A stretch of 64,000 bases of DNA from Symbiodinium sp. CCMP2592 (Eukaryota; Sar; Dinophyceae; Suessiales; Symbiodiniaceae), in contig CAJNDT010000326.1 of assembly GCA_905221615.1 (NCBI GenBank), forward strand, positions 62,001 to 126,000, given 5' to 3'. A program made the translations under genes and the position numbers. Below are positions 1 through 64,000 of this stretch, in pieces; within the stretch, counting starts at the first letter, position 1, and the number at the start of each line of letters is the position of its first letter. The notes beneath the pieces were generated by a model that saw only the letters and a list, made by a program, of their open reading frames with translations, searched no databases and was not told the origin of the DNA.

Positions 1-915
1 AGCATCGTGGGCCACATCCAACTGCTCCAAGAGGTCCTCGACCAGCTGCCGCACGAAGAACAGATGAACACTGTCGGGACACTTCCTCGGACAGAGCCAT
101 CAGAGCCAGAGCCTTGCAGACTAATGCTCATGTTGTATGCCAAGACACGCCCACGTCTCCAGCTTCTGCCGGACCCAGCGGCGATGGCGTGCTACCGGCG
201 GCGACATTCAATTTAGTGAGCAGTTTCTGCCATGAGATATGCGTAGTTGCGGCTGCAGGCATATGCGCGAACACGAGCTTGCAACATGCATTGATAACAT
301 GTACGAGTGCTTCGATATGCTAAGAACTTCATCCGTGTGACTGGTGCGTGCTGCATGATCCAGCTGCGGCCATCAAAATCCCGCAGGTCTTCACACTAGG
401 TCGATCTCGCACGCTCCCTGTTGCTGATGCATAACGGCATAACGCATCTGAGGTCGAAGCAGGAGGACGAGGCCGAGCAAAGGCAGAGGAAGCCAAGCGC
501 AAGCAGGCGGAGGCCCTGGACGTTCCTACGAGCCCCGTAGCGGCAGTCACATGGCATTCACTTGATGTCGAAGCAATGCAATTTGCGCAGTCCAGCAAGA
601 AAGCCAACCCCAAAGCCAAAGGTTGCTTGCCTCAATCTCCGCAGAGCTAGTTATCGTGACAATAGCAGTACAAACTCTCTGCAACTGCTGCAACTAATCT
701 TTTTGAGCGCCTGCAAGCCGTCAGCCGCTAAAGTCCAATCGGCGGACCAGATGCGATCCAAATCGCTGAGCATAAGCGCGGGGATGAATGAGGCTGCAAA
801 CAAAGGGAACGGCAAGCCGCGTTCATCCGTCTTCCGCTCACTTCCGCTTCAGACGGCCTCCAACTGCCACCACCTCGAAAGTGCAGCGGCTGCACACAAG
901 CCTACACAAACTAGA
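1..915. other. No supportable gene
   Basis: Short ORFs occur on both strands, but none has a recognisable domain, consistent codon use or plausible exon boundaries. I see no RNA gene and no long repeat here. It may be intronic or intergenic DNA. Confidence 0.5.
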
Positions 916-2434
916 CGCATGCGAGGTCCCTGCCAGTCATGGGGAGCTTCATGCCAAGTTCCTGACAAAGCATGATTAAAGAAGCAGCCACATACCGATT
1001 CAAAGGCGACTCGAAGGACCCCTTGAGCCCCTTGAGGCCTTGCTCAGCGTCTCTTGCATCACGATCGCGGAACTGCTTGTGAGACCCACCTGAGACAGCG
1101 CCGTACATCACTCCACTTGCTCAAAACGTGCATCCCGCGACGTTTCGCAGCGCAGATTGGCCTCCATGAGCGGTGTCTCTGTGTCGATTTCCTCAAGCTC
1201 CGTCCCAGTGACCGCAGCGACGATGTCGCGAACCTCGCAGTCGTTGCCATGTGGAAGTCTATGAGAACTCTGCTGCGACGTTTCCCTCCGCGTCTTCGCC
1301 ATGACTGACTGCCTGGGGGGTGATGGCGCCGCCATGTCCAGGGTTGGCCTCGGCGCACGGTACCCCCCAGCTGCGAGCAGACCCAGCTGCGAAGAAAGAG
1401 GCAGCGTTCCGCCGTTCCGCTGAGCGCCGATCCCAGTGGAGCGCTGTATACGGCCCGCGCGGCGACGGGCGCGGCCTCCTGCAAGGACTGAGCATTCGGG
1501 CAGGACCCTCCGCTTTGGCACAAGACGGCCTCCAATGGAGCATCAGCCTAGTGCAACCACCTCGAAAGTGAGCGGCGGCACACAAGCCCACCGGACTGGT
1601 AGACAGCTTCCTTCCCAAGTGTCGGGCACCGGCGTCACGTCTGCTCCCGGCATGGGTCCCGGTACACCCGGTCTCGGCTCGCTGGGCCTCGGGACCGCGA
1701 GCGACTTGTGGAAACCTCGGTGCGTCCGTAAGTCGCGTCATCTCAGCTTGCCGCCGGGCGGTGGCGATGAGGCTGGGGTGCTTCAGCAACTCAGCCACAT
1801 TGCTAAATAGTAGTCATGAAGCTGTGCTGGACTGGACTGATTCATACTGGCACGTGCGCCGCCTCTCCCAGATGTCAGCACGAGTCTGGTCACGATCTCT
1901 CATACCTTCCTTCGCCCACGGAGCCCGCCCGCCCACACGGCCCTCAGGTTAAGGTCGACTGCCCACAGCGCCGAAGGGCCTAAAGGCTTTGTGGGGAGCT
2001 CCATCAGCCCGCGCCCCCAGCACACCTAATTACTGTTGACAATGTTTACACCTTCCGCAGTAACCCCAGTTCCAGTCTCCACAAAGCCTGCAGAAGAAGT
2101 ATGATGCACCTGCATAACATATGAGCTGTCCGTACGATTTCGATTTAAGTTGTAAGTCGTACGCGAGGGACGGCAGCAGCCTTCAAGGCAGCTGCTGGGT
2201 GGACAACTGCTCTTCCATACAGCTATTCGGCTACTACTCTCCTTCCGAGTTTGCCATGGCTTGATCGGCACCGTCAGGTCCCGACCACCCCAGGCACAGT
2301 GCCCCACAAAATTGCACTACATGCGACCTCCATCTCCACGAAAAGCTCTGTGGCGCAGCATGTTTTGGCATGAAACTATAGATCTGCATGAGCCTGAACT
2401 ACATTCCCCTCACCGGGCTACGTCCTGGCAGGGC
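916..2434. repeat. Direct duplication, copy 1
   Basis: From the motif CGCATGCGAGGTCCCTGCCAG at the left edge to a CTACATTCCCCTCACCG motif near the right edge, this stretch repeats at 3546-5216 in the same orientation. Identity is very high over roughly the first 900 bases and patchier after, with indels that make copy 2 about 150 bases longer. Both copies carry the same ACP-like remnant on the minus strand. I saw no terminal inverted repeats or target-site duplication, so segmental duplication is as likely as a mobile element. Confidence 0.8.
1059..1535 (-). pseudogene. Acyl-carrier-protein-like fragment, copy 1
   Basis: In the minus frame spanning 1108-1521 the translation contains VRDIVAAVTGTELEEIDTETPLMEANL. 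The part TELEEIDTETPLMEA resembles the segment just before the phosphopantetheine site in dinoflagellate polyketide/fatty-acid synthase carrier domains. The expected G-[LV]-D-S-L segment with the modified Ser is missing; after PLMEANL the frame runs into unrelated sequence and stops. The neighbouring frame also has stops, so this is either a broken exon or an exon end whose partner I cannot find. Family identity rests on one motif read by eye. Confidence 0.35.
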
Positions 2435-3545
2435 GAGCTCCGCACAACTTCCTCCGTCTTGAGCCATAGATCTGCATGGGTCACTGGCTGCGTGCTCCTG
2501 GAGCCCACACCTTGCGGCTCACTGTGAGTTTGCTATCGTTGGGCTATGTTGGGCTCATAAGGCCTATATGGTATTGTTGGTCCGGATGTGACAGTATCAG
2601 TTTTTCGAGAGAACCGCGAAACCAGCAAGACAGAAGGCCCAACGGACTCAGCGGAGGCACTAACGGACTCTTTGCGGGGCCCATGGCCAACTGCTGGCTT
2701 CTGGTTCTTGACACCTCACCCAGCGGAGGCATTAGCGGAATCTTCGCAGGGAAGCAGCAGCCCAAAGCAGATGCCAACGGCATGCACGCCTCAGCTGCCC
2801 TTTTCTACGGGTTCGACAAAACAAGCACTTGTTGCAGTTTAGTTGGCTTGAACTTCAACTTCTCAAAGATGATTCGCTTGGCGTGCGGATGTCATTTTGT
2901 GCAACGTCCGCAGCCCGCCGGTCGCGTGCCCTACCAGCGGTCGCCCTTCTCATCCTCCTCGTCCGACGAGTCCAGCCTTCAATCCGCGACAAGGTAGGTC
3001 AACTTGCATTCTGCGGCGGGCATCTCGCAGCCGTCGCCGAGGGCCAAGTGCCGGACCCGATGCGATCCAAATCGCCCAGGTCAGGAAGGTCCGAAATCCA
3101 CCTGAAATTGTACAGGAGTCCGCGGTCCGCGAAAGGCCAGGGGCCGCTCTGTGGGAGCAGTTGTCCGAGGAGCGTGCCGGCGGCGCCCAGGCAGGTTGGC
3201 CTTGATTGCCTGAAGGCACGAAGCACCAATGCAGCCTCACAGCCTCCTGCTTGCTCCGCTCTGTCCACACTGCACGCGCTCTTTTCCTTCCTCCAGGCGG
3301 CACGCGCGGAAGATCTGACGGGGGACGGGTGAGGTGGAGGCGCTGAGTTGCCTCTCAGCCCTGGATAGCCTTCTGCGAGGTCTGCTCTTGGACCATCTCT
3401 GCCCTGCGTATTGAAGCTCCAAGAACAGAGGGAGACATCAAAGGAAGCTCACACACACTCAGGGCTGGGCATGTCGGAAATGGTCGGGTAGTCAAAGACC
3501 TTAACAGTCAGGGCCGGTGGCTCTTTCCAAGCTCCACTCTTCTGG
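2435..3545. other. Spacer between the duplication copies, no supportable gene
   Basis: Overlapping ORFs in several frames show no domain or motif I recognise. No tRNA, rRNA or clear repeat is visible. It separates the two direct copies and may have arisen with them. Confidence 0.45.
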
Positions 3546-5216
3546 CGCATGCGAGGTCCCTGCCAGTGTCATGGGGAGCTTCATGCCAAGTTCCTGACAA
3601 AGCATGATTAAAGAAGCAGCCACATACCGATTCAAAGGCGACTCGAAGGACCCCTTGAGCCCCTTGAGGCCTTGCTCAGCGTCTCTTGCATCACGATCGC
3701 GGAACTGCTTGTGAGACCCGCCTGAGACAGCGCAGTACATCACTCCGCTTGCTCAAACGTCCATCCCACGACACGTTTCGCAGTGCAGATTGGCCTCCAT
3801 GAGAGGTGTCTCTGTGTCGATTTCCTCAAGCTCCGTCCCAGTGACTGCAGCGACGATGTCGCGAACCTCGCAGTTGTTGCCAAGTGGAATTCTATGAGAA
3901 CTCTGCTGCGACGTTTCCCTCCGCGCCTTCGCCATGACTGCCTCGGGGGTGATGGCCGCCATGTCCAGGGCTGGCCTCGGCGCACGGTACCCCCCAGCTG
4001 CGAGCAGACCCAGCTGCGAAGAAAGAGGCAGCGTTCCGCCGTTCCGCTGAGCGCCGATCCCAGTGGAGCGCTGTACGGCCCGCGCGGCGACGGGCGCGGC
4101 CTCCTGCAAGGACTTAGCATTGGGGCAGGACCCTCCGCTTTGACACAAGACGGCCTCCGATGGAGCATCAGCCTGTTGCAACCACCTCGAAAGTGAGCGG
4201 CGGCACACAAGCCCACCAGACTGGTAGACGGCTTCCTTCCCAAGTGTCGGGCACCGGCGTCACGTCTGCTCCCGGCATGGGTCCCGGTACACCCGGTCTC
4301 GGCTCGCTGGGCCTCGGGACCGCGAGTGACTTGTGGAAACCTCGGCGTGTCCGGAAGTCGCGTCATCTCAGCTTGCCGCCGGGCGGTGGCGATGAGGCTA
4401 GGGTGCTTCAGCAACTCAGCCACATTGCTCTGTTGTATATAGTAGTGATGAAGCTGTGCTGGACTGGACTGATTCATACTGGACTGGACTGATTCATACT
4501 GGCACGTGCACCGCCTCTTGCAGTTAGCATGAGTCTGGCCATAATCCACTCTTGCCTTGATCGCTTCTTATTCTCTATCCGCCGCCCGATACCGCCGCAC
4601 ACACCACCCTCAGTGACTCAGCGGACGCAACCTGTCGAGCTAAAGGGTTAGCCGCTAGCCCTCACCGCGCGCACTGCCCACAGCACCTAAAGGCCTCAAA
4701 GGCGAACGCGCTTTCAGGCGGGTGGGCAACGCTGCCCACACCCCACAGCTTTGGAGGGGTAAGACACACCTTGAGATTTGCTTCTCGGTGTGGGCAGCCC
4801 TCACCCCCAGCACACCCACACCTTTCACCTTCTGCAGCGACCCCATTGCCAGTCCCCTCACAACCCTGCGGCCACCGACGGACTTGCGTATTACAGGTTG
4901 CTTAAGTACCCGACTAGATTTTTGGGATGGCCACGACATGATCTTGATCGGCACCGTCAGGCCCCGACCACCCTGGCCCGCTCCTCGCCGTCCAGGTCCT
5001 CAGCAAGCAGAGTCTCAACCCACTGTACCCCAGCAGGTATGACTCTTGAGGAGAACGTGATCGAGATGGATCGATGGCATACTCAAGACAGGGGCCCCTG
5101 AGAAAAAGCCACAACACACGACCTCTATCTCTACGATGAGCTCTGAAAAGTTGCGGCGCAGCATTTTGAATGAGCCTGAGCTACATTCCCCTCACCGTGG
5201 CTGCGTCCTGGCAGTG
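3546..5216. repeat. Direct duplication, copy 2
   Basis: Same orientation as 916-2434 and nearly identical over its left half. It differs by small indels, for example a duplicated GGACTGGACTGATTCATACT near 4470-4500 and a changed flank after 4510. The right part matches copy 1 at the CTTGATCGGCACCGTCAGG and GCTACATTCCCCTCACCG motifs. Confidence 0.8.
3753..4208 (-). pseudogene. Acyl-carrier-protein-like fragment, copy 2
   Basis: Second copy of the remnant seen at 1059-1535. This frame reads a little longer upstream (PEAVMAKARRETSQ before the VRDIVAAVTG segment) and keeps ELEEIDTETPLMEANL, again without the DSL motif that would carry phosphopantetheine. Because both copies stop at the same point, the loss predates the duplication or the true exon ends there. 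Either way no intact carrier domain is encoded in this window. Confidence 0.35.
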
Positions 5217-5376
5217 CTGGTACAGCGTCAGTGCCTCTGTCGCTGCCTGCACTGTCTTGTCAGAGTTGCGCGACGCTTCACATAAAGAGGGCCACGTTGT
5301 CTGCGTTCTGTGTTTCAAGTTTGCAGAAATCCTCCCCATGATTTGCCGCTCGCCTCTGCGGCTTCCCGTGCCCGAT

Positions 5377-8300
5377 TCAAGGCCTCAAAATCACTGAATT
5401 CTCAAAGATGTAGTGACTTCTGCAACGGCAACTCCAGCCCACGACAAGTACATCCCGAAACAGCTGAGCCCTGCGCGAAGAGGTTGTCGCATGCGAGCAG
5501 GAGCGCATTGGCCTGAAGCTCTCTTTTATCATTTGCTGCTCCGTGACGCAAGGGCCGCATGTGGAACCTCCAATCCGTACTCGTCGAGCTCCCGAAATCG
5601 AAGAACCTTGAGAGCAAGGTATGCCGGTATGCCCCCGGAGTCTCAGGCCGTGCGAGCCCTTCAGCTCCTGATAAAAAACTCTGAGGGCTGCGGCGGCCTC
5701 GTCGAGGCTGCCCAGCGCCTCCTCGAAGCGCCCTTGGAAAGTCAGTGCCTGGGGGGGAGGGGCGTGCACCCGCCGCGATCCCCGACACAGCGCAACCGCA
5801 AGCTGCGCACCGGCCGGCCCCGTTCTTGCGTGCCTGCGCCCGGGCGCAGAGCAGCTGCCCGTGGAGCTCCGGAGCTGCCGAGGAGACCTTCAGCAGCTTC
5901 AGCCCAGCCTCAAACGAGACGGGGGGGGGACCCAGCGCGCAGAGTCGGGTTTCCAGCCGGGCCTCCGCGGACTTCAAGGACTTCTCTAAAGCCTAGGCAG
6001 AGTGTAGAAATCCGCAACCAAAGTCAATGCGAACATGCGCAGTCGCTCGCACTAAGTGGCATCGTGCTATCTACAACATCTTATACTGTGAGCAAGCGAG
6101 CATCTCGCAGGAGCTTTCACCCCGACAAGAACCTACAGACCCTACAGTGACACCCAGTCGGCACCCCGCATCTCTGGCGGCCCGCGGCGCAGGCTCCGAC
6201 ACGTCCAGGCTGGCTCCTCCAGGCAAGCAGAAAATCCCCGCCACCCTCCCTTCGACAATGTCGTGGGGCCCTCGGATGCGTTGTGCCTTCGCGAGCAGCC
6301 AGGCGTGCTGCATTTTCGGAAATGACACAGAGGCAAGCCACCTGAGCAAAGCGCAGCACATGCTTGAGAAACACCAAGCAAGCGGAGGTCTGGGCACCTC
6401 GTCTTCCGTCTGCTCCAGCTCACGGTACGCAGCTCGTGCCTGGGTCAGATCATCTCCATGGAATGGGATATGCCACCGCACCCCCTCTTCTGACTCTAGT
6501 ATAGGAGCTGCGTGGAACACAGAGCCAGCGTAATCTGCTGGCGAAAGCAATGAGGCCGGCACTCGTTCAGCCCACGTCACGGCCGCCTGGATTCACATGT
6601 CGGAAGGTATTGCAGGATGCTGCTCCTCAGCTGCATGTCCCACCTTGTGGTCGGCTTTCCGCCAAAAGATCTTACCACACAGTAGCTTCGCGTCCGCCTC
6701 CTCTCGCTTCTGCCTCTCCTGGCCAGGGAAAGATTCTTGTCAGGGAGCTGCACGGCTGCACGCACATGCACTGCTCGGGCGCCTGGTGGTAGAGATTGCA
6801 GGCCTTCTGTGCGCTCTGGAACGCCATCTCGTAGTCGCCCATCTCCAGCCTGCATTGCTGCATTGCCGCCCAAGACGGGAGAAACAGAGGAAACGCCGAG
6901 GGAATGCTGGGCAGCCCGCTGAAGCTGAGCGCATCGCAGCAAGGCCCTCGCCTGGCCCCTCGCCTAGGCGCTTTTGCACACGCCCTGCTTCTCGAATCCC
7001 GGAACGGAGAATCTGGACTCAGCCGGCAAACGTCGCCAGCCACCGCGAAGTGCTCGCGAAAGTCGGTGGCACGCGCTAGTGCATCCTACATGGCGAAGCC
7101 GACCGCCATCAAGCAGGCATTTCCCTTTGCACAGACTGTCTTCCTCGAGGTCGGTCGACTGGACCTGGGCATCGCAAAGCACCTCCATGGCATCTGCCTG
7201 CGCCGAGGTCAAGCCTTCGTGCGTCTCGTTCACGCATGCCCTGCATGCCCTTTCTCCGTGCCTTCTCGGCTTGTGCCGTGGCCTTGGCTTCGTCGAGCAT
7301 CCTCGGCGGCACTGCACAGCCCGAATGCTTCCGACCAGCATCTGCTGAGCTGCAAAATGAACGTGCTGAGCCGATGACGTCCACGCATTCTCTGCCATGG
7401 TCTTGGCCTTCGACAAGTCAGCCCCAAGGATAACGGCGAGCTTTCACGCATCACCAGGACTCCTCCGCTTGTGACCTCTGTAAATTCCTGCTTCGATGTC
7501 AAGCTCTTCTCCCCCCCCCTCCAGCTCACAAGAGTCTTGGTGTTGCCACTGCAAGTGGGACCAATCCAGTGCCCCAAACCCAGGATTGTCAAGAGATCTG
7601 AAGGCTGAGAGTCGTTGAAAGACGGTTGAAAGCCCGTCCGGCCTTCTCGAAGTCACCGGCCTGCCAGGCAGAAAATTCGGCTCTCAGACTCTTCGTGCAA
7701 CTCGAACTGCGTGGCACCGCGACAGTGCCCGAGTCGACGCATCTTCCATGTGCACGCTTTCTTAGACAACGCCTCGCTAAGACGTCAAAATGGGAGCTCT
7801 CTTTGCGCTCGACGAGTCGACGAGCAGAAGCTGTCACCCAAGTTGAGAAGCTCAGGCAGAAGGGAGGGGTGCGAGCAACAGCCAGCAAGAGCGCATCTCC
7901 CTGACGTGTGGGAGCCTCTGAACTTTAGGATAACTTTTCTCATTACTGCTCGTGCTTTGCGTGCTTCCAGCCCACTACCATTCTCACCAAGAATTGCCAG
8001 CTAGTCCCAATCCCAGCCCTGGCTCCCCTCTGAGGCCTCTGAGGCCAAGTCCCATCCCTCCGATGCTACAGAAAGTCTTACGACGCCACCACACAGCGAC
8101 GCCTGCAGGCGCGCCCGGGCCAGGCGGACGATCAGGGCCGCCTGCGCCTCGGTGGCTCCAATCTCCTGGCGGATGCGGGAGTCTCCACCACGTGCTTTCG
8201 ATGACAGGCTCCTTGGAAGTCCTTGCAGATGGGGATGCAGTCTTGTGCCGCAGAGGCCGCCTCCTGCGAAGGGGAACGTCTGCCTGAGGTGATGGCTTTG

Positions 8301-10490
8301 GCTTTGTAGAATTCCGTGGTCCTGCACCCTCCCAAGTCTGAGAAGAACCTGTGACAGGGCCACGGGCCACAGGGAACTGTCCAAAGAGTCGCAGGGTGGC
8401 GCCGCGCACGACCCGCTGCCTCCACGAGCAGACGCACGACCTCCACCTCCGCCAGCTTCTGGCCCTTCTGGCCTGCGGTAGGCCAAGGCCAAGCAGGTGC
8501 AGCGCTCTCAGTTAATGGAGGCTTTCAAATCAAGTCCCAGGTGCGCAGTCGGCTCAAGGACTCGGTGCAGAGGCGCCGGGCGCGACGGGGGTCCACGGGA
8601 AGGAGGCCTCACAAGCAAGCGACAGCGTCAGAGCCAGCGGAGTTAAGAGAGGGAGATGGGAGAGGGAGGAAGGGAGAGGGAGAGAGAGAGAGAGAGAGAG
8701 TCAGCGATCAGCAGGTGGGCCTTCCACAAGGGCCCGCAGAGCTTGGGGCTCCTCGCTTCCCGACACGGCCCGACATCGCACTGCATGCTTCCACACGTTT
8801 TGTTCATCGAAGCTTCGCCTGAGGAGACTCCAGGTCACAGTAGATCTCCCAGGCTTCTTCCGCGTCCGAAATGGCGCGATCACGATCCCCGAGCTTGCTG
8901 TTCCACACCTTACGACGCTGTTGTCGCCGTGTCTCCCGGAAACTTCATCCGATCACACTGACTTTTCTCTGCCCGAGGCTCCGAGAGCTTTCTCAATGTG
9001 CAGGCCTCCAAGCGCTTGTCCTCTGCGTCTGATCTGTGCATCTGTGAGACTTAGACAGAAGCTTTCGGTGCAGTCGATGCTGCGGAAGCCCCATCCCATC
9101 CCGTCCTTCAGCTCTAAGCTCAAGTCCAGCAGCTCGTCGGCCACTTCCAGGGCATCTTCCGGGGATGCCATCATCCCCTTGCCGTCCACCATCAGCAGCA
9201 GCGACATCGCCTCGGATGTCAGGAAGCGAAGCGGCGAAGCGGCGAAGCGCAGTTCCGTCGGCTCTCCACCCAAGGCCTCAAGGCGACGATTGCCGAGTTC
9301 CAGAGCCTTCTGCTTCGCCTGCAATTTTCTGCCACAAACGAGTGCTGCGGGGCGAGGGGCATCCCAAAGCCGGACCTCGCCGGCGTGCCTGAGCCCCATC
9401 TCCAAGCCTGCGAGGTCACCATCGCCCCTGGCCCAGGCTCGGGCGTCAGATGCGAGAGAACGAAAAGCGCAGGCGCAGACTCGCAGACTCAGCTGCCTCT
9501 CCATCTCCAGGGCGGCCAGGGCCAGTAGTGCTCGCGCCTGCAGAAGCCAAAGGTGCGCACACGCACACGGCGGCACGCACAGACACACCGCGCGCTCGGA
9601 GATGGGCGCTAGCGTGGGCCGTGGGCCTCCATGGCGCCGCTGAGCGCCCGCCTCGCCTCCTGCAGCCCGGCCTTGGCCTGCGCCTCCAGAGAGCGGAGAG
9701 CATCGCTCTTTGGATTTTCTTCCTTTCTGGACTGCACCTCTGCTGAGCCTCTCGCTCCCGCCTGGCTTCCATCGCCCTGCAGGCCCAGGGAGGCCTGCGC
9801 AGTCTGCTGCACGCAGACGGTTTAAAAGCCTGCAGCAGCTCGGCCTCTGCCACGGACACCAGAAGTTTCGCGACAGCACCGCGGTCTTCTGCCTTCTCCT
9901 TCTCCTTCTGCAATGACAATGCCAGAGTCACAAACCTCTTGAGCGACTGAATTGCCCACGCTTCCTCTTGCGCGAAGGCCAAAGCCTCGACGCGGCGTCC
10001 CTGATATTGAATTGGTTCGGAATTCACACAGCGCCGACTCCCGAAAGAAGCGATGATGGCACTCACTCACCATCCTTTTGCTATTTCCCGAGCCTGCCCG
10101 AGCAGGGACTTCACCACCAGGCGCACCGCGTCGGCAGCACCTTCGGTGCTGCCCGCATCGCGGAAGCTCTGCGCCGCCCTCCTGAAACTTGACAGAGATT
10201 TTAGCGGCCCCCACAAAGACTTTCTTGGGGGGGTCCTCTCGACACGAATTCTGCCGAGGGGCCGAGCTTCTGCCTCCGCTTCCCCGTAGCGCTCAGAGGC
10301 CAGCAATTCCTCGGCCTGCAGCGGGCATCCAACGGGATCCTTCTCAGAGGCTGTTTACTCGCCTCCCTTCTCAGACACCCCTCCACCCACTTTCCCCTAT
10401 CCGAGAGTCAACTGCCCGCCCCTAACCCGTTTCCGCTGCGCCTGGAGGAAGAGCTGGGCTGCGGCTCCTCCCTGGCAGATGTCGGAGATG
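5377..10490 (-). CDS. Multi-exon TPR-like repeat protein (exon structure approximate)
   Basis: A run of short minus-strand coding islands with helix-turn-helix repeat character. From 5' to 3' examples are GGAAAQLFLQAQRKR (about 10,430-10,480), LLASERYGEAEAEA (10,265-10,306), FRRAAQSFRDAGSTEGAADA (10,080-10,180), VEALAFAQEEAWAIQSLKRF (9,840-9,990), ARALLALAALEMERQLSLRV (9,400-9,540), DRAISDAEEAWEIYC (8,825-8,890), WQAGDFEKAGRAFNRLS (7,600-7,680), RLEMGDYEMAFQSAQKAC (6,790-6,860) and FQGRFEEALGSLDEAAAAL (5,690-5,760). The spacing of Gly/Ala/Tyr fits tetratricopeptide repeats, so a scaffold role is inferred. It may be more than one gene; the first and last exons are not defined. Interruptions between islands are short, as in other dinoflagellate genes. 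Confidence 0.5.
8646..8701. repeat. Purine (GA/GGGA) microsatellite
   Basis: A run of AGGGAG and AG units inside an intron of the TPR-like gene; simple-sequence expansion without coding value. Confidence 0.85.
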
Positions 10491-10503
10491 TAAGAACTGC
10501 ACT

Positions 10504-10521
10504 GATACACAGAGCGAGAGA

Positions 10522-10554
<33 letters not shown>

Positions 10555-10636
10555 CGAGGGAGGGAGGGAGGGAGGGAGGGAGGGAGGGAGGGAGGGAGGG
10601 GGAGAGGGAGCGAGAGAGAGAGGGAGAGAGGCAGAA
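10504..10636. repeat. GA / GGGA microsatellite
   Basis: GAGA tracts flank about ten GGGA tetranucleotides. Long ORFs reading through it (poly-Ser/Pro or poly-Arg/Glu) are artefacts of the repeat. From here to about 11,394 I see no supportable gene. Confidence 0.9.
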
Positions 10637-11394
10637 GCTAGAGAGACCGAGGCAGATGTTCTAAACATTGTCTACAGTATAGAGTCTATGTCCCCGTCTG
10701 TCTCTAAACCTGTGTAGATCCCAAGCCTCAGCGCCCCTGTTCCTGTTTCGGAATTGTGCGGCCTTGGCTTTGTAGAGCTCGCTCAAGTCATCGCCCGAAG
10801 CCTTTTTCATGGGGACAAAACTCTAGCCACACATGCCACGCACGACACTACATCACTACAACATGGCAGCAGTTTTTCATAGTAACACAGGGAATGCAGG
10901 GTGCACCATCTAAATGTAATCTAAACCTATATGTCATATGGAAACAAAACCAAAAAATTCAGATTCTTCCACGCCTGCCACATCCCCCAGCGCCCGGAGG
11001 CCCGGGACTGGGGAGTGGAGCCCTTCAGCCATGACTGAGCCAAAGCTGCGGAGAAAAGCCATGAAAAAGGCAGTCTCAAAACCGCAATTTGCAGGAGAAT
11101 GCTAATGGCTAATGCCATGCAAGAACTTCTTGGGCCTCCAAGGAATAGTACCTCTTCGGTGTCGCACACTCAAGACAGAGCAGCGCAGGATGCAAGTGCT
11201 GCGAAGTTGCGCGGAGTCGCGAACATGCTCGTCTTCATCCTCCATCCTGGAACGATGGCTGCAAGCAGCCACAATCAAGACCTATGAGCACTTCAGGCTG
11301 CCCCAAGGAAGGCCTGTCTTCGACTTTCCGTGCAATGTCCTGCTGCGTCGTACAGCACAAGGCCGGACCGAAGCGCAGAGAGCCTCAGCCTGGC

Positions 11395-14300
11395 TCAGCC
11401 TCCGTCCTTCATGTCTTGTGTAGCAATCTTCTCCAAGAGCTGCACGCAGGCCTCCGCAACCCCGAATTCGGAAGTCGTTCCCTCTTCCCTCACGATAAAC
11501 TGGTTTCGACAGGCTTCCTTTTCTCCACCTCCCTCCCTGCTAGAGGTCTCGCACCAAGGGCAAGCAGACAGCTTGCGGCGCGACGGCTGCGCCGGCGTGG
11601 CAACAGCAGGTTGGGCCGGGCGGCTTCCAGAGTCGGCAGCATCGTCGGCATGACCCTGCGTCGGCTCGCCTTCTCGAGTTCCCTTCTCCTCCTTCAGTCG
11701 CCACCCACAAGTGCTCGGCCTCTCGCTGCGGCTGCTGAACTTGTCCAGTGTTCAGAGTGTCCAGGGCGGCGCAGATCCGCTTGGGCTCCAGCTCTTGCAA
11801 GCTCGGCACTCGGCACCACTCTTGGCTCTCTTAGCTGATTGGCAAATGGTCAATGCAGCGCATCGCATCGTAGATATCGTTGGTCCAAGTCGTCCAGGGA
11901 GACCTCCTCATAAGAAGAGCATAGAACCTGGGGAGCAGTTCACAAGATGTAGAACATAATGCTTACTTACACTCACTCTACAACTGGCATAATCGTAACT
12001 GCAACTACACTGTAGTTAGTGTAACTACAGCTTTGCTCGTATGGCTCAAGCGGCCACTCCACAACCTTCGCAAGGTGCTTCTCACTGCGCTCCTCGAGCC
12101 CAGGAGGGCATAGGACAGGGGAGTCCGAGAGTCGGATGCGTGCGGGGGGGGGGGGGGCCCTGGGAAGTCTGAGAGATCAGGCCCTTAAGCCGAGCTTCCC
12201 TCTCCGCCGGACATGCAGGCAGCTTCGGGAAGAAATCCTCCTGGCAGGTCGTTCTGAGATGCTCCAACCTTTCGTGAAAGAAGCTCCTGGTCCTTCTACA
12301 GCATCCTACGAAGAAGGGAGGTGGTGGTGGTGCCTGGACAATCTGTCGGATGAGTTCCTTGGCGTCCTCTTCGGTCTTCGCCCGCCTCCCCGCAAAACGC
12401 ACGCCAGGACTCGGTACTGCTCTCTGACGAGGAGGAAGCTTCGAAGCTCCTGGCCTCACCTTGCTGATGAGATTGGTCACGAAAGCCGTGCCACGGCCTC
12501 TACACACTCCAGACACCAAAGACTTCAAGGCTACGGTACGAGTCGCGACTCTTGCATTTTCTTGCGCCTTTGCCACAGATGAGGTGCTGAATCACAAGCG
12601 GCAGCATCGTGCAAAGGTCGACGTCCAAGGCTGGCTTGTGCAGGTCCTAGTACTGTCCGCTCTGCACTGCCATCCCCCCCCGCGACCGAACTCTCTTTGG
12701 GTCCTCGGGCTCATCTTGTGTCTGTGACCCTTGGATGTACTCGGAGGGGAACCTTCGGAAAGCTCCCTGGTCCCTCCCCACCCCACCAAGATATGACGAA
12801 GAGGAAGAGGGGTCCCGGCTGGATGGAGCCCTTGCTGTCGCCGTCGATGTCGATGAGCCGGGCCTTGCGGCAGTCCCTGGAGACGAGGACGTTGTTCATG
12901 TGGTTGAAATCGAAGGCCTCTGAGCAGAAGACATCTTCCTGGAGCCCTTAAAAAACCGCTGGTCGCCGCTTTTCCCCCCCACCCCTGCCCCCCCCACCTG
13001 CACCCCCATCAACGTCAGGTCCCTGAAGCCATTCAGGAGACTCACCTCGGTTCGCAGGAGCCCTTTTGAGGCATTGGAGGCATTGAAAAAAAAACAGGCG
13101 CCGGGTCACCAGCAAGACCTTCACCTTGATGAGAGAGAACTTGGACTGCATGTCTTTGATGCGCCAATGCTCCTTTTCGGGAAATTTCGAGAACCAGTTA
13201 AAGCGCAGGTCGAACTTCCCCCTGCACCCACCTCTGGCGAGAGGTCGCCCGAGGCCAGGACCTGACCAGCATCAGGGGACCTGCAGCCCCGAGCCTCGAC
13301 TTGACACGAGCCTTGGTGTAGTCCTCCATAAACATCTTCAGCGTGTAGGCTGAAAAGTCCTCCTGGTACTGCGACAGCAGGGTTACCTGTCAAGCTCTGA
13401 GCTCCCTCAGGCTGGCGAAGGGAAGCACTTGTCAGAATCCGCATCCCTACCTCGAACTTGTATTCGTCGTGGTTGTTGTTGTTGGAGGCGAGGGCGATTC
13501 CTGAATCCACAACAAAAACCCCCCAGGCCCGGCCCCCCAGGTCCTTTTCATGCTGGGCACCCGGCCCAGGCCGTAGAAGTAGAGGAGCCGGCCCTGCTTG
13601 TTCAGCGCCCCGGCCATGCGCAACCTCCCGCCAACACGGTGGCGAAGCAGATCTCACCGAATCCGGCCAACCAGGAACCTCTTGGCCACACCGGCTTCCG
13701 ACTTGTGCTCCATGGAGGCCAGCATCTTCCAGAGGCCTGGAGGGATGCATGGCATTTTCTCAGATCTCGCGCTGCTATTCGCTTTCTTGGGGCCCCGGGC
13801 TGAAGGGTCGCTTCACGGCGGCGTCCCAACGCCGTTCGAAGGAGTGGTCCGAGCTCAGGCGCCCTGACAACATACACCGCATCGGCTTTTACTAGGATTT
13901 GCTACGCATTCTCCCGAAACATATGTCGCAGAAGGTTGTTCAGAGGACTGCATCCGGATGACGGATAACATCGGATGCTCTCGAAATTACCAGCTAGTCA
14001 GCTTGAAGATCCCAGCTGAAAACCAGGGATCAACTGACCCTGTCCATGCGTTGGGATTGTTTGTCGTGCCCACACACACACAAAGTATGAAGAAGCCGTG
14101 AGGATACGTTCTGCGGACCTCTGCTGTCTAGACTTCTCACCTCCACTCGCTTGCAACCGAAGGGCGCAGTCTCAAGCCCCTTCGGACAGGCTCCGGGTCC
14201 TGCAGCACGGCTTCTCGCCACCGAAATGCAAGGGTGCTGACTGTCTTTGCGCCTTTTCCACCGCCTCCAGCTCCACCCGATGCACGATGGCGTTGGCCCC

Positions 14301-15317
14301 TCGGGCCAGGACCATAACGAGAGGGAGTCCCCCTTTGCCAATGCAGAACTGAAAGGCAGAAGCGAGCCCGAGCCACCCATGCCCAGGATGCCGCCCTCTC
14401 CGGGATGATCGAACTGCTGCCTCCGATCTCTGCGAGATACTTTAGGACCCTTACGGCATTCGGGCTTCGTAGGAAGAAGAAAGGCGGGACATGCCTTTCC
14501 ATCTTGCTGGTCGAGATGTTCATGAAGTCCTGAAGCACCCGAGGACAGAAAAGCTGCAAAGGTACTGTATGCTTGCGCCAAGAAGCTCGCTTGCTGCGGG
14601 GGTCGTCGGAATAGCTGAAGATGATCGGATGCGTCGACCGGAAGGCCTCGCCGGAGGTAAAATCCCAGGCCCTCAGGTTCGTGTCCAGGAAGTTCTCCGC
14701 CAGCAACGTCCCGGGAGCTCCGGGCCGCTCCTCGTGGCCTCGCAGCCGAAGGACGCACCCGCACGCACCGGTTAAGGGGGCCACGCGGGCCACGCTTCTG
14801 GGCCCGGGGCGGAAGGTGAAAGGCTCGTGCGCTTCCTTGTCGCCCTTCAACCTCAACTTGGGAATCTGGCACCGAACAACCTCTTCTGCCTCCACTCAAG
14901 CCAGGCTGCACGGAGAAGATCGCCAGTTCGAAACGACATCGAGAGTTCCAGCAGATGATCGTCGACGCGCCTACAATCAGCAAGTCCGCAGCAGTTCAAC
15001 TGCGACAGCCCATGGAACTTGACCGAGTGAGGCACCGAGGGAGTCGCTGCCGGTTTTCACGATCTCTAAGCCGAAGGTCGATTGCAAACGTGCGATTTGA
15101 ACACCGACCTTGGGCTCCGAAAGATCTCTCTGTCGCCTCTTCCGCTCTCTGTTTCAGGGGCCCGCGCCTCGACGGCTGCCTCCTCGAGGACGAGGTCGAA
15201 CTCCGGAGGCAAGCCGAACATGGTGAACATCAGCCAACTCTTCCCGATGATGCACTGCCTGTCAAAAAAGCGCGCAAGGTAAATTCTTAAGCACTCAATC
15301 TTCTTTCCGGCCAACAT
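11395..15317 (-). CDS. Divergent protein-kinase-like multi-exon gene
   Basis: Several minus-strand exons look like parts of one kinase fold. At about 14,190-14,340 a frame reads LARGANAIVHRVELE, resembling a glycine-rich loop plus following strand. At about 12,840-12,925 another reads FNHMNNVLVSRDCRKARLID and continues IDGDSKG, resembling a catalytic loop plus metal-binding segment (HxDxxxxNVLV...DFG) in which the canonical HRD and DFG are altered. Other probable exons are FDLRFNWFSKFPEKEHWR (about 13,140-13,230), YQEDFSAYTLKMFMEDYTK (about 13,290-13,370) and a C-terminal exon ending EKIATQDMKDGG with stop at 11395-11397. An upstream exon near 15,130-15,290 contains MFTMFGLPPEFDLVLEEAA. That all belong to one gene is inferred from strand and order. 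An aminoglycoside-phosphotransferase-type kinase is an alternative. Confidence 0.4.
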
Positions 15318-15508
15318 ATATCCAAATCAAAGCCACTTCTCGCAGGTCAAGTAGGAGTTGACGCGATCGTTCAGGATGTGCCGAACAGCGTCGATCGTCG
15401 CCTCCACCTCGGACACACTCCGCAAAGTCCCAGACCCTCCAAGGACCCTTTCGTAGGTACTGTTAGAGAATACTAGTAGTTGGGTATAATACCGGATGTT
15501 AGAGGGTA

Positions 15509-16889
15509 CTAGTAGTTGGGGGGTCTAGGAATCTCCAGGTCCACAAAAATCTGAACTGCACCATACTCGTACTCTCCAAGAAGCGGGGATGACTGCCGCC
15601 ATCGTACAGACGCCCGAAACCAGGAGCTCTACCTCCACTTGGGAGGAGTCTGGGAACGTCTCCACCTTCAGCCTCTTCCCCTGAGACCGGCGAGCAGGGC
15701 AGGATCGGGGGAGCACGAACTTCATCACCCGGGCCTTGGGCGGATCAGGCAGCGGCCGCAGCTGCGGAGAGGGCTCTCGACCCCTGGAAGTGCTGTGCAC
15801 AAGAGAGCGCCAGGGACATCCGACGAGCGGCGCCTCAACCGCTCCTCGATGATTTCCAGCTCCACGAGCTGCCGCTGGAACCCGACGTTCTCGAGGATGA
15901 AGGGCCGGCACTTCGACTGGAGGAGGGCTTTATCGGAAAAGGCACTAAGGGCATGGAATTGGCTGGAGCTGAGCTGCCGGCACAAACGGTGAGGATCTCC
16001 TCCAATTTCTTTCCCTGCAGGATCTGCACTGCCACCGCCAGTGTGGCTGAGCGGTTCTGGCCCGCTACGCAGAAGAAGAGCACATTGCCACCTGCTCCGG
16101 AAGCAGAAGACTTCACTCGAATGTGATACAACGATTCTGCATAGGCTGCGGGACATAGAAACGGAGCTAACAGCGCCACAAAACCTCCTGACAACAGTTC
16201 CGCGCTTGCACCTGCTTGCCGCACTCGGTCGTAGAATGACTTGGCAGTCTCCAAGTGTTCGGATCGATGACCGTCGCGATCATGCAGGATTGGATACCGA
16301 AAATCGTCCTCAATGCAGGTTTCCATGCGGCATGCGCACTGGACAAAACACATCCAGCGAAGATCCGTTTTGCGCCTGGCTGACGTTCGTGTAGCCGTAC
16401 GCGATGCCTGGGCAGAACGAGGCTTCCTCAACCCGAAGGTGAAGGTGACATTGCGGCATAACCGTGCTTACCCCAGGCCCACGCCATGGTGCGTGTACAC
16501 ATCCAGGTTCAAGGAGCTGATGCCCGTCGGAGCACAGTTCATGGCACCAGTGACCTCAGCAGCTGCGAACATTCTACAACAGGACACCAAACATGTCTAC
16601 GCTTAGGCACCCCCAGGCTGACCAGTGTGCGCACGTCCGTCGCGTGACCTCGGCTAAAGCGGGTCCGAGTCAAGGGAAAGAACTGATGACTACAGGGCAA
16701 CAATGTCCCAAGCACGTGACGTTTGTTTCCCACGAACAAGCCGTCGCCCACCTGGGCCGTAGGGTGCCGTGCAGAAGGCTCGGAAAATGTTGCAGTGACA
16801 TAGTGGTGTGGTGCCTGGGATGGACAGGTGTCCTGGCCGTTGATGGGTTGCGCCACCAAGCGCCGCAACATCGCCAGCTTTTTCTCCAT
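15509..16889 (-). CDS. Dual-specificity protein phosphatase-like gene
   Basis: Exons read in order as a cysteine phosphatase fold: GDGLFVGNK (about 16,720-16,750), ATDVRTLVSLGV (about 16,620-16,660), SSLNLDVYTHHGVG (about 16,480-16,520), FRYPILHDRDG and the signature loop FFCVAGQNRSA (Cys codon at 16069-16071, Arg six residues later), then KCRPFILENVGFQRQLVELE (about 15,840-15,930), which matches the RP-x(3)-PN-x-GF-x-RQL ending of the family. The Cys and Arg of C-x5-R are present; the usual His before Cys is Phe. A 53-nt GT...AG intron joins VETFPDSSQVE to SSPLLGEYEYGAVQIFVDL, and the stop is at 15509-15511. The start is proposed at the ATG at 16887-16889 (MEKKLAMLRR). Substrate unknown. Confidence 0.65.
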
Positions 16890-16923
16890 GGCCTCCTGAG
16901 AGGAGACAAAAACCCACGCACCC

Positions 16924-19400
16924 TCACGGCATCCTGTGGCGGTTTTCTGCAGCGGCCTCGCTGATCTCCAGGAACCCTTGCAGAGGTCGCTTGCCATTGG
17001 GAGGCTCCATGGCGGCAGATGCGGCAGCGCACGCGCTTCTTCTACTCAACTTGCAGACAGTGCTTCGCTGTGGGTGCTCTCTGAAGACAAAGGCCATAAA
17101 GGCCCTACGGCCCGGCTGTTCTTGGCCCAAGGCTGCGATGTTCGGAGCGTCTTGCAACCCCCCCAGCTGCCCCGCTTCTGCAACGTGCTGCAACGTTCTG
17201 CTCGTCGTGGCCTGGCGCGTGCCCGGGTCACGGTGTTCCAGGCGTGCCTCGGCCAGGGCGATGGCCTCGGAGAGGTGAGAAAGTCGCAGGGTGGCAGAAG
17301 TCTCAGAGGGAAGACCCTGACTAGAAAATCCCACACGGCGAGCTCCTTTCTCCAGGGCTGCGAAATTGAAATCTGCCTGTCGAGTGATATCCGCCAAGCG
17401 ACATGACGAGATGCGATCGGCTGTTCTGTACACTGTACATGATACACTGATAATCTGATACTACTGTAACTGTGGCATGTTCACTTTCCTCTCGCGTGCA
17501 ATGCCTGCCCGGGGAATAATGCCTGAGCTTCCCTGGTCCCTGGTTCCTCAGTCATCCTCAGCCCTCTTGCGGGGGTGTCGGAGTCCTCTGAGCTCAGCAC
17601 TGCCAGGGTTTTCCTCGGCTCTTCCGTCGGCTCTCCCACGGTTTCAGGCCCAGGCGCTTCACACTCATCTCAAACCTCTGGAGCTTCCGGAGGTGTTTCT
17701 GGACGGCACGATCATGAAATGGGTTTCCCAAGATCTCCGGCTTTGGGGCGTGCTCCTTGGGGACGGGGATCAACTCTTCGAGCAAGCGCCCAAGGTGGGC
17801 CACGATCGCTTTCAGCAGGGAGGCGGCGGGCCCCAGTGGCACAAGGCTCTGGTCCTTGGCATCGGCTTCTGTGGCCTTCAACTGGCACTTACGCATGGCG
17901 TCGAATCTTCACCCTGTTCCTCTTGACTTGCCTGCGTCGAAACTTGTGAGCCCAAATCCAAAACCCGCATGCAGGGCGCACATGCACACATTGACATCAT
18001 TGACATGGAGACGAAGTGTACTGATTGTGAGAAAAGACAGCTGGTCACTGCAGCGCGTGCAGGTCCGAAATGCGCAGAAGGATGAACTTTCGGTTTCGAT
18101 GGCAAGGGCTATTCTCCAGTCTGACATCCGGGACGCCTGCCAAAAAGAGAAGCTGCTGAGGCCTGCGCCTTCCGATGGCCGACCCCACAGAGCTCGGCCA
18201 TGCCGTAGATGGCGGCCATCCGCGGCAAAGGATCGAAGTCCTGAGACCAACACGCAGAAAACCAGAGCTGGTTGCACCAGTTGGGCCCTCGGGCCCTCCG
18301 GTCTTCGGTTTTCTATGCCCCTCCTCCAGCATCTTCGCGAGCTTCCGAAGGGACGGCAGGTCGTTCAGCGTCGCTGTAGCGGCCAGCGAGTCGGTGGCAG
18401 CCTGCCAGGCGAAGCCAACGCAACCTCGTGGGTTCCGACTTCCGCCCCTTCGCTCTTCGCTCTTCGCACTTCGCTTTCTGCCTTCCGCACGATCCAGGAC
18501 CTTGCGACATCCAAGCTGCGCCGAGCACGGATCACCGCTGGCTTCTGGCTTCTGACAGCGCGCCTGTCATCGCAGGCACTCTTCTCGAGCTCGATGGCGT
18601 GCTGATCGCCTTTTTCCTGGTTCGGCATACCCCTATTGCCCATTACTCCAGAATCTACAGCAATGCGACAGAAGCAGAACAGAGGATCCAGCAGCGATCT
18701 TGGCAACCTTGGCCGGGGACGCAGGCGGATTCTCTCAAACGGCACTGTTGCTTGAGTGCTGCACTGCGACGACCGCCGCCCGGCGCACGGACTCATGCCA
18801 ATCGTCGAGCCTGCACGGCCGCCCCCCGAAGGCACCATATTCCGCTCCATCAATTCTCTTCCTTTCCAACAGTTCCGCTGCTAAACATGGGCATTGGGAT
18901 GACCCCAATCTACCAGCCATGGTACTCTCACGACGATGTGAAAGCCAATTCCGCCTCGGCGAGATCCAGTCGATGGCCTCCCGCGAGCCCTTCGGGACCA
19001 AGGCGGCGATGGCCTACACGGAAGTGACGTCTCAACGCCTCAACGACGCAGCCCGGAGATGCCCGGAGCACCTTGATGGCCGACTCCCGCACTGTTCCCA
19101 TCTGGTCCTGCAAAACTCGAAGACAGCGGCCTGGCAAAGTCCGCGCTTTCGGCGCGGCCTCGAGGAGCCGCTTCGCGGCCGCGAGCGTCTCCGGGCAGTC
19201 CTGTTGAGAAAGCAAAAGCAACAAAGGCAAAACAAGCCAAGCAGAAAGCTCATGATGTCATGGAGATACAAACAGCACTTTGCGAGGTACCGGTGCTGCT
19301 CTGGAGGCCATGGTGTCAATGGCAGCGCGCCTGACCTCAGCAGCTCGGCTTCAGCTTTCGAACAACGTCGAATGCCTTCTGGCAGCTAGCAACTTTGATC
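16924..19400 (-). CDS. Alpha-helical / HEAT-like multi-exon protein
   Basis: Minus-strand islands with helical-repeat character: MGTVRESAIKVLRASPGCVV (about 19,030-19,110) and WHESVRRAAVVAVQHS (about 18,750-18,800) look like HEAT repeats (V-R-x-A-A core). Others are AATDSLAATATLNDLPSLRK (about 18,340-18,410), PLPRMAAIYGMAELCGVGHR (about 18,180-18,240), a 100-residue open stretch at 17,594-17,896 (LLKAIVAHLGRLLEELIPVP), LSHLSEAIALAEARLEHRD (about 17,220-17,290) and a possible C-terminus PLQGFLEISEAAAENRHRMP ending at 16,924. The function cannot be read from repeats alone. The last exon lies just upstream of the phosphatase start, so the boundary between the two genes is uncertain. Confidence 0.45.
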
Positions 19401-19674
19401 AGAATCAACTTCGCCTCATTCATTAACTTATTTCGCCTCTTTCAGCCGGCTCCGTTCGGTGACTTAGTGCCTACGTTCACTTCGCCACGGCTTTCTCGAG
19501 GGCTTTCGGCGCCCGCGGTTCCCCACGTCGTGCGTCGCCTTCTTTCCCTGGCTTCTGGCGGCCTCTGCCATAAGGAAGAGTCCATCGCATCCTTGGGTCC
19601 CGGTAGGGGTCCCTGGGCCTGCTGCTCTGTCTCCAAGAAACTCTTTTGAAACGCGGCCTGCTTTGTGCCTAGGC

Positions 19675-21408
19675 CTAGGCGAAGTCCATGTTGGAGCGCT
19701 CCTCGGGAGCTTCGTCCAAGTCATATTCATCGAAGTCCCCTGTCGCCCCTGCCGTCGCCTGGTCGAGATCCCCCTGCCTCGCGGCACGTGCGAGAGCGGC
19801 GACGGTGGCCCTCTCTGCTCGGCGCTTCGCCTTCTTCTCTTTCCTCATCATCTTGTACCGGGCTTTCCAGAGGTCTGTCTTTGCTTGCTTCTCCTCTGCG
19901 GTCTGCTTGGGGGCAGAGATTGTCCGGTTCTCCCACTTCTCCTTCAGGAGCGTCTTGACGTCCTCTGCGCCCTCTGCCGTCACCGCCCTCCGAATCCATC
20001 TCTGCACGTGTTTCTTGCAATTCCGGGCCATTGCTAAGCCCTTCTTGGAAGTGTAGTGGATGTGGGGTCCCTCCAGCTGCAAAGTCTTCTTCATCTGGGT
20101 AGCATAGGGATTCCGCTGCTCCTGGGGCTTCACAAGATGATCGTCTTTGGTCATGATTAGGAGCATGGGAAGCTTCCGTTCCTGTAGCTCTTGCACGAAG
20201 CGCCGGCAAGCCCTGGACGGCTTCTTGTGGCTCTGCTGCAGGTGCATCATCAGGCGCAAATCGTAGACACCCTCCTCGCACATCTGAAGGTATCGTAGCA
20301 CGAGATCCTCCCAGACCGCCTCCCAGCGCTTCAGTACACCCTGGTGGGCCATCTCCTCTGGGTCAGGATATCCCGGCAGATCGACGAGGACAAAGCGGTT
20401 GTTCACGACGTAGAAATCGATGCTCGTTGTGCGCCCTGCCCTCGAGGATGCTTTGGCGGCATAGTTCCATCTGACGACGTGGTTGATCAACGAAGACTTC
20501 CCGCAGTTCGTCATGCCGTTCACGGCAATGTGGGGCATTCTCAGCCAGGCATTCTCTGGGACCATCGCATCTTCGCTCAGCTTGGGCACCCTTGGGAGGT
20601 CCGTCGAGGTCGGGGCTTTCCAAACCCTGTCAACGACGTTGAACTTGGGGGAAATCACCTTGGGGGAGAAACCCTTGCCGCTAGTGTCCTTCCTATCTTC
20701 CTATGATTCTTGTCGGGACGGCAAGAGACTCCTTGCTATGCTCAGGCTTCAAGCTCAAAGCAACAACGGGGCTCAAACTCTTTCCAAAATGTCTGAAAGA
20801 CACCTGTTCCCAAAGCTCGTAAGGAACATCGCCGTCGTCCTCTTCAGTCTCTGTGGGGGAAGACCCCGACTTCCAACGGGGCGGTGCCTGGGGCACCTCC
20901 AACTCCTCCTCCGGCTCAAGCGGCGCCTTTGGAAGCGGAGCCTCCTCCTCGGCGCGCTCCCCGAAGTCCTCGGCCCGGTCCTCGGCCTCCTCGGCGGCCG
21001 CCGCCTCAGCCAGCAAGCTCGGATCGCCGCCTGCTTCTGCGGCCTCGGCAGCCTCGGGGAAGGCCTCCTCCGCCCACGGCGCATCCTGCTTGCGCTGCGC
21101 GAAGGGGTTCGAGAGCTCCTCGTCGTCCTCGTCCTCGTCGTAGATGCTCTGCACCTTCTTCACCGGAACTCGGAGCCTTGCATTGTTCTCCAACAGCACA
21201 TCTAAGGCTTCGTCAACGATGCCGGGGTCTAACATGCGCCCTTCCTTTGTGCGCTTCCCCTCCCTGGCTGCTTTACGCAAGCGCGATGCCAGCTGAAGAG
21301 CATGGCGCGTCGTCGGAGCCTGCTTCAGGAGCCTGTAGACCTCTGTGACGTTCAGTGTGTCCGTGACCGCACCCGCACGGAGGCCGATCCGGGATCCACG
21401 CCTCCTTC
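19675..21408 (-). CDS. EngB/YihA-type (TRAFAC) GTPase with acidic N-terminal extension
   Basis: The long exon from 19675 to about 20690 encodes a GTPase with every G motif visible, numbered from the in-frame GTG at 20658: G1 GMTNCGKSS at 48-56, G2 region AGRTTSIDF at 74-82, G3 DLPGY at 93-97, G4 TKDD at 170-173 and a G5-like TSKKG. The DLPGY motif and overall length are diagnostic of the EngB/YihA family, whose bacterial members act in ribosome assembly. A mitochondrial or plastid role is inferred, not shown. The 5' exon (about 20,700-21,408) encodes an acidic, Glu/Ala-rich segment (LDPGIVDEALDVLLENNARL, then runs of E and A). Two possible short GT...AG introns join the exons; the better one starts after YELWEQ. 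The C-terminus is Lys/Arg-rich then acidic (DFDEYDLDEAPEERSNMDFA). Confidence 0.85.
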
Positions 21409-23251
21409 AATTAACAAGCACAAGCAAGAAAAAGTTCCAACTCAAGAAACCCCCTGCCTCGGCCACCGACCCGTTCGCGCGAGGAGGGACCCAACCAGGA
21501 CGGCGGACGCAGCCAAAGTCCGACCGTGCTCGCCTCTCCGGGCCTCTCGGGCCGCTGCGCCTGCCGCTGCGTTTGCCTGTCCGGCCCGAGGCGGAGAGCG
21601 TGTGCTGGGACTTTGCAGGGACTGCCGTGGGACACCCACTGCCCCGGCCAGAGCCATGGCGAGGAGAGCAGGGCAGGTGCGCACACTTGGAACCGCGATT
21701 CGATGCCAAGCATTCAAGCACGTGGGAACGAATTTCAAGACGCTGGCGCTGCGGCAGAAGGTCCTCCCTGCATGAGGTCCAAACTCCCCAGTCCTCGTCT
21801 GTTAGTCGGGACTTGACAGCTTCCTCCACCTCGGACCAGCACACACTGCCGGAAAGGCTGCAGGCATCAACGAATCTAGCAAAGCATTGCCTGCTGGTCC
21901 AGCGCCGTCCCTCGTGTGGCCTTGCGGAGAAGTCCAGTGCAATCTGCTGACTCCTTGAAAAGACTGTTCTTAGCTTGAGGACACGGCGTGTCCGAACTTG
22001 CCTGTGATGTCTGCCAGGGTGCTCAATGCTGCAATCCTCGTCCACTCCTGGAAACCACTGTCAGATCGTGGTCGTGCTCGCCCGTTGGGTTCGGCGGATT
22101 GTGCAAGTGAGACCAAGCTTGCGGCGCAGGTACTGGACACACGCTCCAGCGTCGCCTGGACCTCACTATACAACGTGGGACCATCGCTTTTTGGTTTGCG
22201 GGCTTTGCCTTCGGAAGGGGTGCAATCCCTGGCAACCAGAGGTTTCTTGGGCACCCACAGTGCGCGGGTCGCCGATGTCAGCAACTTTGGACATGGCGCC
22301 TTGCGCAGCGAGCTGCACAGCAACGTCTTCGTCACCCAGGGCCTCCCACGGGAAAGCAAAGAAAAGTCACGCAGTCTCTCAACCCAACTCCACCGAAGTC
22401 GCGAGCCTTGGCCAAGGCCGCGATGGCTTCAGGGTCACCCGGGTATCTGCCAAGGTCCTTCACTGCCTGACAGAGCCAGTCGCAGTTTCAGTTTCGGCGA
22501 GGTCCAGGTGCTTTTCGCCGTGCCTTGCGGCGCACGGGCACATCGTGGTGCGTCGCGTCTCTCAAGAGCTCCTCCTGGCAAAACGACATGATCCGACGTG
22601 AACCGACATCAACCGGCCGGCCGACCTTCGGTCGAAGGGGCCGCCGCTTCTTAGTCTCGGCGGCAAAGGCGCGGCCTCAGCTCCGACCACGTTGCTGCAG
22701 TGCAAGCACCCACACACACACAACTCGAGCGAAGCAGCTCCCCGCCTCGCTGGCACGCGAATGCGGGAAGGCGCTGCCTTGACAGGTGCGGGAGGGGTGT
22801 GGGCAAGGAAAACCGTCAGCCCACTGTCGTTGCGCAACCTGGACAGCACCCCAGCCAGGCTGGCCTCCGGAAGGGAAGACTAAAAGGTCACAACAGGGGT
22901 CCTTTCTCTCTTGCCCAGCTCCGCACTGAGCGGCTGCAGCTGGCCACGCCGCTGGCCCTCCGCACCTTCACACGCGACACACGTCTGTCCCAGTCTCTCC
23001 ATCTTGCTGGCGATGCAAATGCGCTGGTTGGAGTGGAGAGACAAAGGCACCGCGACACGGAAGGCTCGAACGCCACAGCTGCGGCCCCACATGGCAAAGC
23101 TACAGGATCTGACGCTGCCACGAAGCCTGTTGTGGGTAACTGCTGTGTGTGCCCTGGCCTGGACCTGGCAGGTCTGTCTCAGGAAAGCATGCAGCATGAT
23201 CTGCATGACGTGACGGCTCATGTCGAACCCAAAGCTGCAGACCAAGGCTAA
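21407..23251 (-). CDS. Probable HEAT-like protein exons
   Basis: Minus-strand islands: ALGDEDVAVQLAAQGAMSKV with ADIGD after it (about 22,265-22,345) is a good HEAT-repeat match. EWTRIAALSTLADITGKFGH (about 21,980-22,050) is another repeat-like helix pair. A longer open frame in 21,580-21,960 reads ARFVDACSLSGSVCWSEVEE and onward. These lie upstream of the GTPase, apparently as a separate gene. Exon order, start and stop are not resolved, and the interval 22,600-23,250 has only weak coding character. Confidence 0.35.
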
Positions 23252-23612
23252 TCACGCTCATTCAATCATTCACAGTCACAATCTGCACCTGTCAACGCGT
23301 GCCGACCTGGGTTTGCATTTCTTGCCTGCGGCTGCTCGGCGCAAGAATCCCAACCGATGCCAGATATGTACACCACTGCTTGCATGGTCAGATCACTTTA
23401 GCAGCTTTAGCAACATGAGACTGACAAAGCTCTTCGAACCCCCTGCACTGCCGGAAAGAGGGGGCGATAATCAAGAAACGATAAGACTGCACAAAGTGGT
23501 CGACATGCTGCAAACAGTGCTGGAGAGAAGGGGGGCAAGTTGTTCTGGCCTCCCGACAATCCATCAAGAAAAGACGGCCTTGGCTGACTGACGCATCCCA
23601 CTTCCGGTGGAA

Positions 23613-26260
23613 CTAGCCTGCAACAAAGTCAAGAGCCGAGTTCAGCCAAGCAGCATGCGGCCTGAGATTCACGGTCTTGGTGTCTTGCCGCCGGAACATC
23701 AGCAAGCAGGCGTGGTGCCCCTCCGAGTCGATGATCTCCTGGATGTCCTTCTTCCCGCGCACCGCCGCGTCCTCCAGCACGTGCCAGCGGCCCTGGCCGC
23801 CGCTCTCCTCCTCGTCGCAGCGATGCAGGGCGAAAGCCTTGTAGGCCCCGCCCTCCGGGACCTCGCCGTAGTGGCAGATGGCGCTCCGCAGCTGGTACGT
23901 GACCTCCGAAAGAGACGCTTCTTAAACTTAGCTTCGGTGTCAGAAGACGAAGCTCCAAAACAAGACACCGAATCCGTTTTGCGTGGAAGTGGCCGAGCGC
24001 AGGGTGTAGCCCGTGGCCTCTTCCAGCTCCATTTCAAGGCCGATGCGACCTCGGGGAGCACGAAAAACTAAACTACGCCGACATGCTGCCTATGTGTGTA
24101 CCACAATAGCCAATAGCTACAGAAATGGATATGTAGACGCCTGGGCCGCCGACACTTGCGGTTGACGCGGTCCGGTAAGCCATCGCTCCCAGTGCGGAAT
24201 CGGTGCAGGTGGAGGAGCAAGAAGGGTGGGAGCCGCAGGAACCGGGCTTCCTGTCGCGTCAGTAGCTGCTCCACGGAAGTCTCCACTGAGATGGGGGTTT
24301 TGGGATCCCCGAAGGGGTCCGCAAGATCCAGGTGAAGCAAGAGGAAGGGCGCCACATCCGTGTGAGCATGACCATCGCCGAGGGTGCTCACTCGCCTGCC
24401 ATGGGACTTCCGGACGAGCCCGCCGAAGATTCGCATCATCGGTGAGTCCTCGTGCTGGTAAGGCACCGCGGAGAGAGTGGGCCACTTGCACTCGTCATGA
24501 AGTTCGCCAAGGAAGAACCGCAGGAAGCAGGAGAACATGTCGGGACCGACGAGGTCGGGGAAAACCGGCGCCTCTTGCACCGACTTCCCCCTCTCAAAGC
24601 GTCTTAGCAGCGGCTCGGCGAGGAAAGCTGCGTCGACCTCAGGAGACAGAGAGAGTGCAACATGCTACGTTCCTCCGAGGTCGTGTCCCTGGCGATTTGG
24701 ACTATCGCTTGGGATTCGTAGGGGATCTTTTGGGATTCGGGCTTCGCTGCAGATCGGCCGCGTGGTCGCCGCGATCGCCCGAGGCGGCCACATGCAGGCG
24801 ATTGAAAACGGAGCCTGCAGAGCCCGCAGCGGAGCCCGCAGCAGAGCGCAGCTCTGACGAGTTTCCGTAAAACTCCCAAGCCAACTGCATGAGGCAGTTG
24901 TATGCCGGACGCTGATGCGGCTGCTTCTGCCAGGAGACCTGTGCCAATAGATGACAAAGTGGCGAGCACGCCAGCAGTGCCTGGACCCAGGCGTTGAGAA
25001 ACGGGATCGCATGGCACGGCAACAGGCCCCGGAGCCGCACAGGCAACAGCTCCTTGAGAAGCTCCAGAAATAACTACAGTAGGCACTTGAGCGTTGCCCG
25101 ATGCCTCGGACAAAATAAAACAAAGAGCTCCAGCACAGGCCCAGTCACAGAGCTCAGGTCCAAGCACAGCGATCTCGGCTCCCGTCCCCCCCGGCGCGGA
25201 GCCACGCGCTCCGCGTGCTTCAAGAGCAGCTCCAAGAGGTCGGGCGGTTTCTCTCCGTCGCCATCCGAGAGGTCCTCGCTGGACCACTCGCTGTCCTCCT
25301 CCCGCTCTTCTCCGCGGGCCTGACACGTGAAAATGCGAACACACACGTGCCTAGGAAGGATAAATGCAACACAGGCTTTCCACTCTCCGCCCCGGCCCCG
25401 GCCTCTCTTAAGGACATGAGCCGGCGCATGAGCCCGGACTGAGTGGCCGCAGCCGCGGCGCCGGTGAAGAAAGCCGCTGCGTTCAGGCCAGTGGAAGGGG
25501 AGGAGTAGCCGGAGCGGCGGTTGGGGGAGGCCACTCCAGAGGGGAAGCCCGGGATGGGGGAGCAGTAGCCACTGAAGGAGGTCGGGGAGCGGGCGGGAGA
25601 GTGGTGCGAGACGGGTGTGTGGATGTTGGGCGTTCTGGAGATGGCAAAGGGGCTGCTATGCCACATGAACCCTAAGCTCGGCCCGGACTCTGCGGAGGCC
25701 TTGCTGCGCCGCCGCAACGGTGCGCCTTGGGGCCCTTGGGGGCCTTGGGGGGCTGCTGGGGCCCGCAGCACAAGCGGCGCCGCCCAGGCCTCTTGCCACG
25801 TGGTCTTTTCCGCGTTTGCGGCCGGTCCCTCCTCGAAGGCGAAGGTCTCCGCCACTTGGCTGACTTGCTGCGGTTGCGTTTGGACCCACGGGCTCGGGCT
25901 GTTTCCCCATTGTTGTGGCACCTGCAGTGCCTCCGCCACGGCCACATTTCGCAGCGCAGAGTCTATGCTGGCTGCGCTGGGCAAGGAGCCTCTGTAGATG
26001 CCATGGTAGGCCTGGTAATCATCGCCATAGGCACCGCCACCCGGGGTGTGGCAATGTGAGCGTGGGGAGTTCGACTGAGTAATGTCACCTGGTGTGTTCG
26101 ATGGCGAAGGTGCCAGCACGAAGCGCAGGGCCTCGCCGTCGAAGAAGGAGTCGCAAGAAGATGCCCGGCTAAGTGCCCGGCTGCGCGGCACTGAAGCGAC
26201 ACCTCTGCAGCTTAGCATCAGCAAGCTGCTCGGGGGCAAGAGTTCTCAAAATGCCATTGC
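23613..26260 (-). CDS. Ubiquitin-specific-protease fold, predicted catalytically dead
   Basis: Exons 5' to 3': a Ser/Pro-rich low-complexity region (about 25,350-26,250, e.g. SNTPGDITQSNSPRSHCHTP); an acidic linker EDSEWSSEDLSDGDGEKPPD (about 25,230-25,320); the Cys-box region RLRGLLPCHAIPFLNAWVQA (about 24,960-25,040); a fingers/palm region with FSCFLRFFLGELHDE, RIFGGLVRKS, PFLLLHLDL and LPPFLLLHLHRF (about 24,130-24,580); and the His-box region SAICHYGEVPEGGAYKAFA followed by RWHVLEDAAV (about 23,660-23,900), ending at a TAG at 23613-23615. In active USPs the first box reads G-x-x-N-x-G-N-[TS]-C-[FY]-[LM]-N and the second G-H-Y-x-A-[YF]. Here Cys is replaced by Pro (IPFLN) and His by Ala (GGAYKAF). 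A scaffold or ubiquitin-binding role, as in other pseudo-USPs, is inferred. Confidence 0.65.
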
Positions 26261-26617
26261 GAGGTCCAAACATGCTCGACCGTAACCCGTCCCAGCCGGA
26301 AACACTATTTCGCAAATCAAATCTTGAACCAAGCTTCAAGGAACTTCAATTCGAAAATTTATGACTTCCGCATCCAAACGTCTAGTAGAGCATCATGTCG
26401 CTGATAAGTGGTTTTGCTTTCAGCTTTTCTCACAGAGCCCTTCGCAAGTACCTATGCCCGAGGTTTCGCTGGCTGTCTTCGAGCCCTGTCTCCCCTCTCA
26501 TCTGCCCTCGTTTTCTGCATGGGCCTTTTGGGGCTTTGGCGGCTCTGCGGTTTTTCAGGCTTTCTGCAGCCGTACCCCGTACCTGGCAAGGTGCGTCAGG
26601 GACCTCTCTGCTCGTGT

Positions 26618-27318
26618 TTACAACGGCTGGCTTACTTTCTCACCGTGTCTAGCGCCTTTCATCCCAAATCCGAAATTACCAGATGCGTAGATTGCAGTGC
26701 CCGCGCCTGAGGCGGCACCGGAAGAGCCGCAGCCTGCGGGAGCTGGGAAGCTTGGCGAAGGCGACGGCGAGGGCGCCGAGGGTGTCGAGGACGGCGCAGG
26801 TCCCAGCCTTTGGAGCATCGCGGCCTTCAGGCGCTTCTCTGCAGTCCTCACTTCGTCCACCAGGCCCAAGGCCCGAGCCTCTGCAAGCAGCGCCAAAACC
26901 TGCTCCATGCTTTGGCCCAGGGATCGCTTCACGTTCGAGGCCGACTCCTCGTCCTGGGACTCGTTTAGCCGAGCGGCGAGGCGGCCCGATCCCAAAGCCA
27001 AAGCGCTCTGCTCTCGCTGCTCTCGCTGATCCGGCCGCAAGGGCTCGGCCCTTGCGGTGCTTGCGAGCTGTGGCCCTGGTCGGGCTCCTTCGAAGCAAAT
27101 GCCCAACTTGCCGAGCGGAAGCGGACCCCGTTCGGATCGTGCTCCCAACGCCGCAGGAGTCGTGCTGCGGCCTCTTGGTTCACAGGTCTCCTCCGCACCT
27201 CAGCACAGGAAGGAGGCCCATATGGACCTAAAGCCCCATGACGTTGAAATGCAAAGGGTGCGCGGAAGTTCCGAGAGTGAGCTGAGGGAGATCTGTGCTC
27301 CAACGGGCTGAGCTGCAT
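26618..27318 (-). CDS. Unidentified exons, possibly 5' part of the USP-like gene
   Basis: An ATG at about 27,318 opens a frame beginning MQLSPLEHRSPSAH and containing VNQEAAARLLRRWEHDPNGV. A second frame at 26,618-27,148 contains a helical stretch, SMEQVLALLAEARALGLVDE followed by VRTAEKRLKAAML, then a Ser/Pro-rich tail similar in style to the low-complexity region at 25.4-26.2 kb. That similarity and the shared strand suggest, without proof, one gene with 23,613-26,260. I do not recognise a family. Confidence 0.35.
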
Positions 27319-27587
27319 GAGCTCATGGAGCCAAGATATCGATGAAAACGTGACGCGAGTGAGTGCGTAGCTTAAGTGAAGGCAAGAGAATCAAGAGAGG
27401 GAGCAGTGAACAGAAGCGGACGAAAATTGCATGAGGAGGTGAGTGACTGACTGAATATATGAGCGGGTGCATTGTGGGGGGTTCTCGCAAAAGCCGTGCG
27501 AAGTGGGAGCGAAGCGAGCGAAGACCCGGCGACGAGCTTGGATTGGCACCTGCCCTAGAATCCCTACGTTCAAGCTCCTCGGTTACT

Positions 27588-29264
27588 TCACCACGAACTC
27601 CAATCTCTAATCCAAGATGCGACTGTCGTTTGCCTCCGCAGTCTTCCGCACGAAGGTCTTCCAGTGCATGGAGGTCGCTGGCAAGCTCCAGGGCCCCTCC
27701 GGCTCCTTAGAAAGCACCAGAAAGCAAAAGACAGCAACAGAACGCAAGGCGCAGAAACGAAAACCCCCGTGACCACCGCAGCTTGGAAACGGGGGAAGGC
27801 GAGTGCGTTCCCGTCGCCTCGGAGGTCTCCTGAAAACGGGGCTGAAGCTTCTTTCCCGAAGCCGAAAAATTCAGATCTGAGCCTGGTCGGTGGACGGGAA
27901 GTTCCGGTGCTTCGGGCTGCAAGAAGAGGAGGAGAGCATCTGAGACTTGGGGCTCCCGAAGCTGGTCGCGAACTTGCTGGGCCCCGGCCTCGCAGCTTTC
28001 AGAAAGAAGCCGAGACCCCGGAAGCCCCCCCCCCCCCCAATTGATAATTGTTGGGGCCCTGGCCGGATGCTGTTGGAAGCGGGGCTGGCACTGCTCGGGC
28101 CTGCGCGGACATGCGGAGGCGCGGCAGGAACGGGCTCGACTTAGCTCAAGTCCGTGCCTGGAGATTGGGCCTTCGGCGACGCTTCCGGCAGCGAGCTTGT
28201 GGCCGATTCGGGCGGCAGCGAGTCGGCATGCGCCATACGAACCACCTGTCGAGTGGAGCTCTCTTCTCTCTTCTTCTGCTCTTTTCCTCTCTCTGGGATT
28301 CGAGGGGCCTTCTTCTGACCTTCGTCGTCGGAATCCGTCTCGTCAGCCCACCTCCTCCTGCGGGCCCTGATGATCCCCCAGAGCTGCGGGGGCCCGGGGC
28401 CTTCTTCCTCGACAGCCTCCTCCTCCTCGGAGCTCTCCCTCTCCTCAGCCTCGGGTGCCTCCAAGGCCTCCTCGGCCCTGATCACCTTCTTCGTCGATGC
28501 GATCGGATCCGGATCGGCTTTCCACTCCAAGGTGCCGGAACTTGGCGAGGGCGCCTCGCCGCTCTGAGCCGGTGCCCACTCGGCCCTGAGAAGCCCCGAA
28601 GCGCCGATCTGCACGCACTTCACGTCAACGAAGCGGGGCACCTCAAAGAAGTCCAAAGCCGCCAGAAAGTCCCAGGGGATTGGCCCACCGAGCCGGAGCA
28701 CTGCCTCGCTTCCCGGCGCCAAGCTCGTCCACAGGCGCGCCTGGGCCCCGAAGCGGCTCCCATGAAGTAGCAACAGCTCCCGGGGACGATGCCGCGCCAG
28801 CCTCCCCCTGCAGAAGGAAGACTTCGAATCGGCCTCCGATGCGAAGCCTCGGCACACGGCCTCAGCTATCCACTCCGCTGAAAAGCTCGGCCGCTCCAGC
28901 TGGAAAAGCACGAGGCTCAGCGGTGAAGAGCTCGGTTCCGGCGGCTTCGAAGGCATCTCTCCGGCTGCTGCGGTGTATCTGCAAGGCTTCGCGGCGATCA
29001 GGTCCACCTCTAAGCCAGAGCCACTGACCTCTCTGAGCGCCTTTGTAAAGGCCCGCCATACCGACGGCTGGATCCCGTCTTTCGTCTTCGAAGGCGGCCC
29101 CACATCGGTGTGCAGGAAGAGGCACCCGAGCCTGGGCTGAAGCTCCGCGGCGGCGCGGCGAGGCCGAGGCGGGTGTATAGGGCCTGCTTTGGGCTGTTGT
29201 CAGAGGCACCCAAGAATTGATCCATACTTAGACTTGCATTTCCGGTCGGTTGTACATGGGGCAT
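27588..29264 (-). CDS. Hypothetical multi-exon protein with acidic, charged C-terminus
   Basis: The main exon (28,141 to about 29,160) encodes about 330 residues. It includes PRLGCLFLHTDVG, QPSVWRAFTKALREVSGSG, SLVLFQLERPSFSAEWIAEA and LLLLHGSRFGAQARLWTSL, then a strongly acidic stretch (EEALEAPEAEERESSEEEEA) and a basic RARRRRWADETDSDDEGQKK segment, ending at the stop at 28,141. A plausible first exon begins MPHVQPTGNASLSMDQFLG at 29,264. Smaller helical islands downstream (AGAQQVRDQLREPQVSDALL near 27,930-28,000; LASDLHALEDLRAED near 27,640-27,700) probably belong to a different transcript. No known domain recognised. A run of 13 C at about 28,027-28,039 lies in non-coding sequence. Confidence 0.45.
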
Positions 29265-29589
29265 CTCCAGCTAGAAAGTGAGAGTGTGCGTGCGCAGGAC
29301 TTGGGTAAACAACTGTGATTCAGGCAAAAGGCATTCTCGCACGAAACTTGGCGTGCGCATGCATGCAGGACACAAGCGAAAAACCGAGTAAACTCTTGGA
29401 CCGCACAGCTCCCTCGAAATTTAGTGACCCGTCTGCCCTACTGTATGGGGTTGAAAAAAGGCAGTCAGCAGGGATTGGGAGGAGTGCCATGGAGTGCCAC
29501 ACAGGGCTGTGACCCAGCAAGAGGAAGGGTAGTGCCATTGGGCCATTGATGAACTTCCAGTGCAGAGGGATTGTAAGGAGCACTGTGAC

Positions 29590-32033
29590 CCAGCAGGCCG
29601 ATTCACAAAGTCCCCGAAGTCCTCGCCCTCCCTTCCGGGCCGACGAGGCTCATCCGCTGCCCCTCTTCAGCGGCCTTCGCCTCCGAGTCCGCTGAATCCG
29701 CCGCCGCCTGCAGAAGACACAAAGCAAGGAGTGCCAGCTCTAGACCAGTCATGAAGTGACTTTACACAGCTTGAGCTTGTCTTCGTTGCAACTTGCTGTC
29801 GAACTTCAAGTTTTTCGGGTGCAGGCCTTTTAGCTCAGAAAATCATCCCTCCTTCAAGCATTTCTCGGGGCCTCCAGCACTTCCAAGCCAGGCACCGGGC
29901 CGAAGGCCGCCTGAGAACTGGCTGAAGAATGCCCCGCGTCGCTGTCGCGCTTCACTTCGCGCGCCTCTCGCGCCCCTCTCAGCATGTCCGCGTCTGTCCG
30001 CGTACATGTCCGCGTCTGGTGCTCGTGAACACATATGCTGTTGTCGTATACACGGTTACGTGTACCTACGCGCGAATGTGACTGGAGATTGATTCAGTGC
30101 TGATTCTTCTGCTGGTGCACGTCCAGGTCTCTCGCTCTTGCACCTGTAATCGGCGCAGTGGCCGTGAGTCATGACGCATCACAAGTATTTAGGGCTCTGG
30201 TGCAGACAGGTTTCGGCTTCCAGATCCACGGCTGCTCCGAAGCAGATTCGCACATGGCACCTGGACCAGACCAGTACGAGGAACGGGCTGTCTTTCTGAG
30301 ATATCCTGCTTTGGGGACTTCCTCTGAGGCGACGACTGCTCTTTGAGTGGCCGATCCATGCGGAGGAAGAGTGGCTTGAAAGGGTTCACGGACGGCTCCC
30401 TTCCTGGACCCGGGCCGGTAGAGGCCGCCAAAGCCAAGGGCGGGGAGGGCTCAAAGGGGCCCCCAGAGGATTCTGCAGCTTGGGGTCCAGGTTGGGGCAG
30501 GGTCGAGATGCGCTTCTGCAACCAGGGCTGGTGTTCTTGCAGCCTGTCTGCTGGAGAGCACAGGAGGACGCCCAAGACGCTGTGGCTCAAGGTGTCCGCT
30601 TGGAAATACCTGCAAAGAAGGGGTATCTGATCCGGCTCCCCCTCCCCACTTGTGTCATCCTCTGGCACGCGCCAGCCCAACATAGATGAGATGGAGGCAG
30701 GGTCCACATCGTTGGATTGAAACATCAAGAGAACTGTAGGCATGATCCGCATTCCATGTGCCACGGCCAGGGGAAGCAACGTGGAAAGCGGGCTGCGAAC
30801 TGGCACCAGCCACGAGCACGAGCTGCCGGATGCCGGCGTGCAGTCGGGAATCTGGAACAGCAGCTGGCGCTCGGCGGGAATGCGCAGAGTTTGGTGCACC
30901 TGTTGCTTCAAGTCTTCCAGAGATGCAGCCATCGGCAGCCTAAGCTCAGCGGACGCAGGAACCTCGTAGCCACCGGCAAAGGGGCCCCGGGTTGTCTGAA
31001 GCATCTTCTCCGTAACGATGCGCACGTTCAGGTGGTCACTGTCGGCCTGCAGCCAGCCCGCAGGTATGGCCGGGAGGCGGCTTCGAACGGGAGCAGGTAG
31101 GTGTCCTCGCGGGGAATGGGTGCTGTAAACCGCAAGCAGCGGAGTGAGATCTCGGGTGCAGAGCCATGCGTTGGGAACAGAGCCGGGCAGTTGCCAGCGA
31201 TGGACTTCGTGCATCTGCGCACCGTCCAGCACCCATTCTTTGGCACCGTGCAGGAAGGTGAGAGTTCGACGTCTTGCAGAAACGTGCCGTGAATCTCCTT
31301 TCGACTCGTCTTTCCTGGTCGAGTGGCATAGCAGGGCCACGAGATGCCAAGTGTGCCCTTCCTCCTCTTTGAAGTAATGCGGGAATGCCAGAATCTCGTT
31401 GGGAAGCAAGCGCTTCAAGAAGCGAAGCGTCACCAACGGCCCCAACGGCCCCAAAGGTCCCAAGGGCCCCCCGGGGCACTTGGAATCTGCAGAATCCTTG
31501 GGAACTTTGGACTTGGACTTCCGCTTCGGTGGGTTTCGGCGAAGCCGCCAGGCCCCGTAGGCACGAAAGATCTCCGGCACCGCTCCCCAACCCGGCTCCT
31601 GCACGTGGAGAAGGCTCCCCAAGGACTTCGGCTTCCAGGGCACCAGAGGCTCCGGAGGCTCATCGGATGGCTCCGAGAAGGCTTGGTTTGGGAGGTCCCA
31701 AAGACGCAGCGAGGCCAGGGAAGGCCTCCGCACGCCCAAACCCGCTGCAAACCACTCTGCCAAGGCTCCCGCTCGCCTTGGCGTGTCTTCATCCAAAGCA
31801 TCGAAAGAAGGCTCTGGTTCTGGAGACGGCGACACATCGCTTTCAGAGGCCAGGGCGGCCATCCAACAGTCACGGACGGGAACGTCCCATCGGCTGCTCA
31901 GATATCTTCGGGCCTCCAAGAAGGGTGTCCTGGGCACGGCCAGCAGAGCTGAGACTAAGGGATGTAACAAGCGATAGGTAGAGCCTAGAAGAAGCGATCG
32001 TGACTGCGCTGAGCAGCACAGTAAAAAAAACAA
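29590..32033 (-). CDS. USP7-type ubiquitin-like domain protein region
   Basis: A 614-codon open frame covers 30,189-32,033. The part NVRIVTEKMLQTTRG followed by LRLPMAASLEDLKQQVHQTL and RIPAERQLLFQIPD resembles a ubiquitin-like domain of the USP7/USP47 group (VRVV-x-[DE]-x-[FL] then a FKxxV segment and RLW-like end). Upstream, KEEEGHTWHLVALLCHS and KEWVLDGAQMHEV loosely resemble the end of a USP core, with GHT where active enzymes have GHY. A small coding island at about 29,600-29,715 (AAADSADSEAKAAEEGQRMS) may be a terminal exon. With the MATH-like exons upstream this suggests a USP7-like architecture, but no USP Cys box is visible between them. Confidence 0.4.
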
Positions 32034-32410
32034 CAGACCAGCTGCAAAGTGCGAAGGCTTACAAGCCTAGAATGGCACGGCTCCGAGCTTGCGAGTCTTG
32101 GCAATCAGGACAGCCGGTCACGCACATAGCATCCTATGGCCGCCCAAACATCAATCGAGGTTCGAACTTGGAACATCAGCCGAATCGGCGGCCCTGCTCC
32201 TGCAAAAAGCGGGGGGAAGGCATATTTGGGCACAGTTCGGCAGTGACTGCAGATGAGAAAAGAGCGAGATAGGGCCTACCAACAAGCTCGCTGCTGCACG
32301 GTTTTGCAATTGCTTTACAGTGAAACTCAGGACCTTCCAAGTTATGAGCTTCCACCCAAAGACAGTCAGTTAGAGTGTCGTGGAACCTCAATTCGAAGAC
32401 ATGTGGCGCC

Positions 32411-33071
32411 TCATGACTCATGCCCCAAATTCCCGCCGGAGGGGCTCCTCCTCTCGCGCTTGAAGAAGAGCCTAGCCAGGAGTTCGACGACCACCGCGGC
32501 ACAAAGCTTGGCTGCGGCAGCAGAGTGCGCGCTCCGCGGGCTCGGCAGCAGCGCCAAGGCCGAGCCGCTCGTCGTGGCCTCGGAGGCTCCACCAGCGCCA
32601 GCACCGCCTCTCAGGAGCCCTTCGGCGGCGTCGACGACGTCCCGAAGGCCTTTCCCACACGACCACTGCGACGACAGCGACAACTTCGGCTTCCGCTCCC
32701 CATCGGAAGGATCCAAGTCAGGTGGAAGTATCTCCTGCCGAGAACAGAGCTGCACATCAACCGAAGAGGAGAACATGGAAACTGAACCGAAGCTCCTGCA
32801 ACTCTGCCTTCACAAGGATCTCGGAGGGCGACAGAGCCTCTGACTCTGCCACCTCCGTCTCCAGCTCCAGCTCCAGCACCGAGCGGACCCCAAGTTGCCA
32901 GAGCCGTGTCACGGAAGTTTCGGCTTCCGATGCGATGTAGAGAATGCCGGGTAGCACCTCCACCGCCGCCTCCTGCTGCTGCGAAGGGGGCAGCAGACCT
33001 GGATGGAGGAGGAAAGCATCCAGAGCAAAGGTCTCGGAGCCGGAGAAGCGCCCGCCGGAGGAGCCGAGCAC
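32411..33071 (-). CDS. Phosphatase-like (DSP fold) exons with degenerate active site
   Basis: The exon at about 32,800-33,000 contains EVLPGILYIASEAETSVTRL followed by WQLGVRSVLELEL, which resembles the amino end of dual-specificity phosphatases (E-[IV]-x-P-G-L-Y-[LI]-G-S ... L-x-x-L-G-[IV]-x-x-[VI]-L-N). The next frame (about 32,480-32,770) reads GLRDVVDAAEGLLRGGA and then ALALLPSPRSAHSAAAA, positioned where HCxxGxxRS should be but with no Cys. So it is either a pseudophosphatase or a chance likeness. It lies between MATH-like and Ubl-like exons; whether all are one gene is unresolved. Confidence 0.35.
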
Positions 33072-33526
33072 TTTGTCCTGCTCAGGATCAGGACCGGCCC
33101 ACGCCCAGCGACTACAGACAGAGGGCTAAAGGGAGCGACTCCTTGCCTGCGCCGTGGGATCCCGGAAAATGGAATGCTCTTGGCTTTGGCAAGCCGCCGC
33201 TTGCTTCAGAGCAGCCCCTCCGAGCAAGCACCACGACCAGAGCAGAGCCTTTGAATATGCGCACACACACACAAGCCAAACGGGCGTCATGAAGATAGAC
33301 AAACATACCATCGAGCTCAGATGCTCGGCAGTTCTGCGCCAAGCTGCCGACAGGGCCGGGCTATGAACAGCAGTTGCGAGTGTGTTCGGGAAGGTCTCCT
33401 CAGGCCACGGGACTCTTGCTAAGGAAGTGCCAGTATATCAACTACCACTGTTATTGCTCCAAGCCCGCTGGCATTGATCGGTAGATGACAGGCTTCAAGC
33501 GTAGGATCTGTGTCCAAAACAGCTCT

Positions 33527-34240
33527 TCAGCCTCTACTCCAGCCCTCCTTTCCGTAAATCCTAAATCGACTACCTGCCAGACGTTGCCAGAGGCCAAATC
33601 GGAGCGATGTAGGTTGCAGTCGGGGCACCTTGCTGATCGTGAAATGAAACAAGACTTCGGCCTTCAGCTTCAAGGAACCGCTGCTGGAAACAAAACGCTC
33701 CACATCCGCCAAAGGCAGAACAGGGAAGAAGACTTCCTCGCGAGGGCATGAAGGGCTGCTTCGGCTCGTATGCTCATCATTGCCGTGCACTGCAAATGAA
33801 CACCCGTGGCCGCCAAGGTGCATTGTTTCCAGGTGTCACAATCCATCTCACTGTGCGAGAAAGATTTTCGGCTCTTTCGCCCAGGAGTGTCACACGGAAA
33901 TCGATGGGACAACACCAGTATCCGCACCAGCCCGGAGACTCCGTGAAGCGCACTCCAGCTGAAAACCTCAGGCAGGCGAAACAAGATTTGTCACGGAGAG
34001 CACAACTTACCTTCTCCAAAGTGCGATCGCCCATCGCCTAGTCGCCTACCCATTTCGCATACAAGCAGCGTGCTCGAATCGGAGTGCGACGGCAAGCCTT
34101 TGCTCACACACAGCGTGGCCACGAGGCCCGGTCGCACCTCCGAGCGCGAAGGCTTAGCTAAGCATGGCCCAAATGGCGACACCGACAGGTCAAGCCCTAA
34201 GCTCTGTTGGCTCTCTTTCGCTTTCTTTCGGCACATCGCG
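33527..34240 (-). CDS. MATH/TRAF-like domain exons
   Basis: In order, frames read LVATLCVSKGLPSHSDSSTL (about 34,070-34,130), CPIDFRVTLLGERAENLSRT with VRWIV after it (about 33,850-33,930), and FFPVLPLADVERFVSSSGSL followed by KLKAEVLFHFTI (about 33,640-33,730). The last two match the second half of a MATH domain, where a W-[GS]-F-x-x-F-[IM]-x-L-x-x-[LF] segment precedes L-x-[VL]-x-[AV]-[EDH]-V. MATH domains bind short peptide motifs and open USP7-type deubiquitinases, which fits the Ubl-like exons downstream. Confidence 0.4.
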
Positions 34241-34469
34241 ACACGGTGCCTCCTTCTGCTCCGGGCTTTTCACGCCAGGAACACCCTTCAGACCACAGAG
34301 CAGCGTTCGCAGCGGCTGCTTGCGCCACTTCTCGATGCGGACCTAACTGAGCTGTGACATTTAAGACGCCGCCGCGAGCAAACTTAGAGAAAACAAGAGC
34401 ATACGGACGAGAGGCGGGACCCAAGCACACAGGTGTTGGGCCATCTGGGCCAAACCATGTTGCCATAGC

Positions 34470-35980
34470 TCGAGCATGCTCAAGAGATGCTCAAGTCGTG
34501 ATAACAGGAGTCATTTGTCCCGGTACAAACCTGCAGACGCAAATGATCAAGGCTTTTGGGGGTGAAGTGTGCCCGAATGCCACAAGCCCGGCATACGAGC
34601 CGAGAAGCTCCGCAGCTGATCTGCGATCCTTTATTTCCGAACCAGCAATTGGGCGGCAATTTCTGCAAAGACCAAGGGGCAGTTCTGATTAACTCTTCCG
34701 GCTGAGGTGACGGACAATGGAGATCATCCCTACTCGTTTCTCTCTAGAGGCAAGAAGGATGGACCCTAGTTTCTTTGGGGACAGGGCGGGGGGGCCCGCA
34801 CTGAAGCAAGCACCGCATTTCAACCTCCAAAACCCCACTGTGTTCCATCACAACGCAAAGCTTGCGTCGTGGGCCGATGCACCATTCCGACGTTGAAACG
34901 CTTCCTGATGTCTTTGCGATTGCACCGAGTGATGGTTGTCTATTCAGGCTGCGATGTGGTAGCACATCCGGTGTCGACATTGAGACTGTGGCACGAACCT
35001 GTCAAACCCATTGCATGTTCGCTGAAACTGCAGAATGGGCGCGACCGGGCAGGAGCATGCAGGCTTGGTACAAATTTTTGTGTTCCTGGATTATGGCAAC
35101 AAATAGGCCAGCGCAGCTGCTTGCCTTGCTGTGGCAATCCTTTGGCGCGCCTGCATGCTTTGGCCACCTAGCGCCCGCAATTCAACCACCCCGCGGCTGT
35201 CTGAACCTCTAAATCGAAGAACCCTTCCCCCCATGTTCTGGACTGATCCGCGTGTCCAATCTGGGCCGAATCTGGTGCACTGGACTGGAATGTAGGAACG
35301 GTGCAGCTGACCGAAAGGCTACTGGAGCCGAGCTACCGCGAGGCTGAGATCGAAACCCTTTTGCCACAACAGGTTGATTCGTCCGGGGCCACAGCGGCCC
35401 CAAAAATGGCTGATCCCCGTTGCCATCTCCTAGGCCAAGGCTGTGTGAAGCAAAGGCTACGCGAGGTGAACAAGTCCCGCAAGATGGCAATCTAGGCCGT
35501 AACGCAGTCAATAGAAGGGGTTCTGTGCGCGCTGTGAACGCAAGCAGGCAGCATGCTGATCCAAAGTGTTGCAACATCCCACATGCGTGCAACAGCTGCG
35601 CTGGCGCAGCGCCAACAGACATCCAAATTAGGCGCACACGAGCTCTGGCAAAGGCGACATCCCGCATACCGACAAATGCCGCAAGCGAGTCCACGCCTGG
35701 GCCTGCTTTTTGAATTCCCGCCATTCTGACAGCATCTCCTGGGCAGCATCCGGCCAGCACAACTCCTACCGATACGAGACCAAACCCAGTTGGCCTGGAA
35801 GACGGAATTGGAGAGCACAATCAGGTCATCGGATAGACCGTGCTGCAGAGCCACTGCGTCATCTAGGTGCAGCGGTGCGACATAAATAACCTTGCAGCGC
35901 GAGACGCAAGTAGTCCCGTCTCTGTGCGGCGAAACAAAACGGACTGTGGTAGAAAACTTTCCCGGCTGGCCGCCGCCCAC
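34470..35980. other. Weak ORFs only
   Basis: A 162-codon minus frame at 35,492-35,980 (PHRDGTTCVSRCKVIYVAPL and onward, with many Cys) and a 116-codon plus frame at 34,862-35,212 are open, but neither has a recognisable domain or supporting context. I would not call either a gene without transcript data. Confidence 0.4.
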
Positions 35981-36041
35981 GCCTGCGGGTCTGAACAGGT
36001 TGCAACGTGGGCGTGATCAGAGCTTGATGACCAAGACGCCT

Positions 36042-36695
36042 TCAAAAACGTTGTAACTCATGTTGGGCTGCGAAGTGGAAACATGTTGCTGAGGTTGCTG
36101 CTTGAGAAGCTACGTGTTCATTGGCGCCAGTAGCCGTGCTCGCAGAGGATGACGCAGCCTTCAATAAACTCAGCACGGGGGAAACAAACAACTGCACGGT
36201 GTTTGTAGGTTCAGGAAACACCGGCTTTGGGTGGCGAAGCAAAACTGATTGAGGTACCGGCTCCGCTGGGGGTGGCACTTGCGCAAGTTGAAGACGCCTA
36301 CACGGTGTCCGCTCAAAGCACGTGAGCTGCGCTTGCAAGCCAACTTTGATTGAGGTTGCAGCTGGACCAGGCACGTTGCCGTTAGCATCCGTCGAATCCG
36401 TAGAAGCTGCCTGCGAACTTACGGCGCGACAAGTCAAACACATGCTCATCAGGGTGCGCAGGTAGAATCGTCGGCTCTGCCTATACGCAAAGCAAAGTCT
36501 GCACGGAACCTCGCCGGCTTTGGGGGCAGCTTTTGCCTTGGCTTTTCCTTTCGGCGCTTTTCCTAGCAACAGGTTTTGATGTGTTTTTTTTCGATTTCTT
36601 GCACAAGGATGCCTGCCTGGACGATTTCTCGCGCCTTCGGTTGTCAGCAGCGCCGTGCACACAAGAACAAAGAGCAGCAACAAACGCTGTGGCAT
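36042..36695 (-). CDS. Small predicted secreted or organelle-targeted protein
   Basis: The ATG at 36693-36695 opens a 217-codon frame beginning MPQRLLLLFVLVCTALLTTE followed by GARN, a textbook signal peptide with a likely cleavage site after the small residues. Next is a Lys-rich stretch (GKAPKGKAKAKAAPKAG), then a four-Cys pattern CRLC-x17-CLTC that could bind zinc, then a Thr/Ser/Val-rich tail. The frame stays open upstream through the tandem repeat at 36717-36860, so an earlier in-frame start is possible, but the signal peptide argues for this one. It may contain introns. No family recognised. Confidence 0.45.
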   Translation of the reverse strand: MPQRLLLLFVLVCTALLTTEGARNRPGRHPCARNRKKTHQNLLLGKAPKGKAKAKAAPKAGEVPCRLCFAYRQSRRFYLRTLMSMCLTCRAVSSQAASTDSTDANGNVPGPAATSIKVGLQAQLTCFERTPCRRLQLAQVPPPAEPVPQSVLLRHPKPVFPEPTNTVQLFVSPVLSLLKAASSSASTATGANEHVASQAATSATCFHFAAQHELQRF

Positions 36696-36716
36696 GCCTG
36701 TTTGTATGGGCAAAAC

Positions 36717-36860
36717 GTGCCAACAAGCGAACTTGCAACCTCCTTCACTTCTTACCGTGCCAACAAGCAAACTTGCAACCTCCTTCACTTCTATCGTGCC
36801 AGCAAGCAAACTTGCATCCTCCTTCACTTCTTACCGTGCCGATAAGCAAACTTGCAACCG
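36717..36860. repeat. 40-bp tandem repeat, about 3.6 copies
   Basis: Units at 36717-36756, 36757-36795, 36796-36835 and a partial from 36836 share GTGCCAACAAGCAAACTTGC followed by AACCTCCTTCACTTCT. Lengths are 40, 39, 40 with few substitutions. It lies directly upstream of the proposed signal-peptide start, so it could be leader or promoter-proximal sequence. Confidence 0.9.
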
Positions 36861-37620
36861 TTCACGCAAGTCCTCTATCGCAAGTCCTTTGGCGGAAGTC
36901 CTCAGGCTGTCAGGCATCTTGAGCCTGTATTGATGGAGCCAGTGGCCGTTCAAGAGGAGCACCCCTTGCCAACAGAGCGACAGACACTGGAGCATACTGT
37001 GGCAAGACATTGCTGACGTACTGAGCCTCCTTTGTCTTGATGACCCAGCCTCATTTCTCTTGATTGTTGCTTGGTGCAGCCTTTCCAGCGCAACCGACGC
37101 TGCCGGAGTCGCAGGAAGCGACAGCACGACGAAGCGCAACATGTGTATCCCTCAAGTCGCTCACTCGGGTACTCACTCCAGCCCGGAGCGCGTTTTTAAG
37201 CTTGCTTGGCATCCTCACTCAGGCCCTCGTTTTGGGAGCCGGGGGTGAAATGCAGCGAAGCCGTGTCACGATGCATCGACCTCAGCATTCAGAGCTTCCC
37301 AAATAAGGACACCGCAAGCACGGCCTCAAACAAAGGACAGCTCGCTTTCTCCAATTGCAATATTGACCCATTCATGTACAGCAGGAGGGCCGCTTTAAGC
37401 TGTTTTGTTCTTTTTCATTTTCTCTTGAGCGGGGCTCCAGGTGTGGTTGAGGGCATCCATGGTGACACACCCAAATTTATTTGGTTTTCTGTCTGTGTAT
37501 CAGGACTGTGGGGGCTCAGGAAGACTTCGTGCGGTCTAGGCTATAGGGAGCTCCAGGGATGGCCCGCATCATATGGTGGCCGACAGAACAATGATTCTTT
37601 CTTCTGGCGCATTTAAACCT

Positions 37621-37910
37621 TACTGCATCACGCACCAGCCCCCCCCAGAACCCTCAACACTCCCAACCCTGTAAACCCTTACTCTAGAAGGCCTTACCCT
37701 GAATCCCCAAACACCAAAACCTGCAAAAGAGCCCGCACACAAGCTAAATCCTAAAGAATCCTAAAGGCTATAGAAAGCCGAAAACCTGACAATCCTAAGC
37801 CCTAAAACCCCCAGCCCTATAACTCCTATGAGCCTATGAGCCCTAAGACCCAACCCCGAAACAAACCCCAAATGCATGGACCCCCGCCCCCCCCCACTCC
37901 ATCCCTTAAT
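37621..37910. repeat. Degenerate CCCTAAA-like C-rich tract
   Basis: Dispersed AACCCT, CCCTAA and CCCAAACACC motifs without a fixed period, resembling decayed plant-type telomere repeats. No gene is supportable between about 36,900 and 38,380. Confidence 0.55.
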
Positions 37911-38380
37911 ACAGAGGACACCGCAGCAATCGACGCCACCATCAGCAGCACTTGTGGAGAAAAGGTGTAGCCTGCCCGAGGTGCAACTGAGATCCACAAA
38001 CAAAAACAACCCCTGGGCGAGGGCTAAGCCTCTGAAGCGGAATTTTGCAAACACAACACGAGATCGTAGAGTCGTAGAGATCCAACCCGAGACGTTGGAC
38101 CCAGCACCTAGAAGTGACATCTTTCAAACAAATCGAAACCTGGAAGTCTACCACGACGCTTTGAACCTAATCGCTCCTGCAAGCCATAGAAATCACAAGC
38201 TAATCGAGAGCTTCCATGTGCGCTGTATGTGACAATCCCTGGCTGCCAGAGTACACCTACAAGCCCACAATAGCTATGCATGCAGCTTTCGCGTCCCCGC
38301 TATGGCCTGGAAAGGTCGTTGTGATTATTGTTTAGGGTTCGAAAGGCCGATACCCAGCCTTCAGCGTGACAGGTCATAGA

Positions 38381-38764
38381 TCAGCCCAGCGACCCGTTCG
38401 CGAAGCTCCCTGTAAGCGTTTGCAAGAATGCCATGTGCACGCGGTTCCGGCGCAATGTTACAGTTGCTAGCACCGGCCTGGCCTTGCGCGCCTGCTTGAT
38501 AATGCGCTTCTTGTATTTTCTCACTTCTTTTTTGCTTCTTTTTGGCGCCTCTGATGGCTCCTCCGCAGCACTAGGTATCATAGGGTGTTGCAAATGCACC
38601 GGCGATGATTCCCTCAAGCCCGGAAAAACATCAAGGCATGGAATCACCACGAGAATGCTGCAAGCAGGATTGATCGTGATCTGGCAAACCAATTGCGCCT
38701 CATCCTTCGCCCTCGCTGATAGCTTCTCCAAGCGCTTCTGCAAGAGTGACAGCTGTGGAGGCAT
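38381..38764 (-). CDS. Hypothetical basic protein or exon
   Basis: The ATG at 38762-38764 opens 127 codons: a helical start (MPPQLSLLQKRLEKLSARAK), a middle with ITINPACSILVVIPCLDVFP, and a basic tail (APKRSKKEVRKYKKRIIKQA). A coding-looking frame just upstream (38,800-38,980, CQRALPDEVAVKVWHIVGLS) may be a preceding exon. No family recognised. Confidence 0.35.
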   Translation of the reverse strand: MPPQLSLLQKRLEKLSARAKDEAQLVCQITINPACSILVVIPCLDVFPGLRESSPVHLQHPMIPSAAEEPSEAPKRSKKEVRKYKKRIIKQARKARPVLATVTLRRNRVHMAFLQTLTGSFANGSLG

Positions 38765-39226
38765 AAGGAAGCCGATGACCTACAAAGCAGGAGATTATGA
38801 AGCAGCATTAATTCAAAGCAAGACAACCCGACGATATGCCAGACCTTCACTGCCACCTCGTCGGGAAGAGCGCGTTGGCAACTGAAAGATAACAGCGCCC
38901 TGAAATCCACCGCCAGACTCCGGACATTTTGCCACGACTGCGAGATCACCTGGCACAAACAAACACTGGTTGTTCTCACCATGTGGGAATGCCTGAATGA
39001 CTTCCCAGTCCGAACGCCTGCAAGTCGTTCGGGGAAAGCACTTGGGATTCGAGCCAGGCGATCACCTCAGCCCAGGAACTTGAGAAAACATGCGGTTGCT
39101 GCCGCTCTCCCTGTATGCCGGACCAACACACGTGCCTCGCCAGCACAGTTGCGCATCAGGTCCGGGAACATGCAGCAGAGAATGTCCTGCCGCAGGGATC
39201 ACACGCCCCTGATATCTGGCCACGTT

Positions 39227-39580
39227 TTAATTCCAGTGCGGCCCCTTGTCTGGATAAGAATAAAAGCCTCTGGTGAGCGCGTCCTGGACCTTTTGCTGGT
39301 TGCGCGCCCAAGCGGGTGGCCGCATTCGTGGCGGATGCACGGGTGCAGTAGCACATAAGACCTTTCGCAGCGCACCTGCAGCAGGATACACGTTGGGAAC
39401 AATGCAAGCAGTCTTTGTTCCCTTCCGCCTAAGGAGCTCGAGATCCCGTCGTTGCCCAAGCTTTGCCAAGCCATCGCGTGAGTGGCAGGCACAGGAGCCT
39501 AGCACAACAACATTCAGGAATATGGTTTGCCTGAATGGTGCTGTCTCTTGCTGGTATAGCCTTGAGAGATCCTGCAGCAT
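39227..39580 (-). CDS. Hypothetical protein or exon
   Basis: The ATG at 39578-39580 opens 117 codons starting MLQDLSRLYQQETAPFRQTI and including GQRRDLELLRRKGTKTACIV. A further coding-looking segment lies downstream at about 39,000-39,090 (WAEVIAWLESQVLSPNDLQA) and another upstream at 39,840-40,010 (VYPDLGHSGRLHHRLILADG), so several exons of one unidentified gene are likely. Confidence 0.35.
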   Translation of the reverse strand: MLQDLSRLYQQETAPFRQTIFLNVVVLGSCACHSRDGLAKLGQRRDLELLRRKGTKTACIVPNVYPAAGALRKVLCATAPVHPPRMRPPAWARNQQKVQDALTRGFYSYPDKGPHWN

Positions 39581-40149
39581 GCGAGTTATCCTTTGCTCAG
39601 CGGCTGCACGTGTGTAGAACGACGGCCGGCACTACATGTGGTTTGCAGCATGCTGCTGGTGCTACATTGGGCCAACATGGCGTAAATGAATGTGGCATCT
39701 CCTGCTTCGTGGAAGCTTCCGATGTCGAACAAACCGAACATGACGGAGACTGAAAACCCTCCTTCTCGAAAAGCTCATCCATAAACATACCTTCGAGGGA
39801 AGCTGAACTCATCGAATGATGCGCCTCCGCAGTCAGATGCTCATGCCACATGCAACCATGACCAGTCCTTCATCCCCCAGCGTGACTTCATACCCCACGT
39901 GACTTTCTATCGGGATGCGCTGACCATCAGCAAGAATTAATCGATGATGCAAACGTCCGGAATGACCCAAGTCTGGGTAGACAACGATTTCGCGCACCAA
40001 AACCCCGACATCAGTCACCAAAACCCCGGGTTCAAGCACCACGCCTGCTTCAGTCACCAGAAACCCCTGGCTCAGCCACGACGTCAGCACCACCGAAAAC
40101 ACGCAGCAATGCTGATCCGCATCACCCCCAACACAGCCTTGAAACAGCA

Positions 40150-41430
40150 TATTCTACCTGTCCCTAACCTCTCACCTCCCTGCCCTTTCGACATCTTTGA
40201 AATATCCCACCCTACCCTGCCCTAACTGACCCTACCTACCTTGCAAAGCACGTCATGAACCCTCCCATGAGCGCCCCACCCGCTGCTCTTCCCCCCCACC
40301 CTACCACTTCCTCATGAGCCGGCCTACCCAATCCCATCCCACCCTGATCAACCCCCACCCAAACCACTTCCCCTTGAGCCCATAGCCTGCCTGTTTGAAC
40401 CTGACCCTACCCAACAAACGCTGAGAAAAACTATTCAATCCCTACCCTAACCTACCCTACCCTCCAAACACTTCCCCAATGAACCCTGCCCTATCCTGTC
40501 CTTCCCAAACCCGACCCTGACCTGCATACCCAAACAGACTACCCAATCCAATCCCATCCCCACCCTGAATCCTTTTGCCTGCCTTACCAGCCATCCCACT
40601 TTACCCTACCCTGACCTCCCCTCCCTCCTCACAAAGCACTTCTACCTACCTTCTCAGACTCGCTCACATACAGTACTATCCCACAACCCTCCCGCCCCCA
40701 CCCTACTACCCTACCCTACCTACCCTCCCCCACCAACCCACCCTCCAAACTTCCTCATGAGCCTGCCACTGCCCGATCCTTCCCTACCGTGCCATCCCCC
40801 CTCCAAGCACTTCCCCAATGAACCCTTACTCTGCCTACCCTGCCCATCCTTCCCAACCCGAAGCCCATCCACTCAGTGTCAGGACCAGGACCACCGACCC
40901 CCCCCACCTTGAATCCCCTCTCACCCTGCTCCACGCTGCCCACCCTGCCCCGCCCATAGCTGTTTACGTGTTCACGGTCTTTCAACTTTTCCACCCCAGC
41001 TATCCCACCCTACCCTACCCTAACCTACCCTACCTGCCTTGCAAAGCACTTGTCATGATCCCCCCATGAGCGCCCCACCCTGCCCTACCCTACCCTCTCT
41101 AAACCCTCACCCAACTCTGCGAAACCACCCCACCTGTCATGTTTCCACCATACCCCCCAACCCTACCCTACCCTCCATCATGACTGCCCTGCCCTACCCC
41201 CTATCCCATGAGCCCCTCCCTACCCTACCCGATCCTTCCCTACCGTCCCCGACCTACCCTACATAGCTAGAAAACCGACAACCAAGGCAGGCGAAACCCC
41301 CCCACTTTCCCTGTGAAACCACCCCACTCCACCCTACCCTACCCACCGTACCCCAACCCTACCTGTCATATTTCCACCATACCCCACCATACCCCTCCAA
41401 AGCACTTTCTCATGAGCCCCTGCCCTCTCT
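40150..41430. repeat. CCCTACC-rich degenerate minisatellite with internal duplication
   Basis: Almost continuous CCCTA/CCCTACC units on the + strand. A larger block beginning near CTTGCAAAGCACGTCATGA at 40,241 recurs near 41,037 (with CCCATGAGCGCCCCACCC after it in both), so part of the tract duplicated with a spacing of about 0.8 kb. No gene. Confidence 0.75.
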
Positions 41431-41448
41431 TTGCTGTGTTGGTGCTTG

Positions 41449-41985
41449 TTACCGGTGGTGGTCGTGCTTGAAGCATGGTGCGTGAAGCTTGGTTGCTTGA
41501 AGCGCGGCCGGTTGCAGAAGCAGGGAACTACGAGCTTGCAGGAGAGGGGCGGTGGTGACGATAGCAGGCTTCTTCAAGCTTTGGTATTGGTGGATGTCGA
41601 ACGATTTCGCGTGGTTTAGGGTTGCAGGTTGGGAAGGGGCTTTCTGCTGGCGCTTACGGAGCCCACACAACAGCAGCTTCGAGCCCGTTTTTTGTGCTCT
41701 GGAAGCACGTTTTTGGTCGATGCCCACTCCGACGAAAGGTCTTCTTTGAAAAGCGCTGGCATGCCATGCGGTAACATCATGTAGCATCTCAAGCACAAGC
41801 CATGGGGCCTGCCGCGTGTCCACGCCGTGATCAAAAGACCACCCTCCTAGAACGATTCCTGTCGCACTTACCGTCAGTGCGAAAGGCCTGACACTTATGG
41901 GTTTCAAGCTCATGTGCACCCAATCGAGCGTGTCTCTGTGAAAAAGCCTCTGCGATGCGATGCAAATCAAAACCACTCGAGACAT
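41449..41985 (-). CDS. Hypothetical open reading frame
   Basis: An uninterrupted 178-codon frame from the ATG at 41,985 (MSRVVLICIASQRLFHRD at the start; SATGIVLGGWSFDHGVDTRQ in the middle; a basic tail ending FKHDHHR). It lies between the CCCTA-rich tract and the 3' end of the copia element. There is no signal peptide, domain or neighbour link I can use. It could be part of the copia 3' region or chance. Confidence 0.3.
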   Translation of the reverse strand: MSRVVLICIASQRLFHRDTLDWVHMSLKPISVRPFALTVSATGIVLGGWSFDHGVDTRQAPWLVLEMLHDVTAWHASAFQRRPFVGVGIDQKRASRAQKTGSKLLLCGLRKRQQKAPSQPATLNHAKSFDIHQYQSLKKPAIVTTAPLLQARSSLLLQPAALQATKLHAPCFKHDHHR

Positions 41986-42328
41986 TGTTCCAAAAAGGTA
42001 AAACACGGCAACGTTCTCCGCTCAAACTCCGAGACAATCCTTTTGGAAACCCAAACCTTGAAGATCACTGGGCCTCTAGGCTCGCGAAGTCCTGGGCCTT
42101 CTTAGGAAAAACAACAAAGGACGGTGCTGTCCTTTTCACGCGCAGCGCACTGCTCTTGCTCATGAGTATGTCCCACCCTTGAGGTGAAATGCCAGCGTGT
42201 GCCGGGCATCAAGAGAGTTTGTGGCACGAACTTCACACAGGGGGCGGTACTTACGCCATGTGCGTTTGGCTCGGCTCGAAAAGCTGTGCGGTGGGAGAAA
42301 AGCAGCTGAGCACACGAAGAGGCTCCAT

Positions 42329-43102
42329 TTAGGACGCTCCAGTGTCTCCAATTACCTGGTACGTAGTGACGGCAGGGGTCGTGGACGAAGAAGCCTCAGA
42401 GGATGAAGTCAGTCCTGCATGATCAGGTACTCGTTCAACTCGGAAACCAGGATTATAGCGCAGGTGCGCTGGAACCGGAATCCACTGGTTGGTACAGTAG
42501 GCGCAGGGAGTCCTGACTTGGATCCTCTTGTCGGTCCGGCTCTGGGCACAGTCCTCGCTCACGTGCCACACACGGCCATGGGGTGTAAAGTAAAGGTCCC
42601 CAACGTGGTGGTAGCTCAACCGGTTGGCCGTGTGGTAGTCGATGAGCCTCTGCTGTGCCTGAACAGCGGCCGCAAGTCGGCGGTTGTAGTCACGAACCGC
42701 TGCAAGGTCGAGGCGGAGCGTCTCCAAGGTGCGATGGCAGCTTCCATGAAGTAGGCTGACGGTGTTCACGCCTCGGCTCAGCATGGGGCGTTCAGGTGGT
42801 TGTTCCGCCGGGATCTCCTCCGTGTTGACAAAGGAGTCAACGGTCTGGATCTCCTCCGCGTTCGGTGCGGGGTCATCAGTCTGGGTTGCGGCGTCTTCCC
42901 GACAGGGGGCGGTACTTATCACAGACAGATGTCGCAACCAGGTAACCGATGGCCAGGGCCGAAGGTAGACAATGAAGAGGCTGATGAGCAGGATCACGAA
43001 GAGGTAGGGCCCGGCGTCGGCGTACGTCTCGGGAACGGCGGTGAACAGGGTCACTGCCTGGTCGTAGTCGGGGACATAGGCCTCGGCGGCTGTCGGGAGC
43101 AT
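42329..43102 (-). pseudogene. Copia C-terminal extension with membrane segment
   Basis: Downstream of RNase H a 257-codon frame contains a hydrophobic helix (YLFVILLISLFIVYL), then a Glu/Gln-rich linker, a helical region (RLDLAAVRDYNRRLAAAVQA) and a Cys/His segment (HVSEDCAQ ... TPCAYCTNQW). The frame is open upstream (FARPKPTAAALAAASMLPTA) and probably joined the RNase H frame before a shift near 43.15 kb. Standard copia polyproteins end soon after RNase H, so this tail is an added domain, perhaps envelope-like or membrane-anchoring; that role is inferred. Confidence 0.6.
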
Positions 43103-43982
43103 GGAGGCGGCAGCAAGGGCAGCTGCAGTAGGCTTGGGCCGCGCAAACTGATTCGCGCTCTGCGCTCGCTCCGTGGCCTTCCTTCCTGCTTGCCTGGTAG
43201 GTCTCGTCGGCGGTGAGCTTGTGCGGGTGGGTCCTCAGTCGGTCCGCCAGCAGCTGGGTGGCTGATTCTTTCGTCAGCCCGTCGGCAAACTGTCGCTCGG
43301 ACGACACCCAGCGGGCCTCTCCACCGATCTCCTTCAACTTGTCCCGCGTGACCAGGGCCTCCAGGCACGTCCTCTTGTCCGACGCATTGGAGACATAAAG
43401 TTCTTCGCGGTGGAGGACGTCGTAGAGGCACTTCGCGTCGATCACCAGGACACATGGGTGCGGCCATGCATCCTGGCGTTCCGTCGATGCGGTAGTCCTT
43501 GTCCAAGAGAGCCCGCCAGAAGGTCACGGTGAACTGCAAGTTGTCGGCAGCCTCTGCCGCAGCCTGACCTTCTGCAGAAAGAGTGGATCTCGCTACTCTC
43601 GGTAGTCGGAAGGACCTCCAATCGAGGAGGTGGTAGTGGCATGTGGCCCCGGTAAGGATCGCCTTGTGGGTGGCGACCACCATGTAGCCGCCCTGGCTGG
43701 ACAAATCACTCCGTGTGGCGAATGCCGCATCGGAATACGCCACGAACACCAGCTCGGTCAAACCACAGTCGAAAGGCGTGTACATGAGGCGGACGTCGGA
43801 GTTTGCCTTTGCGAACCTCAGCGCCTTGTTCGCCGCCAGCACGGTTGAGACCGTCGCTTTCGCCACTTCGCCAGCCAATATCGACGTTTGGACCTGGATG
43901 TGTGGCGAAGTCTGCGTCGCGGCCCACTGCAAAGCTCCGATCAAGGCTCGGAGCTGGGTCCTTTCTCGATCGGTGACCGGGC
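43051..43982 (-). pseudogene. Copia RNase H region
   Basis: The frame 43,051-43,944 reads ALQWAATQTSPHIQVQTSIL, then FVAYSDAAFATRSDLSSQGG with the first catalytic Asp of copia RNase H, and VARSTLSAEGQAAAEAADN with the catalytic Glu. A shift near 43.45 kb moves the signal to 42,876-43,445, where VIDAKCLYDVLHRE gives the third acidic position and RWVSSERQFADGLTK is the typical copia C-terminal motif. Confidence 0.85.
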
Positions 43983-45226
43983 TGTCGGGATCCGTTTACC
44001 TTGGTGAGGTACTCCTCGTGGTTGCATGAATAGCCTCCCTCCGGGGTCTTTGAGACCTGCACACCCAGAAAGTCGAAGTTGTCCTGGTTCTCCCGGAAGT
44101 CTCTAAACGAGAAGAGCCGCTGGAGGTCGCTTCGTAGTTCGTCTCGGACGGCCGGATCGACGGTCCCCATGAGGTCGTCGACGTGCAAGCCGATCACACA
44201 CTGAAGCTCCGGCGCAAACAGCAGAAACAAACAGGCATCGAGGGGGTGCTGGACAAAGCCAAGTGTCGTTAATCGGTGCGTAGCTTCCAAAAACCATGCC
44301 CGGGGAGCATCGCACAAACCATACACTGGCTTCTTTGTTCGCATAAGTACCCTTGGGTCGGTGATGCCCAATAGATTCCGAGCGTCCGCAGGAAGCCTGA
44401 TCCACAGAGTGCGTGCGGCAGCATGTTCCCTTCCTTGGAGGAAGGCGGTCGTGATGTCCGCGATGAAGGTGTCCCAGCCAAGGGTAGCCGCAAGTGACAT
44501 GAGAGCCGTACGGCCCAATCGCGACAGTGTGGGGCTTGTCGAATCCACCAGGCCAGACAGGGCATCCGGATCTCGGAACCCTTGAGTGATCAATCTGGCC
44601 TTGGCTCGCGGGCTCCCGTCTGGGCGCTTGGACCACTTGAGGATGAAGTGGGCCTTGAGGATCCGGCCGGGGGTCGGCTCATTCTCATGGGAGAACTCCC
44701 AAACATTGTTCGTAAAGAAAGACCCGAGCTCCTTCCGCTTGGCCTCCGCAAACGCCAGTCTGTCCGAGACGTTCAGGACGCGCTCGTTGAGGTTCTTGGC
44801 GTCCTTCTGACGCTTCTCCCTTGTTCCAGAGTAGGTCGCCGTCCCCGTCGAGGTGGTATAGATTTCCATCTGCGCTTCCTTACGATAGCGTGGGAGGATC
44901 TTGAAGGCGGTGGATCCGGTCCAGTATCCTTCCTCAACTTCGGCTGGCTTCTTAGTCCGCCATCGATCCTGATGGCAGTGCCGACCCTTCTTGGTCACTC
45001 TGTCTTTCCCCAGCATATGTTGGGGAATGGGGCAGTCGCCGGTCTCCAAGGGGTTGAACGGGGCATCGCGAGCCACGTAGCGGTTGCGGATCAGACTGTT
45101 CCCCTTGAGTTCCCAGTTGTCGTGGATCGGCTCCAGGACCATGTAGCCATTCTCATCCGGCGTCCATCCTGCGGGGAGCCCGTGTGCGTTCATCTCGTAG
45201 TGCTCAGGTTCCTCGTCTTCGACCAC
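43706..45226 (-). pseudogene. Copia reverse transcriptase
   Basis: A 506-codon frame. RT motifs are clear: VWEFSHENEPTPGRILKAHF opening, then RPDGSPRAKARLITQGF, TFIADITTAFLQG (first catalytic Asp), KPVYGLCDAPRAWF and CVIGLHVDDLMGT (the DD pair; copia usually has YVDD). Near 43,980 the frame leaves the RT/RNase H boundary (EEYLTKVN then nonsense), consistent with a frameshift. The first 130 codons are the integrase-RT linker (HGLPAGWTPDENGYM). Confidence 0.9.
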
Positions 45227-45788
45227 ATCAACCAGGAAACCATGCTCTGTCGTAGGTCCATAGGGCGTCGGTCTGCCTGGAGAGGAGGTCGCCTGGGGTC
45301 CATAGCTGATAGTCTGATAGTCTCGCTCCGATCGATACGAGATCGTCTCTGTAGGAGAGACTCTGGCGTGGTCGGTGATTGGAAAACATCATGCACAGGA
45401 GTGCGGGGGCCATGGCTGATGGTCTCGCTTCGATCGATGCGGGCTCGTTTCTCCTCGAAGGTCTCATTCTCGGCCGGGCTGAAGCTCGGATGTGTCGCCG
45501 GTGTTGGTGTCGTGGTGGCACCAGACGGGGTGCCGGGTCTGTCTGAAGTAGAAGGCACGGCGGTGGTCGTTGTGGCATCCGGTCCGCCATCTGGATCAAT
45601 TGAGGGGTCATCATCCAGGCCCTCGCTGTCCGTCCCTTCACCTTCTTGGGGCACAGGAGTATTGGCCGCATCTGTAGTCGGGGTGCCTGCTGCAGGTGGG
45701 CCACCGTGGACCAGGAAAATTGCCATGGGCGTCGGGTATGTCACCACTGCTTGGTATGCTGGGCCACGAAGCGCTGGAAGGCGATGAG
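45226..45788 (-). pseudogene. Copia integrase-RT linker, 3' side of the insertion
   Basis: Low-complexity Thr/Pro-rich linker. The frame open at the insertion junction reads SPSSASWPSIPSSGDIPDAH; a shift near 45.7 kb leads into the frame with GTDSEGLDDDPSIDPDGGPD and two repeats of ARIDRSETI/SRIDRSETI. The junction frame is the same as that of the integrase C-terminus on the far side of the insertion. Confidence 0.7.
45781..45788. repeat. Target-site duplication, left copy
   Basis: GCGATGAG directly abuts the left terminal inverted repeat; the identical octamer directly abuts the right one at 61581-61588. Confidence 0.95.
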
Positions 45789-45818
45789 TATGGTCTTGCC
45801 TGTGCGCCTCGGGTTCTA
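45789..45818. repeat. Left 30-bp terminal inverted repeat
   Basis: Begins TATGGTCTTGCC and ends CGGGTTCTA. It is the exact reverse complement of 61551-61580, 30 of 30 bases. Similarity beyond base 30 is weak. Confidence 0.95.
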
Positions 45819-46547
45819 GGAACCCCAGAGCTTTTGGGCCCGAAATCGACCTGAGGTTCCGGGAAAAGAGGGTCGCAGCTTGTTTTGTGCGCATAATCGG
45901 AAAAATCATATGTCTGGGGCATCGATTTTGGGTGCATACATCACACTGTGCGTTCGGAAAATCCCATTCTGGTGGTTCTAGACATGGTACACTCAAAACC
46001 GAACTGGATCATCGCAAGTCATGGTAATTCCGCTCAACGGGTACACGTTGCGTGCTTTTGGCTACTGTGTTGTGTTTTGCATGTTTTCGTTTGAAACACT
46101 AAACAAAGTCGTTGCAGAGGGCGTTTAATTAGATTTGTTCTCGACAGCGACTCGAACATACATATGGAGTGAAAATGTTCACGCCTCTCATTCCTCGGCT
46201 CGTGCCTACATGATGTGCTTTTCGACAGAACAGACGTCCTATCCATACCAAAACCTGCCGCACGGCGGTCGGGTGAGCTTACGTCTCAGAACGGAATACA
46301 TAGGCCTTAAGTTTTAAGCTGAAAATATAAAACTACAAAAACATAAAAGAAACTACAACCTTCCAACTTCAATCAACACTCAACCTAGCATGATGTCATT
46401 TTTTCCAGCCAGCCGCCACTCCACACACCCAAAAACATATAAAGCTGAAACAACTAAAACCCTGCACCACCCCTCAACCCAGCATGATGCCTTTTTCCTG
46501 TTCTCGCTAGCCAAAACTGTCTCAAATCGTTGAAACGACCGACGGTC
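45819..46547. other. Left subterminal region of the transposon, non-coding
   Basis: A/T-richer than the flanks (for example GAAAATATAAAACTACAAAA near 46,320), with no ORF I would support. Such regions often hold transposase binding sites; two copies of an AAACT-AAA-CCCTGC/ACAACC-like motif are visible but not convincing as a repeat. Confidence 0.5.
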
Positions 46548-47060
46548 TCATGCGACCTCATCAGAGGCTGCCTTTTCCTCCTCTGATCCTGAGGAAACAG
46601 TCTGAGGTGTAAAAAGCGGTGTGTCCATAAGCCGCCAGTCGATTTCGTGGCGCACTTCTGCTCGCCGGGTGTGCTTTCCAAACAATGTCGTCAACCCATC
46701 TGCAGTGACCAGCCCGAAAGGGTTCAGTTCACTGCAATCACTGCCCGATGAAGCATGACGCTTGAGCTGGGGCGAGGCTTGACTCTGCTCCGTGGGGCCT
46801 CGCTTCTTCGAAACTTCCACGCTGAGCCGAGCAGTCAGGTAGGCATTGTGATCTTGAAGCAGTGTTTCAGAAAGCTTCAGCTCCTTGTTCTCTTCCTTTA
46901 ACTTCTTGTTTTGATCTAGAGCCTCTTTCAGATCCAGATCCTTGCAAACACTGTCCCAGTCTTCAAAATTTCGACGAATGCCCCGCTTCAGGAGCCCCTC
47001 GCCCTCCAAAGGCAAAGCAGCATCACGGGGGGTCGATTCAATCACTGTATCAGTGGGCAT
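46548..47060 (-). CDS. Leucine-zipper-like small protein
   Basis: An intact 170-codon ORF from the ATG at 47058-47060. The middle is a classic coiled coil (ALDQNKKLKEENKELKLSET with LLQDHNAYL after it, heptad Leu/Asn spacing), preceded by an acidic/polar start (MPTDTVIESTPRDAALPLEG). The C-terminal half is polar with EIDWRLMDTPLFTPQTVSSG. There is no basic DNA-contact region directly before the zipper, so a bZIP call is not justified; dimerisation or partner binding is inferred. It is the last ORF of the element in transcription order. Confidence 0.65.
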   Translation of the reverse strand: MPTDTVIESTPRDAALPLEGEGLLKRGIRRNFEDWDSVCKDLDLKEALDQNKKLKEENKELKLSETLLQDHNAYLTARLSVEVSKKRGPTEQSQASPQLKRHASSGSDCSELNPFGLVTADGLTTLFGKHTRRAEVRHEIDWRLMDTPLFTPQTVSSGSEEEKAASDEVA

Positions 47061-47177
47061 CTCTTCCGAAATGCGACCTCAAACACTGCACACCAGCACC
47101 TCAAAAGCCCCAAGCTTCGAGCCAAACATGCAACCCTTCGGATTGGCCACGAGCTACCCAGTATATGGGGTTTAAAG

Positions 47178-47225
47178 CCTAAAGTTTAGGGGCCAGGGTT
47201 GAGGGTTTAGGGTTGAAGGTTGCAG
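47178..47225. repeat. Telomere-like TTTAGGG tract (G-rich on +)
   Basis: Units of GTTTAGGG, GGGTTGA and GGGTTTAGGG. The complementary orientation occurs at 54,151-54,243 inside the same element, so the two tracts are in inverted orientation. Confidence 0.6.
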
Positions 47226-47525
47226 GCCGTGGATTGGGGATTCGGGCGGAAGGTTCAACACGCGAGCTCAGCAACCCACAGCACTGTCTCATTTTTGCGC
47301 AAGTCCGTTGCGGCGAATCAGCAAAATGTCGAGGATCATGGATCGGCATTGGGGGCAGGGTGTTCACTGGGCCTGGGTCCATGGAAAACAAATCCTGTTG
47401 TGCACGTGGGCTGCCAGGAAGGCAACAGGTTCAACAACACTGACCCAGCCTGCTTGTTTTGCTGATCTCTCCTCTCTCTCTCACTCTCCCTCGCAAGTCC
47501 TTGCCAGGGTGTGGTTCCTTACCTT

Positions 47526-49723
47526 TCACAGGTGTGTCAGATTCTGTCCTGGGGCAAGAGAATCGAGGTACTCCGTGAGCTTCTGAAGGCGATCCGTGAA
47601 GTTTGTTGGATCTTCTTGCTTCATCTGCTTCAGCCACTGAGAGATGGGAGCACTCATGGATTGCCGGTCCATCAGCAGTCGCACGGTGTGGCACTCGTGC
47701 TCTGCATACTCGAACCATACCGTGTCCGGTGGCACCACGAGGCAGCCCCCAGGGGCCACCTTCACAACCCACCCGGACGCGGTGGCCAAAGCTCTCACAT
47801 CATTGGCACTGCTTTTCTCCAGCTTACCTCGCTCCTCAACCAAACCCTTGCCTCCAAACTTACTGGCTGGGAATCCTCCCACTAGCATCTCTCCCTCGAT
47901 GCCCAACACAATCGTCGGAGCATTGAACTCCGTTCGCAACGCCAACCCAGCCGTTCCGTTCCGGCCACTCTCTGCCCAAATTGCAAAGAGAAGTGGTCCC
48001 GGAGGTCCTCCGGCAGTCCGGTGAAACCTTCATTCTGAAACATGTCCGGGTAGCATTTCTTCATCAGGTCGATCAGCTTTGAGTGGATTGTCTTCTTGCT
48101 CACCACAGCATTGCACGCCCGGGTGTTGGACCCTTTCATTTTTTCAGCCACCCAAGCTTTTTGCATACCATAATATTCCATGCCCTTGCAGGTTCGCAGG
48201 AAGGCATTTGCTCGTGCTGGGTCCAGCAGGCATGGCACCAGCTTCTTCACGAGGTTGGCCTCGTTGAAGGTGTAGTCCACCTGGCCACAGGTGCTCACGT
48301 CCTTCAGGGTCACCGCCAAGCTCTCGCTGAGCAAGGACAGTGGCCCACTGCCTCCTCCGTTTGCGATGGCCTTTGAGGCCTTGGTTTTCAACGCCGCTTT
48401 CTCTCGATCGTTGATCGCTTTCTTTGTGCTTGCCAACCACGTCCTCAGGCTCTTGATTGCCTCCTTCACAGCCACTACCTTCTCACCCTTGGTGTGGTAC
48501 TCCTTCATGTCCTCGGCAATCCTGAGCCTGATTCTGTGCAGGTCTTCGGCTGAGTCCTTGTTGTCCTCGAGGTCGTGCTGCTTTTGCTTCTCAAACAGGG
48601 AGATGTCTTTCTCCTGGCCCTGCAAGGCGTCCTTCACCTTCATCACCTTCTCTTTCATCTCCGTTTTCAGGGCCTCGTCTTCAGACATCGTAAGCTTCTC
48701 GGCCTCCTGCTGCAGGCCCGCCAGGGTCGTCTGGCTCTTGAGCAGGTTTTCCACCATAGACTGTTGTGCTTTCTGCGATGTCGCCTTCAGCGCCAATGTC
48801 TCTATCGGCACGGACAGCCCTTCCTCCTCAGCCTTCCGTTTCTTCTCTGCCTGCTCAGCCTTCTTGGCTTCCTGCAGGGCGACGGCTTGCTGGTACAACT
48901 CCTCACCCCGCTGCTCCTCCTGTTCTCTGATCTCTCCGAGATCTTTGCTGACAGTGAGCAGTGGGATGAGCTTCTCTTCCGAGCCCGGGCCGCTTTCAAG
49001 GTTTGCCGTCCTCTCCACTTCCAAACGCTGTCTTGCTCGCTTCACTCTCGAATCCCGCTCCTCCTCGTAATGCTGCAAGTCCTCCTGGGTCTGGATGTCG
49101 GCCCGCTGCCGCAAGGTGGTGCTGAAGCCGTGGTTCTCTCTTGCCCGAACCTCGACGCCACCGAACTCGTACATGCAAACCTCGCCCTTCCGCAGGATAG
49201 TTTGGCAGTTGGGGTCCTTCAACTTCTTGTTCCAGAGGGCCTCGCACTCTTTGAGGTTGCTGCACGTTTTCAGTGTCATCTCGATTTGAGCAAATTTCCG
49301 GAAAGGAATATAATGGTCGAGGTCGTCAGTGATGTTGCTGGTCTCCTTCTTCTCCTCCACAACACCGACGGCCGAGGAAAAGTTACGCTTCTTGTTGCTG
49401 TCTTCCATTGCCCTTGTCGCCTTCTGCTCGCAGTACCACTGCACCTTTTCCTCCGGTGTTTTTTTCCTCAAATCGTCCTTGATTTGAAGAGCTGCCAATC
49501 GCTTGGCACGCTGTTCTTCCGTTTCCGCATCCAGATGCTTGGGCTTGGCGGACATCCTGGTGAGCCACCTCTCGGTGGCTTGGCATCCGTTGCATGCCCT
49601 CAACAGAGGGTTCCTTCCTGTAGCACAGGAACAGGTCATTGTTGTTGGTTGCTTGCACTTCTGGCAAACCAGAGGAGCCGGCTCCCCCATTACTCCACTG
49701 GCAGACGAACCCGGCGCTGACAT
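47526..49723 (-). CDS. Coiled-coil protein with N-terminal Cys cluster; one frame break near 47,990
   Basis: From the ATG at 49,723 (MSAPGSSASG) the frame has a Cys cluster (VCQKCKQPTTMTCSCATG followed by RNPLLRACNGCQ) that could bind zinc, then a long Lys/Glu-rich helical region with strong coiled-coil character (EKLTMSEDEALKTEMKEKVM and neighbours), then a more globular part (NEANLVKKLVPCLLDPARAN; TIHSKLIDLMKKCYPDMFQN). Near 47,980-47,995 the signal moves to another frame (-1 relative) that continues AIWAESGRNGTAGLALRTEF, IVLGIEGEMLVGGFPASKFG and ends at 47,526 (LDSLAPGQNLTHL). A single-base change, sequencing error or ribosomal shift would join them; no classic slippery heptamer is evident. 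Function unknown. It lies just downstream of the methyltransferase. Confidence 0.75.
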
Positions 49724-49735
49724 TGTGCAACACAA

Positions 49736-50155
49736 CCGCAGACCAGGATCTCAGGATCGCGAACACACCAAAATCTCTGGAGCCACAAAGGCCACACCAT
49801 GGTCCGACAGTGTCCCCACCCCACCCCACGGCCACACGCAACCAAACACCGCCATCAACAACCCAGCACTGGCACCCTGCACCCACGAAAACTCCCGAGA
49901 TCACCCACACCCAACACCCCCTGCCCACCCCCAAACCGACCAACCCCTAAAACCCAAGCCAAATCCCCTTCCTTTCTGTTGCTAAAGCTGCTCTGGTGAA
50001 TTCCACCGAATTGCCGAATTGGCTCCTGTCACAGGTCGGACAGTCTAAACACTTCCTAATTAACGGTTTCAGTTCGGTGCCTTGCCACAACAGCAGTGGC
50101 GAACTGCGGCGACGTTTTGGTTCGAAGCCGACGCAGTGGCTGGCTGTTGTCGACA
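49736..50155. other. Intergenic, C/A-rich
   Basis: ACCCCAC/CCAACACCC-rich DNA between the coiled-coil ORF and the methyltransferase ORF; no additional gene seen. Confidence 0.6.
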
Positions 50156-51646
50156 TTAGGTATCTCCACATCCACGGCCCGTGCACGTTTCAAGGTGCCG
50201 CCCGGCCAAGCCAATGTGGATCTTGCATCCACCTGCCCGTCCACGAGAACACCCGAATCCTGACCGTCGTCGCTTGCTGCCTGTTTCTCCGGGTTCGTCT
50301 CCGAGGGGATCATGTTCCGCCCGAATTGTGGTGTCAGGTCCTGGGGAACGAGAACACCCGAATCCTGACCGTCGTCGCTTGCTGCCTGTTTCCCCGGGTT
50401 CCTCTCTGACATCCGAATCCTGACCGCCCTTGCTTGCTGCGGGTTCCTCTGGGTTCGTCACTGAGGGGGTCATGTTCCGCAGTTCTTCCACGGAGAGCCT
50501 TTGACTGTGGCCAAAGGGCAAGCCACCATTCTTCAGGGCAGACTCCAGCATTGGCAGAACCATGGTAGCCACGTGGAGGGGATGAAACGCATTCCCTGTG
50601 GCTTGCATGGCATTGGTCTTGCTCTTAAATTTCAAGGTGTCCCTGTCGCTGTGCCCTTGGAACCTGAACCTTTCCTCCAGGGTAATGAAGCGGTGCAAGG
50701 AATGTCGGTACCATTCCAAGTTGCTTGTCACGTCTTCACACTGGAGCAGAAAGAGCCCGGGACCTCCGGTTCGCAATGGAGGCAGCATGCCGTAAAGGAC
50801 CCTGCTGCTAAACTCCAGCAAAGGGTTCCTGTCCAGCTGCATCACAGCAATGGTCCCTGTCTTTCCTTCTTCGGCATCTGCGACAATCTTGTTCCAGTAC
50901 GCAGCAAGGTTGCACCTCATCCGTTTTGCAAGCTTGCATGGATTGAGCGGTGCTGCTCTTGCATCCAGCAGACTGGATAAAGGAATTTTTCCTCCCAGGT
51001 CTGCCGAGGTCAAGGCTGGGGGTAGGCTGTGGCACGGTGGCACACAGTCCAACCTCAACCCACGGATCCAAACCCGCTCTCTCTGCTGGGGGAAGATCTC
51101 ACTCAAACAATGCTTCTGGATCTCTATGCAAAAGAAAGGCAAGCAAACTTCCAAACGCCGCCTCAAACTGGCCAAGTAGTTGGTCTTGAACAGATTCGCA
51201 CAATTCTCTATTGCAAAACAAACCAGCATACCCCGCCATCCCTGCTGGATGATCCATGACACGACGGTTTCAAAAGCTTCACATCGATCATCCACGATCC
51301 CAGCCTGGTGGCCCGTGCCAGCCCAGGGCTGGCACGGGGGCCCTGCCAGGATGCACTCAGCATCCGGCACGGAAGACAGATCCATCGAGTTGATGTCTGC
51401 CTCCGGTCCAACCAGAACTTGCTCAAGTCCCTGGACACCTTCTTTTCGCAACACATCGTAGTATGTGCGAAACATACTGTGATTGTCGCATGCCAGCACC
51501 GGTGCATACGGGGCTTCTGCAATCTCGCACAGCCGTCGCATGCCGCCGATGCCGACACAAGGCTCCAGAATTCGGAGAGGCCGTTGCAACACTCTGAGGG
51601 CAAGCCCTGCACGGTAGCATGCCCCTTGTGTGGTGTTGCTGTCCAT
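50156..51646 (-). CDS. C5 DNA (cytosine-5) methyltransferase
   Basis: From the ATG at 51,646 (MDSNTTQGACYRAG) a 496-codon intronless frame has the complete motif series: I LEPCVGIGG at 28-36, IV AGPPCQPWAGTG with the catalytic Cys at 105, VI FAIENC with Glu 147, VIII PQQRERVWIRG at 186-196, a target-recognition interval of about 120 residues, IX RFITLEERFRFQGHSD at 319-334 and X GNAFHPLHVATMVLPMLE at 351-368. This is a free-standing catalytic domain, without CXXC, BAH or SNF2 modules visible. The C-terminal tail has a tandem duplication of EPGETGSKRRRSGFGCSR. The frame is open upstream to 51,856, but that segment lacks family similarity. Expected reaction: SAM-dependent 5-methylation of cytosine in DNA; the sequence context methylated is unknown. 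Confidence 0.92.
   Translation of the reverse strand: MDSNTTQGACYRAGLALRVLQRPLRILEPCVGIGGMRRLCEIAEAPYAPVLACDNHSMFRTYYDVLRKEGVQGLEQVLVGPEADINSMDLSSVPDAECILAGPPCQPWAGTGHQAGIVDDRCEAFETVVSWIIQQGWRGMLVCFAIENCANLFKTNYLASLRRRLEVCLPFFCIEIQKHCLSEIFPQQRERVWIRGLRLDCVPPCHSLPPALTSADLGGKIPLSSLLDARAAPLNPCKLAKRMRCNLAAYWNKIVADAEEGKTGTIAVMQLDRNPLLEFSSRVLYGMLPPLRTGGPGLFLLQCEDVTSNLEWYRHSLHRFITLEERFRFQGHSDRDTLKFKSKTNAMQATGNAFHPLHVATMVLPMLESALKNGGLPFGHSQRLSVEELRNMTPSVTNPEEPAASKGGQDSDVREEPGETGSKRRRSGFGCSRSPGPDTTIRAEHDPLGDEPGETGSKRRRSGFGCSRGRAGGCKIHIGLAGRHLETCTGRGCGDT
50248..50405. repeat. Tandem duplication at the 3' end of the methyltransferase ORF
   Basis: The segment ACCCGAATCCTGACCGTCGT plus CGCTTGCTGCCTGTTT occurs at about 50,253 and again at about 50,355, encoding the duplicated peptide at the methyltransferase C-terminus. 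Confidence 0.85.
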
Positions 51647-52078
51647 GGCGAAAAGGCTGCCGAGCTCCGTGCCCTTGTGTTGAACGAAAGCAGCAGAAGC
51701 AGCAAACAAAGAAGAAACGCAGGTACCCGTTGAGTTCCTGCCTACCGACAAACATGCACTCATGCACTGCATCGGGCACACAAACGCAAAATCTTCGAGA
51801 CCCCCAAACCTCACCTCAACCTCTGCATATGAGAAGCTTGCAGCAACCGGAAACATCCCAAGCTAGTCCACTGCCTTTGTTTCTTTTGCTTGCACAAGAC
51901 TGGAATCTCTGTCCATGCACGCTTCGAGAAGTCGAGAACCTATGATTTTGAGGCTTGACTTGCAGTCCTTGAAACTGCAAGCCCGCAAATGCAACTTGCA
52001 ACTTGCAAAGGCGGCAGTCCTGTGCCTCTGCAAAAACACTGCTCGCAAATTCTTGAACCGGCTGGCAGTGGTGGTGAA

Positions 52079-52309
52079 TCACTCCTTCCACCACTGCCAC
52101 CACCAGATTCCATCTGTTACTTTCCAGCACCATTTCCAGACCACTGCAGCTGCAGCCGCAGCTTTTGGAGCTGGGCTCCTGGACCGGTCATTGCCAGCAG
52201 CACTTCCTTCTGCCGGCATTGCAGTTCCGGTTGCCGGCACATTTGCAGGTGCTATTCTGGCTGGGCCCCTCGTAGGGGACGGTGTTGCCTCACGACCACG
52301 CTTGCCCAT
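52079..52309 (-). CDS. Short ORF with RS-like motif (uncertain)
   Basis: The ATG at 52307-52309 opens 76 codons starting MGKRGREATPSPTRGPARIA with SAAGNDRSRSPAPKAAAAAA later, ending at a TGA at 52079-52081. It lies between the (GGT)n array and the methyltransferase. It may be a first exon or leader peptide whose continuation I cannot find, since the frame downstream is Trp-rich and repeat-derived. Confidence 0.3.
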   Translation of the reverse strand: MGKRGREATPSPTRGPARIAPANVPATGTAMPAEGSAAGNDRSRSPAPKAAAAAAVVWKWCWKVTDGIWWWQWWKE

Positions 52310-52394
52310 GACGGTGGGGAGGCCCAACCAAAAAAATGAATTCGTTAGATATCTTGCCTTGAGAGGAATGCTTTCCCACGGTGATGGTGCAGGC

Positions 52395-52420
52395 ACTGGT
52401 GGTGGTGGTGGTGGTGGTGG

Positions 52421-52451
<31 letters not shown>

Positions 52452-53370
52452 GGTGGTGGTGCTAGTGGTGGTGCTGGTGGTGGTGCTGGTGGTGGTGCTG
52501 GTGGTGGTGCTGGTGGTGGTGCTGGTGGTGGTGCTGGTGGTGGTGGGTGGTGGTGGTGGTGGTGGTGGTGCTGGTGGTGGTGGTGGTGGTGTGGTGGTGG
52601 TGGTGGTGGTGGGGTGGTGGTGCTGGTGGTGGTGCTGTGGTGGTGCTGGTGGTGGTGGCTGGTGGTGGTGCTGGGTGGTGCTGGTGGGTGGTGGTGGTGG
52701 TGGTGGGTGGTGCTGGTGGTGCTGTGGTGCTGGTGGTGTGGTGGTTGGTGGTGGTGGGTGTGGTGGTGGGGTGGTGGTGGTGGTGGTGGTGGTGGTGGGT
52801 GGTGGTGGTGGTGGTGGTGGTGGTGGTGGTGGGTGGTGGGTGGGTGGTGGTGGTGGTGGTGGTGGTGGTGTGGTGGTGGGTGGTGGGTGGTGGTGGTGGT
52901 GGTGGTGGTGGTGGTGGTGGTGGTGGTGGTGGTGGTGGTGGTGGTGGTGGTGGTGGTGGCGGTGGTGGTGGTGGTGTGTGGGTGTGTGGGTGTGTGTGTG
53001 TGTGGTGGTGTGGTGGCGGTGTGTGGTGGTGTGTGGTGGTGTGTGGTGTGTGTGTGTGGAGGTGTGTGGCGGTGTGCAAAGGGTGTGTCGTGGTGTGTGG
53101 CGGTGGTGTGGTGGTGCGGTGGTGTCATGGTGTGGTGGTGCGGGGTATGTAGGGGTGTGTGTGGAGGTGTCAGGTGTGTGGGTGTGTGTGGGGTGGTGTG
53201 TGTGGGTGTGTGGGGTGGTGTGTGGTTGTGTTGGGTGTGTTGGGTGTGTTGGGTGTGTTGGGCGTGTGTGTGTGCGCGGGGTGGTGTGTGGTGTGTGTGT
53301 GTGTTGGGTGTGTTGGGTGTGTTGGGTGTGTTGGGCGTGTTGGGTGTATTGGGTGTGTGTTTGTGTGGGC
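52395..53370. repeat. (GGT)n array grading into (TG)n and TTGGGTGTG repeats
   Basis: About 580 bases of GGT trinucleotides with sporadic GCT and GGGT interruptions, then about 250 bases of TGTG-rich DNA, then several copies of TTGGGTGTG near 53,228-53,350. The long ORFs through it (poly-Gly, poly-Val, poly-Trp or poly-Pro/His/Thr) are repeat artefacts. Confidence 0.95.
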
Positions 53371-53790
53371 GGGACAGTGGCGGGACAGTGGCGGGACAGT
53401 GGCGGGACAGTGGCGGGACAGTGGCGGGACAGTGGCGGGACAGTGGCGGGACAGTGGCGGGACAGTGGCGGGACAGTGGCGGGACAGTGGCGGGACAGTG
53501 GCGGGACAGTGGCGGGACAGTGGCGGGACAGTGGAGGGACAGTGGAGGGACAGTGGAGGGACAGTGGAGGGACAGTGGAGGGACAGTGGAGGGACAGTGG
53601 AGGGACAGTGGAGGGACAGTGGCGGGAGGGACACGGGAGGGACACGGGAGGGACACGGGAGGGACACGGGAGGGACACGGGAGGGACATGGGAGGGACAC
53701 GGGAGGGACACGGGAGGGACACGGGAGGGACACGGGAGGGACACGGGAGGGACCGGGAGGGACACGGGAGGGACACGGGAGGGACAGGGA
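53371..53790. repeat. 11-bp minisatellite with three successive unit variants
   Basis: Exactly 14 copies of GGGACAGTGGC (53371-53524), 8 copies of GGGACAGTGGA (53525-53612), one reversion to GGGACAGTGGC (53613-53623), then about 15 copies of GGGACACGGGA (from 53628), with one ACATGG variant and a 1-base deletion. The sharp blocks suggest local expansion of each variant. Confidence 0.95.
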
Positions 53791-54150
53791 GGGAGGCACG
53801 GGAGGGAGGGAAGGGAGTGGAAAACGATCCTCAACGGAAGGGGGGTTGGTCCGGAAACACGTCCGGCCGGACAGGAACGTGTCCGGCCGGACGCCGGGAG
53901 GGACAGTTTGAAACACGAACCGGAAAGCAAACAACAACAAAATTACAACAAGCACAACCCTAAACCGCCTAAACACCGAACAACTGCCCGGAGACGTCTT
54001 TTTTTGCAGCAGCGGTCTCTGTGTCAAGCCTTTGGCTGGTCAGGCTGGTCTGTTAGCCGTTGTGGCTTTAGGTCGCTGCCCACACTCTCTGAAGCCCGTG
54101 TGGCTGGAGGACTGCTGTGTTTTACGGCTTCTGGACCCTGTAAGCATGTG

Positions 54151-54243
54151 ACCCTTAACCCTAAACCTTTAACTCTGAACCCTCAACCCTCAACCCTAAA
54201 CCCTAAACCCTAACCAAGCTTAAGCCTTAACCCCAAACCCTAT
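54151..54243. repeat. Telomere-like CCCTAAA tract (C-rich on +)
   Basis: AACCCTAAACC, CAACCCTCAACCCT and CCCTAAACCCTAAACCC; interstitial plant-type telomere-like repeats immediately left of the hairpin element. Confidence 0.75.
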
Positions 54244-54253
54244 AAGCAAGCTT

Positions 54254-54383
54254 ACTTAGAGGTTCATGGGACTTAACTACGGTTATAATTAAGGTAACTA
54301 TACTTATAACTAGTTATATCCCCAACTGAGGCCCAACTAAGGTACTTATAACTGTAGTTACTAAGTCCCATGAACCTCCAAGT
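54254..54383. repeat. MITE-like inverted-repeat (hairpin) element, about 130 bp
   Basis: Outer arms 54254-54275 and 54362-54383 are inverted repeats with one mismatch in 22 (ACTTAGAGGTTCATGGGACT against ACTTGGAGGTTCATGGGACT). Pairing continues inward with AACTAC[G/A]GTTATAA, so the whole unit can fold into one long imperfect hairpin. It is A/T-rich compared with its surroundings. No clear target-site duplication. Confidence 0.8.
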
Positions 54384-54453
54384 AACCCTGGACCCAAACC
54401 CTAACCAGCAGCCTCCAGCCTCACCAGCTGCTACTGTGTGGCTGTGCTGTGCT

Positions 54454-56041
54454 TCACAGCAACCTATCGCCCAAATCCAACAGCTTCTGGAAGACCGCTC
54501 TTCCCTGAGCTTTGCCTTCCTCGGAAGCCTGGGCAGCTTGGGCCAGGAGGTCCGTCGCCCCCGGCCCCGGAGCCGACGCCCTCTGTGGCTTCTGTGACCG
54601 CACCGGCACCGACGCAGCGGCCGAGCGGCTTGGGGATCGGCGCCGGCTGTCGAGCCGCCTCTCTCTCCTGGCCTCCCTGCGGCTGCGGGATCGCGACCGA
54701 AGCTTCACCTTGGGCGCCTTGGGCTTGAGATCGATGCCCGTCTTCCGGTCCTTCCGGTCGCCGCCCCCGCCCCGGTGCTTCACCCTTCGGTCCGTCCCGC
54801 GGCTGGGGCTCCTTTTCGTTTTCTTCCATCTTTCCCGATTGTTGTCCTTCGCTGCCCCGGCTGCCTTTGGCATCTTCTCCGTGGTGGGGCGGGTCGGGCG
54901 GTTTGGGGATTCCGCCGACTCGTCGGAGTAGTACGAGCTCTCCGACGACCCGGACCCGGGTTGGGAGCTGGAGCCGGAGTTGTCGGAGGAGCTCACTTCT
55001 TCAGCTTGCTTCTGGCCCCTGGCCTTCTGCTCCTCCATCTGCTGTGCCTTCCTCCGCGGCTTCATCTTCTCGCCAGTCGGGCCCGGGCCAGTACTGCCAC
55101 TGGCCCTGGCACCCTGGCCGCCCTGGCGGCCGCCCTGGCCCTGGCCTCGGCCTGAGGATGGCTCCGGTGGCGGCTGCTTGTGGCAGGACCATTGGTGCTT
55201 GTCCCGGTCCTGCAGGGCTTTGAACTCCTGGGAGCACCACTTACACTTCCAGGCTCGGAGCAGCTTCTGCTTCGGGCAGGACCATTCGTGCTGGTCGCGG
55301 TCGTGGGCCATGCACCACTTGCACGTGTGCGGCTTCGCTAGCACCATGCCTGCTGCTTTCGCAGCCCACTCCAAGCACTTGCTGCTATTTTGCAAGTGCA
55401 AGTGAAGGGTGCTCTTGGGCTTTCGTAACCAACATATCGGACATCGCACGTAGCCCGCCTCATCCTCCACCAAATCCACCACCTTAAACTGTGGTATCTC
55501 CCCGAAGCGCCCCCACACCGTCTCCTGTGTGGGGTTCACCCGGCTGCCACCGGGATCGCTCCGGGTGCGGCGGTGCCCGGTCCCGGCCCCGGCCGCCCCT
55601 TTCCGCACCCCTGAGCAGCTCCGGCTCGCTTCGGGTGCGGCGGCCCTTGCCGGGAGCCGGCATTTCCCGGCCCTGCTTTTTTTCTTTTTCAGATCTTGTC
55701 TCCTTCTTCTCTTTCTTATCCTTCTTGTCTTTTTTATCTTTGTGTGGCTTCTCCTTCTTCTCACGGGACCTACCCCTGTGCACACGGGCCGCAGGGGGCT
55801 CGGCCTCCCTTTCTTCTTCACGGCTGGCCTCCAGCTGCCGATCAGCCAGCTTTTCTTTCAGCTGTTCTGTCCTCTCTGCAGCTGCATGTGCTGCTGCCTC
55901 CGCTGGCTCTGTCCCGCCAAAGTCCGGCTCGGACTTTTGCGACGGCGAGTCCTTCTTTGCCTCCGACTCCGATTCTTCGGAATCGGAGACTTTTTGTGCT
56001 GGGGCACCACCCATTGGGCTTGGAGCTGGAGGCTCCGGCAT
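54454..56041 (-). CDS. Basic/RS-rich protein with three Cys/His fingers; frame break near 55.6 kb
   Basis: The start is proposed at the ATG at 56,041 (MPEPPAPSPMGGAPAQ). The first part is charged and disordered (DSEESESEAKKDSPSQKSEP; KDKKDKKDKKEKKETRSEKE). Near 55.55-55.65 kb the signal moves by one base to another frame, which continues QETVWGRFGEIPQFKVVDLV and has three Cys/His modules: CPICWLRKP...HLHLQNSSKC, CKWCMAHDRDQHEWSC and CKWCSQEFKALQDRDKHQWSC. The last two share C-x2-C-(x)n-H-x3-C. The rest is Ser/Arg-rich, ending QKLLDLGDRLL at 54,454. Nucleic-acid binding is the likely role. Confidence 0.65.
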
Positions 56042-56110
56042 CCGGCACCTGGCAGGGAACTCAAGGAAGCTCGCAAACCTAGAAACAGAAACACATGACC
56101 CTGCTGACAC

Positions 56111-56485
56111 ACAGCTGCGATCCTCGGTGCTAGCAAGCCCCAGCCACCACATGGTCAGACTCTTGCTGAGACTGACTGCAAGTGGCTAACGACCCACCGC
56201 CTGCCGAGGATGGAACAACTGCTGTATCAAAGCCTTGACACAGCTGCGATCCTCGGTGCTAGCAAGCCCCAGCCACCGCATAGTCAGACTCTTGCTGAGA
56301 CTGACTGCAAGTGGCTAGCGACCCGCCGCCTGCCGAGGATGGAACAACTGCTGTATCAAAGCCTTTACACAGCTGCGATCCTCGGTGCTAGCAAGCCCCA
56401 GCCACCGCATAGTCAGACTCTTGCTGAGACTGACTGCAAGTGGCTAGCGACCCACCGCCTGCCGAGGATGAAGCAGCTGCTTTAA
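56111..56485. repeat. About 129-bp tandem repeat, 2.9 copies
   Basis: Units start at 56111, 56239 and 56369 with ACAGCTGCGATCCTCGGTGC; spacing is 128 and 130 bases. Each unit contains GACTGCAAGTGGCTA and CGCCTGCCGAGGATG. The array sits in the gap between the transposase-like ORF and the finger-protein ORF, where a promoter for the latter would lie. Confidence 0.95.
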
Positions 56486-56809
56486 CAAAACCCCAAACCC
56501 ATAAACCCTTCAAACAAAACGAGAACCTTAACCTTGCAAACCCCAACCTGCCTGCAACGCCGCCCCGGGCCTTCAAGCCCGTCAAGCCCCCGGCCCGGCC
56601 TCCGGCGAAGGAGCCAAACAGCTACGGACGCAAGGTGCATGCAGTAAAATAGAAAGTGAATACACTTGAAATAATCAACTCGCTCACCTGGACAACAATG
56701 CAGCCGCACTGGAACATGTCATGAGTGTAGGGCTTTGCTTTGTGCACAAACATGTCATGAGTGTACGTTTGTTTCCGACAAATGCACCAATGTCCGACTT
56801 CCACGAACT
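56486..56809. other. Intergenic
   Basis: No ORF supported. A short direct repeat around AACATGTCATGAGTGTA at about 56,712 and 56,748 is visible just after the stop of the long ORF. Confidence 0.5.
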
Positions 56810-59800
56810 CTACAGTCCCAGAGACTGCCGCTGCTTCATGCTACGAACAGCTTCAGAAGTGGGATTGTGGCCGACATGCTCCGCAGTCGTGCGAAACCGC
56901 TGTGCCGCAGAGGCCCAGGTCAACAACCAAGCAACACAATCTTGGATACTAGGGTAATCAGTCACGAAAACATAGCGACGACATTGTCCTTTGTGGGCAG
57001 CACACCCACAGGCAATGAAAGCCCGACGACGCCCAGACTGATGTGTAAAGTTGTCGAAATAAACCGTAAGCCCTTCAAGCCCAGGCACTCGGGATTGCAC
57101 GGGCTTCTCACCCGGCATCTCGATTTGCAATTGCATGGGCGGCTCCAATGCTCTGGGGCGGGCGACACGGGACTTTGGCTCGCTGCCCTGCTTTCTCTTG
57201 CGGGGCCAAGCGAACTTCATCGTCTGTTCCAGTGTCCACTCCCCAATCCCCGTCAAATCTTCCTTTGTCAACAGAAGTTCGTAATACGCACTGCTTCCAC
57301 AATGCGAAATTTTGCTCAGGTTCCCGGGCTTCTCGAAGATTGTTGCTTCAAAAGCAAGAGCTCTGAAGTGAAACTCGGGTCTGCTCAACATGTTGCCTGG
57401 CAGCTCTCGAGCCTCATCTTTGTGCCGCCACTCAAACGTTTTTTTCCTACGCTGGCCAGGCTTCCAGTCCTGCATCAGCAGCAGTTTAAGCCAAGAGAGC
57501 TTGTTTCTACCAGCTGAGCTCTGCATCTGTGGCTCGTGGTCAGCCAAGGACACTGGATCCGTCAAAGTGACAACACCTCTGACTTGCATCTTCTCCGTCA
57601 GTGACAGTTGCAACTCTCCGAAATCGTCCTCCCTGACTTGCAGGATCCCTTTCTCTGAAAGCGATTGTGCTGCCGCAATACCAAAATAGGGAAGACCTAA
57701 TGCCGGAACAAAATTATCTGCTACCGCTCTTCGTTGGAACAAGGTGTCTACCAAGGCTTGCTCAAGATCTGACATCACCATGGTCGCAGAAACGTCAACC
57801 CCTTTGTTTTCAGGAACTACAAGCTCCAGTTCCTGCCGCTCCCTGTCTTCCTCGGCCAAGTCGCAAAGCATGTCCTCGTCTGAGACAACAGCAGGCAGTC
57901 GCAATGGTGCTGCTTGCACACCTGTGGAGCTGTCTAACAGCTCGGCCTGTAGCTTGACCTGCAATGATGTACATTGAGGCAGCCAAACGACACAGGCCGA
58001 AGACATCATCTCGAGACCTGCCTGAGTAGCCACAGCACTCAGATCCAGATCGTGTTTCCGGACACTGGTGTACGAAACACGGGGCTGTTCGAGGTCTTCA
58101 AGGCTGACCTGCAAAAACCTGATGCACTGAAGGACATGTCTGTTCTTAACACTGCCGACACCTAGCTGCTGATGCCGCCTTTCGGGCCGTGCATCCACGA
58201 CATAGCTGTAAACATGGTCTTCGGCCTTCCTAGCTACCACATCCTTCGGAATCAAAGCCTGTGCCATGTCCAGAAGTGTGTGCTTCCCCGCATCTTCCTC
58301 GTCCTGCCTCTCATCTGGCACAGATTTGGCTTGCAAGGTGTCAAAGAGCGCCTCGGGAACGCTAAAGACACAGCCTGTCTGCAGCTGGCTTTTCAAAAAG
58401 TCCACGATCATGAGGCCTTGGGCAGTGAGCTTGACCTCTCCATTCACCAGGGCTGCGGCTGATTTCAGTGCCTTGTCGGTGGCATCTCCCAACGCTTCAG
58501 CACTGGCCTCCGTCTCCCCTGTCTCCATGAAGTGGTCCGCCTCATTGTACCCGTACACACGAGACAGTCTGTACGCAAAGGTCTTCTGCCAGCACGATGA
58601 ACGTGGAAGCACATGTGACAAAAGCTCGACATCCAGACTTTGTTTTGGCCAGTTCTCGAGCAAAAACACGCGACCTACTCCATCATCCATGAATGCCTCA
58701 TGCTGCCTCCTCCGTGCCCGGACACATGCCATGGCCGGCCCAGAGAAGCGAAGTGTTCTCCGGGCTCCGATTTTGATCAGGACATGTTGCTTCTCTGTGG
58801 CTCGCTCCACACAAGAGCAAAAGGCTCGTTCCTGAATTTCTGCCCACGCCAAAGGGAAATCCTCCAGCTGTCGACCGTGTGGTCCGCTTGGTGAATTCGC
58901 AAAAGCCCACAGCTGCTCTGCCACACCTGTCGCGGCTGCACCTTGCCTCTGGAAAATGCCGTGCAGCAAAGCATCAACACGGCCCACAGCACACAACCTG
59001 TCATACTCCCGGAAACACTCCGCGACTATCTTTTTGCTTCCCTCAAGTGTATACCTCTCAGGCATGCAAAAGTGAGCATAAGCGCCTGCAAGCCGGAAGG
59101 GCAACTGCTGAAAGTAAACGGTTTTGGACTCGAACACGGTCGCCCACTTCTCCCGGGCCTGCTGGTCCATGAAAGCCATGGCTGCCACTTCCCGCGGCAA
59201 CCTCAAGACTGCCTCAGCATACCTGGGACTGGTGCATGCCCTGGCCTCAGCAAGGATGGTCTCTCCATAGCCCGCTGCAAGCACTGCTGTTCGCTTTCCC
59301 TTCCAGCAACATGAAATAGCTTCCCTGGCTTTCCGGGTTTTTGCTTCCTTCAGTTCACTCTCATGGCAGAAGCACCCTTCCATCCAGCGAGACCATCGCT
59401 GAACAAAACCCGAAAACATGAATGCCCACTCTGCATACGCTGAGTGAAAGGGATCCGTCAAGGCCTCCCCCACAGCATCGCAGAGTTGGGCTTCGGAACT
59501 CAGCAACTCCCGGTCCCAGTAATTCATCAGAATTGGACGTACATGCACATAATGTTTCAAGGTTTCGTAAAGAGACTCCCATCTCCAAGACAAAAGCTCC
59601 CCGTGATATGCCTGCACAGTGCTCTTCTCCTGTGCTGTGGCCGTAGCCATCATCCGATGCACCACAATGTCCCTGAAAGATCTGTCACGCAACAGTTTGG
59701 AGATGGCAGACAACTGTTTCTCGAAGGAATCCCAGCGAGGACACCCTTTGCATGACTCCTCCAAGGAATTAAACATGACGTGCATCAAGCCCAAATGCCT

Positions 59801-61216
59801 AAAGCTGTTCCAGAGCAATGCTTTTGAGGTGCCCCGCACCAGATGCTCAACATCCGGGTCGCCTTCAGCAGCAACAAGTGCTGCCAAAGCCTGCAGCTCT
59901 GCAGGATCTCCTGACACAGGCATCTGGGGTACCTTTCTTTCCGTCCCTTGATCCGAAACCCAGCCTTTGACCTGGGCACGATATGTGTCCTCGTAGTCAG
60001 GACCGTTCTCAAGTATGATTGCATGCCGCAGGCGGCAAGCCTTGAGAAAGGCACGTGTCTCGCCTCGACCTAAAGTCGTGATCACCATAGTCCTGAACTC
60101 ATGGGTGAAACCCTTCCAAGGGCACGCAGAAGCCTGCACAGGGACACATCTTCGAATTGTCTCCTCTGTGGTTGCCAAATATTCGTAACCTGCTTGGGGC
60201 GAGGCATCCATCGACAGGTAACGAGCCACTCGCACCTGGTCCCCTGCAACTTCGCTACGCATGAGCCTTCTTCGAAAATCCATGCTCAGCAAATCCAGCT
60301 TGAGCATCCACTTTCGCACTGTCGCAAAGTGGGGGAGGCTGCCCAAAGCTCGCTGAAGCATACCCTCGTCCACTGACCCCAGAAAAGGGTTCAAGAACTG
60401 AACGGCACATGATAGCACCGTTCTCATATCTGCAGCAAATTGCAACGAAAAGTTCATGCGGAGCAAACTCAGCTGTTGCGATGGGCTAAGCTTATCCTTC
60501 ACAGGCTGAACCTGCACAGCCAGAGCATTTGGTGGCTCCCCCACTGGCAAGTGCAAGGATTTCGCCACAGAGACGGGTGTGCAGAAACTTCTGTTTGCAT
60601 CACCATCAGGATTCTCCGACAAGAAATGCAAACTTCGAGGCACTCGGATAAGCCATGGCCTATCAAAAGATGCATCCACAAGACGGCCTCCATCAGCTGC
60701 CGCCGCCGCACCTGCTGCACCTGGGCCTGCAGCATTTCTGTTCAAAGTGCCGCTGCAGCGGCCACCTGACTGCTTGCATGTTTGAACAATCTCCGGAGTT
60801 GCTGTACAGACCCTCTGGAGCTGCTTGCCCGGAAACTGCAAGCGAGTCATCGCAATGGGCTGGCTGAATGTGAACTGTTTCTCCACTACCCATTCACAAA
60901 ATTTACACTCGTGGGCGGTGGATGAGGCATAGCCGCTCGACCGGCTCGGCACGCTGAACTTCAGCTCGTTCCAAGCCTCTACCTCCTGAGTCAGGAGGCC
61001 CGTGTGCATGCGACCCGGCAGATATTTCTGCACAGCACTAATTTTGCACGCCATCCGGATCTCGGCTCCTGCCGGCCGCCTGGCATCTCCCCCCGCGGGG
61101 ACTTCGTCGCCCGTATACAGCAAAAGCCATTTGGGCAGCTGTGCTTTTCCAGCTAAAACGCCCTGCCCAGCCCGGCCGCTGCACAAGTCGCTTGGGATTT
61201 CGATCACAGCATTCAT
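56810..61216 (-). CDS. 1468-residue protein with candidate DDE/RNase H-fold transposase core
   Basis: A single uninterrupted frame from the ATG at 61214-61216. The N-terminal quarter has a Cys group (ECKFC at 103-107, then C137, C147, C154) that may be a zinc finger. The middle has three conserved-looking acidic positions in transposase-like contexts: D337 (RYLSMDASPQAGYEYL), D422 (GWVSDQGTER) and E547 (LLSWRWESLYETL), with H479 and N483 (GLMHVMFNSLEE) between, as in RNase H-fold transposases. The last 600 residues are of unknown role and end with a Cys/His segment (FIACGCAAHKGQCRRYVFVT) plus WLLTWASAAQRF. The length exceeds that of typical hAT or Mutator enzymes. The assignment rests on motifs and on the flanking TIR/TSD; the superfamily is not identified. 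Confidence 0.7.
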   Translation of the reverse strand: MNAVIEIPSDLCSGRAGQGVLAGKAQLPKWLLLYTGDEVPAGGDARRPAGAEIRMACKISAVQKYLPGRMHTGLLTQEVEAWNELKFSVPSRSSGYASSTAHECKFCEWVVEKQFTFSQPIAMTRLQFPGKQLQRVCTATPEIVQTCKQSGGRCSGTLNRNAAGPGAAGAAAAADGGRLVDASFDRPWLIRVPRSLHFLSENPDGDANRSFCTPVSVAKSLHLPVGEPPNALAVQVQPVKDKLSPSQQLSLLRMNFSLQFAADMRTVLSCAVQFLNPFLGSVDEGMLQRALGSLPHFATVRKWMLKLDLLSMDFRRRLMRSEVAGDQVRVARYLSMDASPQAGYEYLATTEETIRRCVPVQASACPWKGFTHEFRTMVITTLGRGETRAFLKACRLRHAIILENGPDYEDTYRAQVKGWVSDQGTERKVPQMPVSGDPAELQALAALVAAEGDPDVEHLVRGTSKALLWNSFRHLGLMHVMFNSLEESCKGCPRWDSFEKQLSAISKLLRDRSFRDIVVHRMMATATAQEKSTVQAYHGELLSWRWESLYETLKHYVHVRPILMNYWDRELLSSEAQLCDAVGEALTDPFHSAYAEWAFMFSGFVQRWSRWMEGCFCHESELKEAKTRKAREAISCCWKGKRTAVLAAGYGETILAEARACTSPRYAEAVLRLPREVAAMAFMDQQAREKWATVFESKTVYFQQLPFRLAGAYAHFCMPERYTLEGSKKIVAECFREYDRLCAVGRVDALLHGIFQRQGAAATGVAEQLWAFANSPSGPHGRQLEDFPLAWAEIQERAFCSCVERATEKQHVLIKIGARRTLRFSGPAMACVRARRRQHEAFMDDGVGRVFLLENWPKQSLDVELLSHVLPRSSCWQKTFAYRLSRVYGYNEADHFMETGETEASAEALGDATDKALKSAAALVNGEVKLTAQGLMIVDFLKSQLQTGCVFSVPEALFDTLQAKSVPDERQDEEDAGKHTLLDMAQALIPKDVVARKAEDHVYSYVVDARPERRHQQLGVGSVKNRHVLQCIRFLQVSLEDLEQPRVSYTSVRKHDLDLSAVATQAGLEMMSSACVVWLPQCTSLQVKLQAELLDSSTGVQAAPLRLPAVVSDEDMLCDLAEEDRERQELELVVPENKGVDVSATMVMSDLEQALVDTLFQRRAVADNFVPALGLPYFGIAAAQSLSEKGILQVREDDFGELQLSLTEKMQVRGVVTLTDPVSLADHEPQMQSSAGRNKLSWLKLLLMQDWKPGQRRKKTFEWRHKDEARELPGNMLSRPEFHFRALAFEATIFEKPGNLSKISHCGSSAYYELLLTKEDLTGIGEWTLEQTMKFAWPRKRKQGSEPKSRVARPRALEPPMQLQIEMPGEKPVQSRVPGLEGLTVYFDNFTHQSGRRRAFIACGCAAHKGQCRRYVFVTDYPSIQDCVAWLLTWASAAQRFRTTAEHVGHNPTSEAVRSMKQRQSLGL

Positions 61217-61550
61217 TGGGTGAAACTCTAGCTTGTTCGCTTGATAAAAAGCAGCGAAAACACCTTTTAAGGTCGTCTTGCATTGTCGTCTTAATTCTAC
61301 GTTAGAACCAGCCGAAAAAAAATTAAAGTAGCATGTAATAGTGACACCCCCCCAGCCCCACCATTAAATTGTAGTCACCAACGAGTTCTGGTGTTGCAAC
61401 AGCCAAGTGGATCCGAACTGAGCAGAATTTTTTTTTCAAACCCAAAGGTCGATCGCAGCCCTCCGAAATTGGCACTTTGGGGGTCGACCGAACTTTGAAT
61501 TCAGAAACGACGAAAAAGTGCTTTCAGAGCTAAACCCCCTGAAATGGTTT
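61217..61550. other. Right subterminal region of the transposon
   Basis: Non-coding, about 330 bases between the long ORF and the right inverted repeat. It contains homopolymer runs (CCCCCCC near 61,347, T8 near 61,428) and would hold the promoter of the transposase-like gene; no TATA-type element is evident, as usual in dinoflagellates. Confidence 0.5.
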
Positions 61551-61580
61551 TAGAACCCGAGGCGCACAGGCAAGACCATA
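61551..61580. repeat. Right 30-bp terminal inverted repeat
   Basis: TAGAACCCGAGG at its inner edge and AAGACCATA at its outer edge; exact reverse complement of 45789-45818. Confidence 0.95.
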
Positions 61581-61588
61581 GCGATGAG
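61581..61588. repeat. Target-site duplication, right copy
   Basis: GCGATGAG, identical to 45781-45788. On the minus strand the duplicated bases encode part of a Thr-Ser-Ser stretch of the copia polyprotein. Confidence 0.95.
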
Positions 61589-62341
61589 GTGGGGCCCGCA
61601 GGCGGCTGTGGCGGTGGTTGTCCGTCGTCGTCATCATCATCCATGGCCTCATCATCCGAATGCGCCAAGTCTTCGCGGCGGCGCTTGCGGTTGGTCTTGA
61701 GGAGGTCGATGTAGACGGTAGCGCCGCGGTTCTGGACCTTCCTGACAAGTAAGTGCACGGCCGGGGCGTCCGCGGCAATGGTGTCCGACTCAAGGTCTGG
61801 TCGCACATGTTCCGGGGTTGCACGTATCAGCGCAGTGCCATGGACCAGCCAGTAGACGTTGGGCGGCTGTCCCGATCCCTTCTGAGACTCGGTCAGGACA
61901 ACGGTGGCTGGGCCCTTCCATCGAATGCGTGGGCCAGAGCCAGCGGCTTCACGCCAGTAGAAGCACTTCTGACCAACCAGCAGGCGCGGGGGATCACCCC
62001 GATGCTGTCGTAGTAGAGCTCGTCGTAGGCGTAGATCATTGTCCGCCTTGACCACCGCGGTGGCGGCCCGCACTCGACACTCCATCTTGTGCTGGAAGGC
62101 TTCCGTGGGGTCGAGATGGCTGTAGTTGACGTTCGAGTCGAGGAGGCTCCCGAAGATGGAGGGCTGGTAGCCGAGCACCCATTGTGTGGGGCTGAAACCT
62201 CCTACCGACAGAGTTTGGTTCAACTGGGGACTGGGGAACCACGAAGGAGAGGGCCTCGATCAAGCTTTCCGTTCCAGTTGCGGGGTGGTCCTCCAAGTAG
62301 AGCTCCACAGCGCGACGTAGCACCTGGTGTCGTCGCTCCAA
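61581..62341 (-). pseudogene. Copia integrase C-terminal region
   Basis: The frame ending at the insertion contains VGGFSPTQWVLGYQPSIFGS, LLVGQKCFYWREAAGSGPRI and RWKGPATVVL, the SH3/chromo-like end of dinoflagellate copia integrases, then an acidic run (DDEAMDDDDDDGQPPPQ). The frame at 62,036-62,341 supplies the preceding helix (RRHQVLRRAVELYLEDHPAT). The coding frame runs directly into the right TIR, which interrupts it after AGPTSS. Confidence 0.85.
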
Positions 62342-62718
62342 CTGGGCCAGACGTTCATGCGCTCCCGTGGTCGGTGGTGTACCGCATCACCTCGTCGCTC
62401 CCCCAGGCTGTCCACAAAGAGGTTGGTGGGCGGCCCGAAGGTGCGTATCCATCCTCTTTCCAGAGCTTGCAAGAACTCAGCAGACGTCTCCCTTCGGAGC
62501 ACCCGAGCAGCCACATACCGCGTGGCAGCGTCCATCATGGTGAGGACTGGGGTGGTCTTGTCCAGGATCTGCAGCCAAGATGGTGTCCGACAGGAGGCGT
62601 TCGTTGAACCGGTATGTGGTACGGAGAGTCGTCTTCGGGACCTGGACCGGGAGCGCGAGCTTCCGGCATGTAGGGCACTGGTACTCCTCCGCTGTCTCCG
62701 TGACCAGCCTGGTGGCAC
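62260..62718 (-). pseudogene. Copia integrase core
   Basis: The frame reads TTPVLTMMDAATRYVAARVL and RETSAEFLQALERGWIRTFG followed by PPTNLFVDSLGE. This is the catalytic region of a retroviral-type integrase (second Asp in VDSLGE). The first catalytic Asp should lie near WLQILDK. Shifts near 62.5 and 62.35 kb separate it from neighbouring frames. Confidence 0.85.
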
Positions 62719-63202
62719 CGCTTTGCGCCAGGAGCCGCTTGGGATCTCGATTGCTCGGATGACCTAGGTTCCGATGAAGTCGGGCCACAATGCGCTGAGC
62801 TTCGGCTGGGGTCTTGCATTCCAGTTTGCGAAGGCACCCGGTAAGCCGGTTCGACGTCGGCACAGGAGGTGGTGGTGGTGCATCGTCATGTTCGCCGGTC
62901 CTTTGCGGGGCATTGTCCGGCACGGGGTGGTCGTTCCTGCCGAAGGCCTGCTCTGCCTCCATGTCCGCGTTGGTCGGCAGGTCCAGCTCGTCGAACGGTG
63001 CTTCCGGGGTCGTCTCGTCAGGAGGTGGCGCATCAGAGGGTTCATACTCCTCCATGTCGACGTCAGAGGCGGGCATGGCCTCTTCCGTGGTCGAGTTGCC
63101 GTAGACGAAGTGGGCGTAGTAGGCACCCTGGAGGGCCTCCGCAATCAGCGCACACATCATCGACTGGTATTCCGCCGCGGCTTTGGCCCTGGACCCAATC
63201 AT
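62477..63202 (-). pseudogene. Copia GAG-pre-integrase zinc-binding domain
   Basis: Contains VARLHRNLGHPSNRDPKRLL and EEYQCPTCRKLALP, the H-x(3-5)-H ... C-x2-C module preceding integrase in copia elements. Upstream is a Pro/Asp-rich linker (SDAPPPDETTPEAPFDELDL). A frame change near 63.2 kb separates it from the methyltransferase-like domain. Confidence 0.85.
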
Positions 63203-63981
63203 CGAGCAGGTTCCATAACGGTCTGGTGCTGGTGGGCACCATCACACCGGTAGGCGCCCAGGGTCTCTGCCAGCAATCCATGGTTGACCGCCAGTCGGGT
63301 GGTCTTCTGGATCGGCATCATCTCTCCCTGCCTGTTCGGGAGAACAGCGCCGAGGGCACATTGGTCCACAATCACGGTCATGCCCAAGTCGTGAAAGGCT
63401 GGCGTACTCCAAGCCTTAGACCCACGAGGGTGCTCGATGACCGCAATGCCCATGGTTACCATGCGAAGAAACGCACGTCGCACAAACTTGAGGTGCGTGT
63501 GGTGGCGGTAGTCGCGAGTGGCATGGAGAACTTCCAGTGCTTCCGGGCTGTGGCTCGTGAAGTTCTGGAGGGGCGACCACTTGGTACACGGCGGGGCCAG
63601 CCACATGACGCGCGGCATCTCGTGGTCCATCAGCTCGAAGAAGGCACGGCGGTGGCTGGCGTCCTCAAAGTTCCACTCCGGCAGGTCGAAGGAGCGGGTC
63701 TTGAAGCCGAGGTCGCGCATGGCAGCAGAGAGGTTGCCGGAGCCACTGTAAACTTCCCAGAAGAGGGCCTCGTCGGAGTCGGCCACCTTGTAGGCATTCT
63801 CCAGGTGGCGGTCCAACTCATTCTTTGCCCTGTTGATTCCGTATGTAAAGCTCTTCCACATCGACGGCGGGAGTGGTGATTCCACCACAGGGGCCAGTCC
63901 CTTAGCCTCTGCCAGGTTGCGGGCATTGTCCTCGAGGGAGTTGAGGGTCGCTTCATCCTCCTCCAGCATCACTTCTTCCAC
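63199..63981 (-). pseudogene. Methyltransferase-like domain in the copia polyprotein
   Basis: A 260-codon frame with class I methyltransferase features in C5-MTase order: FWEVYSGSGNLSAAM (motif I) at 74-88, a conserved acidic segment TRSFDLPEWNF at 95-105, VMWLAPPCTKWSPLQNF (PC motif IV) with Cys at 132, and IAVIEHPRGSKAW with Glu at 183 where C5 enzymes have ENV. The domain sits upstream of GAG-pre-integrase, where copia elements normally have protease. A recognition domain and motifs VIII-X are not evident, so activity is doubtful. Unlike the enzyme at 50.2-51.6 kb it is part of a polyprotein. Confidence 0.65.
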
Positions 63982-64000
63982 GGTGAAGACGGGGCCAGGT

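Follow-up and report, generated by a model that had tools for sequence, protein, structure and literature searches.

A 15.8-kb DNA transposon of Symbiodinium with a probable hAT-like transposase and a resident C5-cytosine methyltransferase

In contig CAJNDT010000326.1 of Symbiodinium sp. CCMP2592, a segment of 15,792 bp is framed by inverted repeats (positions 45789–61580 of the 64-kb stretch analysed here, hereafter the window). It raises the question of whether so long a segment is a complete DNA transposon and, if so, what moves it and what its other genes do.

Boundaries, copies and empty sites

An earlier note on this DNA had described the segment as a DNA transposon with perfect 30-bp inverted repeats and the same octamer outside both ends. 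On re-measurement, its ends and the enclosed length proved correct to the base. The left arm, TATGGTCTTGCCTGTGCGCCTCGGGTTCTA (45789–45818, plus strand), and the right arm (61551–61580, minus strand) are 100% complementary over 30 nt, and complementarity ends at base 31. The octamer GCGATGAG lies at 45781–45788 and is repeated at 61581–61588. With up to 3 mismatches allowed, the arm's initial 20 bases are found in the window at the two termini and nowhere else (expectation 0.00), and the chance expectation of a perfect 30-bp inverted pair in 64 kb is ~2e-9, with the octamer not yet counted. The element interrupts a host copia element, in which an RVT_2 domain is present, and the same target site was seen empty in two related copia copies of this genome, which have the octamer once.

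The earlier note had proposed a search of Symbiodiniaceae assemblies, a host group that fits, for further copies that share the ends but differ in their 8-bp duplications, for empty sites in related strains, and for deletion derivatives sharing the ends. Each of these was found, the empty sites in other copies of host repeats of the same genome rather than in related strains, and relatives with similar ends were found as well. The assembly holds three families, A (that of the window), B and C, all with ends of the form TATGG...CCATA. Family A has nine end places, six of which are paired; the end at C5225 was additionally paired via an end found by alignment, and the remaining two belong to a duplicated locus, C3447/C1180. 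At C3447 the left end is present twice with an identical flank, whose last 60 bases recur in C1180. In family B, 30 of the 39 end places are paired and nine are unpaired, and there are 14 long end pairs, mostly of 14.6–14.8 kb; family C has eight of 10 end places paired and four long pairs of 15.9–16.0 kb. Exact 8-bp duplications flank 21 of the 23 delimited end pairs, and all 21 are different; the two pairs with no duplication have flanks common to other copies. C717 and C4908 share flanks with other copies and reflect either mosaic structure or duplication in the assembly.

Three short versions of 2.0–3.7 kb retain both ends. For example, the one in C5225 has GAGGCAAG on both sides, which was counted as a duplication. 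Two of them, C3591 and C5225, can be aligned with the element at its ends and within or next to its satellite but nowhere else, and they evidently moved with no genes of their own, presumably by borrowing a transposase. The 15.8-kb element is thus a complete copy of a DNA transposon and is not solitary, and the group to which it belongs is mobile, as the further copies, differing duplications, empty sites and short versions attest. Sharp ends, empty sites and highly similar copies also make the system directly testable.

A composite or an assembly artefact, or a methyltransferase-bearing retroelement of the SymbioLINE/SymbioDIRS-Dnmt kind misread as a DNA transposon, could in principle produce some of these features. 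LINE and DIRS elements with a DNMT gene are described from Symbiodinium (PMC5890265), and some copies are indeed mosaic or duplicated in the assembly (C717, C4908, C3447/C1180). However, the inverted ends are perfect, 21 duplications differ from one another and empty sites exist. A Pfam scan of seven frames of the element detected no reverse transcriptase, and RVT_2 sits in the interrupted host copia. As a general account this explanation is very improbable, since the multi-copy evidence speaks against it.

The transposase and its superfamily

The probable mover gene is the minus-strand frame at 56810–61216, encoding a protein of 1468 aa. The putative catalytic residues D337, D422 and E808 are conserved, with spacings of 85 and 386, and the best solved structures for the modest to weak predicted model are all of Hermes, a hAT transposase (PDB). 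The hAT-type D-D-E fold with a helical insertion can be recognized at the level of the fold only, because the model is weak. The 1468-aa protein has no Pfam match at E up to 1, and none of nine transposase family members gave a hit to any hAT model with E values of up to 10 admitted. The transposases of families A, B and C are about 47–48% identical to one another, and a fourth lineage, D (C785 and C726), is 34% identical, with a protein of 1551 aa in C785 (81195–85850). Each of the 20 long elements with delimited ends contains a match to the window's transposase. In the census of transposases, 32 of 288 candidates were scored, which makes its count a lower bound. The part of this protein in movement is well supported, and it would extend the hAT-like fold group past the detection range of the sequence models used here.

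In our reading these elements are hAT-like but divergent, and the methyltransferase is a resident gene of the group. From the octamer, the earlier note had listed hAT, P, Merlin and KDZ as groups with 8-bp duplications; of these, hAT alone gains positive support, at the level of the fold. Transposase domains of KDZ, P and Merlin had no Pfam match in the element's frames or in the nine transposase members, an absence compatible with any of the three. An 8-bp duplication, as in 21 of the 23 delimited pairs, is a hAT feature. The hATC dimerisation and BED finger models did not match the transposase, whose sequence is highly divergent. The terminal consensus of hAT elements is YARNG, and families A, B and C end in TATGG instead. 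Their target preference is nTnnnnAn; here the strict pattern occurs in 4 of 21 duplications, and T2/A7 make up 19 of 42 both-strand counts, a modest bias.

The other named candidates are another 8-bp superfamily (KDZ/Zisupton, P or Merlin) or a divergent IS3EU element. The TATGG..CCATA ends fit the terminal pattern of IS3EU, given as TAYGG..CCRTA, and Zisupton is reported to make 8-bp duplications (PMC12730594). However, the duplications of IS3EU are given as 6 bp in the same source (PMC12730594), not the 8 bp found in 21 of 23 pairs, there is no Pfam match to any KDZ, P, Merlin or IS3EU transposase, and Hermes supplies all of the best solved structures. Such a placement is therefore rather improbable, and the hAT-like reading is the one retained below.

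The methyltransferase and the accompanying genes

The earlier note had counted five long co-oriented ORFs, which it did not itemise. Long minus-strand frames are present at 56810–61216, 54454–55821, 52079–53776, 50156–51856 and 47882–49735, and if these are the five intended, the third is the antisense of a satellite (52397–53794) and probably no gene. This satellite is TGG-rich with an 11-bp unit, GGGACAGTGGA, and yields long low-complexity ORFs on both strands; the 11-bp unit was also found in a family B element. The conserved, co-oriented set consists of the transposase, a zinc/basic protein, a C5-methyltransferase, a coiled-coil protein and a small protein, and the gene order is common to the three elements whose interior was read through. 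Neither the methyltransferase nor the conserved 170-aa frame at 46548–47060 was mentioned in the earlier note.

Between the transposase and the zinc-finger-like/basic protein, repeat analysis found a 129-bp tandem repeat of 3 copies (56109–56489). The zinc/basic protein itself (54454–55821, minus strand) is a 455-aa frame, 297 aa from the first ATG, with stretches that match families B (30%, E 2e-16), C (37%, E 4e-14) and D (33%, E 8e-9). The coiled-coil protein (47526–49723, minus strand) has an N-terminal CxxC..CxxC and is split here by a frame break into frames of 613 and 120 aa, the tail lying in frame 47526–47888, in contrast to its unbroken homologues of 731 aa in family B and 718 aa in family C. 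Its model is of low confidence and has no significant structural match. The 170-aa protein (46548–47060, minus strand) has homologues at the matching place in families C (32%, E 2e-11) and B (34%, E 1e-5). The seven frames scanned with Pfam contained no dioxygenase, subterminal repeats were not above chance in the element, and no relict spliced leader (12-mer) was found in it.

The C5-cytosine DNA methyltransferase (50156–51856, minus strand, 566 aa) matches PF00145 at E 8.2e-11 and keeps the motifs GPPCQP, EN, RxRxWxRG and GNA. The catalytic PCQ and EN motifs are invariant in 9 sequences. In a sequence-profile comparison, the solved structures nearest to it were those of the bacterial enzymes HhaI and HaeIII. 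A bacterial source was considered, and no relative of the methyltransferase was confirmed in genome_contigs. As to a viral origin, the transposase, methyltransferase and coiled-coil protein have no confirmed relatives in viral_contigs, the exact 30-bp end is absent from the same set, and the viral structure library gave no match at E ≤0.001. In all, 77 methyltransferase places were counted; the other 50 of these lie at 31–44% identity, most near 37–38%, and among them at least C785 and C726 were matched with a transposase.

Are the methyltransferase and the other genes mere passengers of a transposon with a hAT-like fold, having no role in its movement? Selection on the methyltransferase is weak among close copies, its match has stop codons in four of the 20 delimited long elements, and the short versions C3591 and C5225 evidently moved without it. 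Against this, all 20 long elements have the match, in some cases a partial one, and it is free of stops in 16, across three families whose transposases are about 47–48% identical. Both listed lineage D transposases (C785 and C726, 34%) have a methyltransferase at the same place, about 4 kb downstream, and in all four lineages the single copy that was read retains the catalytic motifs. We therefore consider the passenger explanation unlikely.

Proposed mechanism, significance and comparison with known systems

The account that we favour, and hold to be likely, is that of a group of ~15-kb Symbiodinium DNA transposons in which a hAT-like transposase moves the ends and the resident methyltransferase marks the element's own DNA. 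The 1468-aa D-D-E transposase would pair and cut both ends and join them to the target with an 8-base stagger. The methyltransferase would mark CpGs of the element itself, such that a newly moved copy would resemble the CG-methylated genome of its host. Alternatively, self-methylation could serve the transposition reaction, so that binding and cleavage of the ends take place in a specific methylation state. As for the zinc and coiled-coil proteins, they may assist in keeping the long nucleoprotein complex together or in protecting it.

Cytosine methylation is usually viewed as a weapon of the host against transposons. Here, the element group itself carries the gene for a methylation writer, in 20 of 20 long copies and in lineages whose transposases are 34–48% identical. 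A methylating enzyme encoded beside the probable mover gene points to an element that itself may write the chemical marks with which cells often silence elements of this kind. Symbiodinium is described as having unusual CG methylation across most of its genome (PMC5890265), and DNA transposons, like retrotransposons, may now be counted among the possible sources of this methylation. Yeast is described in the same study as having no cytosine DNA methylation (PMC5890265). We offer more tentatively, as a possibility we would not yet favour, that these elements form an undescribed superfamily of giant dinoflagellate DNA transposons, in which the methyltransferase is core and ancestral and installs CpG methylation on the element during its life cycle, and which may have contributed to the near-total CG methylation of the host genome or taken advantage of it.

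With hAT elements, such as Hermes of Musca, the group shares a D-D-E core of RNase-H type in which a long helical insertion separates the second D from the E, 8-bp duplications, short inverted ends, the best structural match and the modest T2/A7 bias. It differs in that sequence similarity to hAT models is undetectable in its transposase, in transposase length (1468 aa in the window, 1551 aa in C785), in its TATGG ends, in a size of ~15 kb with five genes, and in having the strict nTnnnnAn in 4 of 21 duplications. IS3EU shares the ends TAYGG..CCRTA, with duplications of 6 bp there and 8 bp here (PMC12730594). The retrotransposons SymbioLINE-Dnmt and SymbioDIRS-Dnmt3 (de Mendoza et al. 2018, PMC5890265) are likewise mobile in Symbiodinium and equipped with a C5-methyltransferase gene; as described there they have a reverse transcriptase, whereas the present element has inverted ends and 8-bp duplications. 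The fungal DNA transposons with TET/JBP genes, which include hAT7, KDZ and IS3EU (Kojima 2025, PMC12730594), also pair a DNA transposon with an enzyme acting on cytosine methylation, and in some of their families gene order is conserved. Their hosts belong to another kingdom, and the enzyme that they are reported to carry is an eraser, a dioxygenase, whereas that of the Symbiodinium element is a writer, a methyltransferase (PMC12730594).

The insertion site and ends of the window element

The window element (45789..61580) lies inside a Ty1/copia-type retroelement with frame breaks of its own, which it splits into two parts (43706-45780 and 61589-64000), the left one carrying an RVT_2 reverse transcriptase frame on the minus strand (43706-45226). 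When the flanks are joined, copia-like frames continue across, the reading frame shifting close to the join. Two further genomic copies of the copia region, 84% and 83% identical, are uninterrupted at the insertion site and have the octamer only once, GTGATGAG and GAGATAAC where the window has GCGATGAG. These copies are the empty site of the element; the earlier note had proposed looking for empty sites in related strains, and here the site is present twice in the same genome. The inverted ends, flanking octamers and length claimed in that note were each exact when checked in the sequence, and the pair of inverted ends is, by computation, far above chance expectation.

Copies, short versions and related families

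In the 1.098-Gb assembly, whose contig C326 includes the window, ends of the window element's own family (A) occur at nine places, allowing up to 3 mismatches. A long copy, 15,265 bp and partly N, was found at C3447:282447-297711 (duplication AGGATTTC). Two short versions were also found, one of 3.66 kb with both 30-bp ends perfect (C3591:517301-520963, duplication CTTCTGAC) and a diverged one of 3.0 kb (C5225:149753-152755, duplication GAGGCAAG); in both, alignment with the window element is confined to the ends and to the satellite (its TGG-rich/11-bp repeat tract) or sequence next to it. C3447 has a second left end, whose 1-kb flank is identical and shares its final 60 bases with C1180, and because of this identity these were counted as a single insertion that the assembly has duplicated. 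Damaged or partial copies lie on C4918 and C5184.

Relatives of the transposase at 47-48% identity are also present, many, among the matches listed, with frames of 1472-1487 aa; 32 of 288 candidates were scored, so that counts are at least the values given. The upstream regions of ten of these relative transposase genes were aligned. Compared with two reference copies, homology stops at TATGGT and the flanks then differ in seven of eight cases; in the eighth, C1333 against C5151, it is lost earlier, but C1333 nevertheless starts with the same end.

There are 39 places with family B ends, which give 14 long pairs, 12 of them 14,616-14,774 bp in length, and one short pair of 2,026 bp (C4959). 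Exact 8-bp duplications flank 12 of the long pairs and the short one. Because the flanks of the two exceptions, C717 and C4908, are identical to those of C1333, C2244 and one another, these pairs are probably mosaics, from assembly or recombination. The flanks common to these four contigs could reflect recombination between elements or assembly joins. The remaining two of the 14 long pairs, both with duplications, span 27.6 kb (C3635:662539-690152) and 36.3 kb (C5052:1565503-1601840), and therefore have extra DNA inside. Family C ends, at 10 places, give four pairs of 15,901-16,009 bp, all with exact duplications.

Over the three families, 21 of 23 pairs have 8-bp duplications, and no two of the 21 octamers are alike. 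One host repeat was hit at two positions, by the C18 and C3635 elements, each copy being uninterrupted at the other's site. The copies with the same ends and different duplications anticipated by the earlier note thus exist (window, C3447, C3591 and C5225), as do short derivatives keeping both ends (C3591, C5225 and C4959).

Over the terminal 470 bp on the transposase side, four of the six B copies that were compared are 100% identical, as are the remaining two, with 75% identity between the groups; the outer 458-463 bp at this end are 100% identical in all four C copies. The window element and C3447 share ~99.1-99.5% identity in most comparable gene stretches, and 91% at the methyltransferase C-terminal tail. 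We take this as a sign of recent movement.

The methyltransferase within the conserved gene set

The 566-aa methyltransferase of the window matches PF00145 (E 8.2e-11) and, used as a profile, HhaI (E 8e-13). The motifs GPPCQP, EN and RxRxWxRG are retained in it and eight relatives, and, with small variation, in lineages A-D (one copy each). The order and orientation of transposase, zinc/basic protein, methyltransferase, coiled-coil protein and small protein genes are alike in the window, C18 and C852. In lineage D, with 34%-identical transposases, C785 matches this arrangement as far as it was read, to the methyltransferase; each of the two listed transposases (C785 and C726) is followed, ~4 kb downstream, by a methyltransferase in the same orientation. 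The 11-bp satellite has the same position in C18 and is absent from that place in C852. A 129-bp unit, in three copies at 95%, lies between the transposase and zinc/basic genes of the window element (56109-56489).

All 20 long delimited elements (two A, 14 B and four C) have both a methyltransferase and a transposase match. The former is interrupted by three TGA stops in four of them (C298, C717, C2244 and C3336) and partial in C3447 and C3635; the latter is limited to residues 574-1467 in C298, C717 and C5319. The genome has methyltransferase matches at 77 places, and 20 of the best 27 are inside delimited elements, which make up 0.03% of the genome. Six of the other seven are on contigs also carrying a transposase match, family end or damaged copy (C3447, C4918, C2732, C1943, C606 and C229), the transposase match being ~25 kb away in C606 and ~52 kb away in C229. 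For the seventh, C5113, none of these was among the matches listed. For these elements, mobility with 8-bp duplications is shown, as are the ends they have in common, the short versions and the conservation of the gene set.

Methyltransferases like those of lineage D, with 777-aa open frames, similar scores and ~38% identity to the window's, occur at more than a dozen places, including the window's own contig (C326:172579-173853). They may represent a further lineage of this transposon group, and a more abundant one. Among the listed homologous proteins, P0008 (transposase) and P0016 (methyltransferase) have contigs of equal length, 1,071,201, as do P0005 and P0022 (coiled-coil), 269,140, which suggests a common contig in each case but does not prove it.

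Methylation and comparison with known elements

hAT-like transposases cut the paired ends and then join them in a staggered manner. The methyltransferase would act on the DNA of its own element. The CpG observed/expected ratio of the window element is 0.63, or 0.69 minus the satellite, against 0.81-0.94 in the flanks (0.87-0.94 in the flanking copia); its terminal non-coding parts, at 0.99 and 0.92, are not depleted. Depletion in the body agrees with methylation and decay, but comes from one element and is no proof. Because dN/dS between close copies is 0.56-0.58 over most of the protein and ~1 in the tail, and stops are found in 4/20 copies, a strong present need for the methyltransferase appears doubtful.

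In those parts of the open-access literature on dinoflagellate, Symbiodinium and Symbiodiniaceae transposons that were covered, no DNA transposon of this description was found among the matches listed, nor with DNA transposons carrying a methyltransferase as the topic; a Repbase entry is possible. The word "hAT" is absent as a whole word from the text of a giant-transposon review (PMC6431247). According to a study of hybrid assemblies of these genomes, their DNA transposons show little divergence and could be active (PMC8045281).

A comparison can be made with the DNMTs of LINE and DIRS elements, described in a report that also refers to marine viruses whose DNA transposons encode DNMTs (PMC5890265). 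There, the Symbiodinium genome is mostly CG-methylated, and retrotransposon DNMTs are able to methylate CGs de novo, although the SymbioLINE enzyme tested was unable to do so. It was suggested that new DNA, if methylated, may escape being treated as foreign (PMC5890265). By analogy, the same logic would fit the window element as well.
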